The notes under the pieces: generated by a model | What the model was told of the DNA's origin: nothing | Database searches by the model: none | Seen by the model: the letters and a program-made list of their open reading frames with translations, nothing else | Made by a program: the position numbers and the translations under genes | Shown: positions 1 through 64,000 of the stretch, piece after piece | Position numbering within the stretch: the first letter of the stretch is position 1 | How the letters are laid out: the number at the start of each line of letters is the position of its first letter | Assembly: GCF_000349325.1 (NCBI RefSeq) | Contig: NC_020504.1 | Span: 4,932,053-4,996,052, forward strand | From: Streptomyces davaonensis JCM 4913 | Lineage (GTDB): Bacteria; Actinomycetota; Actinomycetes; Streptomycetales; Streptomycetaceae | Reading direction: 5' to 3' | Length of the DNA stretch: 64,000 bases

Positions 1-753
1 CGGGGTCCGCAGGACATGCCAGGGCAGGGTGGCCGGGGCCAGGCCGGTCTCGTGCGCGTACGCCTCGACCAGGCGGTCGGCGTAGTCGTCGCCGGGGTTG
101 TTCGCGTGCTCCAGGTAGCCGGCCAAGGTGCCTGCGGCTCCGCCCAGTTCGACCGGGAGGGCGGCAGCGAGCGCGGCCGTGCGGCGGCGGGCCTCGGTCA
201 CCAGGTGCAGCCAGCCCGCCGCCTTCAGGCCGAAGGTGGTGGGCACCGCGTGCAGGGTGAGGGTGCGACCGGCCATCGGGGTGGCCCGGTGGGTGCGGGC
301 CAGCCGCTCCAGGGCGGCCGCGCACCGGTCGAGGTCGGCCCGGATCAGCACGCCGGCCCGGCGGACGACCAGCATGGTGGCCGTGTCCAGGATGTCCTGG
401 CTGGTGGAGCCGCGGTGCACGTACTCGGCGGCGGCCGGGTCCTCGGCGGCGACCACGGCGGTCAGCGCCTTCACGAACCCCACGACGGGGTTGGCCGTCT
501 CGCGGGACGCGCGGGCCAGCGCGACCAGGTCGAGCCGCTCGGGTCGGGCGGCCTCGACGATCGCCGCCGCCGCGGACTCGGGCACGGTGCCCAGCCGGGC
601 CTGCGCCCGCACGAGCGCGGTCTCGGCCTCGACCATGGCCGCGAGCCAGGCCGCGTCCGACACCGCCGCCTCCACGGGCGTACCCGCGCGCACCGGGGAC
701 AGCAGCCCGGAGTCCACCACGGCGGCGAGCTCCGGGGAGAGTTGGAAGGTCAT
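1..753 (-). CDS. creD: Nitrosuccinate lyase, CreD-like (partial, C-terminus beyond window)
   Basis: The 251 visible codons encode the N-terminal part of an aspartase/fumarase-superfamily lyase, of the subgroup that also contains 3-carboxymuconate cycloisomerase. The signatures HRGSTSQDILDTA (about residues 113-125) and AGRTLTLHAVPTTFGLKAAG are clear. CreD-type members split nitrosuccinate into fumarate and nitrous acid. I choose that role over ordinary muconate cycloisomerase because the next gene is a CreE-type flavoenzyme. The start is the ATG at 753, with a 77-nt gap to the stop of the upstream gene. It lies at the downstream end of the long minus-strand biosynthetic set. The conserved C-terminal signature loop of the superfamily is not in the window. 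Confidence 0.72.
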   Translation of the reverse strand, partial: MTFQLSPELAAVVDSGLLSPVRAGTPVEAAVSDAAWLAAMVEAETALVRAQARLGTVPESAAAAIVEAARPERLDLVALARASRETANPVVGFVKALTAVVAAEDPAAAEYVHRGSTSQDILDTATMLVVRRAGVLIRADLDRCAAALERLARTHRATPMAGRTLTLHAVPTTFGLKAAGWLHLVTEARRRTAALAAALPVELGGAAGTLAGYLEHANNPGDDYADRLVEAYAHETGLAPATLPWHVLRTP

Positions 754-830
754 GGTGGTCCTCTTCCGGTGAGGTTCAGGGGCGCCCGCGGCCCGCACCA
801 CAGGGCACGGACCGCGGGCCGTACGTCACA

Positions 831-2783
831 TCAGGCGGCTGTCCGCTCCAGGCTGTCCCGCTGTTCCAGCACCGCCCCCAGCGCCGCCTGCGCGATCGCG
901 TCGGAGTCGGTCAGGGTGACCGAGTTGACGCCGGGCCGGATGCCCGCCGCCGTCACCCAGTGCACCGACTCCGTGGGGACGCCGAAGGCGTACCGGCGCG
1001 GGTGCGGGCGCCGGGCGGCGTCCAGGAGCTGGAAGGGGCGCGGGGTGACCGCGACGCCCTCGGTGTAGATCCAGGTGCCGTTGCGGGTGGCGATCCGGTG
1101 CGTGGCGCACTGGCCGCTGTCCAGCAGCCGCCGCAGCAGCGGGTCCTCGGTGCGGCTGAGCGTGATGTCGGGCAGCCGCGCCTCGATCAGCACCTCGGCG
1201 CTGATCCGAGAGCCCGGCACCAGCGGCGAGTGGGCGTGGAAGCCCTGCCGGTCGACGTCGACGCGCAGGTCGGGGCCGATGATGTGCAGCACGCCCGCCT
1301 CGATCAGCGCGGCCGCCTCCTCGATGCGGGACGCGGGCGGCCCGATGGACAGGAACGCGTTCAGCGGCGTGTACCAGCGGTCCAGGTGCTCGCGGTGGGA
1401 GTCGCCGTGCAGCCCGCCGTGGTCGACGACCAGCCGGATCTCGTTGCGCAGATCGCGCAGCACGTCGAGGGCCGCCTTGAGCGGACCGCTCACATTGCCG
1501 CTGCGGGCCTCGGCGACGTCCTCGCGCAGATGGTCCAGGAGCCAGGCCGTGAAGTCCTCCGGGCTGCCGAACTCCTGGTCCTGGTACGGCCGGGAGAGCC
1601 GGTCCCAGTCCCAGCGGTCCTTCTCCCCGATCTCGTACGCGTCGAGCACCGTCTCCTCCGCGGACGTGCCCGGCAGCGCGCGCAGGAAGGCCCGCTGGAA
1701 CGACTCCGCGCGGTCGCCGCGGCCGCGGGCGGTCAGCAGCGTCCGGTAGTAGACGGTCTCGACCTCCTTGGCGACCAGCGGCCACACGTCCCGCTGGAAG
1801 TCGGCGCCGTCGGTGCCGCGCGCGGCCTGCAGGCGGGCGATCCGAGCCGGGGTGAGCAGCAGCGGCTCGTGCCGGCCGTGCGGGCCTTTCTCGTTCTCGC
1901 CGCGCGCCTGGTAGGGCACGCCGCGCCGGGAGCCGGCGTACATCCGGGGCTCGCGGCCGGAGGGCAGGTAGACCAGGCGGCCGTAGACGCGGGTGAAGCT
2001 GCCGCCGCGGCCGGTGGTGAGCAGGGCCATGTAGTCGAAGAAGTTCAGGCCGAGGCCGCGCAGCAGCACGGGCTGGCCCGGCTGGACGCACTCCAGTTCG
2101 GTGTCGGCGGGGTTGGCGGGCGGGAGGTGGGTGTGGCCGTGCTCGCGGGCCAGTGCGGCGAACTGCTCCTCCACCGCGGTCGGCCGGGCGGGCAGGTGGC
2201 CCTGGGACAGGACGACCGCGTCGAGGTGCTCCAGGACCTCGCCGTCCTCCAACGTGACCCGCTGGCGCGGCGGATGACCGGTGGCGAGGGCCACGGCCTC
2301 GTCGTCCAGGGCGACCGCGCGGGACCGGTGCCAGGTGACGGTCACGCAGTCCGGGGCGCCCGCGACCGTACGGTCGAAGGCCCAGCGCAAGTAGTGGCCG
2401 TAGAAGGCGCGGGTGGGGTAGGTGTCGGGGCCCAACGCGCGGGCCTCGTCGAGGACTTGGTCGGGGTAGTGGCCGGGGATGTCCCCGGCGAGCAGGGCCT
2501 CGGCCCAGGCGTGCAGGCTGGGGCCCGGTTCCAGGGGGCCGGTCAGCTCGACGCTGGCGTCGGTGAACACCGAGATCTGTCCGGCCACCGTGTTCATCAG
2601 CAGGTGCGCGGACTGGCTGGTGCGCCAGACCTGGCCGGCGCCGGGCGCGTGCGGGTCGACGACGTGGATGCCGATCGCGGTGTCGGGGGCGGCGGCACGG
2701 GCGGCGGCGCAGAGCCGCTCGATCACGGAGAGACCCCGCGGTCCCGCGCCGATCACGCACACGGTGTGCTGTCTGGTGGTCAT
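831..2783 (-). CDS. creE: FAD/NAD(P)-binding aspartate N-oxygenase, CreE-like
   Basis: This 650-aa protein begins with an FAD-binding Rossmann motif (VCVIGAGPRGLSVIERL) of the FAD-NAD(P)-binding family seen in CreE. CreE oxidises the amino group of L-aspartate in NADPH-dependent steps to nitrosuccinate, which the neighbouring lyase cleaves to nitrous acid. A later glycine-rich stretch (PVLLRGLGLNFFDYMALL) fits the family. The ATG at 2783 overlaps the stop of the phosphopantetheinyl transferase gene as ATGA, so the genes are probably translationally coupled. Family membership is read from sequence; the aspartate substrate is inferred from pairing with the lyase. The alternative is another N-hydroxylating or uncharacterised flavoenzyme of the same family. 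Confidence 0.75.
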   Translation of the reverse strand: MTTRQHTVCVIGAGPRGLSVIERLCAAARAAAPDTAIGIHVVDPHAPGAGQVWRTSQSAHLLMNTVAGQISVFTDASVELTGPLEPGPSLHAWAEALLAGDIPGHYPDQVLDEARALGPDTYPTRAFYGHYLRWAFDRTVAGAPDCVTVTWHRSRAVALDDEAVALATGHPPRQRVTLEDGEVLEHLDAVVLSQGHLPARPTAVEEQFAALAREHGHTHLPPANPADTELECVQPGQPVLLRGLGLNFFDYMALLTTGRGGSFTRVYGRLVYLPSGREPRMYAGSRRGVPYQARGENEKGPHGRHEPLLLTPARIARLQAARGTDGADFQRDVWPLVAKEVETVYYRTLLTARGRGDRAESFQRAFLRALPGTSAEETVLDAYEIGEKDRWDWDRLSRPYQDQEFGSPEDFTAWLLDHLREDVAEARSGNVSGPLKAALDVLRDLRNEIRLVVDHGGLHGDSHREHLDRWYTPLNAFLSIGPPASRIEEAAALIEAGVLHIIGPDLRVDVDRQGFHAHSPLVPGSRISAEVLIEARLPDITLSRTEDPLLRRLLDSGQCATHRIATRNGTWIYTEGVAVTPRPFQLLDAARRPHPRRYAFGVPTESVHWVTAAGIRPGVNSVTLTDSDAIAQAALGAVLEQRDSLERTAA

Positions 2784-3601
2784 GTCTGCTGTCCGTCCTG
2801 CGGGATAGAGGGATCGAGGCGGGGTTCGGGGCGAGCACGATCGGGGCCGGTACGTTCGGGGCGGGTACGGGAATCGGGCGGCCGGCGCAGGGCGACCGCC
2901 GCGATCATGCGGCTGCCGACCACGGCACAGCGGCCCTCGGTGCCGGGCGCCGGGCCGCGCGCCACGCGCAGCAGGACCGGCTCGCCCGGGTCCCGCCCGG
3001 CCCGCGGCTCCTCCCACTCCAGGTCGACGGACTGGAAGGAGACGCCGTCCTGGGTGTCCGGCGGCAGCGCCTTGTACAGGGCCTCCTTGACGCAGAACAG
3101 CCGCAGCACGGCACGGGCCGGGTCGGGCACGTCGCGCAGCCGCTCGCGCTCCTCGGGGGTGCACACGTAGTGCAGGGCGGAGAGCAACTCCGCGCCCGTC
3201 TCCAGGGGTTCGATGTCGATGCCGAGCCCGACGCCGTCGGCGGGCCCGGTCACGCACAGGGCGACCCGGTTGGTGTGGCTGAGCGAACCGGCCACTCCGT
3301 ACGGCCAGCTCGGCGCCCCGCGCGCGTCCGCGCTCAGCCACCGGGGCATCCCGGTCAGTGCGGCGGTGGCGCGGGCCGCGGCGAGCCGGCCCGCGGTGAA
3401 GGTCTCGCGGCGCAGCGGGGCGGTGTAGCCGCGCAGCAACCGCCGGGTGGGCTCGGGCAGTTGGGCGAAATCCAGCTCGCCGGTGTGCGCCTGCGCCGCG
3501 ATCACGCGCGGCTCGAACAGGGCCGTCACCGCGGCCAGGTCGACGGGCTCGGGGTCACCGCTCGCCGACACCGACACCGGGGCCGGGAGCACGGCGCTCA
3601 C
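2780..3601 (-). CDS. Sfp/EntD-type 4'-phosphopantetheinyl transferase
   Basis: This 273-aa protein carries the three family motifs: GSLSHT, GIDIEP (Mg-binding acidic residues) and the FCVKEALYK block. Such enzymes move phosphopantetheine from CoA to the serine of carrier proteins. Two small carrier proteins lie in the same gene set, at 9171-9428 and 14392-14673, and are the natural clients. The GTG start at 3601 overlaps the anthranilate synthase stop as GTGA, and its own stop overlaps the CreE start, so it sits tightly inside the operon. The last 40 residues or so are Pro/Arg-rich and probably disordered. Confidence 0.88.
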   Translation of the reverse strand: MSAVLPAPVSVSASGDPEPVDLAAVTALFEPRVIAAQAHTGELDFAQLPEPTRRLLRGYTAPLRRETFTAGRLAAARATAALTGMPRWLSADARGAPSWPYGVAGSLSHTNRVALCVTGPADGVGLGIDIEPLETGAELLSALHYVCTPEERERLRDVPDPARAVLRLFCVKEALYKALPPDTQDGVSFQSVDLEWEEPRAGRDPGEPVLLRVARGPAPGTEGRCAVVGSRMIAAVALRRPPDSRTRPERTGPDRARPEPRLDPSIPQDGQQT

Positions 3602-5811
3602 CGCAGGGCTCCGATCGGGGTACGGGTCAGGTGGGCGACCGCGTTGTGTACGACCTGGCGGCCGGTGTGCCCGGCGTTCGTCATGATCGACTCGGGGTGG
3701 AACTGGACCGCGGCGAACTGGTGCCGGGGCGCCTCGACCGCCATCGCGACCCGCCCGTCCTCGGTGGCCGCCGTGACCCGCAGGGAGTCGGGCAGGGTGG
3801 CCGGGTCGGCGTAGAGGGAGTGGTAGCGGCCCACGGTGAAGCTCTTGGGCAGCCCGTCCAGCAGCATCGAGTCGGCCTCGGTGCGCCGGACCCGGGAGGG
3901 CTTGCCGTGCACCGGCTCGGGCAGCACACCGAGGGTGCCGCCGAGGTACTCGACGATGCCCTGGAGGCCGAGGCAGACGCCGAAGACGGGGATACCGAGC
4001 CGCTCGGCCTCGGCAAGGGTGGCGGCGGTGCCGAAGTCGGACGGGGTGCCGGGGCCCGGCGAGAGCACCACCAGGTCGGGGCGCTGCTCCGCCAGCAGGG
4101 GCAGATGACCGCCGCTGCGGTACGTCCCGACCTCGGCGCCGGTCTCGCGCAGATACCCGGCGAGGCAGTGCACGAAGGAGTCACGGTGGTCGACGAGCAG
4201 GATCCGGCGTCCGGCACCGGGCCCCTCGTCGACGCTCACCCGGGCCGGGCGTACGACCGCGGCGGGCTCGTCCAGGACGCCGAGCAGGGCCTTCGCCTTC
4301 AGCTCGGTCTCCAGCTCCTCGTCCTCGGGCGAGGAGTCGTGCAGCAGGGTGGCGCCGGCCCGGACCGTGGCCACGCCGTCGTGGAGGTGGATGGTGCGCA
4401 GGGTCAGGACGGTGTCGAGGCCGCCGTCGAAGCCGATCCGGCCCACCGCTCCCCCGTACCAGCGGCGCGGGGAGCGCTCGTGCCGCTCGATGAACTCGAT
4501 CGCGGAGAGCTTGGGCGCCCCGGTGACGGTGACCGCCCACAGGTGGGCGAGGAAGGCGTCCAGGGCGTCCCGGTCGGGGCGCAGTACGCCCTCGACGCGG
4601 TCGACGGTGTGGATGAGGGTGGAGTACTTCTCGATCCGGCGGCGGGCGGTGACCTGGACGGTGCCGGGCAGGCAGACCCGGGACTTGTCGTTGCGGTCGA
4701 CGTCCGTGCACATGGTCAACTCGTGCTCGTCCTTGGAGGAGTTGAGCAGCGTACGGATCCGCTCGGCGTCCTCCAGGGCGTCCCGGCCGCGGGCGATGGT
4801 GCCGCTGATCGGGGAGGTCTCCACCAGGGCGCCGGCCGCGCCGCGCGGGGTGACCCGGACGAACATCTCCGGGGAGGCGCCGACCAGGTACTCGTCCTGG
4901 GCGAGGTTCATCAGCAGGCTGTGCGGGGCGGGGTTGCGCTCGCGCAGGGTGCGGAAGAGCCGGGACGGCGGGCGCTGGACGACGCGGTGGAAGGACTGGC
5001 TGGGCACGACCTCGAACAGGTCGCCGGAGCGGAAGAGCGGACGGGCCTGCTCCACGACCCGGGCGTACTCGCCGGGCGCGTGGTCCCGCTCGGGGGCCTC
5101 GGTGGCGGGCACGAAGGGGCGGGCCGGGGTGGCGCGGTCGAGGCCGTCGGTGCGGGAGGCGCCGACGCGGAACTCGTAGTCGTGCCGGATCGCCTCATCG
5201 GCCTTGAGGTCGAGTTCGTAGACGGTGTCGGGCAGGTGCAGCACCATGTCCCGGTCCGCGGCGCCCCGCTGCTGGCCGAGCGCCACCGGGTCGACCTGGA
5301 AGATCAGGTCGTAGCCGAAGGCGCCGTAGAGGCCGAGCAGTTGGTCGTCGGGGAGGGCGAGCCCCTCGACGACGGACCTGATCGCGGCGAAGACGCCGAC
5401 CTGACGGGTGCGGTCCTCCTCGGCGAAGGTGCCGTCCGGGACGCCGCCGCGCACGCGCAGGGTGTCACCGTCGGCCTCGGCGCGACCGCCGGGTCCGATC
5501 GCGCGGGAGAACAGTGCCAGGAGCGCGGGGAGCAGGACTCGGCCGCGGGCGTTGAGGGCGGTGGCCCGTATCTCCTGGCCGGTCGCGGTGATCTCCACCG
5601 GCGGGTCGGTGTAGCCGATGATCCGGTCCGGGCCGCGGAACAGCAGCATGCCGCGGCGCTCGTCGAGGGTGTCCTCCAGGGCGGTACGCAGAGCGGCGGC
5701 GGAGCCGAGGAGCTCGGTGGTGCGGACGATCTCGACTCCGACGGGCGTGGTCCACCGCCCGGACGGGGCTGCCCGACCGGTACGCGGCCGGGAGGTTTCC
5801 AGCTGGGGCAT
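3598..5811 (-). CDS. trpEG: Fused anthranilate synthase TrpE(G)
   Basis: This 737-aa fusion makes anthranilate from chorismate and glutamine. An N-terminal chorismate-utilising domain (about 1-520) carries DLFEVVPSQSFHR, PISGTIARG and VTVTGAPKLSAIEF. A C-terminal class I glutamine amidotransferase domain (about 535-737) carries the nucleophile in VFGVCLGLQG and the His/Glu pair in FHPES. Length and order match rhizobial/actinobacterial TrpE(G) fusions rather than shorter PhzE-type ADIC synthases, although ADIC synthesis cannot be excluded by eye. The ATG at 5811 is preceded by a GAAAGGA-type ribosome site. The 196-nt gap upstream has no Trp-rich leader peptide that I can see. It supplies the aromatic precursor of the cluster. 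Confidence 0.88.
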   Translation of the reverse strand: MPQLETSRPRTGRAAPSGRWTTPVGVEIVRTTELLGSAAALRTALEDTLDERRGMLLFRGPDRIIGYTDPPVEITATGQEIRATALNARGRVLLPALLALFSRAIGPGGRAEADGDTLRVRGGVPDGTFAEEDRTRQVGVFAAIRSVVEGLALPDDQLLGLYGAFGYDLIFQVDPVALGQQRGAADRDMVLHLPDTVYELDLKADEAIRHDYEFRVGASRTDGLDRATPARPFVPATEAPERDHAPGEYARVVEQARPLFRSGDLFEVVPSQSFHRVVQRPPSRLFRTLRERNPAPHSLLMNLAQDEYLVGASPEMFVRVTPRGAAGALVETSPISGTIARGRDALEDAERIRTLLNSSKDEHELTMCTDVDRNDKSRVCLPGTVQVTARRRIEKYSTLIHTVDRVEGVLRPDRDALDAFLAHLWAVTVTGAPKLSAIEFIERHERSPRRWYGGAVGRIGFDGGLDTVLTLRTIHLHDGVATVRAGATLLHDSSPEDEELETELKAKALLGVLDEPAAVVRPARVSVDEGPGAGRRILLVDHRDSFVHCLAGYLRETGAEVGTYRSGGHLPLLAEQRPDLVVLSPGPGTPSDFGTAATLAEAERLGIPVFGVCLGLQGIVEYLGGTLGVLPEPVHGKPSRVRRTEADSMLLDGLPKSFTVGRYHSLYADPATLPDSLRVTAATEDGRVAMAVEAPRHQFAAVQFHPESIMTNAGHTGRQVVHNAVAHLTRTPIGALR

Positions 5812-6007
5812 CCCCCAAATTCCTTTCTCGAACCCGGTGATGACCCGGGGCTGGGAGCATTCGGCCCGCGGCGGGGACGCGGGGGTCGGGCGCGGGTGGT
5901 GACGTGGGGGCTTTACCGGCGCCTGGGTGGCCGTGGGTCGGGTGCTGCCCCGGCGTCGGACTGCCGCTGCGCCCACCCGTTCCGCCCTGCGGCACGACTG
6001 CCCGCAG

Positions 6008-7627
6008 CTACGGCAGAGGGGACTCCGTCGTCCAGACCTCGGCGGCGCGGCCTGAGCGGACGTGGGTCCAGCCCTGGCTCAGTTCGTTCGGGCGGCACAC
6101 GTAGGCGGTGCGTGTGCCGGTTGCCGTCAGGCGTTCGGCCAGCGCCGAGCGGGCGGTGCGGTCGGCGGCGGGGAGTTCTGTGCCCGGAGCGACGGCGACG
6201 ACATCGACGGGTACGGCGGCGGCCAGCGCGGCGACCGAGTCGACCAAGCGGGCCACCGGCTCCTCCGCGGGCGCCGGGGCCCGGACCAGCAACCCGAGGG
6301 CGGCGTCGGGCCGTTCGAACCGCAGCGCCCGCAGCCGCTCACCGGCTTCTCGTACGGCCGTGGCGTCGGCGTCCGTCGTGATCAGCGCCGGGCTGTCGTG
6401 ACCGAGGAGCACCGCGGTGCCGGGGCGCTCGGCGGACTCGACCAGCGTGGGTACCGGACCGTCCGGCAGCGCCGTCACCCCGTCGCCGATCTTCGCGAGT
6501 TGCGGATCGAGCCGCAGCAGCACGTCCGCGGAGGACTGGCCGGTGCGGGTCAGCAGGCGGAGCATAAGCGTGGCCGGGTCCAGGGACCGGTGTTCCTCGG
6601 CGTGGGACCACATCCTCTGGCTCGCCCAGGCGGCCTGCTGCACGGACTCCACGATCGGCCGACGGTTCGCCTCGTACGCGGTGAGGGTCGCGTCGAGGTC
6701 GTCGCCCTCCTCGTGCTCGGCGAGCCGCCGGGCCAGTTCGACCGCGTCCTCCAGGGCCATGGTGGTGCCCGAGCCGACGGAGAAGTGCGCGGTGTGGACG
6801 GCGTCGCCGAGCCCCACCAGGCGGCCGGTGGACCAGCGGGCGCTGGAGATCTTCGGGAACATCAGCCAGCGCGAGCCGTTGCCGAGCAGCTTCGCCCCGC
6901 GCAGATGCTCGGCGAACACCTCGGCGCAGAACTCCATGGCCTGCTCGTCGTTCCACCCGGGCGGCTTGGTGCTGCCCTCCGTGAAACCGGACCGCTGCCA
7001 CGCCTCCTCGCCCAGCTCGACCAGGAACGTCGAGCGGTCCGGCCCGTACGGGTACACGTGGGCGCCGACCGGGCCGTACTCGCTGTCCGCGAAGAGGAAC
7101 GTCATCGCGTCGAAGGCACGGTCCACCGCGAACCAGGCGTACCGCCCCGAGCCGGGGGCGACCTCGGCCCCGAACTCGCCGGCGTACGCGGTCCGGGTGC
7201 GGCTGCCGGAGCCGTCCGCCGCGACCACCACGTCGTAGCGCCCGAGCAGGTCGGCGGCGTCGGCCTCGGTGTCGAAGTGCAGCCGGGCACCGGCCTGTTC
7301 CGCCAGCTCGGTCATCGCGGTGAGCAGGGCGCGCCGTTCGACCGCGGCGAAACCGTGGCCGGAGGAGGTGATCCGCTCACCGTCGCGGCGCACCTCCACG
7401 TCGTCCCAGCGGGCGCCGCGGTCCAGCAGGGCGGCGACCACATCGGGGGCGGCGCGGCGCAGCCGGGCCAGGCTGAAGCGGGAGAAGACGACTCCGAAGC
7501 CGTACGTGGCACCGGCCGGGCTGCGTTCGAAGACATCGACCTCGTGGCCGCCGAGGCGGCGCAGCAGCAGGGCCAGCATCAGACCGCCGGGCCCCGCGCC
7601 TATGCAGGCGACTCGCACGGCACTCAC
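6008..7627 (-). CDS. FAD-dependent aryl-thioester hydroxylase (anthraniloyl/salicylyl 5-hydroxylase type)
   Basis: This 539-aa class A flavoprotein monooxygenase has the FAD motif IGAGPGGLMLALLLRR at its N-terminus, the family segment ATYGFGVVFS, and the second FAD motif GLGDAVHTAHFSVGSG. It resembles salicylyl-CoA 5-hydroxylase and anthraniloyl-CoA monooxygenase, which act on aromatic acids bound as thioesters. The GTG start at 7627 overlaps the stop of the aryl ligase gene as GTGA, placing it directly with a ligase and a carrier protein. I infer hydroxylation of carrier- or CoA-bound anthranilate, probably at C5. The C-terminal 200 residues or so are less familiar, with a thioredoxin-like look seen in related hydroxylases. 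Confidence 0.78.
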   Translation of the reverse strand: MSAVRVACIGAGPGGLMLALLLRRLGGHEVDVFERSPAGATYGFGVVFSRFSLARLRRAAPDVVAALLDRGARWDDVEVRRDGERITSSGHGFAAVERRALLTAMTELAEQAGARLHFDTEADAADLLGRYDVVVAADGSGSRTRTAYAGEFGAEVAPGSGRYAWFAVDRAFDAMTFLFADSEYGPVGAHVYPYGPDRSTFLVELGEEAWQRSGFTEGSTKPPGWNDEQAMEFCAEVFAEHLRGAKLLGNGSRWLMFPKISSARWSTGRLVGLGDAVHTAHFSVGSGTTMALEDAVELARRLAEHEEGDDLDATLTAYEANRRPIVESVQQAAWASQRMWSHAEEHRSLDPATLMLRLLTRTGQSSADVLLRLDPQLAKIGDGVTALPDGPVPTLVESAERPGTAVLLGHDSPALITTDADATAVREAGERLRALRFERPDAALGLLVRAPAPAEEPVARLVDSVAALAAAVPVDVVAVAPGTELPAADRTARSALAERLTATGTRTAYVCRPNELSQGWTHVRSGRAAEVWTTESPLP

Positions 7628-9171
7628 TCCCCCCGCTCGCCGGGCGGCACCGGGGCGGCGCCCGGCATCCCGTCGGCGAACCGCTCCCGCAGCTTGCGGC
7701 GCAGGATCTTGCCGGCCGCGCTGCGCGGGATCTCGGACACGAACTCGATGCGCACCGGCCGCTTGTAGCTGGCCAGTTCGCCGACGCAGGCCTTCAACAG
7801 ACCTGCGGCGGACACCTCCTCGCCCTCGGCGACCACGAAGGCGACGGGGACCTCGCCCCACTCCTCCGAGGGCGCGCCCACGACGGCCGCGTCGGCGACA
7901 CCGCGCTGGGCACCGAGGACCCGCTCGATCTCGGCCGGGTAGACGTTCTGGCCGCCGCGGATGAGCACGTCGTTGATGCGGTCGACGAGGTAGAGGTAGC
8001 CGTCGGCGTCGGAGTAGCCGAGGTCACCGGTGCGCAGCCAGCCGTCGCGCAGGGTGGACTCGGTGGCGGTGGGGTTGCGCCAGTAGCCGCGCATCAGACC
8101 GTCGCCGCGGACGCAGACCTCGCCGATCTCGCCGGGGGGCAGCGCGCCGCCCTCCTTGTCCTGGACCTCGATGTGGCAGCCGGGCAGCATCCGCCCGGCC
8201 GAGCGCAGCCGGAGCTCCCGGGCCGCGGCGTCGGCGCCGTGGTCCTCGGCCCCGCCGAAGAGCACGGTGGCGATGGGGCCGCCGCCCTCGGTGATGCCGT
8301 AGATCCCGCGGAACGGGCAGGGGAAGCGCTCAAGGGACTCGCGCAGCAGCTCCTCCGGCATGGGGGCGCCGCCGAACATGACGTCGACAAGGGTGGACAG
8401 GTCGGTGGCGTCGAACGCCTTGGTGCGCAGCGCGAAGCGGACCATGGACGGCACCACGAAGGCGCGGGTCGCGCCGCGCTGCTCGGCCTCCGCGAGGAAG
8501 CGCTGCGGGGCGAACTCCCGCTGGAGGACGAGGGTTCCGCCGGCGGCGAGCAGGGCCAGGCCGATCACCATCGAGCCGTGGAACAGCGGGCACGGGTTGA
8601 GCATCACGTCGTCAGCGGTGAACCGGGCCTCGGCGGCCAGCGCGGTGTAACAGGCGGACACCGAACGGTGGGTGACGGCGACGCCCTTGGCCCGGCCGGT
8701 GGTGGCCGAGGTGTGCAGGATCGCGAACAGGTCGTCCATCTGCGGCAGCGGCAGCGCCCGGCGCTCGGTGGCGAGCATCTCCGCGTAGGCGGGGCTGTCC
8801 AGGGCGATCCGCCAGCCGTCGCCGAAGGCGTCCCCGAGCCGGTCCAGTACGCCCTGCTCGGCGATCACGCCGCGCGGCGCGGAGTTGGAGACGACGTGCT
8901 CGACCTCGGGGGCCGGGAAGGAGTGGTTGACGGGGCAGACGATCGCTCCGGCCTTGCCGGCCGCGATGTACAGCTCCAGCACCTCGACCCGGTTGGGCGA
9001 GCTGACGACGAGGCGCTCACCGGGGCCGATCCCGCGGTCGATCAGCGCGGCGGCCAACGCGTCGGTACGTTCGTCCAGTTCACGCCAGGTGAGCGAGAGC
9101 CGCTCGTCGGCGAGGGCGAGTGCGTCGGGGCGCTGTCCGGCGTGCCGCCGGACGAAGTGGGCCATCCACAT
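7624..9171 (-). CDS. Aryl acid AMP-ligase (ANL superfamily)
   Basis: This 515-aa adenylating enzyme has all core motifs: A3 HTSATTGRAKGV (about 153-164, with SA for the usual SG), A5 YGITEGGG, A7 DGWLRTGDLG, the hinge DRINDVLIRGGQNVYPAEIE and the A10 lysine in SAAGKILRR. It should activate a carboxylic acid with ATP and pass it to a thiol. The carrier-protein gene lies directly upstream, with stop and start sharing one base (TGATG), and the aryl-thioester hydroxylase gene directly downstream. I infer loading of anthranilate onto that carrier. A second in-frame ATG two codons in is possible. Substrate specificity cannot be read by eye. Confidence 0.8.
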   Translation of the reverse strand: MWMAHFVRRHAGQRPDALALADERLSLTWRELDERTDALAAALIDRGIGPGERLVVSSPNRVEVLELYIAAGKAGAIVCPVNHSFPAPEVEHVVSNSAPRGVIAEQGVLDRLGDAFGDGWRIALDSPAYAEMLATERRALPLPQMDDLFAILHTSATTGRAKGVAVTHRSVSACYTALAAEARFTADDVMLNPCPLFHGSMVIGLALLAAGGTLVLQREFAPQRFLAEAEQRGATRAFVVPSMVRFALRTKAFDATDLSTLVDVMFGGAPMPEELLRESLERFPCPFRGIYGITEGGGPIATVLFGGAEDHGADAAARELRLRSAGRMLPGCHIEVQDKEGGALPPGEIGEVCVRGDGLMRGYWRNPTATESTLRDGWLRTGDLGYSDADGYLYLVDRINDVLIRGGQNVYPAEIERVLGAQRGVADAAVVGAPSEEWGEVPVAFVVAEGEEVSAAGLLKACVGELASYKRPVRIEFVSEIPRSAAGKILRRKLRERFADGMPGAAPVPPGERGE

Positions 9172-9428
9172 CAGGCGGCCTCGCTCACGTCTGCGGAGCG
9201 CGCGGTCAGCACCTGGTCGATGCCGGCGACGGTGTGCAGCGCGGTCAACTCGTCGTCGTCGAGCGGATTGCCGGTCTGCTCCTCGATGGCGAGCGCGAGC
9301 CGGATCAGGTCGCCGGAGTTCAGCCCGGCCGTCGTCAGATCGTCGTCACGGCCGATGCCGTCGAGCAGTTCGGGCAGGTCGACGAACTCCAGCAGGAGCG
9401 CGTGGCCCGGGGTGAGCTGGTCGGACAT
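9171..9428 (-). CDS. Acyl carrier protein 1
   Basis: This 85-aa acidic protein has carrier-protein features: a helix start DDDLTTAGLNSGDLIRLALA in which the serine of NSGDL takes the place of the canonical DSL phosphopantetheine site. It directly precedes the aryl ligase gene (one-base overlap), so it probably carries the activated aromatic acid while the flavin hydroxylase acts. Asn in place of the usual Asp before the serine is a modest deviation. An 84-nt gap separates it from the downstream end of the exporter gene. The transferase at 2780-3601 is the likely activator. Confidence 0.82.
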   Translation of the reverse strand: MSDQLTPGHALLLEFVDLPELLDGIGRDDDLTTAGLNSGDLIRLALAIEEQTGNPLDDDELTALHTVAGIDQVLTARSADVSEAA

Positions 9429-9512
9429 GGGAGTTCCCCTAGAGGTGATGAGGCGGGTGGAGGCCCGGCGGGGCCCGGGTGGCCGTGGGCCCCGCCGGAG
9501 TTGGGGTGGTGC

Positions 9513-11765
9513 TCAGCGACCGACGTCCGCGGGCTCACGCCCGGTGTGCACGGTCTTGTTGTCGGCGGCCACGGGCTCGTCCTCGCCCTCGCTCAACCCG
9601 AACCGCTCATAGACCCGGGTCAGCGGGCGGGGAGCCCACCAGTTGTAGCGGCCGGCCATCCGCATGAAGGCCGGGACCAGGACGCCCCGCACGAGGGTTG
9701 CGTCCATCAGGACCGCCAGTGCCAGGCCGAGGCCCAGCAGCTTCATGTAGGTGATGCCGGAGACCAGGAAGGAGGCGAAGACCAGGGCGATCAGCGCGGC
9801 GGCCGCGGTCACGAGACCGCCCGTGCGCTGGAGGCCCAGGGCCACGGCCCGCGTGTTGTCGCCGTTGCGGTCGTACTCCTCCTTGATCCGCGAGAGCAGG
9901 AACACCTCGTAGTCCATGGAGAGCCCGAAGGCCACGCAGAACATCATGATCGGGGTCGTCGCGACGATGCCGCCGGTGACGGTGAAGTCCCCGGTCAGCC
10001 ACATCAGGTTGCCGTCCTGGAAGACCCAGACCATGGCACCGAAGGTGGCGGTGAGGCTCAGCAGGTTCAGCACGAACGCCTTCACCGGCATCAACACGCT
10101 GCCCGTCATCAGGAACAGCAGCACGAACGTGGAGACGGCGATCAGCAGCAGCGCCCACGGCATCCGGTCGGTCAGCGAGGTCATCGTGTCCTTGAAGGAG
10201 GCGGCGGTGCCCGCGACCTTCACGTCCTCGAACGGCGCCTTCGCGTCCCGTACGTCGACGACCAGGTCCTGGCCCTCGTCCGTGTAGGAGCCGACCTCCG
10301 GGATCACCGAGAGCCAGGTGCCCTCGCCCTTCTCGTAGCGCTCGTTGATCGCGCCGGCCGGGGCGATCTGCTTGCCGTCCGTGTAGGAGCCGGTCAGGGC
10401 GTCCACCCGGGCGACGTTGTCGAGCTCGGACAGGGTCTCGGCGTAGGCCGCGACCCTGGACTCGCGGTCGGCCCCGGAACCGGCGTTCTCGGCGACGACC
10501 ATGAGCGGTTCCATCTCGCGGGCCGAGTAGTCCTCGATGAGGACCGTGCCCACCTGGTGCGCCTCGGCGTCCGAGGGCAGCGTGCGCTCGTCGGCGAGGT
10601 TGAGCTTGATGCCGAGGAACGGCGAGCCGAGGAAGAGCAGGATCACGATGACACCGGTGGCCAGCGGCAGCGGCCGGCGCATCACCAGGGTGGCGAGCTT
10701 GTGCCAGAAGCCGTTCTCGACTGCCGCCGCCGGCTTCTTGCGGTTCCAGGACCACTTGTTGATCCGGGTGCCGATGACCGCGAGCAGCGCGGGCAGCAGC
10801 ACCAGGGCGGCGACCACCGCGAAGGCGACGACCGCGATACCGGCGTAGGCGAAGGAGCGCAGGAAGTACATCGGGAACAGCAGCAGCGCGGAGAGTGAGA
10901 GCGCCACGGTGATCGCCGAGTAGAGGACGGTGCGGCCGGCGGTGCGCAGGCTGGTGGCGATGGCGTCGTTGACCGCGGCGCCCTTGCCCAGTTCCTCGCG
11001 GTACCTGCTGACCACGAAGAGGCTGTAGTCGATGCCGAGGCCGAGTCCGAGTCCGGTGGTGAGGTTCATCGCGAAGACCGACACGTCGGTCAGCTCCACC
11101 AGCACCCGCAGCACACCGAGCGCGCCGATGATGGCGACGATGCCGACGGCCAGCGGCAGCAGGGCCGCGATGACCCCGCGGAAGATGAAGACGAGCAGGA
11201 TCAGGGTGAGCGGCAGCACCAGGGTCTCGGCGAGCGCCAGGTCCTCCTGGGTCTGCTCGTTCATCTCCGCGTAGGCCTCGGCGCGGCCGCCGAACTGGAT
11301 CTGGAGGCCCTCGAAGCCCTCCTCGTAGTGCGGGCGGAGCTTGGCGAGGTAGTCGTCGACCTCGTCCTCGTTGCCCTCGAGGTGCGCGAGGACGAGGGCG
11401 GAGTCGGACTTCTCGGCCTTCAGGCTGGGCGCCTTGTCCAGGGTCCAGTACGAGGCGGCCTCCTGGACGCCGTCCTCGGCGCCGAGCTTCTCGGTCAGCT
11501 CCGCGCCCTTGGCGGCGGTGTCCGGGTCGTCGACTCCCTTCGGCGTCTTCACCAGCAGCACGAGGTTGGGCTCACCGGTGCCGAACTTGTCGCTGAGGAT
11601 CGCGTTCGCCTGCGTCGACGGTGCGTCGGGCACCTCGTAACCACCGGAGGACAGCTTGCTGTTGACCGCACCGCCCAGTCCTCCGGCCACGACACAGAAG
11701 AGCAGTCCCAGCCAGAGAACCAGCTTCCGGCGGCCGGTCGCCAAGGCGGCCAGCTTGTTGAACAT
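9513..11765 (-). CDS. MMPL/RND-family transporter
   Basis: This 750-aa membrane protein shows the MmpL layout: one N-terminal membrane helix, a large outer domain (about 40-185), a block of helices with GLGLGIDYSLFVVSRYREEL, a second outer domain, then a second block with FGLSMDYEVFLLSRIKEEY. MMPL proteins export lipidic or hydrophobic metabolites using the proton gradient. Its place in the middle of the biosynthetic genes makes it the likely product exporter and self-protection factor. The ATG at 11765 follows a GGAGGAA ribosome site. An export substrate with a lipid tail would fit the family. Confidence 0.92.
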   Translation of the reverse strand: MFNKLAALATGRRKLVLWLGLLFCVVAGGLGGAVNSKLSSGGYEVPDAPSTQANAILSDKFGTGEPNLVLLVKTPKGVDDPDTAAKGAELTEKLGAEDGVQEAASYWTLDKAPSLKAEKSDSALVLAHLEGNEDEVDDYLAKLRPHYEEGFEGLQIQFGGRAEAYAEMNEQTQEDLALAETLVLPLTLILLVFIFRGVIAALLPLAVGIVAIIGALGVLRVLVELTDVSVFAMNLTTGLGLGLGIDYSLFVVSRYREELGKGAAVNDAIATSLRTAGRTVLYSAITVALSLSALLLFPMYFLRSFAYAGIAVVAFAVVAALVLLPALLAVIGTRINKWSWNRKKPAAAVENGFWHKLATLVMRRPLPLATGVIVILLFLGSPFLGIKLNLADERTLPSDAEAHQVGTVLIEDYSAREMEPLMVVAENAGSGADRESRVAAYAETLSELDNVARVDALTGSYTDGKQIAPAGAINERYEKGEGTWLSVIPEVGSYTDEGQDLVVDVRDAKAPFEDVKVAGTAASFKDTMTSLTDRMPWALLLIAVSTFVLLFLMTGSVLMPVKAFVLNLLSLTATFGAMVWVFQDGNLMWLTGDFTVTGGIVATTPIMMFCVAFGLSMDYEVFLLSRIKEEYDRNGDNTRAVALGLQRTGGLVTAAAALIALVFASFLVSGITYMKLLGLGLALAVLMDATLVRGVLVPAFMRMAGRYNWWAPRPLTRVYERFGLSEGEDEPVAADNKTVHTGREPADVGR

Positions 11766-11831
11766 GGGTATTCCTCCAGAAAAGAAGGGGCGGGGCGACG
11801 CCCCGATGGGGGGATGTGTCCGCCCGTACGC

Positions 11832-12830
11832 TCAGGCGGGGGTACGGGGGACGGGGATCTGACGGCAGTCGACGCGGACGTGTCCGCCGGCCACGCAGTC
11901 GTGGTCGGCCAGCGACTCGTCGACGGACCGGTCCCAGGCAAGGAGCCGGTTGTGCACCGAACCTCGGGTGAAGTCGGCGAACTCCGGGTGGGTGGCCCGG
12001 TGGCGGGAGCCGAGGTACGCCAGTACCGGGTCCAGGAGCAGCCAGCGGCCCTCCTCGAACACCTCGGTCCAGGCGTGCTCGACCCCGATCAGACCGAGCA
12101 GGAAGCCGCGGCGGGTACGGGCGCGTACGCCCGCCTCCTCGGCCCACTGCTGCATCTGCCAGGCGGCCACGATGCAGTCCACGGTGCGGTGTTCGATGGC
12201 GGCCGCGGGACGGGACCGCAGGCCCTCGGGCACCCAGCCGTACTGGTACTCGCCGGAGACCAGCCGGTCGAGGAGGTCGTCGTGGATGCGGCGGACGGTG
12301 TCGGTGCGGGGCGCGTCCCGGTGGCCGCGGGTGGTGACGGTGGCGACCATCGAGCCGGTCTCCTCCCGCGCCCACTCGGTCAGCCGGCCCTCGTAGAGCT
12401 TGGGGGCGGGCTCGGCCGGAACCGGGATGGTGACGCAGCTGGTGCAGCCGGCGGCGTCGCAGGTGGCGGTGAGCCGGAGCCGGGTGACCCGCTCGGTCGT
12501 CCACGCCTCGGGCTGTCCGGCGGCCAGCCGCATGCACTGGCGTTCGCCCAGCTCGGCCAGGGAGCGGCCGAGGCCGGACTGGAGCCCGAGGTTCATCACG
12601 TCGTGGTAGTCGTAGCGCAGCCCGTCGGGGGTGTCCTCGGCGGGGAAGCCGGCGCCGACCAGGTTCTCCAGGACGGCCTCGTCGATGGCGAGTTCGCGGG
12701 CGGCCTCCTGGTGGGCGAGCGTGGCGACCCGGTATTCCACGGGCACCGGGACCAGCCGTTCCACCGCGGGAAGCCAGTTCGTCCAGAGTTCCGACGCCGT
12801 GGTGGTCCGGCGCGGAGCGGCAGTTGTCAT
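11832..12830 (-). CDS. Transglutaminase-like enzyme (candidate condensing acyltransferase)
   Basis: This 332-aa protein has a transglutaminase-like papain fold with a plausible Cys-His-Asp triad: Cys in RTVDCIVAAW, His in GVEHAWTEVF and Asp in WLLLDPVLAY. In natural-product clusters, homologues such as AdmF join carrier-bound acyl groups to amines, so an amide- or ester-forming role between the two carrier-bound units is attractive here. Its ATG overlaps the stop of the second ligase gene as ATGA. A Cys-rich insert (CDAAGCTSC) in the N-terminal half is unusual. A plain peptidase-like role is possible. No signal peptide is seen, so it should be cytoplasmic. Confidence 0.68.
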   Translation of the reverse strand: MTTAAPRRTTTASELWTNWLPAVERLVPVPVEYRVATLAHQEAARELAIDEAVLENLVGAGFPAEDTPDGLRYDYHDVMNLGLQSGLGRSLAELGERQCMRLAAGQPEAWTTERVTRLRLTATCDAAGCTSCVTIPVPAEPAPKLYEGRLTEWAREETGSMVATVTTRGHRDAPRTDTVRRIHDDLLDRLVSGEYQYGWVPEGLRSRPAAAIEHRTVDCIVAAWQMQQWAEEAGVRARTRRGFLLGLIGVEHAWTEVFEEGRWLLLDPVLAYLGSRHRATHPEFADFTRGSVHNRLLAWDRSVDESLADHDCVAGGHVRVDCRQIPVPRTPA

Positions 12831-14392
12831 CGTTCCTCCCCGGCCGTGGCCAGTACCGGCAGATCGCCCGCGGCGAGCCGGCGGGCCACCTCGAGGCGCT
12901 TGACCTTCCAGGTCGCGGTGTGCGGGATGTCGTCCCAGCGGCACTGCACCGGTGCGGCCAGCTCGGGCAGCCCGGCGACCGCGGCGCGCCAGGCGGCGAG
13001 GTCCAGCGGGGTGTCGCCGCGGGTGACCACCAGCGGGATGGCGGGGCCGCCGTCGGACATCGGGATGATCACGGCCTCGGTGAGCTGCGGCAGCGCTTCG
13101 AGGATGTCGTCCTCGGCCGCCAGCAGGCTCTCCACGCCGCTGCCCCGGTCCACGATCCGGTCGAACAGGTGCAGACAGCCGCGGGCGCTGACCAGGCCGT
13201 AGTCGCCCATCGCCCACCAGCCGTCGACCCGCTGGTCGGGGGAGCCGAGGTAGCTGGGGGTGACTCCGGAGGACCGGGCGAAGATCTGGCCGGGGACGCC
13301 CCTGGGGGCCTTGTCGCCCTCGTCGTCGAGGACCCGGATCTTGGTGTGGCCGAGGACTCCCCGGCCCACGCAACGGCCGTGCTCGCAGCGGCTCTTGAGC
13401 TTGTGCGACTTGACGGTGACGGGTCCGGTCTCGGTCTGGCCGTACGCCTGCATGTAGCGGGCGCCGGGCTTGGCGGCGGCGAGCAGGGTACGGATGGTGC
13501 GCGGGTGGGCGGCGTCGAAGGAGCTGACGAACAGCCGGGTCTGCGCGAACAGTTCGGGCTGCCGCTCGGCGACCTCCTCCCAGCGGATGAAGGCGTTCGG
13601 GACGGTCTCCACCACGCCCGGCTTGACCGCGGCGAGCAGCTCGGCCGCGTTCTCCGGGGCGGTGTCGGTGAGGAAGCCCAGCGGCAGGCCGAGCGCCAGG
13701 ATCGCGAGCATCCCGGACATGCAGCGGGCGTGCACCGGCGACAGGCACATCAGGTACGGGTCGCGTACCCGCAGCACCTTGCCGATGGTGATCTGCGGCC
13801 GGGCGTGCCCGGCGAAGCTGTGCACGGAGTGCAGCACCAGCTTGGGCACACCGGTCGTGCCCGAGCTGTGGGTGACCAGCTGCGGGGTGTCCTCGCGAGG
13901 CACCGCGGCGGGCGGGAACTGGCCGCGCGGGGCGTCCAGCAGGGACAGACCGTGCTCGCCGCGCTCACCGACGTACCAGCGCGGCAGCGTCGCGTCGACG
14001 GAGTCCAGCACGCCGGCCGATTCGGTGACGGCGTCGGTGAGGATGGCGGCCGGGGCGGCGCGCCCGGTCATGACGCCGAGCGCCTGGAAGCCGACGGCCG
14101 AGTGCACCAGCACCGGGACGGCGCCGATCCGGGCGCAGGCGAAGGCCAGCAGGGGGATGTCGAAGTTGGACTGCTTGACGATGAGGATGCGCTGGCCGTC
14201 GGTGATCCCGGCCCCGGCGAGCCGGGCGGCGGCCTCCTCGACGAGCTCGGCGAAGGTGGCGTAGTCGAAGCTGCGGCCCGCCTGCGGGAACAGGTCAAGG
14301 GCCTTGTCGAGGCGGATCGGCACCGAGCCGTGGCGGCGGGCGGCCTCGGCGGGGGCGGTGGCCAGCGCGAGCCGGCGGTTCACGCGAGCCAT
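12827..14392 (-). CDS. Second ANL-superfamily ligase (acyl-ACP loading or diazotase candidate)
   Basis: This 521-aa adenylating enzyme has A3 THSSGTTGVPKLVLH, A5 QAYGQTETGPV, a shortened A7 region (GWWAMGDYG) and an A10-type lysine in TATWKVKRLEV, so it appears catalytically complete. A CEHGRC insert follows A5. It overlaps the carrier-protein gene upstream (TGATG; a GTG one codon earlier is an alternative start) and the transglutaminase-like gene downstream (ATGA). Two roles fit: loading an acyl group onto carrier 2 for the reductase at 14734-15882, or, as reported for CreM/AvaA6/CmaA6-type ligase homologues in nitrous-acid clusters, ATP-dependent diazotisation of an aryl amine. Sequence alone does not decide. 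Confidence 0.72.
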   Translation of the reverse strand: MARVNRRLALATAPAEAARRHGSVPIRLDKALDLFPQAGRSFDYATFAELVEEAAARLAGAGITDGQRILIVKQSNFDIPLLAFACARIGAVPVLVHSAVGFQALGVMTGRAAPAAILTDAVTESAGVLDSVDATLPRWYVGERGEHGLSLLDAPRGQFPPAAVPREDTPQLVTHSSGTTGVPKLVLHSVHSFAGHARPQITIGKVLRVRDPYLMCLSPVHARCMSGMLAILALGLPLGFLTDTAPENAAELLAAVKPGVVETVPNAFIRWEEVAERQPELFAQTRLFVSSFDAAHPRTIRTLLAAAKPGARYMQAYGQTETGPVTVKSHKLKSRCEHGRCVGRGVLGHTKIRVLDDEGDKAPRGVPGQIFARSSGVTPSYLGSPDQRVDGWWAMGDYGLVSARGCLHLFDRIVDRGSGVESLLAAEDDILEALPQLTEAVIIPMSDGGPAIPLVVTRGDTPLDLAAWRAAVAGLPELAAPVQCRWDDIPHTATWKVKRLEVARRLAAGDLPVLATAGEER

Positions 14393-14673
14393 CACGCACC
14401 CCCCGCCTTGGCCGCACGGCGCTCCAGGTGCGCGGTGACGTGGGCGAGCAGTGCGTCGTAGGACGAGAACGCGTCGGTCGGCTCGTCCAGGTCCCACTCG
14501 ATGCCGAAGGCGTCCTCGGCGTCGGCGAGCAGCCGCATGAAGCCCGCCGACGTGAGTCCCAGGTTCCACAGCGACGCCGCACGGGCCGCCGGGTCGTCCA
14601 GCGGCAGCGGAGCGCCGACCGCGTTCTCCAGCAGGCCGCGCAGGTGCTCCGCGACCGTCGTGCTGTCGTACAT
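14392..14673 (-). CDS. Acyl carrier protein 2
   Basis: This 93-aa protein has the carrier-protein pattern LWNLGLTSAGFMRLLADAED, with the serine of TSAG as the phosphopantetheine site. It lies between the thioester reductase gene and the second ligase gene and overlaps the latter, so these three probably act together. The ATG at 14673 follows a GGAG ribosome site. It is clearly distinct in sequence from carrier 1, which supports two separately loaded building blocks. Confidence 0.82.
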   Translation of the reverse strand: MYDSTTVAEHLRGLLENAVGAPLPLDDPAARAASLWNLGLTSAGFMRLLADAEDAFGIEWDLDEPTDAFSSYDALLAHVTAHLERRAAKAGGA

Positions 14674-14733
14674 ATCTCCTCCAGTGACGGCCTACGGAGT
14701 TGCGCAGGCTCGGGTTTCGTCTCGACGGACTGA

Positions 14734-15882
14734 TCAGGCCGCTACGCGGTGCACGACCCGCTCGTTGCCGGTGTTCTCCTGGAAGCCGCGCAGGGTGCGC
14801 AGGTAGTAGAGGAGGTACTCGGCCATGACCTCCTCGCCGGTGGGGGCGAAGGAGGCGTCGTCGCCGCAGACCGCGGCGGTGTTGGTGAGGTCGAAGCGCT
14901 TGTTGTAGCGCAGGTAGGAGCGGTAGAAGTTCATGCCGCCGTCGAGGGCTTCGTCGATCGCGGTGAAGCCGTCCCGGTCGTCCACCCACAGCGGCTCGCG
15001 CAGCCCGATCAGCTCGAAGATCTGGGTGACCACGGCGCGGACCGTCGGGCCGGCGGAGTTGCCGAGGTGGAAGTAGGTCTCCGGGGAGTCCGACAGCGAG
15101 ATGGCGACCGCGTTGCGGGCGACGATGTCGACCGGGACGAGGTTGATGACGGTGTCGGGGTCGGCCAGCAGCCGCACCCGGGCGTGCGAGAGGAAGGTGC
15201 CGAGCCTGCGCGAGGCGGTCTTCTTGAAGACCAGCACCTGACGGGCGAAGCCGTACAGGCCGGACCAGTTGAGCCCGTGCCGGGTGACGCTGTGGCCGAT
15301 GACGACGGTGGGCCGCATGATTCGGATCCGCAGGTCGTCGGCGGCGGCCTCCTCGACGAGGGCCTCGGCCCGCATCTTGGTCTGCTCGTAGCAGTTGTTG
15401 GCCACGGACTGGTCGGTCACCGGGCCCTCGGCGATGAGGTCGGTGCGCGAGCCGGCGACGTAGGCGGTGCTGACGTAGTTGAAGGTGCCCGCGCCCAGCG
15501 ACTTGGCGAGGGCGAGGACGTTGGCGGTGCCCTGGACGTTCTGCGCCTCGATCTCGGTGCGGTACTCCTCCTCGTAGCGCAGCGAGGCGGCGCAGTGCCA
15601 GACCTCGTCGACGGGCGGCAGCGCGGTCGTGTCGACCCCGCAGCCGTCGACGGTCATGTCGCCGTGCACGGCCAGGGTCCGACGCAGGATCTCGGGATGC
15701 AGGTCGGAGCGGCCGTAGCCGTCCGCCATCGCCGAGAGCGTGTCGTGCAGTCGCTGCGTCGCCTCGGCGTCGTCCTTGCCGCGGACCAGTGCGAGGACGG
15801 CGTCGTCGGTCTTGTCGAGGAGTTCGAGGACCACGGCTCCGCCGACGAAGCCGGTGGCCCCGGTCAACAGACGTGTTGTCAT
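14734..15882 (-). CDS. Thioester reductase / fatty acyl reductase-like (NAD_binding_4)
   Basis: This 382-aa extended short-chain dehydrogenase has the NAD(P) motif LTGATGFVGGAVVLELL at the N-terminus and the catalytic Tyr-Lys in NCYEQTKMRAE (about 174-184). It matches the male-sterility/thioester-reductase family, which reduces acyl thioesters to aldehydes or alcohols. With ligase 2 and carrier 2 immediately downstream, I infer reduction of a carrier-bound acyl chain, giving an aldehyde or a fatty alcohol for esterification. Its upstream region contains a perfect 20-bp tandem repeat. A C-terminal extension of about 90 residues is divergent. Confidence 0.74.
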   Translation of the reverse strand: MTTRLLTGATGFVGGAVVLELLDKTDDAVLALVRGKDDAEATQRLHDTLSAMADGYGRSDLHPEILRRTLAVHGDMTVDGCGVDTTALPPVDEVWHCAASLRYEEEYRTEIEAQNVQGTANVLALAKSLGAGTFNYVSTAYVAGSRTDLIAEGPVTDQSVANNCYEQTKMRAEALVEEAAADDLRIRIMRPTVVIGHSVTRHGLNWSGLYGFARQVLVFKKTASRRLGTFLSHARVRLLADPDTVINLVPVDIVARNAVAISLSDSPETYFHLGNSAGPTVRAVVTQIFELIGLREPLWVDDRDGFTAIDEALDGGMNFYRSYLRYNKRFDLTNTAAVCGDDASFAPTGEEVMAEYLLYYLRTLRGFQENTGNERVVHRVAA

Positions 15883-15923
15883 GAGTGCTTGTCTCCAGCG
15901 TCGGGACGTCGTGTGCGTCGATG

Positions 15924-15963
15924 AGGTGCTGCGGTGGTGCAGCAGGTGCTGCGGTGGTGCAGC
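15924..15963. repeat. 20-bp perfect tandem repeat upstream of the reductase gene
   Basis: Two adjacent identical copies of AGGTGCTGCGGTGGTGCAGC lie 42-81 nt upstream of the reductase start. Each copy contains the short inverted repeat GCTGC/GCAGC. Position suits a regulatory or leader element for the downstream genes. Function is unknown, and simple replication slippage is possible. Confidence 0.75.
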
Positions 15964-16060
15964 GGTTGCGAAAGCGGGGTGCGGGGGCGGGCGGCGCGGA
16001 GGGGGGCCGGCGGGTCCGGGTTCTCCGGGCCCCGGCCGCCCCCCGTACCGCCCGTCCGCA

Positions 16061-16957
16061 CTACGCGGCGCCGGTGACCGCGGTGGCGGTGTCGGCGGCG
16101 CTGCGCGCCTCCAGTTCGTGTACGAACTCGGAGACGGCCGTCTGGAAGCCCTGCGGGTCGTCGAAGAAGGGCACGTGACCGGCGCGCGGGAGGGTGATGG
16201 CCTTGCTGTCCGGGATGCGGTTGAGGGCGTCCTCGATGACGGACTCGCTCCAGGCGAAGTCGCCGTCGCCGTTGATGATCAGCGTCGGGGCGGCGAGGCG
16301 GGCGAGCTCCTCGGGGTCGTCCTCGATCTCCAGGGAGGCGAGGAGGTTCTCGCGGATGGAGCCGACGGAGAGCAGGGACAGGAAGTTGTCCTTGAGCGCC
16401 AGGTAGGCCGCGGTGCCGCCCTCGTGGATCATCTGGTCCGGGAAGACCAGCGGGTAGAGGTGGCCGAACAGCTGCTGGGTGCCGCCGGACTCCAGGCTCG
16501 CCAGCCAGGAGCGGCTGACCAGCTTGCGGCGCAGGGTGCCGTTGGGCGAGAACGCCGGGCCCACCAGGACCAGGCCGGCCACGCGCTCGGGGTACTTCAG
16601 CGCGAACTCGCGGGCGATGAGGGTGGATATGGACGTGCCGACCAGGTAGGTCTTCTCGATGCCGAGGTGGTCCAGCAGCCGGCGCACGTCCTCGACGTGG
16701 TCCATGAACTTGACCGGCTCGGGGCCCGGGTTGGAGGCGCCCTGGTTGCGCAGGTCGTAGTGGACGAGCCGGAAGTCGGGGGCCAGTTCGGTGGTGAAGT
16801 TCCGCCAGATCGGGCTGACGATGTAGAAGTTGTTGAGCAGGGTCACCGCCGGGCCTTCGCCGCTGTCCTCGTAGTACAGCTCCCCGCCGCCGGGCAGGGC
16901 GAGTGCGGAGTGGTTGAGGTAGCGGACATCGAGCTGGCCGAACTGCTGGTCCGTCAT
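16061..16957 (-). CDS. Alpha/beta hydrolase of the biosynthetic cluster
   Basis: This 298-aa alpha/beta hydrolase has a nucleophile elbow VGTSIST (Ser flanked G-T-S-I-S), an Asp in INGDGDF and a His in RAGHVPFF, so a Ser-Asp-His triad is plausible. The usual HG oxyanion-hole motif after strand 3 is replaced by LLNNFY. It is the first gene downstream of the SARP gene, and the candidate SARP site lies 55-83 nt upstream of its ATG. Possible roles are release of the product from a carrier, ester formation or editing. The substrate is not predictable. Confidence 0.75.
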   Translation of the reverse strand: MTDQQFGQLDVRYLNHSALALPGGGELYYEDSGEGPAVTLLNNFYIVSPIWRNFTTELAPDFRLVHYDLRNQGASNPGPEPVKFMDHVEDVRRLLDHLGIEKTYLVGTSISTLIAREFALKYPERVAGLVLVGPAFSPNGTLRRKLVSRSWLASLESGGTQQLFGHLYPLVFPDQMIHEGGTAAYLALKDNFLSLLSVGSIRENLLASLEIEDDPEELARLAAPTLIINGDGDFAWSESVIEDALNRIPDSKAITLPRAGHVPFFDDPQGFQTAVSEFVHELEARSAADTATAVTGAA

Positions 16958-17011
16958 GGGGTCTCCTTGGATGGTTCGTTCCGTCGCCGTTGTCCAGGCT
17001 CCGATGGCCCG

Positions 17012-17040
17012 TTCAACACCCGCCCAAGGCGTGTCCAAGG
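17012..17040 (-). promoter_or_regulatory. Candidate SARP-binding heptamer array
   Basis: Read on the minus strand, three heptamers CCTTGGA, CCTTGGG and TGTTGAA begin exactly 11 bp apart, separated by 4-bp spacers. This is the arrangement known for Streptomyces antibiotic regulatory proteins. The array is 55-83 nt upstream of the hydrolase start, and a SARP gene lies just upstream. The third heptamer is a weak match, and I see no obvious -10 box. Confidence 0.5.
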
Positions 17041-17123
17041 GTGGGAAAACGTGCTGGTCAGAGGGGATTTTCAGGGGGTCCGTGAGGGCCGTCGGCGGGC
17101 CGGTGCAAAGGGCTGGAAAGCGG

Positions 17124-19064
17124 TCACCGCGCACCGCCCTGCCGGACCACGGACAGCGCCGTCCGCGCGGGGCGTCCGCAACTCGTGGCGGGCATCGGGT
17201 CGATGGGCGCCGGCTCGGCCGTCGGAGCCGCCCGCACGCCCTCCGCCGCGTGCGCGAGGACACCGAACCGGATCAGTTCCGGCACCCGGAACGTGGCGGT
17301 GCCGCTCGGCGGCGCATCGGCGAGCACCAGCACATGCCGGTCCAGCAACCGCCCCACCACCGACTGGGCGCTCCAGGTGTCGAGTTCCAGCACCTTCTTC
17401 ACCTGCTCGGTGTCGAAGGCCCCGGAGCCCGCAGCGGCGAGCAGGAACACCGACCGCCGCAGCGACGGCGCGAGCCGGTCCAGCGCGCTGTCCGCGCGGG
17501 CGGGCGCGGCGCAGGCCTCGTCCTGGAGCTCGGCGACCAGCCGGTCGTCGTCGAGCAGTCCCGCGGCCAGATCGCTGAGCGTCCACATGGGCCGGGCCGC
17601 GTACAGCTCGCCCACGGCCCGCAGCATCAGCGGATGTCCGCCGAGCCTGCCGACCACGTGCCGCAGTGCGGCCCGGTGCCCCGTGACCCGTTCCTCGCCG
17701 ACCAGGCGGACGAAGAAGGCGGCCGCGTCCTCGGCGCCGAGCGGCCCGAGGGTCAGGCGCCGGGCGCCGGGCAGGGACAGCCGGACCCGGGAGGTCACCA
17801 GGGTCAGGCAGTTCTCGCCGCCGGGCAGCAGCGCGAGCACCTGGTCGCGCCCCGCCGCGTCGTCGAGCACCACGAGCAGCGAGCGCTCCCGGGCGGCGGC
17901 CCGGAACAGCGCGGCGAGCGACTCGGTGTCCTCGGGCTGCTGCCGGCGGCCGATGCCGAGCCCGTCCAGCAGCGACCGCAGCACGGCCTCCGGGGAGCGC
18001 GGCCGGTCGGACGCGTCGTGCAGGGAGGCGTACAGCAGCCCGTCGGGGAACCGTCCGGCCATCGCGCGGGCGGCCCGTACGGCGAGCGCGGTCTTGCCGA
18101 CGCCGGCCGGTCCGAGCAGGGTGACGACGGGGGAGCCGGGCTCGCCGATGCGGTCCAGGTCCCGCTCGCGCCCCACGAAGTCCGGGGTTTCCAGCGGCAG
18201 TTGGTCCACGGCGGGAGCGGCACGCCGGGCCGGGGCGGGCGCCGGGGGCGCGGGACGCCGTACGGCCGTCTGCTCGGGCTTGGACGCCGGGGGCAGGACC
18301 TCGCGCAGGATGTCCTGCTGGAGCCCGCGCAGCCGCTCGGAGGGCTCGATGCCGAGCTCGTCCACGAGCCGCCGGCGCAGTCGCAGATAGGCGTCGAGGG
18401 CGGTGCTGCGCTGCCCCGACCGGTGTGCGGCGATCATCAGCTGGGCGGTGAACCGCTCGTCGATCGGATGGTCCACGGTGAGCCGGCGCAACTCCGCCAC
18501 CAGCGCCTGGTGGCGGCCCAGCTGAAGATCGGCCTCGATCCGCAGCTCCAGCGCGCCGAGCCGGGCCTCGCCGATCTGCGCGATCCGCGCGGTGAGCAGC
18601 GGACCGGCCTCAAGACCGGCGAACGGCTCCCCGCGCCACAGCGCGAGCCCCTCGCGCAGCAGCCGGGCGGCGTCCTCGGGCGCGCCGGAGGCGAGCGCCG
18701 TCCGGGCCCGGGTGACCCGCTGCTCGAACTCCCACAGATCCAGTTCTCCTTGACGGGCGGTCAGGCGGTATCCGCCCGGCCCGGTCTCCAGCCGCTCCTC
18801 GCCACCGGGGAACTTGAACGCCTGGCGCAGTTGGTAGATGTACGTCTGCACGGTCTTGCGGGCGAGCCGCGGCGGCTCCTCGTCCCACAGCTCCTCCATG
18901 AGCGCCTGCGTGGACACCAGATGGTTGGCGTCCAGCAGCAGTACGGCCATGGCCCGCCGCGCCATCGGGGCGGTGAGGGTACGGCGCTCGCCGCCCACGT
19001 GGATCTCCAGCGGGCCGAGCACCTTGATCCGCAGGTCGGGCAGGCCGGTGGCGGTCGCGGTCAT
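17124..19064 (-). CDS. SARP-family transcriptional activator with NB-ARC domain
   Basis: This 646-aa regulator has an N-terminal OmpR-like winged helix (about 10-100), a bacterial transcriptional-activation domain (about 105-250), an Ala/Pro-rich linker and an NB-ARC ATPase with the P-loop LLGPAGVGKTALAVRAA. It ends without an evident TPR region, so it is intermediate between small SARPs and AfsR. SARPs usually activate their own cluster by binding period-11 repeats. Its ATG at 19064 overlaps the stop of a 67-aa ORF as ATGA, which itself overlaps the AraC gene, so the three are likely co-expressed. It probably switches on the biosynthetic genes downstream. Confidence 0.9.
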   Translation of the reverse strand: MTATATGLPDLRIKVLGPLEIHVGGERRTLTAPMARRAMAVLLLDANHLVSTQALMEELWDEEPPRLARKTVQTYIYQLRQAFKFPGGEERLETGPGGYRLTARQGELDLWEFEQRVTRARTALASGAPEDAARLLREGLALWRGEPFAGLEAGPLLTARIAQIGEARLGALELRIEADLQLGRHQALVAELRRLTVDHPIDERFTAQLMIAAHRSGQRSTALDAYLRLRRRLVDELGIEPSERLRGLQQDILREVLPPASKPEQTAVRRPAPPAPAPARRAAPAVDQLPLETPDFVGRERDLDRIGEPGSPVVTLLGPAGVGKTALAVRAARAMAGRFPDGLLYASLHDASDRPRSPEAVLRSLLDGLGIGRRQQPEDTESLAALFRAAARERSLLVVLDDAAGRDQVLALLPGGENCLTLVTSRVRLSLPGARRLTLGPLGAEDAAAFFVRLVGEERVTGHRAALRHVVGRLGGHPLMLRAVGELYAARPMWTLSDLAAGLLDDDRLVAELQDEACAAPARADSALDRLAPSLRRSVFLLAAAGSGAFDTEQVKKVLELDTWSAQSVVGRLLDRHVLVLADAPPSGTATFRVPELIRFGVLAHAAEGVRAAPTAEPAPIDPMPATSCGRPARTALSVVRQGGAR

Positions 19065-19264
19065 GTCTTCCTCCTCCGGCCGGGGGCCTTGCCCCGCTGC
19101 CGTCCGGCGCGCGGCGCCGGGTTCTGGTGGGTCACCGTGCGGGCGGAGACCAGCCGGCCGGGGCAGGAGTCCTCCGGCGGCAGTCCGCCGGGCAGCAGCA
19201 GGCCGAGGAAGTGCTCGACCGTTCCGTAGGCCGCCTTCGGGGCGGCGCTCGTGTTCGCGCTCAT
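19061..19264 (-). CDS. Small ORF (67 aa) coupled between AraC and SARP genes
   Basis: This ORF starts with the ATG at 19264, overlapping the AraC stop as ATGA, and its stop overlaps the SARP start as ATGA. Such double coupling is strong evidence for translation. The product begins MSANTSAAPKAAYGTVEHFL, contains a short hydrophobic LGLLLPGGLPP segment and ends in a very basic tail (RQRGKAPGRRRKT). No family is recognised. It might be a precursor peptide, a small regulator, or only a coupling cistron. Confidence 0.6.
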   Translation of the reverse strand: MSANTSAAPKAAYGTVEHFLGLLLPGGLPPEDSCPGRLVSARTVTHQNPAPRAGRQRGKAPGRRRKT

Positions 19265-20199
19265 CGGTGTTCCTTCCGGAACTCGCTGGGGGTGACCCCG
19301 TAACGGCCGCGGAAGAGGCGGCTGAAGTGGGACGCCCCGTACAGGCCGGCCCGCTCGCCGATCAGCGCGACGGGCAGGTGGTCGAGGGAGGGGTCGGCCA
19401 GTTCCGTACGGCAGCGGGCGAGCCGCTCGGCACGGATCCAGCGGGCCGGGCTGACGCCGTACTCCTGGAAGATCTTCTGGAGGTAGCGCAGCGAGATGTT
19501 GTGGCGGCGGGCCACCTCGATCGGGCTGAGGCTGGGCTCCGCGAGGTGCTCGCGCACATGGGCCTGGATCCGGAGCATCAGTGCCTGGCGGGCGATCTCG
19601 CTGTCCGGGGCGACCTCGCGCATCCGCTCGGCGAACAGGACCGCGGTGAGTCCGGCGACGCTGCCGCCGAGCAGGTCGACGGCCGTCTCCACCTCCTCGC
19701 CGTGCCGGTCGAGCCCTTCGAGCAGGCTGCTCAGCAGGGCGGCGGCACCCTGGTCGCCGCTCCAGGCGCGGGCGGTGAGCCGCTGGGTGTCGGCGGCGGT
19801 GAGCCCGACCAGGGAGTGCGTCACCATGACGTCGACCATCCGGAACTGCTCCGGCATGATCACCTTGAACGGGCGGCCGGTGTCGAAGGAGATCAGCTGC
19901 GGCGGCCGTACGACGCCGTGCCGGCCGTCCTGGAAGACCCAGACCTCGCCCTGGAGCGGGCGGCACATCCGCAGCCGGGCCTGCCGGTCGTCGCCGATCA
20001 GCCGGGCCGGGCGGACCAGCTCCCGGGGGCCGCCCTGCACGAGCGAGACGGTGACCTCGCCGAACCGGTGCCGGGCCGTGGTCCCTTCGAGGATCTCCTG
20101 GTGGCTCTTGACGATCTGGAGGCCACCGCGTTCCGCGGGTGGCGGATCCGCGGTGCACCTGCGCACCTGACGGGGCTTCACCTCACTGACACGTTGCAT
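19261..20199 (-). CDS. AraC-family transcriptional regulator
   Basis: This 312-aa protein ends in two AraC-type helix-turn-helix motifs (about 210-312; PIEVARRHNISLRYLQKIF and a segment ending GASHFSRLFRGRYGVTPSEF). It has an N-terminal AraC-binding-like domain. I chose ATG 20199 rather than the upstream start because the latter runs into the ARE-like operator at 20251-20273. That operator places it under the butyrolactone receptor encoded at 22624-23289. As the first gene of an AraC / small ORF / SARP string, it probably relays the butyrolactone signal to the SARP. Confidence 0.88.
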   Translation of the reverse strand: MQRVSEVKPRQVRRCTADPPPAERGGLQIVKSHQEILEGTTARHRFGEVTVSLVQGGPRELVRPARLIGDDRQARLRMCRPLQGEVWVFQDGRHGVVRPPQLISFDTGRPFKVIMPEQFRMVDVMVTHSLVGLTAADTQRLTARAWSGDQGAAALLSSLLEGLDRHGEEVETAVDLLGGSVAGLTAVLFAERMREVAPDSEIARQALMLRIQAHVREHLAEPSLSPIEVARRHNISLRYLQKIFQEYGVSPARWIRAERLARCRTELADPSLDHLPVALIGERAGLYGASHFSRLFRGRYGVTPSEFRKEHR

Positions 20200-20250
20200 C
20201 GCGTACCCCCTGTTTCCGATGTCGGAGCTCTCGATGAGGCACCACCAGGG

Positions 20251-20273
20251 AAACATACCCGCATGCGGGTTTT
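20251..20273. promoter_or_regulatory. ARE-like butyrolactone-receptor operator upstream of araC gene
   Basis: The sequence AAACATACCCGCATGCGGGT followed by TTT matches the shape of autoregulatory elements bound by ArpA/ScbR-type receptors. Its 15-nt core AACATACCCGCATGC recurs exactly at 23366-23380 between the receptor gene and afsA. It lies 52 nt upstream of the AraC start, where binding would block transcription. Confidence 0.7.
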
Positions 20274-20320
20274 CTACTTCGATCGAGAGTTTCGATGGAT
20301 GACGCGGGGCACACGCCGAA

Positions 20321-20348
20321 GAGGCCGGGCTGCCGTCAGCCCGGCCTC
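20321..20348 (-). terminator. Hairpin terminator after DAHP synthase gene
   Basis: GAGGCCGGGCT and AGCCCGGCCTC form a perfect 11-bp stem around a 6-nt loop, 30 nt past the DAHP synthase stop on the minus strand. It separates that gene from the AraC promoter region. There is no long T-run, as is usual in Streptomyces. Confidence 0.75.
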
Positions 20349-20377
20349 ACTGCCGGAGTCGGTAACAGAAGCGCTGC

Positions 20378-21766
20378 TCAGGCCGCCTGTGCGATACGCG
20401 GGCGGGGGATGGCGGGCGCCGTGCGGTCGGCGTACAACTCCGCGACCTGGAAGGCGAGATCGAGCGCCTGGTAGCGGTTGAGCCTGGGGTCGCAGGCGGT
20501 CTGGTAGCGCCGGTGCAGGTCCGTGAGACCGATCGGGTGCCCGCCGCCCACGCACTCGGTGACGTCGTCGCCGGTGAGCTCGATGTGGATGCCGCCGGGG
20601 TGGCTGCCGAGCCCGCGGTGCGCCTCGAAGAAGCCGGCCACCTCGTCCAGTACGTCGTCGAAGTGCCGGGTCTTGTGGCCGGTGGCGGCCTCGAAGGTGT
20701 TGCCGTGCATCGGGTCGCAGATCCAGGCGATCGGGGCCTCGGCCTCGGCGGCGATCTCGATGAGCGAGGGCAGCACGTCGCGCACCTTGTCCCGGCCCAT
20801 GCGCGTGATGAACGACAGGCGGCCCGGCTCCCGTTCGGGGTCGAGCCGGTCGATGAGCCCGAGCACGTCGTCGCGCGTGCTGGACGGACCGAGCTTCACG
20901 GCAACGGGGTTGCGCACCGAGGCCGCGAACTCCACGTGGGCGTGGTCCAGTTGGCGGGTGCGCTCACCGATCCACACCATGTGCCCGGAGACGTCGTAGG
21001 AGTGGCCGGTGCGGGAGTCGGTGCGGGTGAGGGCGGCCTCGTAGTCGAGCAGCAGCGCCTCGTGGCTGGACCAGAACTCGGCGAGGTGGAACTCGCCGGG
21101 GTCCGCGCCGCAGGCGGCGAGGAAGGTCAGGGCGCGGTCGATGTCCCGGGCGAGGGCCTCGTAACGGGCGCCGATGGGGGAGTTGTTGACGAAGTCCCGG
21201 TTCCACTCGTGGACCTGCCGCAGATCGCCGTAACCGCCGGTCACGAAGGCCCGGATGAGGTTCAGGGTGGAGGCGGAGGCGTGGTACATCCGTTTCAGGC
21301 GTTCCGGGTCCGGGCGGCGGGCCTCGGCGGTGAACTCCTGGCCGTTGACGGCATCGCCGCGGTAGACGGGGAGCGTGAGGTCGCCGCGGACCTCGATGGG
21401 GCGGGAGCGCGGCTTGGAGTACTGGCCGGCGATCCTGCCGATCTTCACGACCGGGACGGAGGTGGCGTAGGTCAGCACGGCGGCCATCTGGAGCAGCGTC
21501 TTGACCTTGTCCCGCACCTGATCGGCGGTGATCGCGTCGAAGGTCTCGGCGCAGTCGCCGCCCTGGAGCAGGAAGGCCTCGCCCTTGGCCACCCGGGCGA
21601 TGCGCTCGCGCAGCTGGTCGCACTCCCCGGCGAACACGAGCGGCGGATAGGACGCCAGCTCCTCGAGCACGCCCTTGAGGGCGTCCGGGTCGGGCCAGTC
21701 GGGCTGCTGGGCGGCGGGGAGCCGGCGCCAGGAATCCACGTCCGTCATGCGCTGATCAGCATTCAT
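20378..21766 (-). CDS. Class II DAHP synthase (shikimate pathway entry)
   Basis: This 462-aa plant-type 3-deoxy-D-arabino-heptulosonate-7-phosphate synthase condenses phosphoenolpyruvate with erythrose 4-phosphate. Family blocks include LLQGGDCAETF (metal Cys), KIGRIAGQYSKPRS, KLGPSS, and the metal-binding CDPMHGNT and GGIHIELTG. A dedicated copy next to anthranilate synthase, as PhzC is in phenazine clusters, points to boosted chorismate supply for the product. The ATG at 21766 is preferred; an ATG six codons later is possible. The gene stands alone between a 459-nt upstream gap and its own terminator. Confidence 0.92.
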   Translation of the reverse strand: MNADQRMTDVDSWRRLPAAQQPDWPDPDALKGVLEELASYPPLVFAGECDQLRERIARVAKGEAFLLQGGDCAETFDAITADQVRDKVKTLLQMAAVLTYATSVPVVKIGRIAGQYSKPRSRPIEVRGDLTLPVYRGDAVNGQEFTAEARRPDPERLKRMYHASASTLNLIRAFVTGGYGDLRQVHEWNRDFVNNSPIGARYEALARDIDRALTFLAACGADPGEFHLAEFWSSHEALLLDYEAALTRTDSRTGHSYDVSGHMVWIGERTRQLDHAHVEFAASVRNPVAVKLGPSSTRDDVLGLIDRLDPEREPGRLSFITRMGRDKVRDVLPSLIEIAAEAEAPIAWICDPMHGNTFEAATGHKTRHFDDVLDEVAGFFEAHRGLGSHPGGIHIELTGDDVTECVGGGHPIGLTDLHRRYQTACDPRLNRYQALDLAFQVAELYADRTAPAIPRPRIAQAA

Positions 21767-22225
21767 GTCGAGCTGAGCCTCACTCTTGTCCGGGGAAGGT
21801 GTCGGGTGCGTGTGTGCGAAGGGGTTGGCCGCGGGGTCCGGGCACGACGGCGCCGCGGACACGGGCCCTGGGGCACGGAGCGGCCCTCCCGACGCCGGGG
21901 CGCTCCTCGCCGGGGGATGTACGAGGAGGGCGCCGGTCGACGGGAGGGCCGCGACTCGGGGGGCGAGCGGCATCCGGGCCGCCTGCACGGCCCCGGACTC
22001 ACCGCGATACGTCGACTCTACGAACGCCTCCGCCCCTGTGGTTGCCGCACCGCGCACCGCCCTTTGCCGAAACACGCGCGAACGGGCAACGCCCCCGGAA
22101 TTTCGTATTCCGGGGGCGTTGCGACCGACACAGCTCAAGAAAAAAGCTGCTCAACGATTTCTTCCAGCCACTCCTCACTCAGCGGAAACCCCATGAATGA
22201 TCAGTTCCGAACACGGCCGAGGGCC
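21767..22225. other. 459-nt gap upstream of DAHP synthase gene
   Basis: There is no convincing gene. The gap holds the strong hairpin at 22086-22122 and, to its left, presumably the promoter of the DAHP synthase gene. I see no ARE-like or heptamer-array site here. Confidence 0.6.
22086..22122. terminator. Strong bidirectional-type hairpin
   Basis: GCAACGCCCCCGGAAT pairs perfectly over 16 bp with ATTCCGGGGGCGTTGC around a 5-nt loop. It lies downstream of the minus-strand LysR-like ORF and upstream of the DAHP synthase gene. An A-rich stretch follows on the plus strand. It should end transcripts from the receptor/LysR side. Confidence 0.85.
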
Positions 22226-22576
22226 TCAACCGCCGTGCCGCGCACCGCTCCTGACAGGTTCGCGCACCCCGGGGCGCCGGGTCCGGGGGCGCCGGTGCCC
22301 GACCGCGCACACGGGCACGGGCTCGGCGGCGACCGCCCTGCGCCCCGCCTCCGCCGCCTCGATGATGATCTCGGCGTACGGCAGCAGCCGCAGCCCCGCC
22401 TCGGTCAGCGTCAGCCGGCGGTGGCTGCGGTCGAACAGCACCGCCCCCACCGACTCCTCCAGGTTCTGGATCTGCGCCGTCACCGTGGACTGCGCGTAGT
22501 TGAGGTTCCGCGCCGCCCGGGTCACGCTCGACTCGGCCGCCACCTCACGAAACGCTCGTAGCTGCTGGATCTGCAC
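22226..22576 (-). CDS. LysR-type HTH domain, truncated regulator
   Basis: This 116-aa ORF from GTG 22576 starts with a clean LysR N-terminal winged helix (VQIQQLRAFREVAAESSVTR, then NYAQSTVTAQIQNLEESVG and FDRSHRRLTLTEAG). After about residue 85 it turns into Arg/Pro-rich sequence unlike the usual effector-binding domain of 200 residues. It is therefore either a decayed regulator or a stand-alone DNA-binding protein. It follows the butyrolactone receptor gene by 47 nt on the same strand and may be co-transcribed with it. Confidence 0.6.
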   Translation of the reverse strand: MQIQQLRAFREVAAESSVTRAARNLNYAQSTVTAQIQNLEESVGAVLFDRSHRRLTLTEAGLRLLPYAEIIIEAAEAGRRAVAAEPVPVCAVGHRRPRTRRPGVREPVRSGARHGG

Positions 22577-22623
22577 GTGCCGCTCCCTTCGGGCGCCCGC
22601 TTCCGGGCCGCCCAGAAACCGCC

Positions 22624-23289
22624 TCAGACTGAGCTGTGAAGCGCCGCCCCGCGCGACAGGGCCTTGCCGCGCTCCGCGGTGATGTCGAGCCGGGCGTACA
22701 CCTCGGGCCGGGCCAGCGACCGGGCCATCAGGTCGTAGAGAACGGCGATCCGCTCCTCCACGTCCGCCCGGTTCGTCATGATCTCCGACAGCAGCTGCAC
22801 CCCGGTGAAGGCACCCACCGCCGCCTCGGACACGGTCGCGACATCGATGCCGGGAACCAGCTCCCCCAACTCCTGGGCCTCCCCCAGCAGTCGGGTGCTC
22901 ACCTCGATCCACGCCTGGTACGGCACCTTGCGGTCGATGACGTCGTGCCCCTGGTCCACCGCGAGCCGGATGCTGCCCTGGAGCATCCGGTCGAAGGTGA
23001 GCCGGTGCGCGACGAGCAGCGTCACATCCACCCACTCCTGGAGCTTCGGCGCGCCCTGCTCCTGCGGCGGGGCGAAGTACCGGATCTGATCCGCCACCTG
23101 CTCGTCCAGCACCGCCTGCGCCAGCTCCGCCTTGGAGGTGAAGTGGAAGTAGAAGGCGCCCTTGGTCACACCGCACCGCTGGTAGACGTCCGAGATCCTC
23201 GTGGCGGCGTAGCCGCACTCCGCGAAGACCTCGCCGGCCGCCTCCAGAATCGCCTGACGTGTCCTGATGGCTCGATCCTGCTGTGCCAC
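22624..23289 (-). CDS. Gamma-butyrolactone receptor, TetR family (ArpA/ScbR-like)
   Basis: This 221-aa protein has a TetR N-terminal helix-turn-helix (RQAILEAAGEVFAECGYAAT, then CGVTKGAFYFHFTSKAELAQ) and the receptor-like segment ISDVYQRCGVTKGAFYFHF typical of ArpA homologues. The GTG at 23289 is the only sensible start. It is divergent from afsA, with an ARE-like operator between them, as in known A-factor/SCB loci. It should repress its own gene, afsA and the AraC gene until a butyrolactone binds. Confidence 0.9.
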   Translation of the reverse strand: MAQQDRAIRTRQAILEAAGEVFAECGYAATRISDVYQRCGVTKGAFYFHFTSKAELAQAVLDEQVADQIRYFAPPQEQGAPKLQEWVDVTLLVAHRLTFDRMLQGSIRLAVDQGHDVIDRKVPYQAWIEVSTRLLGEAQELGELVPGIDVATVSEAAVGAFTGVQLLSEIMTNRADVEERIAVLYDLMARSLARPEVYARLDITAERGKALSRGAALHSSV

Positions 23290-23364
23290 TGGGCCCCCTT
23301 CCTTCGTCGTTGTTGATGAGGAACACGAGCGGGCTCGTATGCGGAACCACCCGCTCTCATTGAA

Positions 23365-23387
23365 AAACATACCCGCATGCTTGTATC
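23365..23387. promoter_or_regulatory. ARE-like operator between receptor gene and afsA
   Basis: AAACATACCCGCATGC followed by TTGTATC lies 76-98 nt upstream of the receptor GTG and 62-84 nt upstream of the afsA ATG. The AACATACCCGCATGC core is identical to the site at 20251-20273. Position and sequence fit autoregulation by the receptor. Confidence 0.72.
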
Positions 23388-23448
23388 TTACCGGCGGGGT
23401 TGGAACCAGTCACCCGTCATGCACCTTCTCGTTCAAGAAGGAAGAGCA

Positions 23449-24450
23449 ATGACCACCAACATTGGTATTCACAGGGGCCGACGCCGCCACGGGGGAATAA
23501 GGAAGACGGTGTTTCCGGTCCGGCCGGTCGCGCCGGTCAGGCCGCACATCCTGCCGCCCGCGGCGACGATCGACACCAGGCTCGTACACCGCACGCACCG
23601 GGCGGACGTACTGCCGACCGGCATCACCAAGCTCGACGAACGTCATTACACGGTCTCCACGCAATGGCCCGCCGACCACCGCCGTTTCACCGACGCGGAG
23701 GGCAACTTCCTGCCCTCACTGGTCATCGAGTCCATCCGCCAGGCCGTGATCCTGGTCGCCCACGACGGACTGGGCGTCCCGCTCGGGCACCAGTTCCTGG
23801 TCTCGACGGCCCATCACCGCGTCGACCCGGCCCGGCTGCTCGCGCCCGACGCGCCCGCCCGGCTCGACCTGGACGTCTCCGTCCACGGTCTCAAGCACCG
23901 CCGCGGTGTTCCGTCGTCCCTGGAGGCCAGGGTCGTCCTCCGGGTGGACGGCGAGATCATCGGCACCGGCGGCGGCGAGTGCTCGGTCATGACCTCCGAG
24001 GTCTACCGCCGGCTGCGCCGCGGCCGCACCGACACCGCGTGGCCCGCGGCGCTCACCGCACCGCTGCCCTCGCCCGTGCCGCCGCACTCCGTCGGCCGGA
24101 CCCACGCCTGCGATGTGACGCTGGCCCCCGGGGACGTCCCCGGACAGTGGCTGCTGCGGGCCGATGTGTCGAACTCGCTGATGTTCGACCACCCGAACGA
24201 CCATATGCCGGCGATGGTTCTCCTCGACGCCGCGCAGCAGGCCGCGCACGTGGTCTTCGGGGCGCGGCGGTTCCGGCCTTCGTCGTGTGTCGTCTCCTGC
24301 TCCCGGTACGTCGAGTTCGACTCTCCCTGCACGGTCCGGACCGATCTCAAGGATGAGGTTGGCGGCGGATACGTGCTGTCCGTCACCGGGCACCAGGGTG
24401 GGGAGCAGGTCTTCGAGGTTCTGTTCCGTGGGAGTGGCGCGACGGCCTAG
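23449..24450 (+). CDS. afsA: AfsA-type gamma-butyrolactone synthase
   Basis: This 333-aa protein has two AfsA hot-dog repeats. The first contains WPADHRRFTD and FLPSLVIESIRQA. The second contains FDHPNDHMPAMVLLDAAQQA, the hallmark motif. AfsA joins a beta-ketoacyl-ACP chain to dihydroxyacetone phosphate, the first committed step to A-factor-type signals. ATG 23449 follows a GAAGGAAG ribosome site; upstream in-frame codons would run towards the operator. It is divergent from the receptor gene. The SDR and epimerase genes downstream may provide later reductive steps, as BprA does in S. griseus. Confidence 0.93.
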   Translation: MTTNIGIHRGRRRHGGIRKTVFPVRPVAPVRPHILPPAATIDTRLVHRTHRADVLPTGITKLDERHYTVSTQWPADHRRFTDAEGNFLPSLVIESIRQAVILVAHDGLGVPLGHQFLVSTAHHRVDPARLLAPDAPARLDLDVSVHGLKHRRGVPSSLEARVVLRVDGEIIGTGGGECSVMTSEVYRRLRRGRTDTAWPAALTAPLPSPVPPHSVGRTHACDVTLAPGDVPGQWLLRADVSNSLMFDHPNDHMPAMVLLDAAQQAAHVVFGARRFRPSSCVVSCSRYVEFDSPCTVRTDLKDEVGGGYVLSVTGHQGGEQVFEVLFRGSGATA

Positions 24451-24902
24451 CCGCGGAAGGTTGTTGGGCTTCTGCTGCGCCGTCGTGGCTGGTCGCGCCC
24501 CGCGGCGAAGCCGCAAATCGATACAGCCCCGCGCCCCTGGGGGCGCTGTCCGGCCGTCGGTTCTCAGTACGCGCACCATCGGCCTCCTCGCCCGCACTCC
24601 GCCGGATTCCCACCGGCCGTACGACCACCTTGCGGGCACCGTCCATGCCGCCGTCCGCTGCCGGCACCCAGGTGCTCACGCCGTCCGATCCGCACATCCG
24701 TGCCCCGGCATGTGTGGTTCCGCGCCGGGTCCTCCTCGGCGTGACCTCGTCGGCACTCGCCCATCCGCCCGTACCGCCCTTTCCGCTCGATCCCTCAATC
24801 GCTCGACCGCATCGGTCCCGCCAGTCCGGCGCACGCACCGCGTTCTGCCTCAGCTCAGGAGCTCGTCCCATGACCCGCACCGACGGATCCCGCAACCGTC
24901 GT
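24451..24902. other. 452-nt gap between convergent afsA and SDR genes
   Basis: No gene is supported. The gap contains a Streptomyces-type intergenic repeat at 24491-24549 that can fold and probably ends both transcripts. Scattered ORFs in other frames lack ribosome sites and recognisable products. Confidence 0.6.
24491..24549. repeat. Common Streptomyces intergenic repeat / terminator-like
   Basis: The blocks CCGCGGCGAAGCCGC, AATCGATACAGCCCCGCGCC and CCTGGGGGCGCTG are the familiar pattern found after many Streptomyces genes. CAGCCCCGCGCCC can pair with the GGGGGCGCTG side, and GCGGC with GCCGC. It probably acts in transcription termination between the convergent genes. Confidence 0.6.
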
Positions 24903-25667
24903 TCACCGCACCGTCCACCCGCCGTCCACCGGCACCGTCGCGCCGACCACGAACGAGGCCCGGTCGCTGCTCAGCCAGGCCGCCGCCTCGGCGATCTCCT
25001 CCGGCACCGCGATCCGCGGCAGCAGCGCCGCCCGCACCAATTCCTCCGCGACACCGGGGACCTGCGCCATCCACGCGTCCGTCATTTCGCTGTGGGTCGC
25101 CCCGGGAACAATCACATTGACCCGAATTCCGCTCGCCGCATATTCCGCGGCGACCGCCTTCGTCAATCCGATGACGGCATGCTTGGCGGCAATATAGGGC
25201 GCGGCCACCGGAGTCGCCACAAGCCCCGCCGTACTGCTCGTGTTCACAATGGAGCCACCCCGCTCCAGCATGGCCGCGACTTCATGGCGAAGACAGTTCC
25301 ACATTCCGCGGACATTGGTGTCCATGACGGTGTCGTAGACCTCATCGCTCATCCTGTGCATGGGCGTGCCCTCGGCCGCGACGCCGGCGTTGTTGAACGC
25401 CACGTCGAGACTCCCGAACTTCTCCACAGCCTGGGCCACCCCCTCCGCGACCTGCTCGTTCTTGGCTACGTCGACCACCACGTACTGCGCCTCGCAGCCC
25501 TGCTCGCGCAGTTCCCCGACCAGTGCCGCGAGCCGTTCCTCGCGGCGGGCCGCCAGCGTCACCGCGGCCCCCTCCCGGCAAAAGACCCGGGCCGCCGCGG
25601 CCCCGATTCCGCTGCTGGCACCCGTGATGAACGCATGCTTTCCCTGAAGAAGTCCGGCGTACCGCAT
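24903..25667 (-). CDS. Short-chain dehydrogenase/reductase
   Basis: This 254-aa classical SDR has the cofactor motif ITGASSGIGAAAARVF, NNAGV, and catalytic Ser with YIAAKHAVIGL (Tyr-Lys). It ends DRASFVVGATVPVDGGWTVR, typical of the family. It faces afsA across 452 nt. In butyrolactone systems a nearby SDR (BprA) reduces the butenolide intermediate, so a role in signal synthesis is possible. A role in tailoring the cluster product is equally possible. The lack of overlap with either neighbour gives no further clue. Confidence 0.87.
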   Translation of the reverse strand: MRYAGLLQGKHAFITGASSGIGAAAARVFCREGAAVTLAARREERLAALVGELREQGCEAQYVVVDVAKNEQVAEGVAQAVEKFGSLDVAFNNAGVAAEGTPMHRMSDEVYDTVMDTNVRGMWNCLRHEVAAMLERGGSIVNTSSTAGLVATPVAAPYIAAKHAVIGLTKAVAAEYAASGIRVNVIVPGATHSEMTDAWMAQVPGVAEELVRAALLPRIAVPEEIAEAAAWLSSDRASFVVGATVPVDGGWTVR

Positions 25668-25838
25668 GGCCTCACATTACCCGTTTTTTAAGTCCCTGAT
25701 TCGTGCCGTACTCGATTCTGGCTCGAATTCCTGTCCAGCCCTTTAAAAGAGCGTCGCCTCCCCCCACCCTGTCTTGTTCGCCGCTTTCTCCCCCCTCCGT
25801 TCCGCCTATTCCCGAGACGAGATCGGAATGAATTCCCT

Positions 25839-26816
25839 ATGGCACCGACGCGACGGATACTCATCACCGGTGGGACCGGCTTCGTGGGCTCCCACGTCAC
25901 CGACCTGCTGACCAACACCGCCGACCCCGCCCATGTCCGCCTCCTGGTCCACAACCGCCGGCCCGCGCCCGACGACACGGGCCGGGTAGAGGTGCGCCAC
26001 GGCTCGCTCCGCGACCCGCGCTCGCTGCGCGGGGTCTGCGACGGCGTGGACACCGTGCTCCATCTGGCCTCGCTGATCGGCGGCAGTCCGGCGGACTGCA
26101 CGGCCGTCAACGACACGGGAACCAAAGCCCTGTTGGAGGAGGCCGACCGCGCGGGTGTCGAGCGGATCGTCCAGTTGGGCACGACGGCCGTGTACCGGGA
26201 CGAGCCGCACACCGGCGCCAGGGAGGGCGAGCCGGAGCTCGGCCCGTCCTCGCCGACGAGCGTCAGCAGGCTGGCCGGGGAGGAGCGCGTGCTCGCGGCC
26301 GGCGGCCTGGTCCTGCGCCCGCATCTGGTCCACGGCCCCGGGGACGTCTGGGTGGTCCCGGCTCTGGTGGACTTCCTCACCGCCTTCCCCCGTTGGATCG
26401 ACGGCGGACGTGCCCGCACGTCCGTCATCGGTGTGCACGATCTGGCCCGGGCCGTGGCCGCCCTGGCCCTTCGGCCCGAACTGCCGCGTGGTGCGGTCCT
26501 GCACGCGGCCCGGCCGGAGCCGGTCCTGGTGCGGGACCTGATCGGTACGGTCTGCCGGGAGCTGCGGATCCCCCTGCCCGAGGGCGAGGTGTCCTTCGAC
26601 CGGGCGGCCGCCCTGACCGGCGCCGACCGGGACCGCCTGGTCCGGCGGCGTCTGTCGTTGCTGGCGGTGGACCACTGGTACGACAGCTCCCGTCTGTGGC
26701 AGTTGCTCGACATGGCGCCCAGGGACGACTTCGCCCGTGACTTCGCCGTCGGTGCCACCTGGTACCGGTCGCTCCTGTCCCGCCGTACGGACGGCGAGTT
26801 GTTCCCCACGAGGTGA
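25839..26816 (+). CDS. NAD(P)-dependent epimerase/dehydratase-like, altered active site
   Basis: This 325-aa extended SDR has the dinucleotide motif ITGGTGFVGSHV and the HLASLIGG segment. At the position where PYGRSKLAGEE-like sequence normally supplies catalytic Tyr and Lys it has PTSVSRLAGEE, so Tyr is replaced by Thr and Lys by Arg. It may thus bind a nucleotide without normal redox catalysis, or act by another mechanism. ScbC-like proteins of this family occur beside butyrolactone genes. It is divergent from the SDR gene across 171 nt. Start ATG 25839 is preceded by a weak ribosome site. Confidence 0.8.
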   Translation: MAPTRRILITGGTGFVGSHVTDLLTNTADPAHVRLLVHNRRPAPDDTGRVEVRHGSLRDPRSLRGVCDGVDTVLHLASLIGGSPADCTAVNDTGTKALLEEADRAGVERIVQLGTTAVYRDEPHTGAREGEPELGPSSPTSVSRLAGEERVLAAGGLVLRPHLVHGPGDVWVVPALVDFLTAFPRWIDGGRARTSVIGVHDLARAVAALALRPELPRGAVLHAARPEPVLVRDLIGTVCRELRIPLPEGEVSFDRAAALTGADRDRLVRRRLSLLAVDHWYDSSRLWQLLDMAPRDDFARDFAVGATWYRSLLSRRTDGELFPTR

Positions 26817-27060
26817 CGACCGACTCGATCACGCTAGGCGGCCTTGACGCGATCTTTTCGCCGGGTCGCGCACGCGCAGTGGCACATCCGCGCACGACGA
26901 CGGGGGTGCCGGAACGCCGGTTTGACCGGCCGGCACCCGGTGTCACGTTCACGCAGGATCTCTTGCCCGTTCGCGTCCCGCGGGCGCGCCCGGCCGACGG
27001 CCGGGCGATGGTGTGGGGACGTATCGACGATTGGCCCCGCCGCATCCGAGGAGACATGAG

Positions 27061-28284
27061 ATGGCCCCGCACGGTGATGACGTACTGGTGACGGGTGTCG
27101 GTGCGCTGACCCCGCTGGGCGCGACCGCCTCCGAGTCCTGGGACGGCCTGCTGGCCGGACGCTCCGGCGTCCGCGACCTCGGCCCCGACTGGCCCGAGGA
27201 GCTGCCGGTGCGCATCGCCGGCACCGTCGAGGCCGACCTGACCGAGGCGATCGGCCGGGCGCAGGCCCGCAAGCTGGACCGGGGCGAGCAACTGGCCGTG
27301 CTCGCCGCCCGCCAGGCGTGGCAGGACGCCGGGGTGCCGCGGGTCGAGCCGGAGCGGCTCGCTGTCGTCGTCGGCACCGGCATCGGCGGCGTCCTCAGCA
27401 CCCTCGGCCAGGACGACCTCTACGAGGGCTCCGGGATGCGGCGCCTGTCGCCGTTCGCGGTGCCGATGCTGATGCCCAACGGCCCGGCCGCGTGGGTCTC
27501 CATGGAACTCGGCGCACGGGCCGGCGCCCGCGCCTGCGTGAGCGCCTGTGCTTCCGGTGCCGAGTCGATCGCGCTGGGCCTGGACCTGATCCGTCTTGGC
27601 CGCGCCGACGTGGTGGTCGCGGGCGGCACCGAGGCGGCCCTGCACCCCTTCATGATCGGCGCGTTCGCGCAGATGAAGGCGCTGTCCGTGCGGGACGGCG
27701 ATCCGGCCGCGGTCTCCCGCCCGTTCGACGCGGCCCGCTCCGGGTTCGTGATGGCCGAGGGCGCCACCCTGCTCGTCCTGGAGCGCGCGGAGTTCGCGCG
27801 TGCGCGCGGGGCGCGCGTTTATGGCGCCGTCGCGGGCGCCGCCGTGCACTCCAGCGCGCACCACATCACCTCGTCCGACGCGGAGGGCCAGGTGCAGGCG
27901 ATGCGCACGGCGCTGGCGGACGCGGGCGTCGAGGCCCGGGACCTCGGGCACGTCCACGCGCACGCGACCTCCACTCCGAGCGGGGACATCGCGGAGGCCG
28001 AGGCGCTGGCGAAGGTCGTCGGCGAGGGCGCGGCGGTCACCGCCACCAAGTCCATGACCGGCCACATGCTGGGCGCCTCGGGCGCGTTCGGCGCCATGTC
28101 CACGCTGCTCTCGCTGCACCACGGGGTCGTCCCGGCGGTCCGCAACCTCGACGAGCAGGACCCCGAGGTCCGTCTGGACGTGGTGCGCGGCGAGAACCGC
28201 ACCGGCTCCTGGGACGCGGCGCTCTCCAACTCCTTCGGCTTCGGCGGCCACAACGTCAGCCTGGTGCTCAAGCGTGCTTCCTGA
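27061..28284 (+). CDS. Beta-ketoacyl-ACP synthase (KAS II type)
   Basis: This 407-aa condensing enzyme has nucleophile Cys in VSACASGAES, His in HAHATST, the KSMTGHMLGASGA lysine-histidine block and the GFGGHN tail motif, so it looks active. It extends acyl-ACP with malonyl-ACP. There is no chain-length factor or other polyketide gene alongside. It may therefore supply a special fatty chain for the cluster or for the butyrolactone, or simply be an accessory FabF. The ATG at 27061 follows GAGGAGACATGAG. A 244-nt gap separates it from the epimerase gene. Confidence 0.9.
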   Translation: MAPHGDDVLVTGVGALTPLGATASESWDGLLAGRSGVRDLGPDWPEELPVRIAGTVEADLTEAIGRAQARKLDRGEQLAVLAARQAWQDAGVPRVEPERLAVVVGTGIGGVLSTLGQDDLYEGSGMRRLSPFAVPMLMPNGPAAWVSMELGARAGARACVSACASGAESIALGLDLIRLGRADVVVAGGTEAALHPFMIGAFAQMKALSVRDGDPAAVSRPFDAARSGFVMAEGATLLVLERAEFARARGARVYGAVAGAAVHSSAHHITSSDAEGQVQAMRTALADAGVEARDLGHVHAHATSTPSGDIAEAEALAKVVGEGAAVTATKSMTGHMLGASGAFGAMSTLLSLHHGVVPAVRNLDEQDPEVRLDVVRGENRTGSWDAALSNSFGFGGHNVSLVLKRAS

Positions 28285-28298
28285 TCTGGGAACTTCCT

Positions 28299-28350
28299 GA
28301 GAACGGAACGGGCGGTCAGCCGATAGAAACCCGCTGACCTGCCCGTTCTC
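28299..28350 (+). terminator. Imperfect hairpin after ketosynthase gene
   Basis: GAGAACGGAACGGGCGGTCAGC can pair, with small bulges, with GCTGACCTGCCCGTTCTC around a loop of 12 nt. It lies 15 nt after the ketosynthase stop. A terminator role is likely, but no U-tract follows. Confidence 0.55.
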
Positions 28351-28494
28351 CGCCAGGCCCACAGGAACCTCCCAGAACCTCTCGGGAACGTCGGACCCGC
28401 GACCGCCAGTGTGAGCGGGTCCCCAGATGTGCGGCGCCGGATCTCCCCCGTCCGGCGCCGCACCTTTCCCGCGAGCGATCCGGAGTGTTCCTCG

Positions 28495-29868
28495 ATGGCC
28501 GCCACCACCACGACCCGCGCCCGCACCCAGGCCCGACCGCGCACCGCACCCGTGCGGCTGCTCGGGCCGTGGGAGAACGCCCTGGAAGGGGCGGTGGCCG
28601 CGCTGTGCGCGGTGGCCGCGATGGCGGCCGTGTCCGCCCTCGCGCTGACTCTGCTGGACGCCGGCTCCGTCGGCTCACCGTGGTCGCTGACGGCGGCCCT
28701 GACCGCCATGGCCGTGGGCGGCACGGTCAGCGCGGCGGGCGCCCCTTCCTCCGAGGGCTCCGGCGGTGGCCTGGCCGAACTGTTCGGCGGCGGCGGTGAG
28801 ATGGGCCCGCAGATGAGCGGCTCGGCCCAGGCCGTCCCCCTCGGTGTGACCCTGGTCGGCGCCGTAGTCCTGTGGCTCACCTTCTCCCGCCGCCTCCGCC
28901 AGACCCGACAACGCCGATTCACAGCAGGCGAGTTGGCCGTACGCACGGCAGGAGCGGCAACCACCGCCCTGTTCACCCTGATGATCCTGGCGGCCCTCGC
29001 CCAGGGCACGGCCACCCTGCCCGAGTCGGCGATGAACCAAATGCGCGGCAGTGGGGGCGGAAGCGGCCCTCTCCGCGACCTCATGGGCGGCGGCGGTACG
29101 ACCCAACTGACCTACCAAGTCAGCGCGGCCACCACGGCTTTCGGCGCCGTCGTCTGGGTCGCGCTGGTGATCGGCGCGGGCTGCCTGCTCAGCCGTAAGG
29201 CAAGGATCCCGCTCGGCGGAACACTGGACGGGCTCCGCGGCACCTGGGGCCGAAGCCTGTCGACAGTGACCCGCACCCTCCTGATCCTGTCGGCCATACC
29301 CCTGACCTTCGTCTTCGTCGGGGCAGTGGTCGGCGGCCGCGCCTCGACTACCGCGGGCGCCACCCTGCTCCTCTCCCCGAACGCCCTCGCCGTCCTCCTC
29401 ACCCTGGGCCTCGGCTCCTCCTGGACGGCCGCGGTGCACCGGGAGCGCAGCGAGGGCGGCGGCCTGGCAGGACTCCTGGGCGGCGGCCAGGCCCAGAGCG
29501 ACCGCCCCGACCGTACGGAGCACCTGGCCTCCCTGCCCGTAGGCGGCTGCCCCCTCTGGCTCGCCGCCCTCACCGTCACCGTCCTCATCCTGCTCGCCTG
29601 CGCCTACCGGACGGCCCGCACCACGAACCCCGGACACCTGGGCACGGCCGGGCGGTTCGCCGTCGTCACCGCCGTAGTCCTGGGAGCCGGAGCCTGGCTG
29701 TCCGGGGCGTCCGGGGAGTTCGCCGTCACCATGTTCGGCAGCCCGATGGGCGGTGTGCAGGCGGAGTTGAGCGGCGGCGTCCTGGGACCGGTACTGCTCG
29801 GACTCCTCGCGGGCGCCGCCGCCGGATGGGCGGGCAGTGCTCTGGCGGCGCTCCGTGGACCCCGCTGA
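28495..29868 (+). CDS. Streptophobe-family hydrophobic membrane protein
   Basis: This 457-aa protein is predicted to have about nine to ten membrane helices separated by Gly-rich loops (LAELFGGGGEMGP, SGGGSGPLRDLMGGGG, GGGLAGLLGGG). This composition is typical of the Streptomyces-restricted streptophobe family, whose function is unknown. ATG 28495 is preferred. The response regulator and kinase genes follow closely on the same strand, with a 49-nt gap, so the protein may be a membrane partner or target of that two-component system. Confidence 0.78.
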   Translation: MAATTTTRARTQARPRTAPVRLLGPWENALEGAVAALCAVAAMAAVSALALTLLDAGSVGSPWSLTAALTAMAVGGTVSAAGAPSSEGSGGGLAELFGGGGEMGPQMSGSAQAVPLGVTLVGAVVLWLTFSRRLRQTRQRRFTAGELAVRTAGAATTALFTLMILAALAQGTATLPESAMNQMRGSGGGSGPLRDLMGGGGTTQLTYQVSAATTAFGAVVWVALVIGAGCLLSRKARIPLGGTLDGLRGTWGRSLSTVTRTLLILSAIPLTFVFVGAVVGGRASTTAGATLLLSPNALAVLLTLGLGSSWTAAVHRERSEGGGLAGLLGGGQAQSDRPDRTEHLASLPVGGCPLWLAALTVTVLILLACAYRTARTTNPGHLGTAGRFAVVTAVVLGAGAWLSGASGEFAVTMFGSPMGGVQAELSGGVLGPVLLGLLAGAAAGWAGSALAALRGPR

Positions 29869-29917
29869 CCTGGGCCTTTACGCCGTGACGACGGGCCCGC
29901 CGCATAACCTGCTCGGC

Positions 29918-30604
29918 GTGAATCTCCTGGTCGTAGACGACGAGCCCACCGTCCGCGAACTGCTGTGCGCGGCCCTGCGCCACTCCGGTTTCACCGTCAC
30001 CCCGGCCGCGACCGGCCAAGAGGCCCTGGACCGGGCCCATGAGACCCGCCCCGACCTGGTCCTCCTCGACGTGATGCTGCCCGACCTGGACGGCTTCGAG
30101 GTGATCCGCCTCCTGCGCGAACAACACCGCCCGGCCACCGGGCACATCCCGGTCGTGTTCCTCACCGCCCGGGACGCCACCCAGGACAAGATCGAGGGCC
30201 TGGTCCTGGGCGGCGACGACTACGTCACCAAGCCGTTCGACCTCCAGGAACTGATCGCCCGTATCCACGCCGTGCTGCGCCGCACCAGCGGCGACCCCAC
30301 CGCCCTGCTGCACGTCGCCGACCTGGAACTCGACCCGGACGGCGTCCAGGCCACCCGCGCGGGCGAGCCCCTGCGCCTGTCACCCACCGAATTCCGGCTC
30401 CTGCACTACCTGATGAGCAACACCGGCCGCACGGTCTCCAAACCGCAGATCCTCGCGCAGGTCTGGAAGTACGACTTCAACGGCGACACCGGCATCGTCG
30501 ACACCTACATCAGCTACCTCCGCCGAAAGATCGACAACGGCGGCCCCAAACTCATCCACACCGTGCACGGCGTCGGCTACGTCCTGCGCGGACCGAAGCC
30601 GTGA
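29918..30604 (+). CDS. OmpR/PhoB-type response regulator
   Basis: This 228-aa protein has an N-terminal receiver domain with acidic pocket VVDDEP, phosphoacceptor Asp in LVLLDVMLPD and Lys in YVTKPFD. A C-terminal winged helix ends DTYISYLRRKIDNGG...VHGVGYVLR. The start is GTG 29918. Its stop overlaps the kinase start as GTGA, so the pair is coupled. The target genes are not evident; the streptophobe gene upstream is a candidate. Confidence 0.95.
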   Translation: MNLLVVDDEPTVRELLCAALRHSGFTVTPAATGQEALDRAHETRPDLVLLDVMLPDLDGFEVIRLLREQHRPATGHIPVVFLTARDATQDKIEGLVLGGDDYVTKPFDLQELIARIHAVLRRTSGDPTALLHVADLELDPDGVQATRAGEPLRLSPTEFRLLHYLMSNTGRTVSKPQILAQVWKYDFNGDTGIVDTYISYLRRKIDNGGPKLIHTVHGVGYVLRGPKP

Positions 30605-32121
30605 TGCGCGCCCCGTGGTCGCGGGCGTCGCTGCGCAGCCGGGTGCTGGTGCTCACCGTCACCCTGCTGGCGACCGGGTTCACCGCGTTCGCCCTGGTCA
30701 CCGGCAACTCCCTGCGCGCCTACCAGGAGGACCGGGTCGACTCCCAACTCCGGGCCGCGGCCCAGGTGTTCGCGGTCCTGCCGCCGCAGGTGGCGAGAAC
30801 CGGCGCCGAGCGCAGACCCCCGCAGGGCCTGCGCGACTTCGGCACCGACGTCCTCGGCAACCCCGTCATCACCTACGTCGCTGCCGACGGCACCGTCGTC
30901 GGCAGCATCGACTCACTCGGCGGGGCGAACCGCACCGAGGGCGCGCGCGGCCCCGCCCTGGCCCCGCTGGACTCGGCCGCGGTCGCCGCCCGCGGGGGCC
31001 GCCCGTTCACCGTCGAGAGCACCTGGGGCGAGGAGCGCTGGCGGGTGATCGCGGTGCCCAGAGCGGGGCTCAGGGGGGCCGAGGTCTCCGGGAGCGTGGT
31101 CGTCGCGGCCTCGATGGAGCAGGTCGACGCCACGGTGGGCCGCATGTGGCGGACGTACCGCAACACCGGCCTCGCTCTGCTCGCCGTCCTCGCCGTGGCC
31201 TGCTGGTTCGCCGTCCGCTCCGGGCTGCGCCCGCTGTCCCGCGTCGAGCGGACGGCCGCTGAGATAGCGGGCGGCGACCTGTCCCGGCGCGTCCCCGAAC
31301 TGGCCGCCCCGCACACCGAGTTGGGCCGACTGTCCACGGCCCTGAACGGCATGCTCGGCCAGTTGGAGGCCGCCTTCGCCGCCCGCGCGGAGTCGGAGGC
31401 CCGGATGAGCCGCTTCGTCGCCGACGCCGGCCACGAGCTGCGCACCCCCCTCGCCGGCATCAAGGGCCTGACCGACCTGCACCGCATGGGCGCCCTCCCC
31501 GACCGGGAGGACGTGGACGCCACGATGGCCCGCATCGCCCGGGAGTCCGAACGCCTGACCCGCCTGGCCGAGAACATGCTCCAGCTGGCCCGCCTGGACC
31601 ACCACGCCCTGAACACGGCGACCGCAGGCCAGGAAGGGCCCTTCGGCCTGGACCTGGCCCCCACCGACCTGCGCACCCTGGCCGCCGACGCCCTGCACGA
31701 CGTACGCGCCCTCGACCCGGCCCGTGCCGTCACCCTCACCGGCCCCTCGGGCGACGGCCCGCCCGCCTCCTCCCCGGCGCTCGCCGACGAGGCCCGGCTG
31801 CGTCAGGTGGTCAGCAATCTGGTCGGCAACGCCGTCGCCCACACCCCGCCCGGCAGCCCCGTCCGGATCGGCGTCGGCACGGTCGGCGGCCACGCGGTCC
31901 TGGAAGTCGCGGACGAGGGCCCAGGGCTCACGCCCGAGCAGTGCCGCCGTATCTTCGAGCGCTTCTACCGCGCCGACGCCTCCCGCAACCGGGCCACGGG
32001 CGGCGCGGGCCTGGGCCTGTCCATCGTCGACTCCCTGGTGACCGCCCACGGGGGCCGCGTCGAAGTGGACTCGACCCCGGGCCGGGGCGCCGCCTTCCGG
32101 GTGCTGCTGCCACTGTCGTGA
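30601..32121 (+). CDS. Sensor histidine kinase
   Basis: This 506-aa protein has a first membrane helix at about 12-34, an outer sensor segment of some 150 residues, a second helix near 188-206, then HAMP. It continues with HisKA (ADAGHELRTPLAGIKGL, phosphorylated His) and HATPase (NLVGNAVAHTP, DEGPGL, GGAGLGLSIVD). It is paired with the response regulator by a 4-nt overlap. The GTG at 30601 is used; ATG 30604 is an equal option. The signal is unknown. Confidence 0.95.
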   Translation: MMRAPWSRASLRSRVLVLTVTLLATGFTAFALVTGNSLRAYQEDRVDSQLRAAAQVFAVLPPQVARTGAERRPPQGLRDFGTDVLGNPVITYVAADGTVVGSIDSLGGANRTEGARGPALAPLDSAAVAARGGRPFTVESTWGEERWRVIAVPRAGLRGAEVSGSVVVAASMEQVDATVGRMWRTYRNTGLALLAVLAVACWFAVRSGLRPLSRVERTAAEIAGGDLSRRVPELAAPHTELGRLSTALNGMLGQLEAAFAARAESEARMSRFVADAGHELRTPLAGIKGLTDLHRMGALPDREDVDATMARIARESERLTRLAENMLQLARLDHHALNTATAGQEGPFGLDLAPTDLRTLAADALHDVRALDPARAVTLTGPSGDGPPASSPALADEARLRQVVSNLVGNAVAHTPPGSPVRIGVGTVGGHAVLEVADEGPGLTPEQCRRIFERFYRADASRNRATGGAGLGLSIVDSLVTAHGGRVEVDSTPGRGAAFRVLLPLS

Positions 32122-32250
32122 GATACCTCACGGCGTTTGACCAGGAGGTGTGATGACTCGGCTGTGTGATGACTCACAAGGTCCGGACCAATGAGAAACG
32201 GGCCCCCGCCGGTGACTTCCGTCACTTGCAGAGACCCGAGTCTCGCTGTG
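32117..32250. repeat. Left copy of an imperfect repeat that bounds the 32-59 kb region
   Basis: CGTGAGATACCTCAC at 32117 spans the end of the kinase gene. Some 73 nt later comes AATGAGAAACGGGCCCCC with TGACTTCCGTCACT and AGACCC, then CGCTGTG. The same elements in the same order, with close spacing, lie at 58883-59012 next to tRNA-Leu. GTGAC-TTCC-GTCAC can form a small stem. This may mark an insertion boundary. Confidence 0.45.
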
Positions 32251-32399
32251 GGGAACCGACGGAATGCGCTGGTCAGGCGATACTTCACGCCGCCGAAGAT
32301 CGACTCCCGCGACCACCAAGATCTTTTCCCACCCTCCAGGTGAGAGGCACGTCAGTCCGCCGATGCCTTGCCCGGGGTGCCCGGCAAGGAGGCTCCGAG

Positions 32400-33893
32400 T
32401 CACCGGTACCTGTTCAACCAGTCGTCGATACCTCGCTGCAGCCGCGCCGGCCACCGGCGGGCGGCATGCTGGCGGCCTGCGCGTGCTTGCTCGGCAACGT
32501 GGTGTCGCCCGGTGATGTCCACCGGAGTGTGATCACCGAGAGCACGGAGCTGGCCGTCGTACGGACACCCGGAATCGCACCCATCCAGGCGGTAGTCAAC
32601 GGTTCCGGTGGTCAGGTGATACAGGTGCGCACCGGTGTCGGCGATGCCGCTCGGTGCTGTGACCATGGTGAGGAATTGGTTGAGCTGAGCGGCGGCGGCG
32701 TTCGCGGAGAAGATGAAGACGTTCTCCTTACGGCGCAGCGGATGATCTGCTGAGAGCCCCGTGATGTAGGAGGGATCGTCGAGCAGCCCGTCGCGTTCCA
32801 CCGGAACGTGTGCGGGGTCGTACTGGCCGAGGCATTCAAGGCACGCACGGCCTGGGGTGGCGACGTGGGCGCGCCATTCGGCTCCTCTCAGACGTCCACC
32901 GCGCGCATCGACCGAGATCCCGCCGTCGACGACGGGGATGAGGTGCGCGTTGGCCAGAAGGTTGAGGGCGGCACGGGGCCATGGCCTGTCGACGCAGGAG
33001 AAGAGCAGGTCGCAGTCCGCGGCCGCGGCGAAACCGTCCGGCTCCACGACGCTCGACTCGTACGTCGCGACGCGGATGCTCCCGCCGGTGGCGGATCGCT
33101 GGGCTGCACGTGCGGCGATATCTACCTTGGCCCGGTGCAGCCGCACGTCGCGATCGGTGGCATGGAGGAGCCGGTCGAGATTGAGCTCCTCAACGGTGTC
33201 GAAGTCGAACAGGCTCAGGTTCTGGAAGCCGGTACGGGCCAGGGCCTCGACGATGAGCATGCCCACCGAGCCGGTGCCAACGACGCCTACATGGAGTCGT
33301 GCCAGGTCGTTCTGGGTGTCAGTTCCCCAGGCGGAAACGGTGCGCACCTGCCGGTTCGTGGCTTCGGGCGGGGGAAGCAGGGTGTCGTTGAAGGTCACCG
33401 TGAAGCGGTCGCCGACGACGCGCACGTTCTCCGCCTCGGTCGGGATGTAGGTGCGCGGTGCGTGCCGTTGCCAGACGCGGGCCCCGTATCGTGCGTCCGC
33501 GCCGGCGAAGGTCATGCCGACCAGCGGCAGGCCGGTGATGGTGATGGTCTGGGCGGCGAAGGATTCCTCCGCCGCGTAGTCGATGCCGTTCAGGCGCTGC
33601 CAGCGGCGGCCTCGGGGATGGGCGTGCGTGAACGCCAGTCCGCAGCCGCGCGCAGCCGCGAGGCCAGCGGCCCTGAGGAAGTACTCGCTGGTGAAGTCGA
33701 CAGTGCCGTGGACGATCCGATCGCCGTCGTCGGGGAGGACGAGGTCGACGATCAGAGCGGTTGTACGGCGGGAGCCGGTACTCGGCCGCCACAGGAGGAA
33801 GGTGCACTCCTCCTGGCCGTCCGCGCGACGCAGATGCTCGTTGAGGCGCAGGGCGACGCTGTTGGTCATGGCGACCGAGAATCGGGTGATCAT
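32400..33893 (-). CDS. E1-like ThiF adenylyltransferase fused to N-terminal JAB/JAMM peptidase
   Basis: This 497-aa fusion has a JAB domain (about 1-160) with Glu in FTSEYF and metal motif THAHPRG followed by NGID, close to the JAMM pattern but with Asn for the usual Ser. A ThiF/E1 domain (about 190-430) has nucleotide motif VGVVGTGSVGML, acidic DFDTVEELNLDR, and Cys-rich CLECLGQYD. E1s adenylate ubiquitin-like proteins; JAB domains trim or deconjugate them. The ATG overlaps the E2-like gene as ATGA. With the Ubl gene upstream this makes a bacterial ubiquitination-type operon, possibly an anti-phage system. Further Cys residues occur near the C-terminus (CDSGCP). Confidence 0.85.
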   Translation of the reverse strand: MITRFSVAMTNSVALRLNEHLRRADGQEECTFLLWRPSTGSRRTTALIVDLVLPDDGDRIVHGTVDFTSEYFLRAAGLAAARGCGLAFTHAHPRGRRWQRLNGIDYAAEESFAAQTITITGLPLVGMTFAGADARYGARVWQRHAPRTYIPTEAENVRVVGDRFTVTFNDTLLPPPEATNRQVRTVSAWGTDTQNDLARLHVGVVGTGSVGMLIVEALARTGFQNLSLFDFDTVEELNLDRLLHATDRDVRLHRAKVDIAARAAQRSATGGSIRVATYESSVVEPDGFAAAADCDLLFSCVDRPWPRAALNLLANAHLIPVVDGGISVDARGGRLRGAEWRAHVATPGRACLECLGQYDPAHVPVERDGLLDDPSYITGLSADHPLRRKENVFIFSANAAAAQLNQFLTMVTAPSGIADTGAHLYHLTTGTVDYRLDGCDSGCPYDGQLRALGDHTPVDITGRHHVAEQARAGRQHAARRWPARLQRGIDDWLNRYR

Positions 33894-34255
33894 GCCTGGG
33901 GCTCCAGTTGGGAGAACAGCGTGCGCAAGTGCCGCAGGTAGCCGCGGACTGTGCGGTCGGTCGGCCAGTTGGCGGCCGGGCGGCTCCAGTACTCCCACCC
34001 CTCTCCGAGCGGGGAAGGATGTACGGCCCCGTGGGGATGGCCCAGGCACGGACTGATGTGGGGACCGGGCGGCGGGGACAACGGCCAGTCCTGTACGAGG
34101 GCCAGGCCGATCTTGACGGTTTCCCCAGCCCGCGGGCCGACCTCGATCATGTAGTCGAAGACGGCGAACTCGCCACGCTGGTCCACGGTGTAGCCGGCTG
34201 CGGCCAGGCCCGCGAGCATGCCCGCAGGCCCGGCTTCCGGCAGAGTTGTGGTCAC
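33890..34255 (-). CDS. E2-like protein of the Ubl operon
   Basis: This 121-aa protein is of the size and pattern of short prokaryotic E2-type proteins. It has GPHISPCLGHPHGAVHPSP followed by WEYWSRPAANW and a C-terminal helix YLRHLRTLFSQL. The single Cys in SPCLGHP is the candidate thioester residue. The identification rests partly on context: it sits between the Ubl and E1-JAB genes with 4-nt overlaps on both sides. Its start is GTG 34255. A non-catalytic E2 fold is possible, since the family has inactive members. Confidence 0.65.
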   Translation of the reverse strand: MTTTLPEAGPAGMLAGLAAAGYTVDQRGEFAVFDYMIEVGPRAGETVKIGLALVQDWPLSPPPGPHISPCLGHPHGAVHPSPLGEGWEYWSRPAANWPTDRTVRGYLRHLRTLFSQLEPQA

Positions 34256-34518
34256 GAGGTCGGGGTGGGGCCGGTGAACACCGATACGAACTTCTCCCGT
34301 TCGTGCACGGTGATGTCCTTGTCACCCTCGTCCTTGAACGACTCACGGTGGCGACCGTTGATCCGGACCAGGTAGTGCGTGGCCTGGTCGATCCCGGCAA
34401 GGCTCAGGATGGCGTTCGGGGTGGTGTGCTGGGACACACCCGAGACCGGCTCTTCGTCGACGGTGACCGTCACCGTCTTGTGGGCGGCGTTCTCATGCCG
34501 CGTGTCCGCCTCCGTCAT
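34252..34518 (-). CDS. Ubiquitin-like (multiubiquitin-type) protein
   Basis: This 88-aa protein has a beta-grasp-like pattern: KTVTVTVDEEPVSGV, then TTPNAILSLAGIDQATHYLV and a C-terminal FVSVFTGPTPTS. I selected ATG 34518 because an AAGGAGGT ribosome site lies 6-7 nt upstream. It ends in TPTS rather than Gly-Gly, so it would either need trimming by the JAB domain or use another C-terminal chemistry. Its stop overlaps the E2 start. It is the presumed modifier of the operon. Confidence 0.7.
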   Translation of the reverse strand: MTEADTRHENAAHKTVTVTVDEEPVSGVSQHTTPNAILSLAGIDQATHYLVRINGRHRESFKDEGDKDITVHEREKFVSVFTGPTPTS

Positions 34519-34587
34519 GACGGCCACCTCCTTCCCCGGCCCGCGAGAGGCCGGGATCGATGGGAGCGGGCTCGGTGCCCACTCGGG

Positions 34588-34743
34588 TTACTTGTGCTTC
34601 TTGGCCTTCGAGTCGGCCCGTTCGTTCACGGTCGTGGCCGGGTGGCGGCGCACCGTGGACTGCTTCACGAAGCGGCCTGTGATGGCGCTCCGGCCACGCT
34701 TGCCGCCGCCGGAGCCGCTGGAGGAACTGCGCTTTGCTGCCAT
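34588..34743 (-). CDS. Small basic protein upstream of Ubl operon
   Basis: This 51-aa protein is rich in Lys, Arg, Ser and Gly. It contains RSAITGRFVKQSTVRRHPAT, a segment I recognise from many small uncharacterised bacterial proteins. It is the first gene on the minus strand facing the toxin gene, 69 nt before the Ubl start, so it is probably part of the same transcript. No function is known to me. Confidence 0.6.
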   Translation of the reverse strand: MAAKRSSSSGSGGGKRGRSAITGRFVKQSTVRRHPATTVNERADSKAKKHK

Positions 34744-34780
34744 GCAACTACCCATCTTCGAGAGATTCGAGTCGCTGACC

Positions 34781-34833
34781 TGCATGAACGCATCTCAAGA
34801 TCAAAAATAAGATGCACCCAGAATGTTCATGCA
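34781..34833. promoter_or_regulatory. Inverted-repeat operator candidate between Ubl operon and toxin gene
   Basis: TGCATGAAC at 34781-34789 is repeated in inverted form as GTTCATGCA at 34825-34833, flanking an AT-rich core with AAAAATAAGAT. It lies in the divergent promoter region, so the antitoxin's XRE domain or another regulator may bind here and control both operons. Confidence 0.45.
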
Positions 34834-34899
34834 ACTCATCTTGATCCCGAGAGTAGCATTGAGCCATCAGGTAAAGGCAAGTGGATTCTGGGGCTGCTG

Positions 34900-35235
34900 G
34901 TGGACATCGCCTTCGTCGACGCTGAGCTGGGCCGCGTCTGCAACAGCGACGCGGCACGCAGGGCCCGTTTCGGATCGGAGGCTGCCGCGACGCTGCACAG
35001 GCGCCTCGGCGAGATAGCGGCCGCCACTCATCTGGCAGACCTGCGCCATGTGGCTTCCGCCCGCCTACGCTCCGGACCGCCCGATGACCGTTTCGCCCGG
35101 CTGGTCTCCCTCGGGGTGTACGGCGAGTTGCTGGTACACCCCCGGGACTCACCGCCCGTCCTCGACCAGAACGGTTTGCTCGACGAGCATTCCGTACGAG
35201 CAGTGATCGTCACCGCGATCACCATCACCCGCTGA
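34900..35235 (+). CDS. HigB/RelE-like toxin candidate
   Basis: This 111-aa ORF from GTG 34900 has the pattern of plasmid-maintenance killer proteins: an N-terminal helix with RFGSEAAATLHRRLGEIAAA, then LADLRHVASARL and a C-terminal strand region (YGELLVHPRDSPPV, IVTAITITR). Such proteins cleave mRNA at the ribosome. The next gene, 39 nt downstream, starts with a HigA-like XRE domain, which is the usual gene order. The start is not certain because upstream codons in frame are open. Confidence 0.65.
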   Translation: MDIAFVDAELGRVCNSDAARRARFGSEAAATLHRRLGEIAAATHLADLRHVASARLRSGPPDDRFARLVSLGVYGELLVHPRDSPPVLDQNGLLDEHSVRAVIVTAITITR

Positions 35236-35274
35236 CCGCCGCCCTCCATCTCGCCGCTCCTCAGAGAGGTCCTC

Positions 35275-36399
35275 GTGACGCCGCCCACTCCGTACGTCGC
35301 CTACGACCCCGACTCCGCCCGACCACCCGGCGAAACCCTCAAGGACCAGCTCGACGCCTTGGGCATCCCGCAGGCCGACCTCGCCCGACGTACCGGCTTG
35401 TCAACCAAGCACATCAACCAGATCGTTCAGGGCACCGCGGTCCTCACCCCGGAAACCGCGCTCCTGCTTGAGCGCACCACGAGGATCCCGGCCTCCATGT
35501 GGAACCAGTTGGAAGCAGCCTGGCGCACCCACGTCACCCGCGACGAGGAGCTCAAGCGGCTGAGCAGGTACATCGACTGGCTGGACAAGTTCTCAATGCC
35601 CGAGCTTGTGAAGCGAAAGATCCTGCCCACCAAGGACAAGACCGTCGAGAACCTGCAGCGGCTGCTGGAGTTCTTCGGCGTCGCCGATCCCGAGGTAGCC
35701 GACGACGTCTGGCGCAGCTACCGGACCGCCTTCCGCCGCTCCACCATCCTGGAGACGAACGACTACGCCACCGCTATCTGGCTGCGCGAGGCGGAACTGA
35801 AGGCTCGCGAGCTGCCCTGCGAACCGTTCGACCGGGCGGCACTCACCGCGTTGTTGCCGCGCTTGCGCGCCCTCACGGTGGAGGATCCGGAGACCTGGTG
35901 CATTCAGATCTCGGCCTTGTGTGCCCAGGTTGGCGTGGCCGTTGTCTTCATCCCTGCACCGCCCCGGTCACACGTGTCTGGAGCCACTCGGTGGCTTGCA
36001 CCCGACAAGGTCGGGGTGGCCCTCAGCGACAGGTTCAAGAAGGACGATCACTTCTGGTTCACCGTCTTCCACGAGATCGCTCACGTCCTTCTCCATGGAA
36101 AACGTCTGACCTTCCTGGATAACACCGACCCCAGCGACGAGCTGACCTCCGAGGGCGACCGGAGCGAAGAGGAAGCGAACACCTTTGCCGCAGAGACACT
36201 GATCCCGCCGGAACACAACGTGGCCTACCGCCGCCTTGCGAGCAGGCCGATGCCCTTCACCCGGATCGAGGCCTTCGCCCAGCAGGCCGGAATCGCTCCC
36301 GGAATCGTCGTGGGACGCCTCCAACACGATGGGGCACTCGAATGGACCCACGGCAATAAATACAAGCGCACCGTCCAAATCATCTCTACTGACGGCTAG
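35275..36399 (+). CDS. XRE antitoxin domain fused to ImmA/IrrE metallopeptidase
   Basis: This 374-aa protein has an N-terminal HigA-type HTH (LGIPQADLARRTGLSTKHIN, about 25-75). A C-terminal ImmA/IrrE peptidase domain has zinc motif FHEIAHVLLHG (about 263-273) and the third-ligand region SEEEANTFAAETLIPP. Such fusions repress their operon and may be cleaved or cleave on stress. It follows the HigB-like toxin gene by 39 nt from a GTG start. The toxin may be neutralised by the N-terminal part. Between the two domains is a helical region of some 180 residues. Confidence 0.88.
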   Translation: MTPPTPYVAYDPDSARPPGETLKDQLDALGIPQADLARRTGLSTKHINQIVQGTAVLTPETALLLERTTRIPASMWNQLEAAWRTHVTRDEELKRLSRYIDWLDKFSMPELVKRKILPTKDKTVENLQRLLEFFGVADPEVADDVWRSYRTAFRRSTILETNDYATAIWLREAELKARELPCEPFDRAALTALLPRLRALTVEDPETWCIQISALCAQVGVAVVFIPAPPRSHVSGATRWLAPDKVGVALSDRFKKDDHFWFTVFHEIAHVLLHGKRLTFLDNTDPSDELTSEGDRSEEEANTFAAETLIPPEHNVAYRRLASRPMPFTRIEAFAQQAGIAPGIVVGRLQHDGALEWTHGNKYKRTVQIISTDG

Positions 36400-36589
36400 T
36401 TTCCCTCCAGGCCATCCTCACCAGGGCGTCAAGCACACGTGTAGAAAACCCACCGTAACTTATCGCGAAGGACATGCAGGACCTCCGAACGCCGGAATAT
36501 GCCTGGGCGGGTTCGAGGACGCTGGAAAAGACGTTGCGCCACAGACAAAGAGGGCAGATGATTCTGACTCACCACAAAGGAGGCTCCCA

Positions 36590-37699
36590 GTGTCCGTGAA
36601 CGATGACGTCATCAAGGCTGGCGTGGCGAGCGATGCTGACTACATAGGTCGATTGTTCCGCGACTTCCAGGCAGCGAATGATGCGGGCGCATCGTCGATC
36701 ACGCCTCTGTGTATGGCTTCATATTTGGCGCTGATACTGCATGAGGCGAAGAGGAAGCCTCAGGCGATCAATCCGTCAGCGTTTGATGGCTTCTCCGCCG
36801 AGGCGGAGGAAGTGTGTGCTCGCGCGAGGCATAGCCTGAAGCTCTTCGAGGACACACGGCGGCACATCGATGGGCAACTGCAATTTTTTAGAGATGAAAT
36901 TCTGGACAAGCACTCCGATCACTTCCTAGGAAACACCTGGCTCTGGTTCGCCCAGAAATGGGAGAAGGACCTGGGGCTGTTCACGTACGAGGGTACGTTG
37001 GTTTCGACCTCGCATACCGCTGCCTTCCACCTTGGAGTTGAGACAAAGAAGCTCCTTCAGGAGGACAACGGCGCCTACATGCTCGGCATTATGCAGCAGT
37101 TGGGCCGATGCTTCCTGGCACTCGGTGCCCGCTTGGATACTCAGGGAGGAAAGACGTTTGTACACCACCTCTCTGGCGCAGATGTGAGAGCCGTAGATGT
37201 GCGGGCTTCAACGTACTACGCTCAGGCCTTCAACGGAGGGGCTACACTCGCCATCAACGGCGTATTGACCGACTTCCAGGTCAGGATGAACTTCATCGAT
37301 AAGATGATCACTGCTGGCGCCGATATTCGTAACCTTGAATACACAGTTTTCAAGATTCGCTACGTCACTCTGTATCAGGTGCTATTGAGCCTCAAGATCC
37401 TCAAGGAGGATCCACGTTATCCGCTGTCACCTTCGTCTACGATAGCGCTTGAGACCATCCTGGATAGCGATGCCGTGCACGTCATCACGGATAGTGCGGT
37501 CCGAGAGTTTCGGAACACCTTGATGCACTACAATCTCCTGAGGGGTGCCGATACCACGAAGGTAGATTTAACGCAGCCGATCTTTGGCCTCGTGCCCCAG
37601 TATTTTCCTGCCTATGACTTTCAGCAGCTAAGCTGTCTGGTCGATACCTGCATTCGCGAAACGGCCTCCGCCTTGAATGAATGGGCAAGCAGCGTGTAG
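36590..37699 (+). CDS. Orphan protein with HEPN-type RNxxxH motif
   Basis: This 369-aa protein from GTG 36590 follows an AGGAGG ribosome site. I recognise no whole-protein family. Near the C-terminus it has REFRNTLMHYNLL, in which R308-N-T-L-M-H313 matches the R-x4-H motif of HEPN ribonucleases, common in toxins and abortive-infection proteins. The gene is visibly more AT-rich than its neighbours and contains an in-frame TTA leucine codon at 37568, so translation may depend on the bldA tRNA. Both points suggest recent transfer. It lies between the toxin-antitoxin pair and the DprA operon. Confidence 0.75.
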   Translation: MSVNDDVIKAGVASDADYIGRLFRDFQAANDAGASSITPLCMASYLALILHEAKRKPQAINPSAFDGFSAEAEEVCARARHSLKLFEDTRRHIDGQLQFFRDEILDKHSDHFLGNTWLWFAQKWEKDLGLFTYEGTLVSTSHTAAFHLGVETKKLLQEDNGAYMLGIMQQLGRCFLALGARLDTQGGKTFVHHLSGADVRAVDVRASTYYAQAFNGGATLAINGVLTDFQVRMNFIDKMITAGADIRNLEYTVFKIRYVTLYQVLLSLKILKEDPRYPLSPSSTIALETILDSDAVHVITDSAVREFRNTLMHYNLLRGADTTKVDLTQPIFGLVPQYFPAYDFQQLSCLVDTCIRETASALNEWASSV

Positions 37700-37777
37700 A
37701 TAAGTAATACGAGGAGGCACATCGCGGGGCAGATCAGCCTCCGTGATGTCACCTGAATGGGGATCCATCGACTGGGA

Positions 37778-38350
37778 TCATCCGTGATGCCACGGCCGGA
37801 GTGCGCACGTGTTCCAGGAGAACTGCCGCAGCCGGGCCTGTTCGACAAGCGTGGCCGTGTCCCCGTACGAGATGTTCAGATGCCGCCCGAGAACAACGAC
37901 AGCCACGCTTCCCGCGCCCGCAGCCTTCAGCGCGGCGGAGGCCGACTGGGCGTGGTTGCCGCTGGTCCATGTGTCGTCGATGACCAGGACGTTCTCGCCC
38001 CAGAGCGCCGCTGAGGTATAGCGCGAGCGGGACGGGTTCCGACCGAGAGCGGCTGCGTCCGGGGCCGGTGTGAGCAGGTCGCGGTAGCGGTCGCGGGTGG
38101 CCGCGACCATCTCGGCTGTGATGGTGCGCAGAGGGTGGTTCTCACGGCCGCTGGTGCTGGGTGCCGTCGTAACGATGGTGAAGCCGGGAACGGCGCAGTG
38201 GGTCGCAATGCAGGTTTCGTGCATGGCGAGGAAGCGCCACAGGACGGCCGCCAAGCCTGTACGGAAGTAGAGCTGTTGTGGGCCGGCGGCGTTCTTGTAG
38301 CGCCACAGTTCGTTGGCGTACCGGTCGGACAGTCCGACGACTGTTGCCAC
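37778..38350 (-). CDS. Phosphoribosyltransferase-like protein
   Basis: This 190-aa protein contains the PRPP-binding loop VLVIDDTWTSGNHAQSA, diagnostic of type I phosphoribosyltransferases, so it should bind PRPP or a ribose phosphate. The N-terminal half is helical and unlike ComF, with no zinc cysteines. The start is GTG 38350. It follows the DprA-like gene by 13 nt, so the two are co-transcribed. This pairing suggests a nucleotide-linked conflict or DNA-uptake function rather than housekeeping salvage. Confidence 0.8.
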   Translation of the reverse strand: MATVVGLSDRYANELWRYKNAAGPQQLYFRTGLAAVLWRFLAMHETCIATHCAVPGFTIVTTAPSTSGRENHPLRTITAEMVAATRDRYRDLLTPAPDAAALGRNPSRSRYTSAALWGENVLVIDDTWTSGNHAQSASAALKAAGAGSVAVVVLGRHLNISYGDTATLVEQARLRQFSWNTCALRPWHHG

Positions 38351-38363
38351 CCGTGGCCTCCGG

Positions 38364-39248
38364 CTATGCCCAGGTCAGCTCGCCCGTGGTGGGGACGAGG
38401 GAGTCGAGGACGTTGAAGATGTCGTCTGCGGTGTCGATAACGCTCGTGTTCGGCCGGGCCGCGTACTCGCGTGCCCACTCATGGGTCATGAGGGAACGCA
38501 TCAGAAAGACACGGCGACCGTGCTCCAGGGCGAGGCGGGCCTGCATCCGGGCGCCGCTTCGATACGCCGCCTCAACCACCACTGTCGCCAGGCTGTAGCC
38601 GCTCATCACGGCGTTGCGCATGGGGAAGGAGGCCTTCGAGGGCGGTGAGTCCGGCCAGAACTGGGAAATGACCAGCCCGCTGTCGGCGATCTCCTGCTGT
38701 AGGCGGGCATTCTGAGCCGGGTAGGAGCGGCGCAGGCCAGTGCCGATGACGGCGACTGTGCGTCCGCCAACTGCTAGAGCCGTTCCATGGGCCGCGGTGT
38801 CGATTCCTGCCGCAAGGCCGCTGACCACCGTCACACCACGCTCGGCGAGCCCGCCGGCGATGGCCCGGGCGTGGGCGATTCCCTCCGGTGTGGGGTTGCG
38901 GGTGCCGACGACCGCGACCCGCAGGTCGTTCTCCATGTGGTTGCCGCGCAGGAACAGGAACGGTGGACGCTGATGTACCAGCCGCAGGCACAGCGGGTAG
39001 TCCTCGTCCAGGATGGTCACCAGCCGCATGCCCTCTCGTTCCCAGGCAGCGATCTCGGCGGCGATCGACTCCAGGTCCACGGCCGGCTCGGTGGCGAAAA
39101 GAGCACCCTGCCCTGAGGCGTCGAGCGCGCTCTCCAGGACGTCACGCGCGCTGCCGACGGTCTCGACCTGGTCGGTCAGCTCAGGCCAGGAGCGGTCCCC
39201 ACGCCGCAACAGCGCGACGAGCGCGGCTCGCTCCAGCTCCTGGTCCAT
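38364..39248 (-). CDS. DprA/Smf-like Rossmann-fold protein
   Basis: This 294-aa protein has the DprA core: VAVVGTRNPTPEGIAHARAI, VVSGLAAGIDTAAHGTAL, and FPMRNAVMSGYSLATVVVEA. It lacks the C-terminal winged helix of competence DprA and has its own N-terminal helical part (about 1-90). DprA binds single-stranded DNA; SLOG-superfamily relatives may bind nucleotides. It is probably not the genome's main DprA, since it lies in a four-gene accessory operon with a phosphoribosyltransferase and a degenerate Nudix protein. ATG 39248 is used. Confidence 0.85.
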   Translation of the reverse strand: MDQELERAALVALLRRGDRSWPELTDQVETVGSARDVLESALDASGQGALFATEPAVDLESIAAEIAAWEREGMRLVTILDEDYPLCLRLVHQRPPFLFLRGNHMENDLRVAVVGTRNPTPEGIAHARAIAGGLAERGVTVVSGLAAGIDTAAHGTALAVGGRTVAVIGTGLRRSYPAQNARLQQEIADSGLVISQFWPDSPPSKASFPMRNAVMSGYSLATVVVEAAYRSGARMQARLALEHGRRVFLMRSLMTHEWAREYAARPNTSVIDTADDIFNVLDSLVPTTGELTWA

Positions 39249-39338
39249 GCCATAAGTATAGGAACGGGCCACCTGAGCGGTACGGGAACGGCAGGGACCA
39301 GTGCTGCGAAAACTCACGGGTACCACGAGCACCCAGCA

Positions 39339-39800
39339 TCAGGCGTCGATTCTTCGCGCAGCCGCCCCTGTGATCTCCTCAGGGCTATAGGTACGCAGCA
39401 GCTCGTTCAGCGCGCAGGCCAACTGCGCTTGGCGCGCAGACCGGTCACGGGCCAGCGCCTGGGCAATCGCCTCCTGCAAGTACTCCTCTGGAGTCTTCCC
39501 CTCGGCGACAGCGCGCTCCCGGATCCGTTCGTGGGTCGCGTCGCTCATGGGGATGCTCATCAGGTACTTCCCATCCGCCCCCGGGAAGAGACTGCACAGC
39601 ACGTCGATCGGAAGGGCGTCCTCCAGCCGCTTCCAGATCTTCCGCATGGCCTGTCGTTCGTTCTTCGCCGACACGAGGATCACAAGCCTTCTGCGATCGC
39701 CCGCTGCTGCCATGGGCAGGGAGCTGTCCTCCTGCGCGGCCCTCAGTTCGACGGCGTCCACGGACCGAGTCAGGGTGATCTCAACGGCGTGCAGGGTCAC
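39339..39800 (-). CDS. Conserved-type hypothetical protein in the DprA operon
   Basis: This 153-aa protein from GTG 39800 has an excellent AGGAGG ribosome site. It has an N-terminal alpha/beta segment (RRLVILVSAKNERQAMRKIW), a central SIPMSDATHERIRERAV stretch and a C-terminal helix pair. The MSDATHERI...EGKTPEEYLQEAI part resembles ribbon-helix-helix-like segments. No family is recognised. It lies between the Nudix-like gene (52 nt upstream) and the DprA-like gene (90 nt downstream). Confidence 0.7.
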   Translation of the reverse strand: MTLHAVEITLTRSVDAVELRAAQEDSSLPMAAAGDRRRLVILVSAKNERQAMRKIWKRLEDALPIDVLCSLFPGADGKYLMSIPMSDATHERIRERAVAEGKTPEEYLQEAIAQALARDRSARQAQLACALNELLRTYSPEEITGAAARRIDA

Positions 39801-39852
39801 TTTCTGTCCTCCTGATGCTGCGGGGGTGAGGGCTGCGATCCGGCGCCGCCGG

Positions 39853-40305
39853 TCATTCGAGCGAGATTTCTCCGTCGGGCAGCCACCCGGCCCAGTAGCC
39901 GTCCATGAAGTCGAGCAGTTCAGAGGGCTCGACCGGTTCGTGGGCCGACCTCAGCTCGGCTGTCGTCCACCAGCAGGCTTCCGGGGTGAGCGCGAGGCGC
40001 ACAGCCGACGGCCAGCTCTCCGCCGCAGGGCGCACCACGACGACGTACTGCATGCCTTCGGGTGCATCCCTGCGGGGGAGCCGACCGATCAGGGGCGAAA
40101 TGCACAGTGCGGGGAGATGTACGACGCGACGCAGATGACGGGTTGCTGCGCGCCGGATGGTCTCCCCGGGGCGCATGCGGATCGTCGGCAGCATCCAACT
40201 GATTTCGCCCTCGTCCCCGCACGGGATCAGGAGGAGCAAGCGCTTTGGTGAATCGATGATCACGGGACGTACCACGTCGCGGCCGCTCAGCTGGGTGTCA
40301 TCCAT
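39853..40305 (-). CDS. Nudix-fold protein with degenerate Nudix box
   Basis: This 150-aa protein has a Nudix-like layout, with WMLPTIRMRPGETIRRAATR followed by HLRRVVHL at the Nudix-box position. GET is kept, but the catalytic RExxEE is replaced by RHLRRV, so metal-dependent hydrolysis is unlikely. It may sense a nucleotide for the DprA/phosphoribosyltransferase pair. It is the first gene of the minus-strand operon, and a perfect 14-bp palindrome lies 20 nt upstream of its ATG. Confidence 0.72.
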   Translation of the reverse strand: MDDTQLSGRDVVRPVIIDSPKRLLLLIPCGDEGEISWMLPTIRMRPGETIRRAATRHLRRVVHLPALCISPLIGRLPRRDAPEGMQYVVVVRPAAESWPSAVRLALTPEACWWTTAELRSAHEPVEPSELLDFMDGYWAGWLPDGEISLE

Positions 40306-40679
40306 GCTTCAACGGTTCCGTGATGTTATTCGAATAACACCACCAAGCATCCCAATGGCTGACTTACAAACCCTTAAACGAGGTCCCTCTGATCCGGACA
40401 GGTTCAGTGCTGTCTGTCGGCCGCTCGGTTCACACGCGTTCGCCGCCCAGCAGCAGCGTCCTGGCCAGCCCCGCGTCGGCCCGAGGCTGAGATTCTGTCC
40501 CACTCTCATGGAATTCGATATCGGCTTCGGGCCCTACATTCCTCGCGGAGGGCGCCCTCCCTGGCACCCGGTCAGCATGGGCGCACATCGCCGCCCACAG
40601 TGGATCATCGCAGGCGGGGCCTGCTGTGCCTGGCGTGCTCAGGCAGTCCCGCGGGTGGGTCTCCCCAGCCGCCGTGTGG
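40306..40679. other. 374-nt gap between Nudix-like and oxidoreductase genes
   Basis: This gap carries the promoter region of the Nudix/DprA operon, including the palindrome at 40325-40338. I see no supported gene in the remainder. Confidence 0.6.
40325..40338. promoter_or_regulatory. Palindrome GTTATTCGAATAAC, operator candidate
   Basis: This perfect 14-bp palindrome lies 20 nt upstream of the Nudix-like start. An almost identical copy (GTTATTCGAATAGC) is at 56053-56066, just upstream of the recombinase-like gene and near an XRE regulator gene. An AT-rich palindrome in GC-rich DNA at a promoter suggests a repressor site. Confidence 0.55.
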
Positions 40680-41633
40680 TCATGACAGCGGCGGGATAGT
40701 GGGAGCTACTGCGCGTCCTGTGGTGAGGGCGATCTTGCCGTGGGTATGGCGTTCGGCGAGTTTGATGTACGCGGCGCGTACCTCGTCCAGTGGATACACC
40801 GAGTCGATGGGGAAGGCGATGTCGCCGCTGACGGCCATGGCTGCCAGGGTTTCCCAGATCTCGGGGGTGTCCGCTTCGGCCTGGCCGACGGATCGTGCTG
40901 TGCGGCGTGCAACGGCGGCGCCGTCGGCGAGGGTGTTGATTCTGGTCGGGGGAACGCCGAGTTCCAGGGCGGTGGCTACGTTGCCGCGGCCGAAGTGGTC
41001 GAGGTACGCCGTCACGGGGGCGGGGGTGGCCTCGCGGATCCGGTCGGCGAGGCCCTCGCCGTACTCGACGGGGATGGCGCCGAGGGATTCGAGGAAGGGG
41101 AAGCTCGTCTTGCTGCCGGTGGCGATAACCGTGGCGCCGCGGTGGTGGGCGAGTTGGATGGCGATGGAGCCCACTCCTCCCGCGCCTGCGGAGATGACCA
41201 CGGTGTCGTGTGCCGACAGCTGGAGTGCTGCGGTTTCCGCGTAGGCCGTCGCGCCGACGCCCGGGATGACGGCGGCCTGCGCCCAGTCGAGGGATCGGGG
41301 TTTGCGGGCCAGGCGGTCGGGGCGGGTGCGGACGAAGTCGGCCTGGGCGGCGCGCGGGGCGAAGCCCATGACTTCGTCCCCTGGACGGAACGTCGTCACG
41401 CCGGGCCCCACGGTGTGGACGGTTCCGGCGTAGTCGTTGCCCTGTCCTTCGGGGAAGTGCGCGGGCCACAGGTCGGCGAAGGCGCCTTCGCGGATGCCGA
41501 TCTCGCCGGGGTTGATCGCGGCGGCCTCGACGGCCACCACGATCTCCCCCGGCCGCGGTTCGGGCTCGTCGACCTCGGCGATGTGGAGGACTTCGGGTCC
41601 GCCGTAGCGGCTGAAGCGGACCGCCCTGGGCAT
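40680..41633 (-). CDS. NADPH:quinone oxidoreductase-type (zinc-independent MDR) protein
   Basis: This 317-aa medium-chain reductase has the GroES-like N-terminal domain (GNDYAGTVHTVGPGVTTFRPGDEVMG) and the nucleotide motif ISAGAGGVGSIAIQLAHHRG. Structural zinc cysteines are absent, as in quinone oxidoreductases. The ATG at 41633 shares one base with the stop of the cupin-fusion gene (TGATG), so it is the last gene of a four-gene operon. The substrate is unknown. Confidence 0.9.
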   Translation of the reverse strand: MPRAVRFSRYGGPEVLHIAEVDEPEPRPGEIVVAVEAAAINPGEIGIREGAFADLWPAHFPEGQGNDYAGTVHTVGPGVTTFRPGDEVMGFAPRAAQADFVRTRPDRLARKPRSLDWAQAAVIPGVGATAYAETAALQLSAHDTVVISAGAGGVGSIAIQLAHHRGATVIATGSKTSFPFLESLGAIPVEYGEGLADRIREATPAPVTAYLDHFGRGNVATALELGVPPTRINTLADGAAVARRTARSVGQAEADTPEIWETLAAMAVSGDIAFPIDSVYPLDEVRAAYIKLAERHTHGKIALTTGRAVAPTIPPLS

Positions 41634-42535
41634 CAGGAGGGCTCCTTGATGGTGAAGGCGACGATCGGGATGAGCCGGTCGGTGTTCTTCTGGTACTCGG
41701 CGTAGCCGGGCTGGAGTGTGACGACGTGGGCGAAGAGGCGGTCGCGTTCGTCGCCTTCGGTGACGGTGGCGAGGGCGGTGAGGGTCTCGGTGCCGATCTC
41801 CAGGGTGGCGGCGGGGTTGGCGCGTACGTTGTGGTACCAGGCGGGGTGGCGGTCGCGGCCGAAGTTGGAGGCGACGAGGAGGATGCGGTCGCCGTCGCGG
41901 TAGTACGTGATCGGGGTGGTGGCGGGCCGGCCGGACTTGGCGCCGGTGGTGGTGAGCAGGGCCATGTCGGCGCCCTTGAAGACGCCGCCGACCTTTCCGC
42001 CGCCCTCGCGGAACTCGTCCTGGATGCCGCGGTTCCAGGTCCGTACCTCCTCCGGTGTCGCGGTGCCGGCGGGGACGGCGTCGCTGGCCTTGGGGGTGCG
42101 GGTGGGCGGGGGGCCGACGACTTGGAGGCCGTATTCGGCGGCTGTGGTGATGGCGGCGTTGAGGTCGAAGTGGGCGGGGAGCTGGTCGAGGGTGGTGACG
42201 GGGGTGCCGTTGCGGATGAACCACTCCTCGATGCCGGCGGGTGCGAACGTGGCCAGCATGCGGGCGCTCTCGCTGCGGACGCGGTAGCTGTGCGGGACGC
42301 CGCGCGGTCCGAAGGCCACGTCGCCCGGGCCGAGGTCATACTCCTGGTCGCCGACGAAGAAGGTGATCTCCCCGTCCAGGACGGCCCAGATCTCGTCTTC
42401 GCGGGTGTGGACGTGCAGCGGCGGCGACTGGTCGTGGGGGTCTGTGAACTCCAGTACGGAGGCGCGCCCGTCGGTGTCGTGGGCGGGGAGTTTGACGTCG
42501 ACGGTGCCGCCGAGGAACCAGAAGGTGCCGGTCAC
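41633..42535 (-). CDS. Cupin domain fused to F420-type nitroreductase (DUF385) domain
   Basis: This 300-aa fusion has an N-terminal cupin (about 1-110; SPPLHVHTREDEIWAVLDGE, GPRGVPHSYRV, with three His and one Glu as metal ligands). After a linker, a C-terminal deazaflavin-dependent nitroreductase-family domain (about 165-300; LLTTTGAKSGRPATTPITYY, NFGRDRHPAWYHNVRANP) follows. The second domain binds F420 in characterised relatives. The start is GTG 42535. The next gene is a F420-NADP oxidoreductase-like gene with its stop 2 nt away, which fits F420 use. The joined architecture is unusual. Confidence 0.85.
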   Translation of the reverse strand: MTGTFWFLGGTVDVKLPAHDTDGRASVLEFTDPHDQSPPLHVHTREDEIWAVLDGEITFFVGDQEYDLGPGDVAFGPRGVPHSYRVRSESARMLATFAPAGIEEWFIRNGTPVTTLDQLPAHFDLNAAITTAAEYGLQVVGPPPTRTPKASDAVPAGTATPEEVRTWNRGIQDEFREGGGKVGGVFKGADMALLTTTGAKSGRPATTPITYYRDGDRILLVASNFGRDRHPAWYHNVRANPAATLEIGTETLTALATVTEGDERDRLFAHVVTLQPGYAEYQKNTDRLIPIVAFTIKEPS

Positions 42536-42536
42536 G

Positions 42537-43142
42537 TCAGTTCTCCTTCAGCAGGCTGAGGGTGGGCAGCGGGCCGCCGGGGAACTGCTGGAGGCGGCCG
42601 CCGGTGGCGAGCGGGCCGAGGTCGACCGCGGCCCAGCCGGCGCGTTCGATCAGGCGGGTGATGCGGTCGTTGGCGCCGGCGTCGTCGCCGGACAGGAAGA
42701 TGACCCTGCGGCCGCTGCCGGAGCGGGGGTTGGCGCCCAGAACGTGGGGCGGCAGGGTGTTGAAGGCCTTGACCAGTTTGGCGCCGGGCACGAGGTCGGC
42801 GACGACTTCGCTGGAGGTACGGCCACCGAGGTTCGCGACCTTGAAGTCGGGCGGGCCGAGGGGGTTGGTGGTGTCGATGACGATGCGGCCTTCCCAGCCG
42901 GTGAGCCCGGTGGCGGCGATGGCGTCCTTCAGACGCTTCCAGGGCACGGCCAGGACGACGACGTCCTGCTGCGCGGCCTCCTTGACCGTCACCGCGGTCA
43001 GTCCGGGGCCGGCCGCGCTGACCAGTGCGCTCAGGGAGTCGGGGCCCCGGCTGTTGCTGATGAGGACGTTCTCGCCGGCGGCGACGAGGCGCTCGGCGAG
43101 TGCCGCGCCGATGGCTCCGGCTCCGATGATTCCGATGGACAT
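42537..43142 (-). CDS. NADPH-dependent F420 reductase-like protein
   Basis: This 201-aa protein starts with a dinucleotide fold IGIIGAGAIGAALAERLV and continues with ISNSRGPDSL, VLAVPWKRL and VKAFNTLPPHVLG. These are typical of F420H2:NADP oxidoreductase relatives and similar YadG/NAD-binding_2-type reductases. It may recycle F420 for the neighbouring DUF385 domain. ATG 43142 is the start, 93 nt after the SDR gene. Confidence 0.82.
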   Translation of the reverse strand: MSIGIIGAGAIGAALAERLVAAGENVLISNSRGPDSLSALVSAAGPGLTAVTVKEAAQQDVVVLAVPWKRLKDAIAATGLTGWEGRIVIDTTNPLGPPDFKVANLGGRTSSEVVADLVPGAKLVKAFNTLPPHVLGANPRSGSGRRVIFLSGDDAGANDRITRLIERAGWAAVDLGPLATGGRLQQFPGGPLPTLSLLKEN

Positions 43143-43235
43143 GGCCTTCTCCTGGGTGGCTGTGGGTTGCTGACGGTGCGACAGGTAGGGCGCCGGGCGG
43201 GGCCGGGGAAACCCCGCCCGGCTGCTTCGGGGGTG

Positions 43236-44015
43236 TCAGACGGCGAAGCCGCCGTCGACGTCCCAGCTGGTGCCGGTGATGAACCGGGCCTCGGGGCGGG
43301 CCAGGTAGGCCACGGCGCTGGCGATGTCGGCCGGCTGGGCGTAGTGGCCCAGCGGCATGAGCTGCTTCATGGACTCGGCGAACGGGCCGGCATCGGGGTT
43401 CATGTCGGTCTCGGTGGGACCGGGCTGCACGGTGTTGACGGTGATGCCCCGCGGGCCGAGCTCACGGGCCAGGCCGCGGGTGAGGCCCGCGACGGCGGCC
43501 TTGGTCAGGGAGTACACGCCCACACCCGGCACCGGGATGCGGTCGGCGTTGATGCTGCCGATGGTGATGATGCGTCCGCCCTGGCCGAGGTGGGGTGCGG
43601 CCGCCTGGATGGCGGTGAACACGCCCCGCACGTTGACCGCGATCATCCGGTCGAACTCGGTGAGGGGGAAGTCCTCCAGCGGGGCGACGTGGGCGACGCC
43701 CGCGTTGTTCACCAGGATGTCCAGGGCGCCCAGGTGCTGGACCGTCTCGGCGATCGCGGCGCGCACCGCTTCCTCGTCCGCGCTGTCGGCCTGGATCGCC
43801 AGCACCGTGTGCCCGGCCTGGTTGATCTCCTCGGCGAGGGCCTCGGCGGTGTCCTTGGCGCTGGAGTAGGTGAACGCGACGGCGGCGCCGTCAGCGGCCA
43901 GGCGGCGCACGATCGCGGCGCCGATGCCGCGGGATCCGCCCGTCACCAGCGCGACCCTCCCGGCGAGCGGGGCCTGTGTCGAGGTGGTGGCGTCGTCCGC
44001 GAGCTGCGTGGTCAT
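43236..44015 (-). CDS. SDR oxidoreductase (FabG-like)
   Basis: This 259-aa classical SDR has TGGSRGIGAAIVRRL, NNAGV, and catalytic Ser and YSLTKAAVAGL. Its C-terminus is GTSWDVDGGFAV. I chose ATG 44015 over an upstream one because it puts the TetR operator candidate (44054-44065) in the promoter. It is divergent from the TetR gene and is probably its main target. The three genes downstream likely belong to the same operon. Confidence 0.92.
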   Translation of the reverse strand: MTTQLADDATTSTQAPLAGRVALVTGGSRGIGAAIVRRLAADGAAVAFTYSSAKDTAEALAEEINQAGHTVLAIQADSADEEAVRAAIAETVQHLGALDILVNNAGVAHVAPLEDFPLTEFDRMIAVNVRGVFTAIQAAAPHLGQGGRIITIGSINADRIPVPGVGVYSLTKAAVAGLTRGLARELGPRGITVNTVQPGPTETDMNPDAGPFAESMKQLMPLGHYAQPADIASAVAYLARPEARFITGTSWDVDGGFAV

Positions 44016-44053
44016 GATCTGTTTGCTCCGTCTCAGCGACATCCGTAATTCCG

Positions 44054-44065
44054 AACCGTTCGGTT
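44054..44065. promoter_or_regulatory. TetR operator candidate AACCG-TT-CGGTT
   Basis: A 5-bp inverted repeat with 2-nt centre lies between the divergent SDR and TetR genes. The ACCG/CGGT half-sites are typical for this kind of TetR regulator. Confidence 0.55.
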
Positions 44066-44141
44066 ACTATGTCGTGGTGGCTCCAACGCGGGCCCCGGCG
44101 GATCCATTCCGCTACGGCAGACTTTTTCTGAGGAGGCTTCG

Positions 44142-44735
44142 ATGGCCAGGACAGGACGGCCCCGCTCCTTCGACACCGACGAGGCCCTCGACAAGGCCAT
44201 GAGGCTGTTCTGGGCCGAGGGCTACGAGGGCGCCTCGCTCAACGAGCTCACCGAGGTCATGGGCATCAACCGGCGCAGCATCTACGCCGCTTACGGCAAC
44301 AAGGAGGAGCTGTTCCGCAAGGCCGTCGACCGCTATCTGGACGGCCCCGGCGCGTTCGTCGCCGAAGCCATGCAGCAGCCCACGGCCCGCCAGGTGGCCG
44401 AGACGATGCTGCACGGCTGCGCCGACGCCTACACCACGCCCGGCTGCCCGCGGGGCTGTCTGCTGGTGCAGTCCGCCCTCGCCTGCGGGCCCGAAGGCGA
44501 GCCGGCCCGCGCCGACCTCGCCGCCCGACGCGAGTTGGGAGTGGGTGCCCTGCGGGAGCGGTTCGAGCGCGCGCAGCGAGAGGGGGACCTGCCGGAGCCG
44601 GTCGATGCCGATGCCCTGGCCCGCTACCTGACCACCGTGGGCCAGGGCATCTCGGTGCAGGCCGCCAGCGGCGCCGCCCGCGAGGACCTGCACCGGGTCG
44701 CCGACCAAGCCCTCGCCGCCTGGCCCGGCAACTGA
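44142..44735 (+). CDS. TetR-family regulator
   Basis: This 197-aa protein has an N-terminal HTH (DKAMRLFWAEGYEGASLNEL, then MGINRRSIYAAYGNKEELF) and a TetR_C-type ligand domain with CPRGCLLVQSALACGPEGE. ATG 44142 follows GAGGAGG. It is divergent from the SDR operon, with an inverted-repeat site between, so autorepression and control of that operon are likely. The inducer is unknown. Confidence 0.93.
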   Translation: MARTGRPRSFDTDEALDKAMRLFWAEGYEGASLNELTEVMGINRRSIYAAYGNKEELFRKAVDRYLDGPGAFVAEAMQQPTARQVAETMLHGCADAYTTPGCPRGCLLVQSALACGPEGEPARADLAARRELGVGALRERFERAQREGDLPEPVDADALARYLTTVGQGISVQAASGAAREDLHRVADQALAAWPGN

Positions 44736-44756
44736 CCTGTGCGGCACGGCCGCTGG

Positions 44757-46457
<1,701 letters not shown>

Positions 46458-46561
46458 TCAGCACGCAGGGGCACGAGAGGGTGAGCGCGAGGGCACCGGT
46501 CGGCGCCCGCTTGGGTCGCCGCCGGGCTGCATCGCTGTGATGGGGGTGGGCCGCGCCAGAC

Positions 46562-47365
46562 TCAGGCGGGATGGTTCTTGTCCAGCCAGCCCACGGCCGC
46601 ATCGGCGACCTCACGCCAGCCGTGGTCGAGGGTGAGGGAGTGGCCGCGGTCGGGGAACTCGCGAACCTCGGTCACGGCAGAGGTGTGGCGGTACTGCTTC
46701 GCCGCCGAACGCACCACCGCCGGCGGCACGATGTGGTCCTTGCCGCCCGACATCAGCAGCAGCGGGCCCCGCGCACTGTTGCGCGTGGCGACCCGTGCCG
46801 GGGAGGACGGGCTGAAGTTGGCGAACGCCGCCTCGAACAGCGGCCGGGCCGGACCGGGTATCGCCCACCGCGCGTACAGGTCGTCCGACTCGTCGGCAGG
46901 CAGGGCGTTGCCGAACGCGTAACCGAACTGCTTGGCGTTGAGTGAGATCGCCTTGGAGCGGTTGCCCGGGTTGCCCAGCGCCACGAACGTCGACCGCAGC
47001 GTCGACACCGGCACCGGCTTGACGCCCCGGATCGGAGCGGGGTCGATGGCGACCGCCGCCGCTGCCAGCTCACGTCCCAGTAGGTTCTGGGCGATCAGAC
47101 CGCCGAAGGAGTGGCCGATCACCAGCGGCTTCACCGGCAGGTCCGCGATGATCCGCGCGTAGTGGTCGGCGATGTCCGCGATCCCGTAACCGGCGGTGGC
47201 CGCCGGATGCGCCCGCGTATCCTCCGGTGTCTCCCCCACGCCGGGCCAACCCGGGGCGATCGGGTCGTAGCCCGCCTCCTCCAAGAGTTCGATCCAGCTC
47301 TGCCAACTCGCCGGATGGATCCACAGACCGTGGATCAGCACCACGGGAACAGCACCTGGGGCCAT
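46562..47365 (-). CDS. Alpha/beta hydrolase
   Basis: This 267-aa cytoplasmic-type hydrolase has LIHGLWIHPASW, nucleophile IGHSFGGLIAQ, Asp in GGKDHIVPP and His in DRGHSLTLDHGW. I use ATG 47365, since the family's first strand begins immediately after it. It is 123 nt upstream of the secreted hydrolase gene on the same strand, making three hydrolases in a row. The substrate is unknown. Confidence 0.88.
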   Translation of the reverse strand: MAPGAVPVVLIHGLWIHPASWQSWIELLEEAGYDPIAPGWPGVGETPEDTRAHPAATAGYGIADIADHYARIIADLPVKPLVIGHSFGGLIAQNLLGRELAAAAVAIDPAPIRGVKPVPVSTLRSTFVALGNPGNRSKAISLNAKQFGYAFGNALPADESDDLYARWAIPGPARPLFEAAFANFSPSSPARVATRNSARGPLLLMSGGKDHIVPPAVVRSAAKQYRHTSAVTEVREFPDRGHSLTLDHGWREVADAAVGWLDKNHPA

Positions 47366-47850
47366 GTCCAGACCCTCCTCATCTGCGCAGAAGCGGGGAA
47401 GCTCCCCAGGAAGGGGAGCCATCGCCTGGCGCGGCGGCAGCAGGCGGTATGACCTAGAAGGCCGCGCCGGGCAGGTCCCCACAGACTGCGGCGGGCGTCG
47501 ACCGGCGCGCGTCTGTCACGTGACTGGTCCTGCCGTACGGACATACCCCCATCCGCCGAACCAGGCGGCCACGTACCGTCCCTGGAGCCAGCGGCGGCAC
47601 GTACTCGCCGCAGGTCACGCGATGGATTGCCCACCGTGCGCGGCCGCTTGGCAGACTCCGGCCCACTGCGCGAACACAGTGCCGTGCCGCCACGGTTGGG
47701 CTCTTCGGCGTGGCAACAGCGGCGCTTTCAGCGAGCCGGCCAGTCATCAAGGACCAGTCACCCGTCAGACGCCTCCGGCCGACTCGGAAGGCAAGAGTGG
47801 ACGTCGCGTCGGCCCCATATCCAGGGGCCATCCGAGACACGGAGAGCGAC
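47366..47850. other. 485-nt divergent gap
   Basis: This lies between the hydrolase gene (minus) and the isochorismatase-like gene (plus) and should contain both promoters. I see no supported gene or strong repeat. Confidence 0.55.
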
Positions 47851-48501
47851 ATGGCCACTGCCACCCCCTACACCGGCTTACACGCCCTGGTCACCCCGCA
47901 GGACAGCGTGCTGCTCATGATCGACCACCAGGGCTCGCAGTTCGCCGGACTGCACAGCCACGAGCCCGGCGCCGTCGTCAACGCCGCCGCGGGCCTGACG
48001 AAGGCCGCCAAGCTCTTCGGCGTCCCGACCATCCTCAGCACGGTCGTCCCCGATCGCGGCGGCCGCCTGATACCTCAGATCCAGGACGTCTTCCCGGACC
48101 AGGAACCCATCGAGCGCACGACCGTCAACAGCTGGGAGGACCAGCGCGTCGTCGACGCCGTGGCCGCCACCGGCCGCAAGAACCTACTGATCGCGGGCCT
48201 GTGGACGGAGATCTGCGTCGCGTTCCCGGCCGTCCACGCCCTCGCCGACGGCTACAAGGTGTTCGTCGTCACCGACGCCTGCGGCGGCGTCAGCCCCGAA
48301 GCCCACGAGCGCGCCGTCCAGCGCATGGTCCAGGCCGGCGTCGTCCCCCTGACCTGGATGGCCGTCGCCGGAGAGTGGCAGCGCGACTGGGCACGGGAGG
48401 CCACCGTCCCCGGCTTCGCCGACATCCTCTTCGCCCACGGCGGCGGAGTCGGCACCAGCCTCGCCTGGGAGTTCCAGCTCCTCGGCCTCGACAAGCCGTA
48501 G
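47851..48501 (+). CDS. Isochorismatase-like hydrolase (YcaC type)
   Basis: This 216-aa cysteine hydrolase has Asp in LLMIDHQGSQFAG and nucleophile Cys in GLWTEICVAFPA, with the family's VTDACGGVS. It is closest in layout to YcaC-like hydrolases rather than true isochorismatases. ATG 47851 follows GGAGAGCGAC. The chorismate-related cluster is 25 kb away, so I do not link them. It stands alone between two gaps. Confidence 0.88.
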   Translation: MATATPYTGLHALVTPQDSVLLMIDHQGSQFAGLHSHEPGAVVNAAAGLTKAAKLFGVPTILSTVVPDRGGRLIPQIQDVFPDQEPIERTTVNSWEDQRVVDAVAATGRKNLLIAGLWTEICVAFPAVHALADGYKVFVVTDACGGVSPEAHERAVQRMVQAGVVPLTWMAVAGEWQRDWAREATVPGFADILFAHGGGVGTSLAWEFQLLGLDKP

Positions 48502-48730
48502 CTCACCAGCAACACACCCACGGGCGTTCCCTCCCGCCCGATGGCATCCGCGCCATCGTCCCGATGTTGAAGGACTTCTCCTGGCAGCCACGGCGCAGCC
48601 GAGGAGGGTCACCTCGTCATGGCCCCCAGCCGCGTGCTGGGTTGGGGACCCGAGCCACCAGCGGCCGCCCCACGGTGCTGAGCGGTCCTGGTCGGTGCGG
48701 CCGTCTCCGGAGGCGCCGGAGATTAGGTGG

Positions 48731-51520
48731 TCAGCGACCAGGCCCGTCGCCACCGATGAGGTCGCGCAGCTGGTGGCGGGAGGTGATGCCGAGTTTGGGG
48801 AACACCCGGTACAAGTGGTGGCCGACCGTGCGTGGCGAGAGGAAGAGGCGTTCGCCGATCTCGCGGTTGGTCATGCCCTCGGCGGCGAGGCGGACGATCT
48901 GTTGCTGCTGCGCGGACAGGTCGTTGAGTGCGTCCGAAGCCGGGGCGTGGAGGGTGACGCCGGACGCACGCAGCTCGGCGGCAGCGCGTGCCGCCCAGGG
49001 GGCTGCTCCCAGGCGTTGGAAGGTTTCCAGGGCGTGGTTGAGGGGTGCGCGGGCGTCGTTGATGCGGCCGTTGCGGCGCAGCCACTGGCCGTGCGCGAGG
49101 GTGGTTTGCGCGTGCTCGAAGGGCCAGGGTGCGAGTTGGTCGTCGGTCAGGGCGGCGCAGAAGAGATCATCTGCGCGGCCGGAGTCGTCGAGGAGGGCCT
49201 GGGCGTGCAGGAGGCGGCCATTGAGCCGCGCGGAACGCTCGGCGGGAAGGCTCTCAAGGAGGTGGGTGAGCAGGGGGCGGGCTCCTTCGGTGTGTCCGCT
49301 GCGGACGGCCGCTTCAGCGAGGTCGGCGATGGCGTACGGGGAGGCGTGGAAGTGCAAGGGGGTGGCGTCCGGGTGGAACATGCGGCGCAGCGCCGCGAAC
49401 GCCGCCTCGTGGTCGTCGGTCGCGGCATGGGCGAGGCCGGTGGCCCAGTGGGTGCGGGCCCGGATCTGGCGCACCGGCTCGGCGTCGACGAGGTCGAAGA
49501 CCTGTCCGGTGAGATGGTGGGCTCGGTCGGTGTCGCCCTGTAGTGCGCACAGGTTGGCTTCCAGGGTCATCACGTAGACCTCGGCACGGCCGAAAGGCCG
49601 GGTGGCCGCCGCGGCGTTGGCTTCGTCGATGACGGCGCGGGTGTGAGTCCACCAACCGTGTTCGAGGCAGGCCCAGCCGTAGGTGAGGGCCATCTGCCGG
49701 TTACGGAACTCGGGCCGGTCGTGGGCCAGCGGGTCGCAGGCGCGGCCGAAGTGGATTGCGGCTGACGTCTCGTCGAGGAGCCAGGCCATCCCGGACAGCC
49801 AGATCTGTTCTCGGGGACTGTGCGGAGGGCTGTCAGGCGGGCGAGGCGCGAGAGCTTCTCGAACCGCAGCCAGTGCCTCGGGGCGGCGAGTGAGCGGGTT
49901 GACCGCAGTGGACACCCACAAGCGTGGTAACCCGTCGGCAAAGAGCATACGGTTCAGCGCCTCGTCGACCTGCTGACGGTGCGCATCGACGCCGGCGTGG
50001 TTGGCGACGGCCGCACCGACAGCGAGTGCTTGCAGGGCCGCCTCGGGGTCGGCCCTGGCGAGAGATCGGGCGGTGGCCATCAAGTGGGTGAAGGCTTCGC
50101 TCTGGCGCAGGCCGGCCGACAGTACCCAGCCGCGCAGCATCTCGGCTTGCCGTCGCAGTCCGTCGTCGGCGGTGATGTGGGCAGCACGGGCTGCGAGTTC
50201 GCCAGCGCGTTCGACGTGGTCGTCGACAGCGAGGACGCCCGCGGCTTTCATCAGCCGCTGCGCCTGCTGAAGCGGAGTGCCGCTGAGGGACGCCGCCTGC
50301 TCGAGTGCGGTTGCCGCCGATTCGGTGGCACCCCGGCTGATTGCACGCTCGGCCGTCTTGTCCAGGGCGGCTGCCGCGTCGTCGTCGGGACCGAAGGCGG
50401 CCGCCGCGAGGTGCCAGGCCCGGCGGTCGAAGTCGTGGCTGAGGGCTTCGGCCAAGTGCAGGTGCGCCTGTCGGCGCTCGGGCTGACTCGCCGCCTGATA
50501 GACGGCCGAGCGGATCAACGGGTGGCGGAAGGTGATGGAGCGGCCGCTGATACGGATCAAGTCGGCATGCTCGGCATGCTGCCAGGTCGCCGGGTCGGCG
50601 GCCTCGGGGACGATGCCCAGGACCATGGAGAGGTCCGGGGCGTCGGCAGCTGCCGCGAGCAGCAGGACCGTACGGGTTGCGGAAGGCAGCGCGGTGAGCT
50701 GAGCGGCGTACAGGTCTTCCAGGCGGCGGCTGATGGGCAGCGGCGCTGTGGTGAGCTGGTCGGGGTCGGTGCAGCGGGCCAGTTCCACGAGGGCCAGCGG
50801 GTTCCCGTTCGCGCACTGCACGATGCGGGTGCGATGGCGCCCGGTGGGGGCTGTGGGCTGGGCGTCCAGCAGCGCGTGGGCGGCCGTCTCGTCCAGCGGG
50901 CCCACAGCGATGGCCTGCATGGCATGGCTCAAGAGTTCGGGGGCGGCCTCGGTGCGGCAGGCGGCAAGGACGCTGATGGATTCACCTTCCAGCCGACGGG
51001 CCAGAAAGGACAGGACGTCCAAGGATCCGGAGTCGACCCAGTGGGCGTCATCGACCACGATCAGCAGCGGCTTCTCCGCGGCGAGGTCCGACAGCAAGGT
51101 CAGGGTCGCCAGGCCCAGCAGCAGCCGGTCAGGCACGTGAGGCTGGGCGTCGTCCTGGAGCCCGAACGCCGCCTGAAGCGCATGCCTTTGCCGGGGCGCC
51201 AACGACTCGGCGCGGGACAGGACAGGCCACAGCAGCTGGTGCAGGCCGGCGAAGGCGAGGTCGGCTTCCCCTCGGGTACCGCGCACCCGCAGAATCCGCC
51301 TACCGGCCTGCGCGGCCTGCGTGGCCGTCGCATCCAACAGCGCGGTCTTGCCGACACCCGCCTCAGCCACCAGCAGGACCGCCTGCCCAGCGTCGTCCTC
51401 CTGCGGCACAACACACTGCCTGAGCAGAGCCAGCTCGCTGTCCCGGCCGATCAATTGCGCCGCTGTGCCCGTCGCAGCAGCGCCCGGCACCAACGCCTGG
51501 ACCGAGTCCGCCCCCGTCAC
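48731..51520 (-). CDS. LuxR-family ATPase regulator (LAL type)
   Basis: This 929-aa regulator has an N-terminal AAA-type domain with Walker A VAEAGVGKTALLDA (about residue 50) and Walker B LLIVVDDAHWVD. A long helical TPR-like middle follows, and a C-terminal LuxR HTH (LSAQQQQIVRLAAEGMTNRE, SPRTVGHHLYRVFPKLGI). LAL proteins are ATP-responsive activators. The start is GTG 51520. It is divergent from the AraC gene across 392 nt. Its targets are not shown by the sequence; nearby hydrolase genes are possible. Confidence 0.93.
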   Translation of the reverse strand: MTGADSVQALVPGAAATGTAAQLIGRDSELALLRQCVVPQEDDAGQAVLLVAEAGVGKTALLDATATQAAQAGRRILRVRGTRGEADLAFAGLHQLLWPVLSRAESLAPRQRHALQAAFGLQDDAQPHVPDRLLLGLATLTLLSDLAAEKPLLIVVDDAHWVDSGSLDVLSFLARRLEGESISVLAACRTEAAPELLSHAMQAIAVGPLDETAAHALLDAQPTAPTGRHRTRIVQCANGNPLALVELARCTDPDQLTTAPLPISRRLEDLYAAQLTALPSATRTVLLLAAAADAPDLSMVLGIVPEAADPATWQHAEHADLIRISGRSITFRHPLIRSAVYQAASQPERRQAHLHLAEALSHDFDRRAWHLAAAAFGPDDDAAAALDKTAERAISRGATESAATALEQAASLSGTPLQQAQRLMKAAGVLAVDDHVERAGELAARAAHITADDGLRRQAEMLRGWVLSAGLRQSEAFTHLMATARSLARADPEAALQALAVGAAVANHAGVDAHRQQVDEALNRMLFADGLPRLWVSTAVNPLTRRPEALAAVREALAPRPPDSPPHSPREQIWLSGMAWLLDETSAAIHFGRACDPLAHDRPEFRNRQMALTYGWACLEHGWWTHTRAVIDEANAAAATRPFGRAEVYVMTLEANLCALQGDTDRAHHLTGQVFDLVDAEPVRQIRARTHWATGLAHAATDDHEAAFAALRRMFHPDATPLHFHASPYAIADLAEAAVRSGHTEGARPLLTHLLESLPAERSARLNGRLLHAQALLDDSGRADDLFCAALTDDQLAPWPFEHAQTTLAHGQWLRRNGRINDARAPLNHALETFQRLGAAPWAARAAAELRASGVTLHAPASDALNDLSAQQQQIVRLAAEGMTNREIGERLFLSPRTVGHHLYRVFPKLGITSRHQLRDLIGGDGPGR

Positions 51521-51912
51521 CGTGTCCGCCCCCTTAGCTGTCAGCCTTGACCGACCACTCGTGATCCGAGGTCGCGGCGGAGTCCTCGGCCGGCCACAGC
51601 GCCCCAGGCCGGCGGCCTACGCATCGCATCGAGATCGTGGGCGGCGCTGACATCGGCGGCAGCGCGCGCAGCACCCCCGAAGGAGAGATCCGGCAGACCT
51701 TGGCGGGTGCCTTCTCACGGTAAGCAATGCAAGCGGCCAGTCGCCTGTCCGCAGCCGGACCCGTGCACGCACAGGCCATCGCGCGCCGAACGGTCTGATG
51801 TCATGGACCCTGGAGGAATCCGGCCTGAAGGCCGGGGCGCACGAGGCGGCGTCTCGCCGGTACGGCATGACGTACGACGCGTGGGGCGTGAGCGGCCGGA
51901 CGGGGAGGGCGC
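51521..51912. other. 392-nt divergent gap
   Basis: This holds the promoters of the LAL and AraC regulator genes. No gene and no convincing operator were seen. Confidence 0.55.
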
Positions 51913-52827
51913 ATGGGCGAACTGGCGGACGAGATGCCGCTCCTGGATCTGCGCGTCGGCCGGAACGAAGACTGCCCGGTGCGTCGGCGCAATGCTCGCT
52001 ACGAGCGATTCGGTCACATCCTCGTGGTGACCGAACCCGACGGTCCGCCCTTCCTGGCCCGCCGCACCTGGCGCCATGTGGCCGAAGATCCGGCCGATTC
52101 CTTGCAGTTGGCCTTCCTCGACGCCGGTCGCAGCAGGCTGGAGCAAAACGGCGAAGAGACCTTTCTCGAGGAAGGCGACTTCACCCTGATCGACACCTCG
52201 CGCCCTTTCACCGCCGAGTCCCCTGATCAGTTCGCCGCCCGTGTGTTCATGTTCCCCAAAGCCGCCCTGGGCCTGCCGGAGATGGACCTGTCGCAGCTGA
52301 CCGGCACCCCGCTGCGCCAGAACCACGCCCTGTCGGCGTTCCTCGTCCCGTTCCTGACCCGCCTGTCCCGGCAAGGCTCCCGGCTGCACCCACACACCCG
52401 CGACAAACTCGTCGGTGAGGTCACGGACATCCTGACGACACTGGTCGGCGAGGCCCTGTCGCAGATGCCCGAGAACGACGCCGCCCGCCATACGTTCGTG
52501 CTGCGGGTGAAGGCGTTCATCGAGGCCAACCTGAACCGGCCCGATCTCTCACCTGAGGTCATCGCCGCCGCCCACCACGTGTCCGTCCGCTATCTCCACA
52601 AGGTGTTCGCCGGTGAGGACCTCTCTGTGTCCAAGTTCATCCTCCGGGCCCGCCTGGAACGCTGCCGCCGGGAACTGGCCCGCCACACCTCCCGCGAGGT
52701 CAGTGTCCGCGACATGGCCCACACCTGGGGGTTCGTCAGCGCCTCGCACTTCGGGCGGGTCTTCCGCCAGGCTTACGGCATGACCCCCCGCGACTGGCAG
52801 CTGGCAGCACAAGCGAGACGCCGATGA
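51913..52827 (+). CDS. AraC-family regulator
   Basis: This 304-aa protein has an AraC-binding-like N-terminal domain and a C-terminal double HTH (PEVIAAAHHVSVRYLHKVFA; DMAHTWGFVSASHFGRVFRQ; YGMTPRDWQ). Its stop overlaps the start of the next gene, a hydrolase-fold protein, as ATGA, so the two are coupled and the partner may be its effector or target. Confidence 0.92.
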   Translation: MGELADEMPLLDLRVGRNEDCPVRRRNARYERFGHILVVTEPDGPPFLARRTWRHVAEDPADSLQLAFLDAGRSRLEQNGEETFLEEGDFTLIDTSRPFTAESPDQFAARVFMFPKAALGLPEMDLSQLTGTPLRQNHALSAFLVPFLTRLSRQGSRLHPHTRDKLVGEVTDILTTLVGEALSQMPENDAARHTFVLRVKAFIEANLNRPDLSPEVIAAAHHVSVRYLHKVFAGEDLSVSKFILRARLERCRRELARHTSREVSVRDMAHTWGFVSASHFGRVFRQAYGMTPRDWQLAAQARRR

Positions 52828-53789
52828 ACGCCAACCCGCTCGGCATCCCGCTGGAACCCGAGGCCCAGGCCTTCTGCGAGGCAGGAGAAGTCATCCCCTA
52901 CCTCTACACCGTGCCGCCCTCGGAAAAGCGCCGCATGCTCGACGAGTTGCAGGCCCGCCCCACCCCGCGGCCCGACGTGGAAGAAGAATGGGTCCTGGTC
53001 GGCGACGTCCCGGTACGCATGGTGCGGCCGCCCGGCGCCGACGGCCCGCTGCCCACGCTGCTGTTCGTCCACGGTGGCGGCTGGGTGATGGGCAACGCCT
53101 CCACCCATGACCGCCTGGTGCGGGAACTCGCGGTCGGCGCCCACATCGCTGTCGCGTTCCCCGAGTACACGCTCTCTCCCGAGGCCCGCTTTCCCACCGC
53201 CCTGGAGGAGTGCTGGGCCGTTGCCGAGTGGCTCGCCGGCCGGGCGACCGCGGAGGCACCTCTGGCCGTCGGCGGGGACCAGATGGGCGCCACGATCGCC
53301 TGCGGCCTCGCGCTGCTCGCCATCCGCCGCGGCGGCGTGGATTTCGCTCACCAACTGCTGTTCTACCCCGCCACGGACACCGCCTTCGACACCGACTCCT
53401 ACCAGCAGTTCGCTGTCGGCTACGCCCTGCGCGCCCAGGGCTACCGGGACTTCTGGGACCAGTACTGCCCCGACCCGGACACCCGCCGCGACCCCGTCGC
53501 CGCGCCGCTGCGCACCAGCCCGGACGAACTGGCCCTCCTGCCACCGGCCACCGTCATCACCGCCGAGGCCGACTGCCTGCGCGACGAGGGCGAGGCCTAC
53601 GCGGGCGCGCTGCGAACAGCCGGTGTGCCAGTGCTGTCGGTGCGCTACCACGGCGTCACCAACGGCTTCGTCATGCTCGACGCAATGCGCACCACCCACG
53701 CCGCTGACGCCGCCATCAACCAGGCCGCTGCGGTCTTGCGCACCAACCTGCACCCCGGCGCCACCGCCAAGCGCGCACCAACACTGTGA
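52824..53789 (+). CDS. Alpha/beta hydrolase-fold protein, probable pseudoenzyme
   Basis: This 321-aa member of the hormone-sensitive-lipase/acetyl-esterase family keeps the oxyanion motif FVHGGGWVMG and the acid region DCLRDEGEAY. At the nucleophile position, normally GDSAGG, it reads GGDQMGA, so Ser is replaced by Gln. At the catalytic His, normally HGF, it reads VTNGF. Both catalytic residues therefore look lost. Coupled translation with an AraC gene suggests a ligand-binding partner rather than an esterase. Frame and codon use are normal, so it is not a decayed gene. Confidence 0.85.
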   Translation: MNANPLGIPLEPEAQAFCEAGEVIPYLYTVPPSEKRRMLDELQARPTPRPDVEEEWVLVGDVPVRMVRPPGADGPLPTLLFVHGGGWVMGNASTHDRLVRELAVGAHIAVAFPEYTLSPEARFPTALEECWAVAEWLAGRATAEAPLAVGGDQMGATIACGLALLAIRRGGVDFAHQLLFYPATDTAFDTDSYQQFAVGYALRAQGYRDFWDQYCPDPDTRRDPVAAPLRTSPDELALLPPATVITAEADCLRDEGEAYAGALRTAGVPVLSVRYHGVTNGFVMLDAMRTTHAADAAINQAAAVLRTNLHPGATAKRAPTL

Positions 53790-53860
53790 GACGTTTCCGC
53801 GCTCGGATTGCACCTCGTGCGTCGCGTGATCACTGTCTGCCTTGAACGCGCCGAGCCGGA

Positions 53861-54031
53861 TCAGCAGTCCTGCTGGACGTTGGCCCGTCTGCCGTTACGG
53901 GCGTGGCTGCCGACCCGAGTGTCCATCTGAACCCGGAATCCGATGCGCTTACGGCGCGGAACCCGACGCTCGTACCAGACGACGGCGACAGCGGTCACCA
54001 GACCGAATACCACCGTGCCCACCGCCACCAC
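53861..54031 (-). pseudogene. Remnant of a membrane-anchored protein N-terminus
   Basis: From GTG 54031 a 56-codon frame reads a membrane helix VVAVGTVVFGLVTAVAVVWY, then ERRVPRRKRIGFRVQMDT and soon a stop. The helix plus RIGxRVQMDT resembles the start of a larger Streptomyces membrane-anchored protein family. An in-frame TAG lies just upstream at 54046. I read it as a truncated fragment; a tiny real gene is less likely. Confidence 0.4.
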
Positions 54032-54975
54032 GTTCTCGGCGTTCTACCACTCCACGAGTCCGCCCCCGCACCCTCGTTCACGACACGGGCGGCCGCGCGG
54101 TACGAGGCGGGAACTCGTATGCCGGGCGCTTTCGCCGGACCGTCGGCCACAGGTGGGCAGATGCTCGCCGGGCGTTCGCGGGAGAAGCACTCCGCAGCTG
54201 TCGCACCAGAACGACGCGGACAGGTTGCAGCGCTTGTGCGACGCAGCACAGGTCAAAAAGTAGTGGCGCTGCCTGTTCTCCGGTCCGGCTGTCTCCGCTG
54301 AGGACCTGTCATTGCCAGTGCCCTGTGCACAGCCTGCCGTCGAACAGGCCGCCTCGCATACCCGGGCCAAGGCTGTCGGCTCGCGCGGCACGCCCGTGTC
54401 GGCACCTGCCAGACAGGAGAGAGGGCCATACGCGAGCGCACCCAGGCCAGTCATGCCCTATGCCTGGGATGCCACCCCTACGGCGCGTGAAGCCCAAGAC
54501 ACACGTCTTGCCACGCAGCAGACGCACGAACCGTCGTATCAAAGCGCAGGCCAGCACGCCTTACCTGTCTGCCTTACCCAACAGGAACGGCCTGATCGCC
54601 GTCAGCCATATCCGAGAAAACAGGAGATTCCCGATGACTGACCGATCTCCACCCCCTCAGGACACATCTCGATACCTAAAAGGAAGTGGGTACCCAGGTA
54701 CCCACTTACCCAAGAGAAGCGACTCCGCCCGCCGATCGACATAGGACCGAAAGTGAAGCAAGGTAGCCCGCCGACCTAAACAGCACAGGGAGGAAGCAGG
54801 GAATACCAACGGGCGAAACGTTCCAGCATGCCAGCAAATACCACAGGGGAGAATTGCAACCTTTTCGAGCACTCTCGAACTCAAAGGGCAAAGGTAATTG
54901 ATCATGTCGCCAGTTCGAGTGAAATACCCCTTGCGGAGAAGGTTGCGGATGGCCTGTCATAGATACGGTTCACAA
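54032..54975. other. About 0.9 kb without a convincing gene
   Basis: Open frames here lack ribosome sites, codon bias and recognisable products, and G+C falls towards 54.9 kb. A Cys-rich minus-strand frame around 54100-54300 may be decayed coding DNA. It probably represents an old insertion scar. Confidence 0.5.
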
Positions 54976-55437
54976 ATGATTGAGGACCTTCCATGGGAAG
55001 AGTTTGCCAGTGACCCAGATGCGCACATCGCGAAGCTTGAAGTCGAAGAAGTGGGCCTACAGAAGGACCTTTACAAAGTGCGACAGGAGTTGCGCCTGAT
55101 GCGCCAGCTCAAGAAGCACAAGGACACCGCGGAGGAGTGGCGGCGGAACGGTATCCCGGACCAGCGGCAGCAGTCGCTGGATGACGACGATGAAGAGGAA
55201 AGCGAGATGACAGCACCCAACGGGCAGGGCCTGACCCGGAAGGACCGTATCCGCGAGCTCATGCGTCAGGACCCGCAACGTCTCTGGAAGGCGGGCTCCA
55301 TGGCGGATTCCCTGGGCGTACCCACCAAGACGAAGAGCGTTCGCGTCAGCATGGACGAGCTGGTACGCGCCGGTGAGCTCGTGAAGCACCCGGGTTCGAA
55401 TTATCAGTGGGCCGCCGGCGCCCGACAGAGCATCTAG
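54976..55437 (+). CDS. Coiled-coil protein with C-terminal winged-helix-like domain
   Basis: This 153-aa protein (ATG 54976; upstream in-frame ATGs at 54904 and 54949 are possible) has a heptad-rich N-terminal helix (KDLYKVRQELRLMRQLKKHK), an acidic linker DDDDEEES and a C-terminal part with IRELMRQDPQRLWKAGSMAD, SLGVPTKTKSVRVSMDELV and a closing LVKHPGSNYQW. The latter looks like a small winged helix. It is unrecognised otherwise. A clear terminator follows. DNA binding, perhaps as a regulator, is a guess. Confidence 0.72.
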   Translation: MIEDLPWEEFASDPDAHIAKLEVEEVGLQKDLYKVRQELRLMRQLKKHKDTAEEWRRNGIPDQRQQSLDDDDEEESEMTAPNGQGLTRKDRIRELMRQDPQRLWKAGSMADSLGVPTKTKSVRVSMDELVRAGELVKHPGSNYQWAAGARQSI

Positions 55438-55473
55438 AGCAAACTCGAACACCTGCCCAGACCAGTAAAAGAG

Positions 55474-55508
55474 GGCCGCCACCTGGAATTTCTTCCGTGG
55501 TGGCGGCC
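55474..55508 (+). terminator. Hairpin terminator
   Basis: GGCCGCCACC pairs over 10 bp with GGTGGCGGCC around a 15-nt loop, 36 nt after the stop of the coiled-coil protein gene. Confidence 0.75.
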
Positions 55509-55694
55509 AACAGCGACGAACCTCCCGAGGACCTTCCACAGTGCCGGATCAGTTCGTGCCACGCTGTATTTTACGGACGGCCTCGCGCCGCCGGTAGCGC
55601 GATGCGAAATATGGTCCTGCCCTTCGCCCGAAGGGATGACCGCTTCATGTTCAGTCTCGAACAGCCCTTCTTTCGCCCCCCGCAGCCGCTCCCG

Positions 55695-55919
55695 TCACAC
55701 TTCTCGCCCCGGCCACAGGTCCACTTCCAGGGCCTTTTCCAGACTGGCGATGGTGAGCAGATCAGGCCAGGCCTCACCGGCCAGAGCCTTGGCGATCGTG
55801 TAGCGGGCGACTCCGCTGCGCCGGGACAGCTCGGCCACCGACCATCCCTTCGTGCCGATCGCCGCACGGAGTCGGACAGCGAGCGCTTGGGCGACGCGCG
55901 CCCCGTGATGCTCCTCCAT
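55695..55919 (-). CDS. Small XRE-type HTH protein
   Basis: This 74-aa protein from ATG 55919 consists of little more than a helix-turn-helix: KGWSVAELSRRSGVARYTIA, then AGEAWPDLLTIASLEKAL. The frame is open further upstream to 56099, so a longer protein of 134 aa is possible. The palindrome GTTATTCGAATAGC lies upstream at 56053-56066 and is a candidate binding site for it. Confidence 0.72.
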   Translation of the reverse strand: MEEHHGARVAQALAVRLRAAIGTKGWSVAELSRRSGVARYTIAKALAGEAWPDLLTIASLEKALEVDLWPGREV

Positions 55920-56052
55920 GACGGCCTCAGGCCACGCACCGCGGGTGCAGTAAGCACGCGGCGGCAGGCGGCGGGCATCTCCTTGAGGCATGAGGTGAAG
56001 TCTGACCCATCCGGTCCTCCCGGGTCGCGCGGGACTGCTGCCACGGATACAT

Positions 56053-56066
56053 GTTATTCGAATAGC
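56053..56066. promoter_or_regulatory. Second copy of the GTTATTCGAATA(A/G)C palindrome
   Basis: This copy matches the perfect palindrome at 40325-40338 in 13 of 14 positions. It lies 36 nt upstream of the recombinase-like gene and between it and the XRE gene, a good operator position. Confidence 0.5.
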
Positions 56067-56102
56067 ACCCCTCCGGCTGGGGTGCTGGTGTGGCGGCATG
56101 TG

Positions 56103-57026
56103 ATGAGTCAGCGCATTGATTCCTACAGCCCGGACGGCTCCCCCGCGGGGTGGGGCCGCGTCGGCGACGAAGTGCGCCGCGTCGTCCGCCTGGCCGACCC
56201 GCTCCTGCCCTACAAGGCGCGTGAACTGCTCTCCGCGCTCTCCCAGTTGGCGCTGTTCTGCAACGGCGAGGGACTGCCCGGCAAAGCCGAGGTGTGGCTC
56301 GCCCGCGAGGTGATCGAGCGGTTCATCGCGGTCGGCTGCCCCACCGTGCGGGAGAGCACCCGCGGCAACTACCGGTGCAGGCTCCTGCGGCTCAGCGAGG
56401 TCGTCCTGGGCGGTGAATGCCGGACCGGGAGGCCCGCCAAGCTGTCGGCTTCTGTGCCCAACGCGCCTTACAGCCGGACCGAGCTTGCGGACCTGTGGGG
56501 CTGGGTCAGCGGACAGCCCACCGAGGAACTGCGCTGGGGCTGCAAGACGCTGATGGCGCTCGGGCTCGGTGCCGGACTCGACTCACCCGAGGTCATCCCG
56601 GTACGCGTCCATGACATCCGCAGATCCTCAGGAGGGGCAGGCCCCGTCGTCGTGGTCACCCGCGGGCCCCGGAAACGGGAAATCCTCTGCCGCCGTCCCT
56701 GGGAAGGGGTCCTGGCCTCCGCCGCCGACCGTCTCGACACCACGGGGGCCGCCCAGTACCTGTTCCGCCCCAACTCCTACAGCCGCGGCACCAACACCGT
56801 CACGAACTTCCTGGCCCGCACCCGGCCCAGCCCGAACGTCCCCCGCCTGGTCATGGGCCGCCTCAGGTCCACGTGGCTGGCCGAACTCTTCGAAGAACGG
56901 CTTCCCATCACCGTCATCGTGGCGGCGGCCGGCGTCGACACCCTCCACGGCCTCTCCCGCATCCTGCCGTTCCTGTCCGCCGTCCCCGCCGAAGAAGCCG
57001 CCCGCCTGCTGCGAGGCAGCCAATGA
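56103..57026 (+). CDS. Tyrosine-recombinase-like protein, degenerate active site
   Basis: This 307-aa protein resembles the catalytic fold of phage-type integrases in its C-terminal half (SRTELADLWGWV, LMALGLGAGLDSPEVIPVRV, then RLRSTWLAELFEERLPITVI). The first catalytic Arg position reads LDS rather than R, and the final Tyr is not evident, so it may not be an active recombinase. Its stop overlaps the transposase start as ATGA. Such pairs recur in Streptomyces mobile DNA, suggesting it assists the transposase or controls insertion. Confidence 0.6.
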   Translation: MSQRIDSYSPDGSPAGWGRVGDEVRRVVRLADPLLPYKARELLSALSQLALFCNGEGLPGKAEVWLAREVIERFIAVGCPTVRESTRGNYRCRLLRLSEVVLGGECRTGRPAKLSASVPNAPYSRTELADLWGWVSGQPTEELRWGCKTLMALGLGAGLDSPEVIPVRVHDIRRSSGGAGPVVVVTRGPRKREILCRRPWEGVLASAADRLDTTGAAQYLFRPNSYSRGTNTVTNFLARTRPSPNVPRLVMGRLRSTWLAELFEERLPITVIVAAAGVDTLHGLSRILPFLSAVPAEEAARLLRGSQ

Positions 57027-58819
57027 CCGCGCCACACGGCCTGACCAGCGACCGCCACGATCGCCTCCTGGCAATGCGCGCCAGGCGCCGGTTCATCGAC
57101 GACGCCGACGTCGAGACAGCCATCGAGGACGTCGACAACAGCCAACTCGTCCCCTTGCTGGAGGAGTTCGTCCACCTCCCGCGCGGCCGACACCGCACCC
57201 TGCACCTCAGAAGCCTCCTGGTCGGCCTCCACCTCTGCACCCAGGACACCGGCGGCAAGATCGTCCTGGAACGGGTCACGGACATCCTGTACTTCCGCAT
57301 CGACCCGCAATTGCGCACCCGTCTCGACATACCCGAGTACGAAGACCACGACCAGGGATTCGAGGCGGCCTACGCCGTGGTCAGGCGAATCTTCCACGCC
57401 ATGAAGGACGCGATCAACCCCTCCCCGCTGCCACCCAACGGGCACCTCTCACGCGAGGAGGCGACCGCGCTGACGACGGCAGCCGACGCCGACGAGCTCG
57501 CGGAGCGGGAACGGCGGCTGGCTCTGTTCACCGAGTTCGTGCTGGACGCCTCCGTACGCCCCCTCCACGATCTGCTGGCAGAACTGGCCGAGGTCTCCCT
57601 GGGCATCGACGCCACCCCTGTCCGCACGTTCTCCCGCGGCCGCCGCGCGAACGGACCCGAGCTCGCCACCGACCCGGACGCCGGCTGGTACGTACGCGAA
57701 GGCGACCACCGCGACCCCGATGCGCCGGTCTCCGACTCAATGCGCCCGCCTGCGCCACCCGCCAAGAAGGGGCAGGCCAAGACGTCTCTGGTCAAGAAGA
57801 CCTCGCTCAAAAAGAAGTACCTCTTCGGCTACGACGCCCACCTCATCGTGGCCCGTGACACCGAGCACGACGCCGTGCTCCTCGACGACGGCACCCCGAA
57901 CCCCGACGTCCTCCCGGCCCTCGTCCTCGGCATCGCTCTCGACAAGCCCGGCCAGCGCCCTGCGTACAACGGCCTGAAGGTCCTCAGCCGACTCCAGGAA
58001 CGGGGATACAAACCCGGCTACCTCGCGGGTGACCGCGCCTACAACAACTCCGAGCCCGACGAGTGGCAGCTTCCCGTCCGGGCCATGGGCTACAAGCCCG
58101 TCTACGACTACCGGGCGGACCAGCTCGGCAAGCAGGACGGCACACAAGGCGCGATCCTCGTCGAGGGCCGCTGGTACTGCCCGTCCATGCCGGATCCCCT
58201 CATCAACGCCACCAGCGACCTGTACGCCGAGCGCATCGACCGGGAGACGTGGGTCCGACGGATCGCCGCCCGCCGTGGATACCGGCTCATGCCGAAACAG
58301 AACACCGACGCCGAGGGCTACCAACGGATGATGTGCCCCGCCGAAGCAGGCAAGGCCCAGTGCCTCATCAAGCCCCACACCCTGGGCCGCGGCATCCGCC
58401 TCCCCCTCATCGACCCCGAGCCCAGCCCCGTCGGCCCGGTCAAGGTCTGCCGCCAGAACGCCATCACCATCAGCCCGGAAGCCGGCGCCAAGCAGTGGCA
58501 GGCCCTGGAATACGGCGGCCCGGAATGGCAGAAGATCTACTTCCGGCTCCGCAACAGCGTCGAGGGCTACAACGGCTACGCGAAGAACCCGCTGGCCGAG
58601 GGAATCGAAGCCGCAGGCTCCCGCCGCATCCGCGGCATCGCGGCCCAGACGATCCTCCTGGCCTTCCAGCTCGCCCACGCCAACCGTCGCAAGATCAAGA
58701 AGTGGCTTGAGACGCTCGCGCTGGGCGGCGAGCGCCCCCGCCGCCGCACCCACCACAGGCGGAAGATCAAAGAGCGAGGGACCTGGACACCCACCGGCCA
58801 CCTGATGCCGACCGCCTGA
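57023..58819 (+). mobile_element. DDE transposase
   Basis: This 598-aa protein has RNase H-fold transposase features: first Asp in LGIDATPVRTF (about residue 195), second in YLAGDRAYNN (about 338), and Glu in RLRNSVEGYNGYAKN (about 518). Lys/Arg-rich segments occur at KKTSLKKKY and at the C-terminus. It is coupled to the recombinase-like gene. I could not find clear terminal inverted repeats, so element borders are open. A strong hairpin follows it, then tRNA-Leu. Confidence 0.75.
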
Positions 58820-58870
58820 CCCGGCCAGCGCGCCCCAGCACCACCTGGAGAACAACAAGCATCGCAAAGA

Positions 58871-58911
58871 GCAGGGCCCCGGCGTGAGATACCTCACCGC
58901 CGGGGCCCTGC
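58871..58911 (+). terminator. Strong hairpin after the transposase gene
   Basis: GCAGGGCCCCGGCG pairs perfectly with CGCCGGGGCCCTGC. The loop TGAGATACCTCA is part of the repeat shared with the kinase 3' end at 32117. It would end transcription from the transposase gene, and opposing transcription from tRNA-Leu. Confidence 0.82.
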
Positions 58912-59011
58912 CGCGTCATCGTCCGGGCCGGAGCCCACCATCGCAACGAGGAACGGGCCCTCACCATGACTTTCGTCACTGGTGAAGACCCGTTCCGTCG
59001 GTTCTTCGCTG
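58883..59011. repeat. Right copy of the imperfect boundary repeat, next to tRNA-Leu
   Basis: CGTGAGATACCTCAC at 58883, AACGAGGAACGGGCCCTC with TGACTTTCGTCACT at 58945, then AGACCC and CGCTGTG at the tRNA 3' end mirror the elements at 32117-32250. Over about 40 nt I count roughly three quarters identity. Confidence 0.45.
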
Positions 59012-59095
59012 TGCGCGAGGGGGGAGTTGAACCCCCACGCCCTTGCGGGCACTGGAACCTGAATCCAGCGCGTCTGCCTATTCCGCCACCCGCGC
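59012..59095 (-). tRNA. tRNA-Leu (CAG)
   Basis: The 84-nt minus-strand gene folds as a type II tRNA. The acceptor arms GCGCGGG/CUCGCGC pair with one G-U, the anticodon stem is CUGGA/UCCAG with loop UUCAGGU (anticodon CAG), the variable arm is long, and the T arm is GGGGG-UUCAACU-CCCCC. The discriminator is A and CCA is not encoded. Leucine tRNAs are common integration sites. Confidence 0.95.
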
Positions 59096-59480
59096 ATTGG
59101 GTGTGTCATCGGGCCCCGTTCCTTGCGGTGTGGCGCCTTCCGACATCCAGAACATTAGCACGCTGGGACGGGTGGATTCACATCCCTAATCGCTGGGCAG
59201 CGGTGCGACGGCGCCCCCTGTCTCAGGCCGTACCTGTTCACGTATCAACCTCGTACCGGTCCCACCCGTCTGCCCAGGAGCCGGTCCAGGTCCACAGTCA
59301 GGTGCGGGACACTGGTCTGCGGCCGCCTCTACGATCCATGGCAGGAGTACGAAGGACTGCGTCCGAGAAGAGTTCGGACTGGGCCGACAGGGGGAACCAG
59401 CCGATTTACCGGCGCGTGGATACGATCAGTAAGCAGTACGAGGTTAGAGACAGCGGCAGCAGCTACGGAGGAGGTGCCCC
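59096..59480. other. 385-nt gap between tRNA-Leu and fhaA
   Basis: This divergent region should hold the tRNA-Leu and fhaA-operon promoters. I see no gene. Confidence 0.6.
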
Positions 59481-60344
59481 ATGGGAGTCCTGAAGAAGTT
59501 CGAGCAGCGTCTCGAAGGTCTGGTCAACGGCACCTTCGCCAAGGTGTTCAAGTCCGAGGTCCAGCCCGTGGAGATCGCGGGCGCGCTCCAGCGCGAGTGC
59601 GACAACAACGCGACCATCTGGAACCGCGACCGCACGGTCGTCCCCAATGACTTCATCGTGGAGCTCAGCGCCCCCGACTTCGAGCGGCTGAGCCCCTACT
59701 CCGGCCAGCTCGGCGACGAGCTCGCCGGAATGGTCCGCGACTACGCCAAGCAGCAGCGCTACAGCTTCATGGGCCCCATCAAGGTCCACCTGGAGAAGGC
59801 CGAGGACCTCGACACCGGCCTGTACCGCGTGCGCAGCCGCACCCTGGCCGGCTCCACCGACCAACAGCTCGGCGGCGGCCCCCAGGGCCCCCCGGCGGCC
59901 GGACGGCCCGGTGGCTACGGCTACCCGCCCGCCGCCCCGCCCGCGCCCGCGGGAGCCCCGCCCATGCCGAGCGCACCGCCCCCCGGCGGCGCCCGCCCCG
60001 GCGGCTACGGCTACCCGCAGCCCGCGGGCGGCCAGCGCCCCACGGCGCCCGCGGCCGGCGGCCGCACCCGCTACTGGATCGAGATCAACGGCACCCGCCA
60101 TCAGATCTCCCGCGCGACGCTCGTGCTGGGTCGCAGCACCGAGGCCGACGTGCGGATCGACGACCCCGGCGTCTCGCGCCGGCACTGTGAGATCCGGACC
60201 GGAACGCCCTCGACGATCCAGGATCTCGGGTCCACCAACGGCATCGTGGTGGACGGGCAGCACACCACCCGCGCTACGCTCCGCGACGGCTCGCGGATCG
60301 TCGTGGGCAGCACCACCGTTATCTATAGGCAAGCCGAAGGGTGA
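59481..60344 (+). CDS. fhaA: FhaA: DUF3662 and FHA-domain protein
   Basis: This 287-aa protein has an N-terminal DUF3662 domain (about 1-120), a Pro/Gly-rich linker (about 125-195) and a C-terminal FHA domain (about 200-287) with LGRSTEADVRIDDPGVSRRH and LGSTNGIVVDG. FHA domains bind phosphothreonine made by PknA/B-type kinases. In mycobacteria FhaA regulates peptidoglycan synthesis. The ATG at 59481 follows GGAGGAGG. It heads the conserved fhaA-fhaB-pstP-rodA-pbpA-pkn operon. Confidence 0.95.
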   Translation: MGVLKKFEQRLEGLVNGTFAKVFKSEVQPVEIAGALQRECDNNATIWNRDRTVVPNDFIVELSAPDFERLSPYSGQLGDELAGMVRDYAKQQRYSFMGPIKVHLEKAEDLDTGLYRVRSRTLAGSTDQQLGGGPQGPPAAGRPGGYGYPPAAPPAPAGAPPMPSAPPPGGARPGGYGYPQPAGGQRPTAPAAGGRTRYWIEINGTRHQISRATLVLGRSTEADVRIDDPGVSRRHCEIRTGTPSTIQDLGSTNGIVVDGQHTTRATLRDGSRIVVGSTTVIYRQAEG

Positions 60345-60354
60345 AGCGGGGGCA

Positions 60355-60870
60355 ATGTCAGAGCTGACCCTCACGGTCATGCGGCTGGGTTTCCTGGCCG
60401 TCCTGTGGCTGTTCGTGATCGTGGCCGTGCAGGTCATCCGCAGCGACCTGTTCGGTACGCGCGTCACCCAGCGCGGAGCGCGCCGGGAAGCGAACCGGCC
60501 GCAGCAGGCGGCCCGGCAGAGCGCGCCCCCACAGCAGCGCCAGCAGGCCGCTGGGGGTGGCCGCCAGCGCCGTAACGCCCCCACCAAGCTCGTGGTGTCC
60601 GAGGGGATCCTCACCGGCACCACGGTCGCGCTCCAGGGCCAGACCATCACGCTGGGCCGGGCGCACGACAGCACGATCGTGCTGGACGACGACTACGCCT
60701 CCAGCCGGCATGCCAGGATCTACCCGGACCGCGACGGCCAGTGGATCGTCGAGGACCTGAATTCCACCAACGGCACGTACCTCGACCGAACGCGGCTGAC
60801 GACCCCCACACCGATTCCGCTGGGCGCGCCGATCCGTATCGGCAAGACCGTCATCGAGCTGCGGAAGTAG
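60355..60870 (+). CDS. fhaB: FhaB (FipA-type) membrane FHA protein
   Basis: This 171-aa protein has an N-terminal membrane helix (LTVMRLGFLAVLWLFVIVAV), a Gln/Ala-rich linker and an FHA domain (TITLGRAHDSTIVLDDDYAS, SSRHARIY, LNSTNGTYLD). It should read threonine phosphorylation at the membrane near the divisome. It follows fhaA by 10 nt and precedes the phosphatase gene. Confidence 0.95.
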   Translation: MSELTLTVMRLGFLAVLWLFVIVAVQVIRSDLFGTRVTQRGARREANRPQQAARQSAPPQQRQQAAGGGRQRRNAPTKLVVSEGILTGTTVALQGQTITLGRAHDSTIVLDDDYASSRHARIYPDRDGQWIVEDLNSTNGTYLDRTRLTTPTPIPLGAPIRIGKTVIELRK

Positions 60871-60968
60871 TGCTACATCATGAATGAGCGCGAGCGGAGC
60901 GAGCACGCAGCGGCGGCCCTCACCACGGGCCCCGGCGCGCTCCCGACCGGAGGGTGGGCACCGTGCGG

Positions 60969-62546
60969 ATGTACCCGGAGCCGACGGGCGAGGTGCGCAT
61001 GAGTCTGTCACTGCGCTTCGCCGCCGGATCGCACAAAGGCATGATCCGGGAGGGCAACGAGGACTCCGGATACGCCGGACCCCGACTGCTCGCCATCGCC
61101 GACGGCATGGGCGGCGCGGCGGCCGGCGAGGTCGCCTCCTCGGAGGCGATCTCCACGATCGTCGCCCTCGACGACGACATCCCGGGCTCGGACATCCTCA
61201 CCTCGCTCGGCACTGCCGTGCAGCGCGCCAACGACCAGTTGCGCTCGATGGTCGAGGACGACCCCCAGCTCGAGGGCATGGGCACCACGCTCACCGCCCT
61301 GCTGTGGACCGGCCAGCGCCTCGGCCTGGTGCACGTCGGCGACTCGCGCGCCTATCTGCTGCGCGACGGCGTGCTGACCCAGATCACCCAGGACCACACC
61401 TGGGTGCAGCGCCTGGTCGACGAGGGCCGGATCACCGAGGAAGAGGCGACCACGCACCCGCAGCGCTCGCTGCTGATGCGCGCGCTGGGCAGCGGCGACC
61501 ACGTCGAGCCCGACCTGTCGATCCGTGAAGTCCGCGCCGGCGACCGGTACCTGATCTGCTCCGACGGCCTGTCCGGCGTGGTGTCCCACCAGACCCTGGA
61601 GGACACCCTCGCCAGCTACCAGGGCCCGCAGGACACCGTCCAGGACCTCATCCAGCTCGCCCTGCGCGGCGGCGGCCCCGACAACATCACCGTGATCGTC
61701 GCGGACGTCCTCGACCTGGACACCGGCGACACCCTCGCCGGGCAGATCTCCGACCAGCCCGTCATCGTCGGCGCCGTCGCCGAGAACCAGCTCCAGCTGC
61801 ACGACAACGGCATCATGCAGACCCCGGCCGGACGCGCCTCCGGGCTCGGCCGCCAGGTGCCCGGACAGGGCGGCGGGGGCGGCGAGTTCGGCCCGCCCGG
61901 CTCCGGCGACGTCACCGGCTACATCGACACCTCCGGCTTCGGCCCCTACTCCGACGACGACCTCGTCAAGCCCCGCAAGCGCAAGTGGCTGAAGAGATCC
62001 CTCTACTCCGCGCTCGCGCTGGCCGTCATCGGCGGCGGCCTGTACGGCGGCTGGAAGTGGACGCAGACCCAGTACTACGTCGGCGCCAACGGCGAGCACG
62101 TCGCCCTGTACCGGGGGATCAGTCAGGACCTGGCCTGGGTCTCGCTGTCGGAGGTGGAGAAGGACCACCCCGAGATCGAACTCAAGTACCTCCCGCCGTA
62201 CCAGCAGGAGCTGGTCGAGGCGACGATCGCCGAGGGCGGGCTGAAGTCCGCGCAGGCGAAGATCGACGAACTGGCCCTCCAGGCGTCCGCGTGCAAGAAG
62301 CAGTCCGAGCGGCAGGCCGCCGAGAGCGAGCAGAACTCCAAGACCGGCGAGGGCGAGGCCGGAGGCACCACGGGAACCACCCGTACCTCCCTCACGTCCA
62401 AGGCGTCACCGACACCGAATCCGTCGGAGAAGCCTTCGGACAACCAGTCGACCTCCCCGTCCCCGTCCACGACCGCCACTCCCACTCCCGGCCCGACCCT
62501 CTCGGAGGAAGAGCAGAAGGTCGTCTCGAAGTGCGGTACGCAGTAG
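60969..62546 (+). CDS. pstP: PstP: PP2C-type Ser/Thr protein phosphatase
   Basis: This 525-aa membrane phosphatase has an N-terminal PP2C domain (about 7-240: REGNEDS, IADGMGGAAAGE, VGDSRAYLL, CSDGLSGVV and GGGPDNITVIV, giving the metal-binding Asp set). A membrane helix lies near 345 (SLYSALALAVIGGGLYGGW), followed by an outer Ser/Thr/Pro-rich tail. It reverses phosphorylation by the PknA/B-type kinases of this operon. I start at ATG 60969 (MYPEPTGE); GTG 60954 is an alternative. Confidence 0.95.
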   Translation: MYPEPTGEVRMSLSLRFAAGSHKGMIREGNEDSGYAGPRLLAIADGMGGAAAGEVASSEAISTIVALDDDIPGSDILTSLGTAVQRANDQLRSMVEDDPQLEGMGTTLTALLWTGQRLGLVHVGDSRAYLLRDGVLTQITQDHTWVQRLVDEGRITEEEATTHPQRSLLMRALGSGDHVEPDLSIREVRAGDRYLICSDGLSGVVSHQTLEDTLASYQGPQDTVQDLIQLALRGGGPDNITVIVADVLDLDTGDTLAGQISDQPVIVGAVAENQLQLHDNGIMQTPAGRASGLGRQVPGQGGGGGEFGPPGSGDVTGYIDTSGFGPYSDDDLVKPRKRKWLKRSLYSALALAVIGGGLYGGWKWTQTQYYVGANGEHVALYRGISQDLAWVSLSEVEKDHPEIELKYLPPYQQELVEATIAEGGLKSAQAKIDELALQASACKKQSERQAAESEQNSKTGEGEAGGTTGTTRTSLTSKASPTPNPSEKPSDNQSTSPSPSTTATPTPGPTLSEEEQKVVSKCGTQ

Positions 62547-62573
62547 GCAAGCCGTGAGAGGCCCCGTCACACG

Positions 62574-64000
62574 ATGAGCAGTACTTCCAACCCCTCGACG
62601 CACCACACGTCCACGATCGGCTCCATCGGAGCGCCGAGCCGACGCAACACCGAGCTCGCGCTGCTGGTGTTCGCCGTCGTCATCCCGGTCTTCGCCTACG
62701 CCAACGTGGGCCTCGCGATCAACGACGAGGTGCCGACCGGTCTGCTCGGCTACGGCCTGGGGCTCGGCCTGCTCGCGGGCGTGGGCCACCTCGCCGTACG
62801 GAAGTTCGCCCCGTACGCGGACCCGCTGCTGCTGCCGATCGCCACGCTGCTGAACGGCCTCGGTCTCGTCGCCATCTGGCGGCTCGACCAGTCCAAGCGG
62901 CTCAGCAACTACGCCGAGGCCGCACCGCGTCAGCTGCTGTACTCGGCGATGGGTGTGGCCCTGCTGGCGGCCGTTCTGATCTTCCTCAAGGACCACCGCG
63001 TCCTTCAGCGCTACACCTACATCTCCATGGCGGGCGCGCTGTTCCTGCTGCTCCTGCCGCTCGTGCCCGGGCTCGGCGCCAACGTCTACGGCGCCAAGAT
63101 CTGGATCAAGATCCCCGGCCTCGGCACCCTCCAGCCCGGCGAGTTCGCGAAGATCGCCCTCGCGGTGTTCTTCGCCGGCTACCTCATGGTCAAGAGAGAC
63201 GCCCTGGCCCTGGCCAGCCGCCGCTTCATGGGCCTATACCTGCCGCGCGGCCGTGACCTCGGGCCGATCCTCGTGGTCTGGGTGATGTCGATCCTCATCC
63301 TGATCTTCGAGACCGACCTCGGAACGTCCCTGCTGTTCTTCGGAATGTTCGTCATCATGCTGTACGTCGCCACCGAGCGGACCAGCTGGATCGTCTTCGG
63401 TCTGCTGATGTCCGCGGTCGGCGCCGTCGGTGTGGCGAGCTTCGAACCGCACATCCAGACCCGTGTGCAGGCCTGGCTCGACCCGATGCGCGAGTTCACC
63501 CTCAGCCGCGAGGGCGTCCAGGACGGCATCGTCCACTCCGAGCAGGCCATGCAGGCCCTGTGGGCCTTCGGCTCCGGCGGCACCCTCGGCACCGGCTGGG
63601 GCCAGGGCGACTCCGACCTCATCGGCTTCGCCGCCAACTCCGACTTCATCCTCGCCACCTTCGGCGAAGAGCTGGGCCTGGCCGGCGTCATGGCGATCCT
63701 GCTGCTCTACGGCCTGATCATCGAGCGCGGCATCCGCACCTCGCTGGCGGCCCGCGACCCGTTCGGCAAACTGCTGGCCGTCGGCCTGTCCGGCGCATTC
63801 GCCCTCCAGGTCTTCGTCGTCGCCGGCGGTGTCATGGGCCTCATCCCGCTGACCGGCATGACGCTGCCGTTCGTGGCCTACGGCGGTTCGTCCGTCATCG
63901 CCAACTGGGCCCTGATCGGCATCCTGTTGCGCATCAGCGACACCGCGCGCCGCCCGGCGCCCGCTCCCGCCCCGAACCCCGACGCCGAGATGACCCAGGT
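62574..64000 (+). CDS. rodA: RodA/FtsW SEDS-family peptidoglycan polymerase (partial)
   Basis: 475 codons are visible and the frame runs off the window. The protein has at least ten membrane helices and the SEDS signatures LQPGEFAKIALAVFFAGYL, FETDLGTSLLFFGMFVIML and GMTLPFVAYGGSS. SEDS proteins polymerise lipid II with a partner class B PBP, expected just beyond the window. The Ser/Thr-rich N-terminus is cytoplasmic. Its position after pstP matches the standard actinobacterial order. Confidence 0.95.
   Translation, partial: MSSTSNPSTHHTSTIGSIGAPSRRNTELALLVFAVVIPVFAYANVGLAINDEVPTGLLGYGLGLGLLAGVGHLAVRKFAPYADPLLLPIATLLNGLGLVAIWRLDQSKRLSNYAEAAPRQLLYSAMGVALLAAVLIFLKDHRVLQRYTYISMAGALFLLLLPLVPGLGANVYGAKIWIKIPGLGTLQPGEFAKIALAVFFAGYLMVKRDALALASRRFMGLYLPRGRDLGPILVVWVMSILILIFETDLGTSLLFFGMFVIMLYVATERTSWIVFGLLMSAVGAVGVASFEPHIQTRVQAWLDPMREFTLSREGVQDGIVHSEQAMQALWAFGSGGTLGTGWGQGDSDLIGFAANSDFILATFGEELGLAGVMAILLLYGLIIERGIRTSLAARDPFGKLLAVGLSGAFALQVFVVAGGVMGLIPLTGMTLPFVAYGGSSVIANWALIGILLRISDTARRPAPAPAPNPDAEMTQ

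Follow-up and report, generated by a model that had tools for sequence, protein, structure and literature searches.

In the biosynthesis of cremeomycin, an ortho-diazoquinone, an aminohydroxybenzoate is reported to be the substrate of a CreM-type ligase that uses nitrite derived from aspartate. In the published description of the aha cluster of Streptomyces tasikensis, Aha1 is assigned as CreD, Aha2 as CreE, Aha6 as a hydroxylase and Aha11 as the diazotase, the role of Aha6 being itself a published prediction. Here we analyzed a window of 64,000 nucleotides of Streptomyces davaonensis JCM 4913 (contig NC_020504.1, positions 4,932,053 to 4,996,052, numbered below from its first letter). Judging from its gene content, this window very probably carries a cluster of the aha type, which would produce and diazotize an alkyl 5-hydroxyanthranilate (AHA), namely one half of the tasikamide pathway.

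Organization and Conservation of the Locus

A minus-strand operon extends from about -671 to 17000 in window coordinates, and regulators and a DAHP synthase continue onward to 22138. Six of the gene junctions show overlaps of 1 or 4 bases. When 24 proteins were tested, from the left flank gene through the FabF-like gene ending at 28284, 21 of them were found to form one conserved block in three other species, which indicates that the gene set is not due to chance.

The first-pass annotation described the stretch 1-9428 as a nitrosuccinate module joined to an anthranilate pathway. Profile matches confirmed the presence there of CreD, CreE, a fused TrpE/TrpG, an FAD-dependent hydroxylase, an aryl ligase and a carrier protein, but the set was incomplete: the genes continue to about 17000, and a 4'-phosphopantetheinyl transferase (PPTase) at 2780-3601 had been overlooked. 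The latter (273 aa, minus strand) overlaps both of its neighbors by 4 bases, matches PF17837 (53.9 bits) and PF01648 (52.8 bits) above the cut-off, and lies in a stretch kept in three relatives. It is followed by the fused anthranilate synthase TrpE-TrpG (3598-5811, minus strand, 737 aa; NF010081, 935 bits for a cut-off of 645), the aryl adenylating ligase, for which anthranilate is the proposed substrate (7624-9171, minus strand, 515 aa; PF00501, 263 bits, and PF13193), and the acyl carrier protein ACP1 (9171-9428, minus strand, 85 aa; PF00550, 25.3 bits), with Ser38 in its motif.

Beyond position 9428, the operon encodes an MMPL-family exporter (9513-11765, minus strand, 750 aa; PF03176, 272 bits), a transglutaminase-like protein (11832-12830), a CreM-type ligase (12827-14392), a second acyl carrier protein, ACP2 (14392-14673, minus strand, 93 aa), with a PF00550 score of 19.9 bits, slightly below the cut-off of 20.8, a stand-alone thioester reductase (R domain; 14734-15882, minus strand, 382 aa; PF07993, 141 bits), and an alpha/beta hydrolase (16061-16957, minus strand, 298 aa; PF00561). 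ACP2 and the hydrolase are both kept in the relatives, and the R domain, the transglutaminase-like protein, ACP2 and the MMPL protein are kept in all the carriers examined. The top PDB match of the R domain, which is the proposed source of a fatty alcohol, is MxaA (67 bits).

The transglutaminase-like protein (332 aa, minus strand) scores 25.4 bits with PF01841, the cut-off being 23, and its predicted-fold matches are modest. Residues C217, H250 and D265 (numbered on the 330-aa form) are invariant across the 28 rows of its alignment, and we propose that it may be the acyltransferase forming the alkyl ester; a literature search for a precedent of a transglutaminase-type acyltransferase yielded nothing useful.

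The operon is followed by a SARP-family regulator (17124-19064, minus strand; PF03704 and PF00931), an AraC-family regulator (19261-20256, minus strand; PF12833) and, as the earlier mention of a nearby DAHP synthase had anticipated, a class II enzyme of this kind (20378-22138, minus strand; TIGR01358, 707 bits for a cut-off of 615). A gamma-butyrolactone signaling cassette kept in three relatives then occupies 22624-26816 and consists of a ScbR-type receptor (minus), AfsA (plus), an SDR (minus) and an epimerase-type reductase (plus), with matches to NF041196 (215 bits, cut-off 150), PF03756, PF01370 and PF13561. The final gene conserved in the relatives, which marks the right edge of the block, encodes a FabF-like ketosynthase (27013-28284, plus strand), scoring 426 bits with NF005589 (cut-off 387) and 435 bits with TIGR03150, below the cut-off of 494.

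The Nitrite Module

The CreD-type nitrosuccinate lyase (474 aa, minus strand) spans -671 to 753, of which 1-753 lies in the window; the gene is split by the left edge, and the remainder, encoding the C-terminal end, is located at genome positions 4931381-4932052. The protein passes the nitrosuccinate-lyase equivalog model NF052556 (797 bits for a cut-off of 650) and scores 580 bits with CreD 5xny versus 288 bits with the top cycloisomerase. The CreE-type flavoenzyme (831-2783, minus strand, 650 aa; PF13454), the proposed L-aspartate N-hydroxylase (nitrosuccinate synthase), has a single PDB match at E<=0.001, namely 8cp2 (685 bits over 629 residues). This entry is named merely "FAD-binding protein" in the PDB, and we take it to be an aspartate N-hydroxylase. 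Both proteins therefore group with the nitrosuccinate enzymes, as the initial reading had assumed; a placement in unrelated clades, which would have refuted that reading, did not occur.

The Aha6-Type Hydroxylase

The FAD-dependent hydroxylase (6008-7627, minus strand, 539 aa), a proposed anthraniloyl-thioester 5-hydroxylase, shows 85% identity over 99% coverage with Aha6 of S. tasikensis (P0124). The two proteins fall in one clade of the tree (support 99/94), which was built without P0174 (348 aa, too short). The score of 335 bits obtained with the salicylyl-CoA 5-hydroxylase model NF006101 covers the N-terminal half of the model and is below the cut-off of 1078. The fact that the enzyme is 85% identical to Aha6 and belongs to the same clade points to an aha-type cluster; together with the presence of the CreM-type ligase, this supports the earlier suggestion that the module diazotizes a 5-hydroxyanthranilate ester in a tasikamide-like manner. 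A gene combination of this kind has already been published for aha, so that the possible novelty considered earlier is not supported.

Aha6-type hydroxylases more than 60% identical were present in 4 of 392 genomes of the same genus, and in a class-wide draw of 394 genomes (E<=1e-110) the only hydroxylase matches came from the window's own genome. Relatives were detected in the protein database in Kitasatospora, Nonomuraea and metagenomes.

The CreM-Type Ligase as a Candidate Diazotase

The prediction of an N-N bond depends on the CreM-type AMP ligase (12827-14392, minus strand, 521 aa; PF00501, 154.5 bits), as a CreE/CreD module alone would not imply such a bond. We propose this ligase, on the basis of its family, as a candidate ATP-dependent arylamine diazotase. 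The ligase motifs are invariant. With the AvaA6 diazotase equivalog NF058622 it scores 54 bits, below the cut-off of 975, and with a general acyl-CoA ligase model 119 bits, which is higher than with the AvaA6 model and far below the cut-off. Among the best 150 CreM-family places (reaching about 6e-84, with a threshold of 1e-60), 54 have a CreD gene no more than 30 kb away, the count being based on the 124 CreD places that score 647 bits or more and leaving out the listed CreD rows below this score; for the other 96, no CreD reaching 647 bits was present over the same distance, broken assemblies accounting for part of them. In 61 genomes, 10 of the 22 listed CreM-family places were CreD-linked versus 2 of the 150 aryl-ligase-family places, the best 150 among the matches listed serving as the control. 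This gene had not been noticed in the first-pass annotation.

Proposed Pathway

On the gene identities, the synteny and the homology with Aha6, which are observed directly, the following route may be drawn; all its reactions and their order are putative, and this holds above all for what ACP2, the R domain and the transglutaminase-like protein would do. DAHP synthase and TrpEG would provide anthranilate, which the aryl ligase would load onto ACP1 activated by the cluster-encoded PPTase, and the Aha6-like flavoenzyme would hydroxylate the anthraniloyl thioester at C5. The R domain would reduce a fatty acyl thioester, perhaps bound to ACP2, to the alcohol, onto which the transglutaminase-like enzyme would transfer the hydroxyanthraniloyl group, giving the alkyl 5-hydroxyanthranilate. 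CreE and CreD would convert aspartate into nitrite, with which the CreM-type ligase would diazotize the amine at the expense of ATP to give diazo-AHA. With the 5-hydroxyl group positioned para to the amine, a lipophilic para-quinone diazide is the best representation of the product, and the MMPL protein would export it. Tasikamides A-C are reported to differ from each other by CH2 units, as expected with a variable fatty alkyl group. In the literature searched, no publication was found joining at least three of the terms anthranilate, diazotase, Streptomyces and quinone diazide.

Fate of the Diazo Group

Diazo-AHA might be a lipophilic quinone diazide that stands on its own, or an electrophilic tag common to the strains with a partner differing from one strain to another, a possibility which we put forward tentatively because the aha cluster persists across species with its own exporter and regulators and no shared pentapeptide NRPS was found. 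It is rather unlikely that the strain makes tasikamides proper, in which diazo-AHA couples by a Japp-Klingemann reaction with a cyclic pentapeptide bearing a beta-keto aldehyde, the product of a separate tsk NRPS cluster, as in S. tasikensis. This would be in line with the 85% identity with Aha6 and with the 30 condensation-domain places spread over several loci of the genome, five of which belong to a 6221-aa NRPS at G000:C1:8423464-8442129. This NRPS, which shows 87% DNA identity with its counterpart in the complete close carrier G162 and is the only large one found in common with that strain, was rejected as the tsk partner, since its neighbors (an ornithine oxygenase, a formyl transferase, an FecCD permease and a binding protein) suggest a hydroxamate siderophore system; the large siderophore-like NRPS is common to two of the four close carriers. 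The DNA comparison of the close carriers, in which diverged copies would be missed, detected no shared large NRPS beyond this siderophore type, so that no peptide partner of the tasikamide type stands out among them.

The sole NRPS system found by DNA comparison to be common to all four close carriers is a PKS-NRPS hybrid at 6578 kb, which argues against a pentapeptide partner as it has two adenylation domains; it includes a luciferase-like domain and is a possible alternative coupling partner. It was present in 10 of 121 genomes of the same genus, including the window's own, in a draw probably lacking G157 and G162. The aha carrier G034, which belongs to this draw by its numbering, was absent from the hybrid matches listed; the hybrid thus does not seem to be an obligate partner and was rejected as such, and shared ancestry may explain its remaining co-occurrence with the aha cluster.

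It is improbable that the diazo group serves as a leaving group, as in the diazotization-dependent deamination of the ava and cma pathways, giving a final product without any N-N bond. These pathways are described as sharing the CreE/CreD/CreM set, and their AvaA7 is likened to NADPH-dependent sugar epimerases (PMC10777205); epimerase-superfamily reductases are present here, and the same genome has a second CreD/CreE/CreM locus of the naphthoquinone type, for which reductive deamination has been reported. However, the aha route of S. tasikensis is reported to retain both nitrogens, the R domain resembles thioester reductases, and the gene of the epimerase type belongs to the butyrolactone cassette. 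It is most improbable that the nitrite serves for nitration or N-nitrosation while ACP2 receives a fatty acid from the AMP ligase: although general fatty-acid ligase models give this ligase its top NCBIfam scores, far below cut-off, and its gene adjoins that of ACP2, the family is enriched near CreD genes and a CreM-type copy at a second locus of G034 lies beside TrpEG, the aryl ligase and ACP1 without any R domain or ACP2. Diazo-AHA is preferred as the product, as a para-quinone diazide which would be formed by the ligase from aspartate-derived nitrite.

Comparison with Known Systems

Arylamine-diazotizing enzymes working under mild conditions are scarce and sought as tools. A conserved, complete aha-type operon that includes its own PPTase, a pair of carrier proteins and a transglutaminase-like enzyme that may form the ester makes the step assignments testable, and raises the question as to whether diazo-AHA is itself an end product and to what it is coupled outside S. 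tasikensis.

CreE, CreD and a CreM-type ligase are present in both this locus and the cremeomycin (cre) cluster, whereas the cre substrate is reported to be 3-amino-2-hydroxy-4-methoxybenzoate. We know of no fatty ester branch and no Aha6-like hydroxylase in the cre pathway. The penzonemycin (pzm) cluster is described as having DAHP synthase, anthranilate synthase, CreD, CreE and CreM homologs, but its 3-hydroxyanthranilate arises via an isochorismatase and a dehydrogenase (PMC9323291), whereas 5-hydroxylation of a thioester is proposed here. The ava and cma clusters (avenalumic and p-coumaric acid) likewise involve CreE, CreD, an ATP-dependent diazotase, an aryl-ACP ligase and carrier proteins, but are reported to use 3,4-AHBA as the substrate and a type II PKS, the diazo group being removed by AvaA7 (PMC10777205). 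The likeness to the aha cluster, established by sequence for Aha6 and suggested by the published numbering for the other genes, includes the CreD and CreE homologs, adjacent at the end of the operon, the 5-hydroxylase, and a CreM-type ligase located five gene steps from the hydroxylase, as in the aha numbering. The two clusters differ in that no tsk partner was identified for the present one in the DNA comparison of the close carriers. Moreover, according to the published numbering, creE is separated from the aha hydroxylase gene by three genes, whereas in the window two intervene, encoding the PPTase and TrpEG.

Organization of the gene cluster

Genes were called from the reading frame and third-position GC and assigned using Pfam, NCBIfam and the PDB; gene ends were taken from ORF stops and protein lengths, and starts were picked by eye on the translations. 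In this 9.56-Mb genome (G000), the window (bases 4932053-4996052 of contig C1) carries a reverse-strand operon, read from right to left, which starts with genes encoding an alpha/beta hydrolase (16061-16957), an R-domain reductase (14734-15882), ACP2 (14392-14673), a CreM-type ligase (12827-14392), a transglutaminase-like protein (11832-12830) and an MMPL exporter (9513-11765). These are followed by the genes for ACP1 (9171-9428), an aryl ligase (7624-9171), a hydroxylase (6008-7627), TrpEG (3598-5811), a PPTase (2780-3601), CreE (831-2783) and, lastly, CreD (-671 to 753). Six gene junctions of the operon show overlaps of 1 or 4 bases. A class II DAHP synthase gene (20378-22138), a butyrolactone cassette (22624-26816) and genes for SARP and AraC regulators are located upstream. 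All the genes named in the first-pass annotation were found, but the set reaches far past position 9428, where that annotation ended it, and CreD is cut by the left edge of the window.

Elsewhere in the window, a 648-aa ORF (56873-58819), whose third-position GC resembles that of coding DNA and which matches nothing in Pfam at 1e-5, lies upstream of FhaA-like and PP2C genes. Between 36001 and 38000, the GC content falls locally to 0.575; this stretch, possibly acquired DNA, is close to one HTH/IrrE-type and one DprA-like gene.

Relationship with the aha genes

The assignment of the cluster to the aha type, the gene set with which Streptomyces tasikensis makes and diazotises alkyl 5-hydroxyanthranilate (AHA), is well supported. 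Aha1 and Aha2 are described as CreD and CreE homologs, respectively, and Aha11 as the diazotase (PMC11705231), while Aha6 (UMM61384.1) is the predicted anthranilate 5-hydroxylase (PMC10478498). The window hydroxylase was found in a protein search to be 85% identical over 99% to 'Aha6 [Streptomyces tasikensis]' (P0124), and in a maximum-likelihood tree built on 52 of the 53 proteins from the search, both fell in one nine-member starred clade (99/94). Relatives showing 82-84% identity occur at three named loci, all from Streptomyces, the other 13 of the 16 loci being distant. The hydroxylase and CreM-type ligase genes are five gene steps apart, as in aha if the numbering there follows the gene order, whereas two genes separate CreE from the hydroxylase in the window and three in aha.

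The full-length CreD scored 797 bits against the nitrosuccinate lyase model (cut-off 650) and 580 bits against the solved CreD structure, versus 288 bits for the best cycloisomerase. The only solved protein matched by CreE (685 bits) was 8cp2, entitled 'FAD-binding protein' in the PDB, which we take to be an aspartate N-hydroxylase. These scores therefore speak against the alternatives considered for the two enzymes, an ornithine oxygenase and a muconate cycloisomerase. The chemistry proposed in the first-pass annotation was broadly right; the gene combination, however, is not new, as that annotation had suggested it might be, the cluster being of the aha type. Another lyase of this genome (G000:C1:1885964-1887250), scoring 513 bits against the same model and hence under the cut-off, is perhaps a catabolic carboxymuconate cycloisomerase.

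The candidate diazotase

The CreM-type ligase was absent from the first-pass annotation. In a protein search in which 8000 candidates were scored, the best 120 of 455 proteins included 30 showing 55-90% identity over at least 91% of the ligase and one 57% fragment, the remainder showing 35-43%. The adenylation motifs were unchanged in all 27 aligned rows, and so were a glutamate, E315, and a lysine, K490 (numbered on a 515-aa form, so that six must be added for the 521-aa protein). At E<=1e-60, the family occurs in 138 of the 392 same-genus genomes, and a CreD gene (at least 647 bits) lies within 30 kb of 54 of the 150 CreM-family places listed, as compared with about 0.7% expected if one CreD were placed at random. 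In a control on 61 genomes, CreD was near 10 of the 22 listed CreM-family places versus 2 of the 150 listed aryl-ligase-family places, both of which are aha loci; without the aha loci, the counts were 8/20 versus 0/148. However, no such CreD is close to the other 96 of these 150 listed places, and the ligase scored only 54 bits against the AvaA6 model (cut-off 975), less than against general acyl-CoA ligase models, all these scores being far under the cut-offs. We therefore infer a putative diazotase function from the family and the genomic location of the ligase.

Conservation across genomes

Upon querying with 24 window proteins (PPTase not included) in tblastn, 21 were found in one block, with 82-98% identity, in S. 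cupreus, Streptomyces sp. YS415 and a third same-genus genome, G162. The block extends from the DUF2252 gene on the left to a FabF-like gene at 28284; its right edge is set there since the last three proteins, a 485-aa protein, a response regulator and a kinase, had no matches in these three genomes. The 485-aa ORF (28411-29868) has no Pfam match and lies beside the two-component pair. On the DI166 contig, with a length of just 14,820 bases, 10 of the 24 are present. The PPTase stretch shows 87% identity in the three close species, and no matching DNA was found in G034, another carrier. Hydroxylase relatives with more than 60% identity were present in only 4 of the 392 genomes in the same-genus draw (S. 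davaonensis, G162, G034 and G157), the remaining matches listed all showing at most 48%; at E<=1e-110, the only one of the 394 class genomes matched was the window's own.

G034 carries a diverged copy containing 12 of the 24 proteins (52-75% identity, CreD to SARP), in which tblastn detected no AraC regulator, DAHP synthase or butyrolactone cassette; ACP1 is also missing, and none was found by direct inspection of the gap. At a second locus (G034:C1:3028000-3037200), DAHP synthase, TrpEG, aryl ligase, ACP1 and CreM-type ligase were matched at 68-73%, and CreE and the hydroxylase were unmatched in tblastn. For CreD, the sole match there is to a lyase-superfamily gene with 28% identity, located about 28 kb off; a CreD scoring at least 647 bits is found no closer than 364 kb away. 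Since the aha-like cluster lacks ACP1, the two loci may work together.

The coupling partner

Interest centres on what is joined to diazo-AHA, which in S. tasikensis is reported to couple non-enzymatically with the cyclic pentapeptide of the tsk NRPS cluster (PMC11705231). The S. davaonensis genome has 30 condensation-domain places, the DNA of which was compared with such loci in the three close carriers. Pieces showing more than 78% identity over more than 1200 bases, a DNA criterion that misses diverged copies, were taken to be orthologous: 9 of 25 in G162, 2 of 17 in S. cupreus (where one extra piece reached 81%, but over just 887 bases) and 3 of 19 in YS415. The nine pieces in G162 belong to a large NRPS (six), a PKS-NRPS hybrid (two) and a single-domain gene (one). 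Near the large NRPS (G000:C1:8417060-8447056) are genes for an ornithine oxygenase, a formyl transferase and the uptake of iron siderophores, and this NRPS has the appearance of a hydroxamate siderophore system common to S. davaonensis and G162.

The hybrid (G000:C1:6578000-6588235; KS, AT, a luciferase-like monooxygenase domain, two C and two A domains) was found in no more than 10 of the 121 genomes in a same-genus draw, G034 not being among them, provided it belonged to that draw. As the hybrid alone is common to all four carriers, no pentapeptide partner common to them is apparent from this comparison of DNA from four related carriers, two of which have draft genomes; and since these carriers are related, the systems they have in common may reflect ancestry.

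Fate of the diazo group

A second set of CreE, CreD and CreM-type ligase genes is present at 8.89-8.91 Mb (G000:C1:8890000-8914500), along with genes for a type III PKS, a cupin, a DegT aminotransferase, an aromatic prenyltransferase (PTase_Orf2) and the mevalonate pathway, and is part of a tetrahydroxynaphthalene-type meroterpenoid cluster. A diazo-forming enzyme is reported to be conserved in the furaquinocin, naphterpin and furanonaphthoquinone clusters, where reductive deamination follows (PMC12670698). This trio alone is therefore no guarantee of an N-N product, and the main chemical rival is that the window cluster likewise deaminates, giving a product devoid of any N-N bond.

With the hydroxyl of 5-hydroxyanthranilate para to the amine, a para-quinone diazide is the form expected of the diazonium, so that the hydroxylase would stabilise the diazo product, much as the hydroxyl in the ortho position does in cremeomycin.
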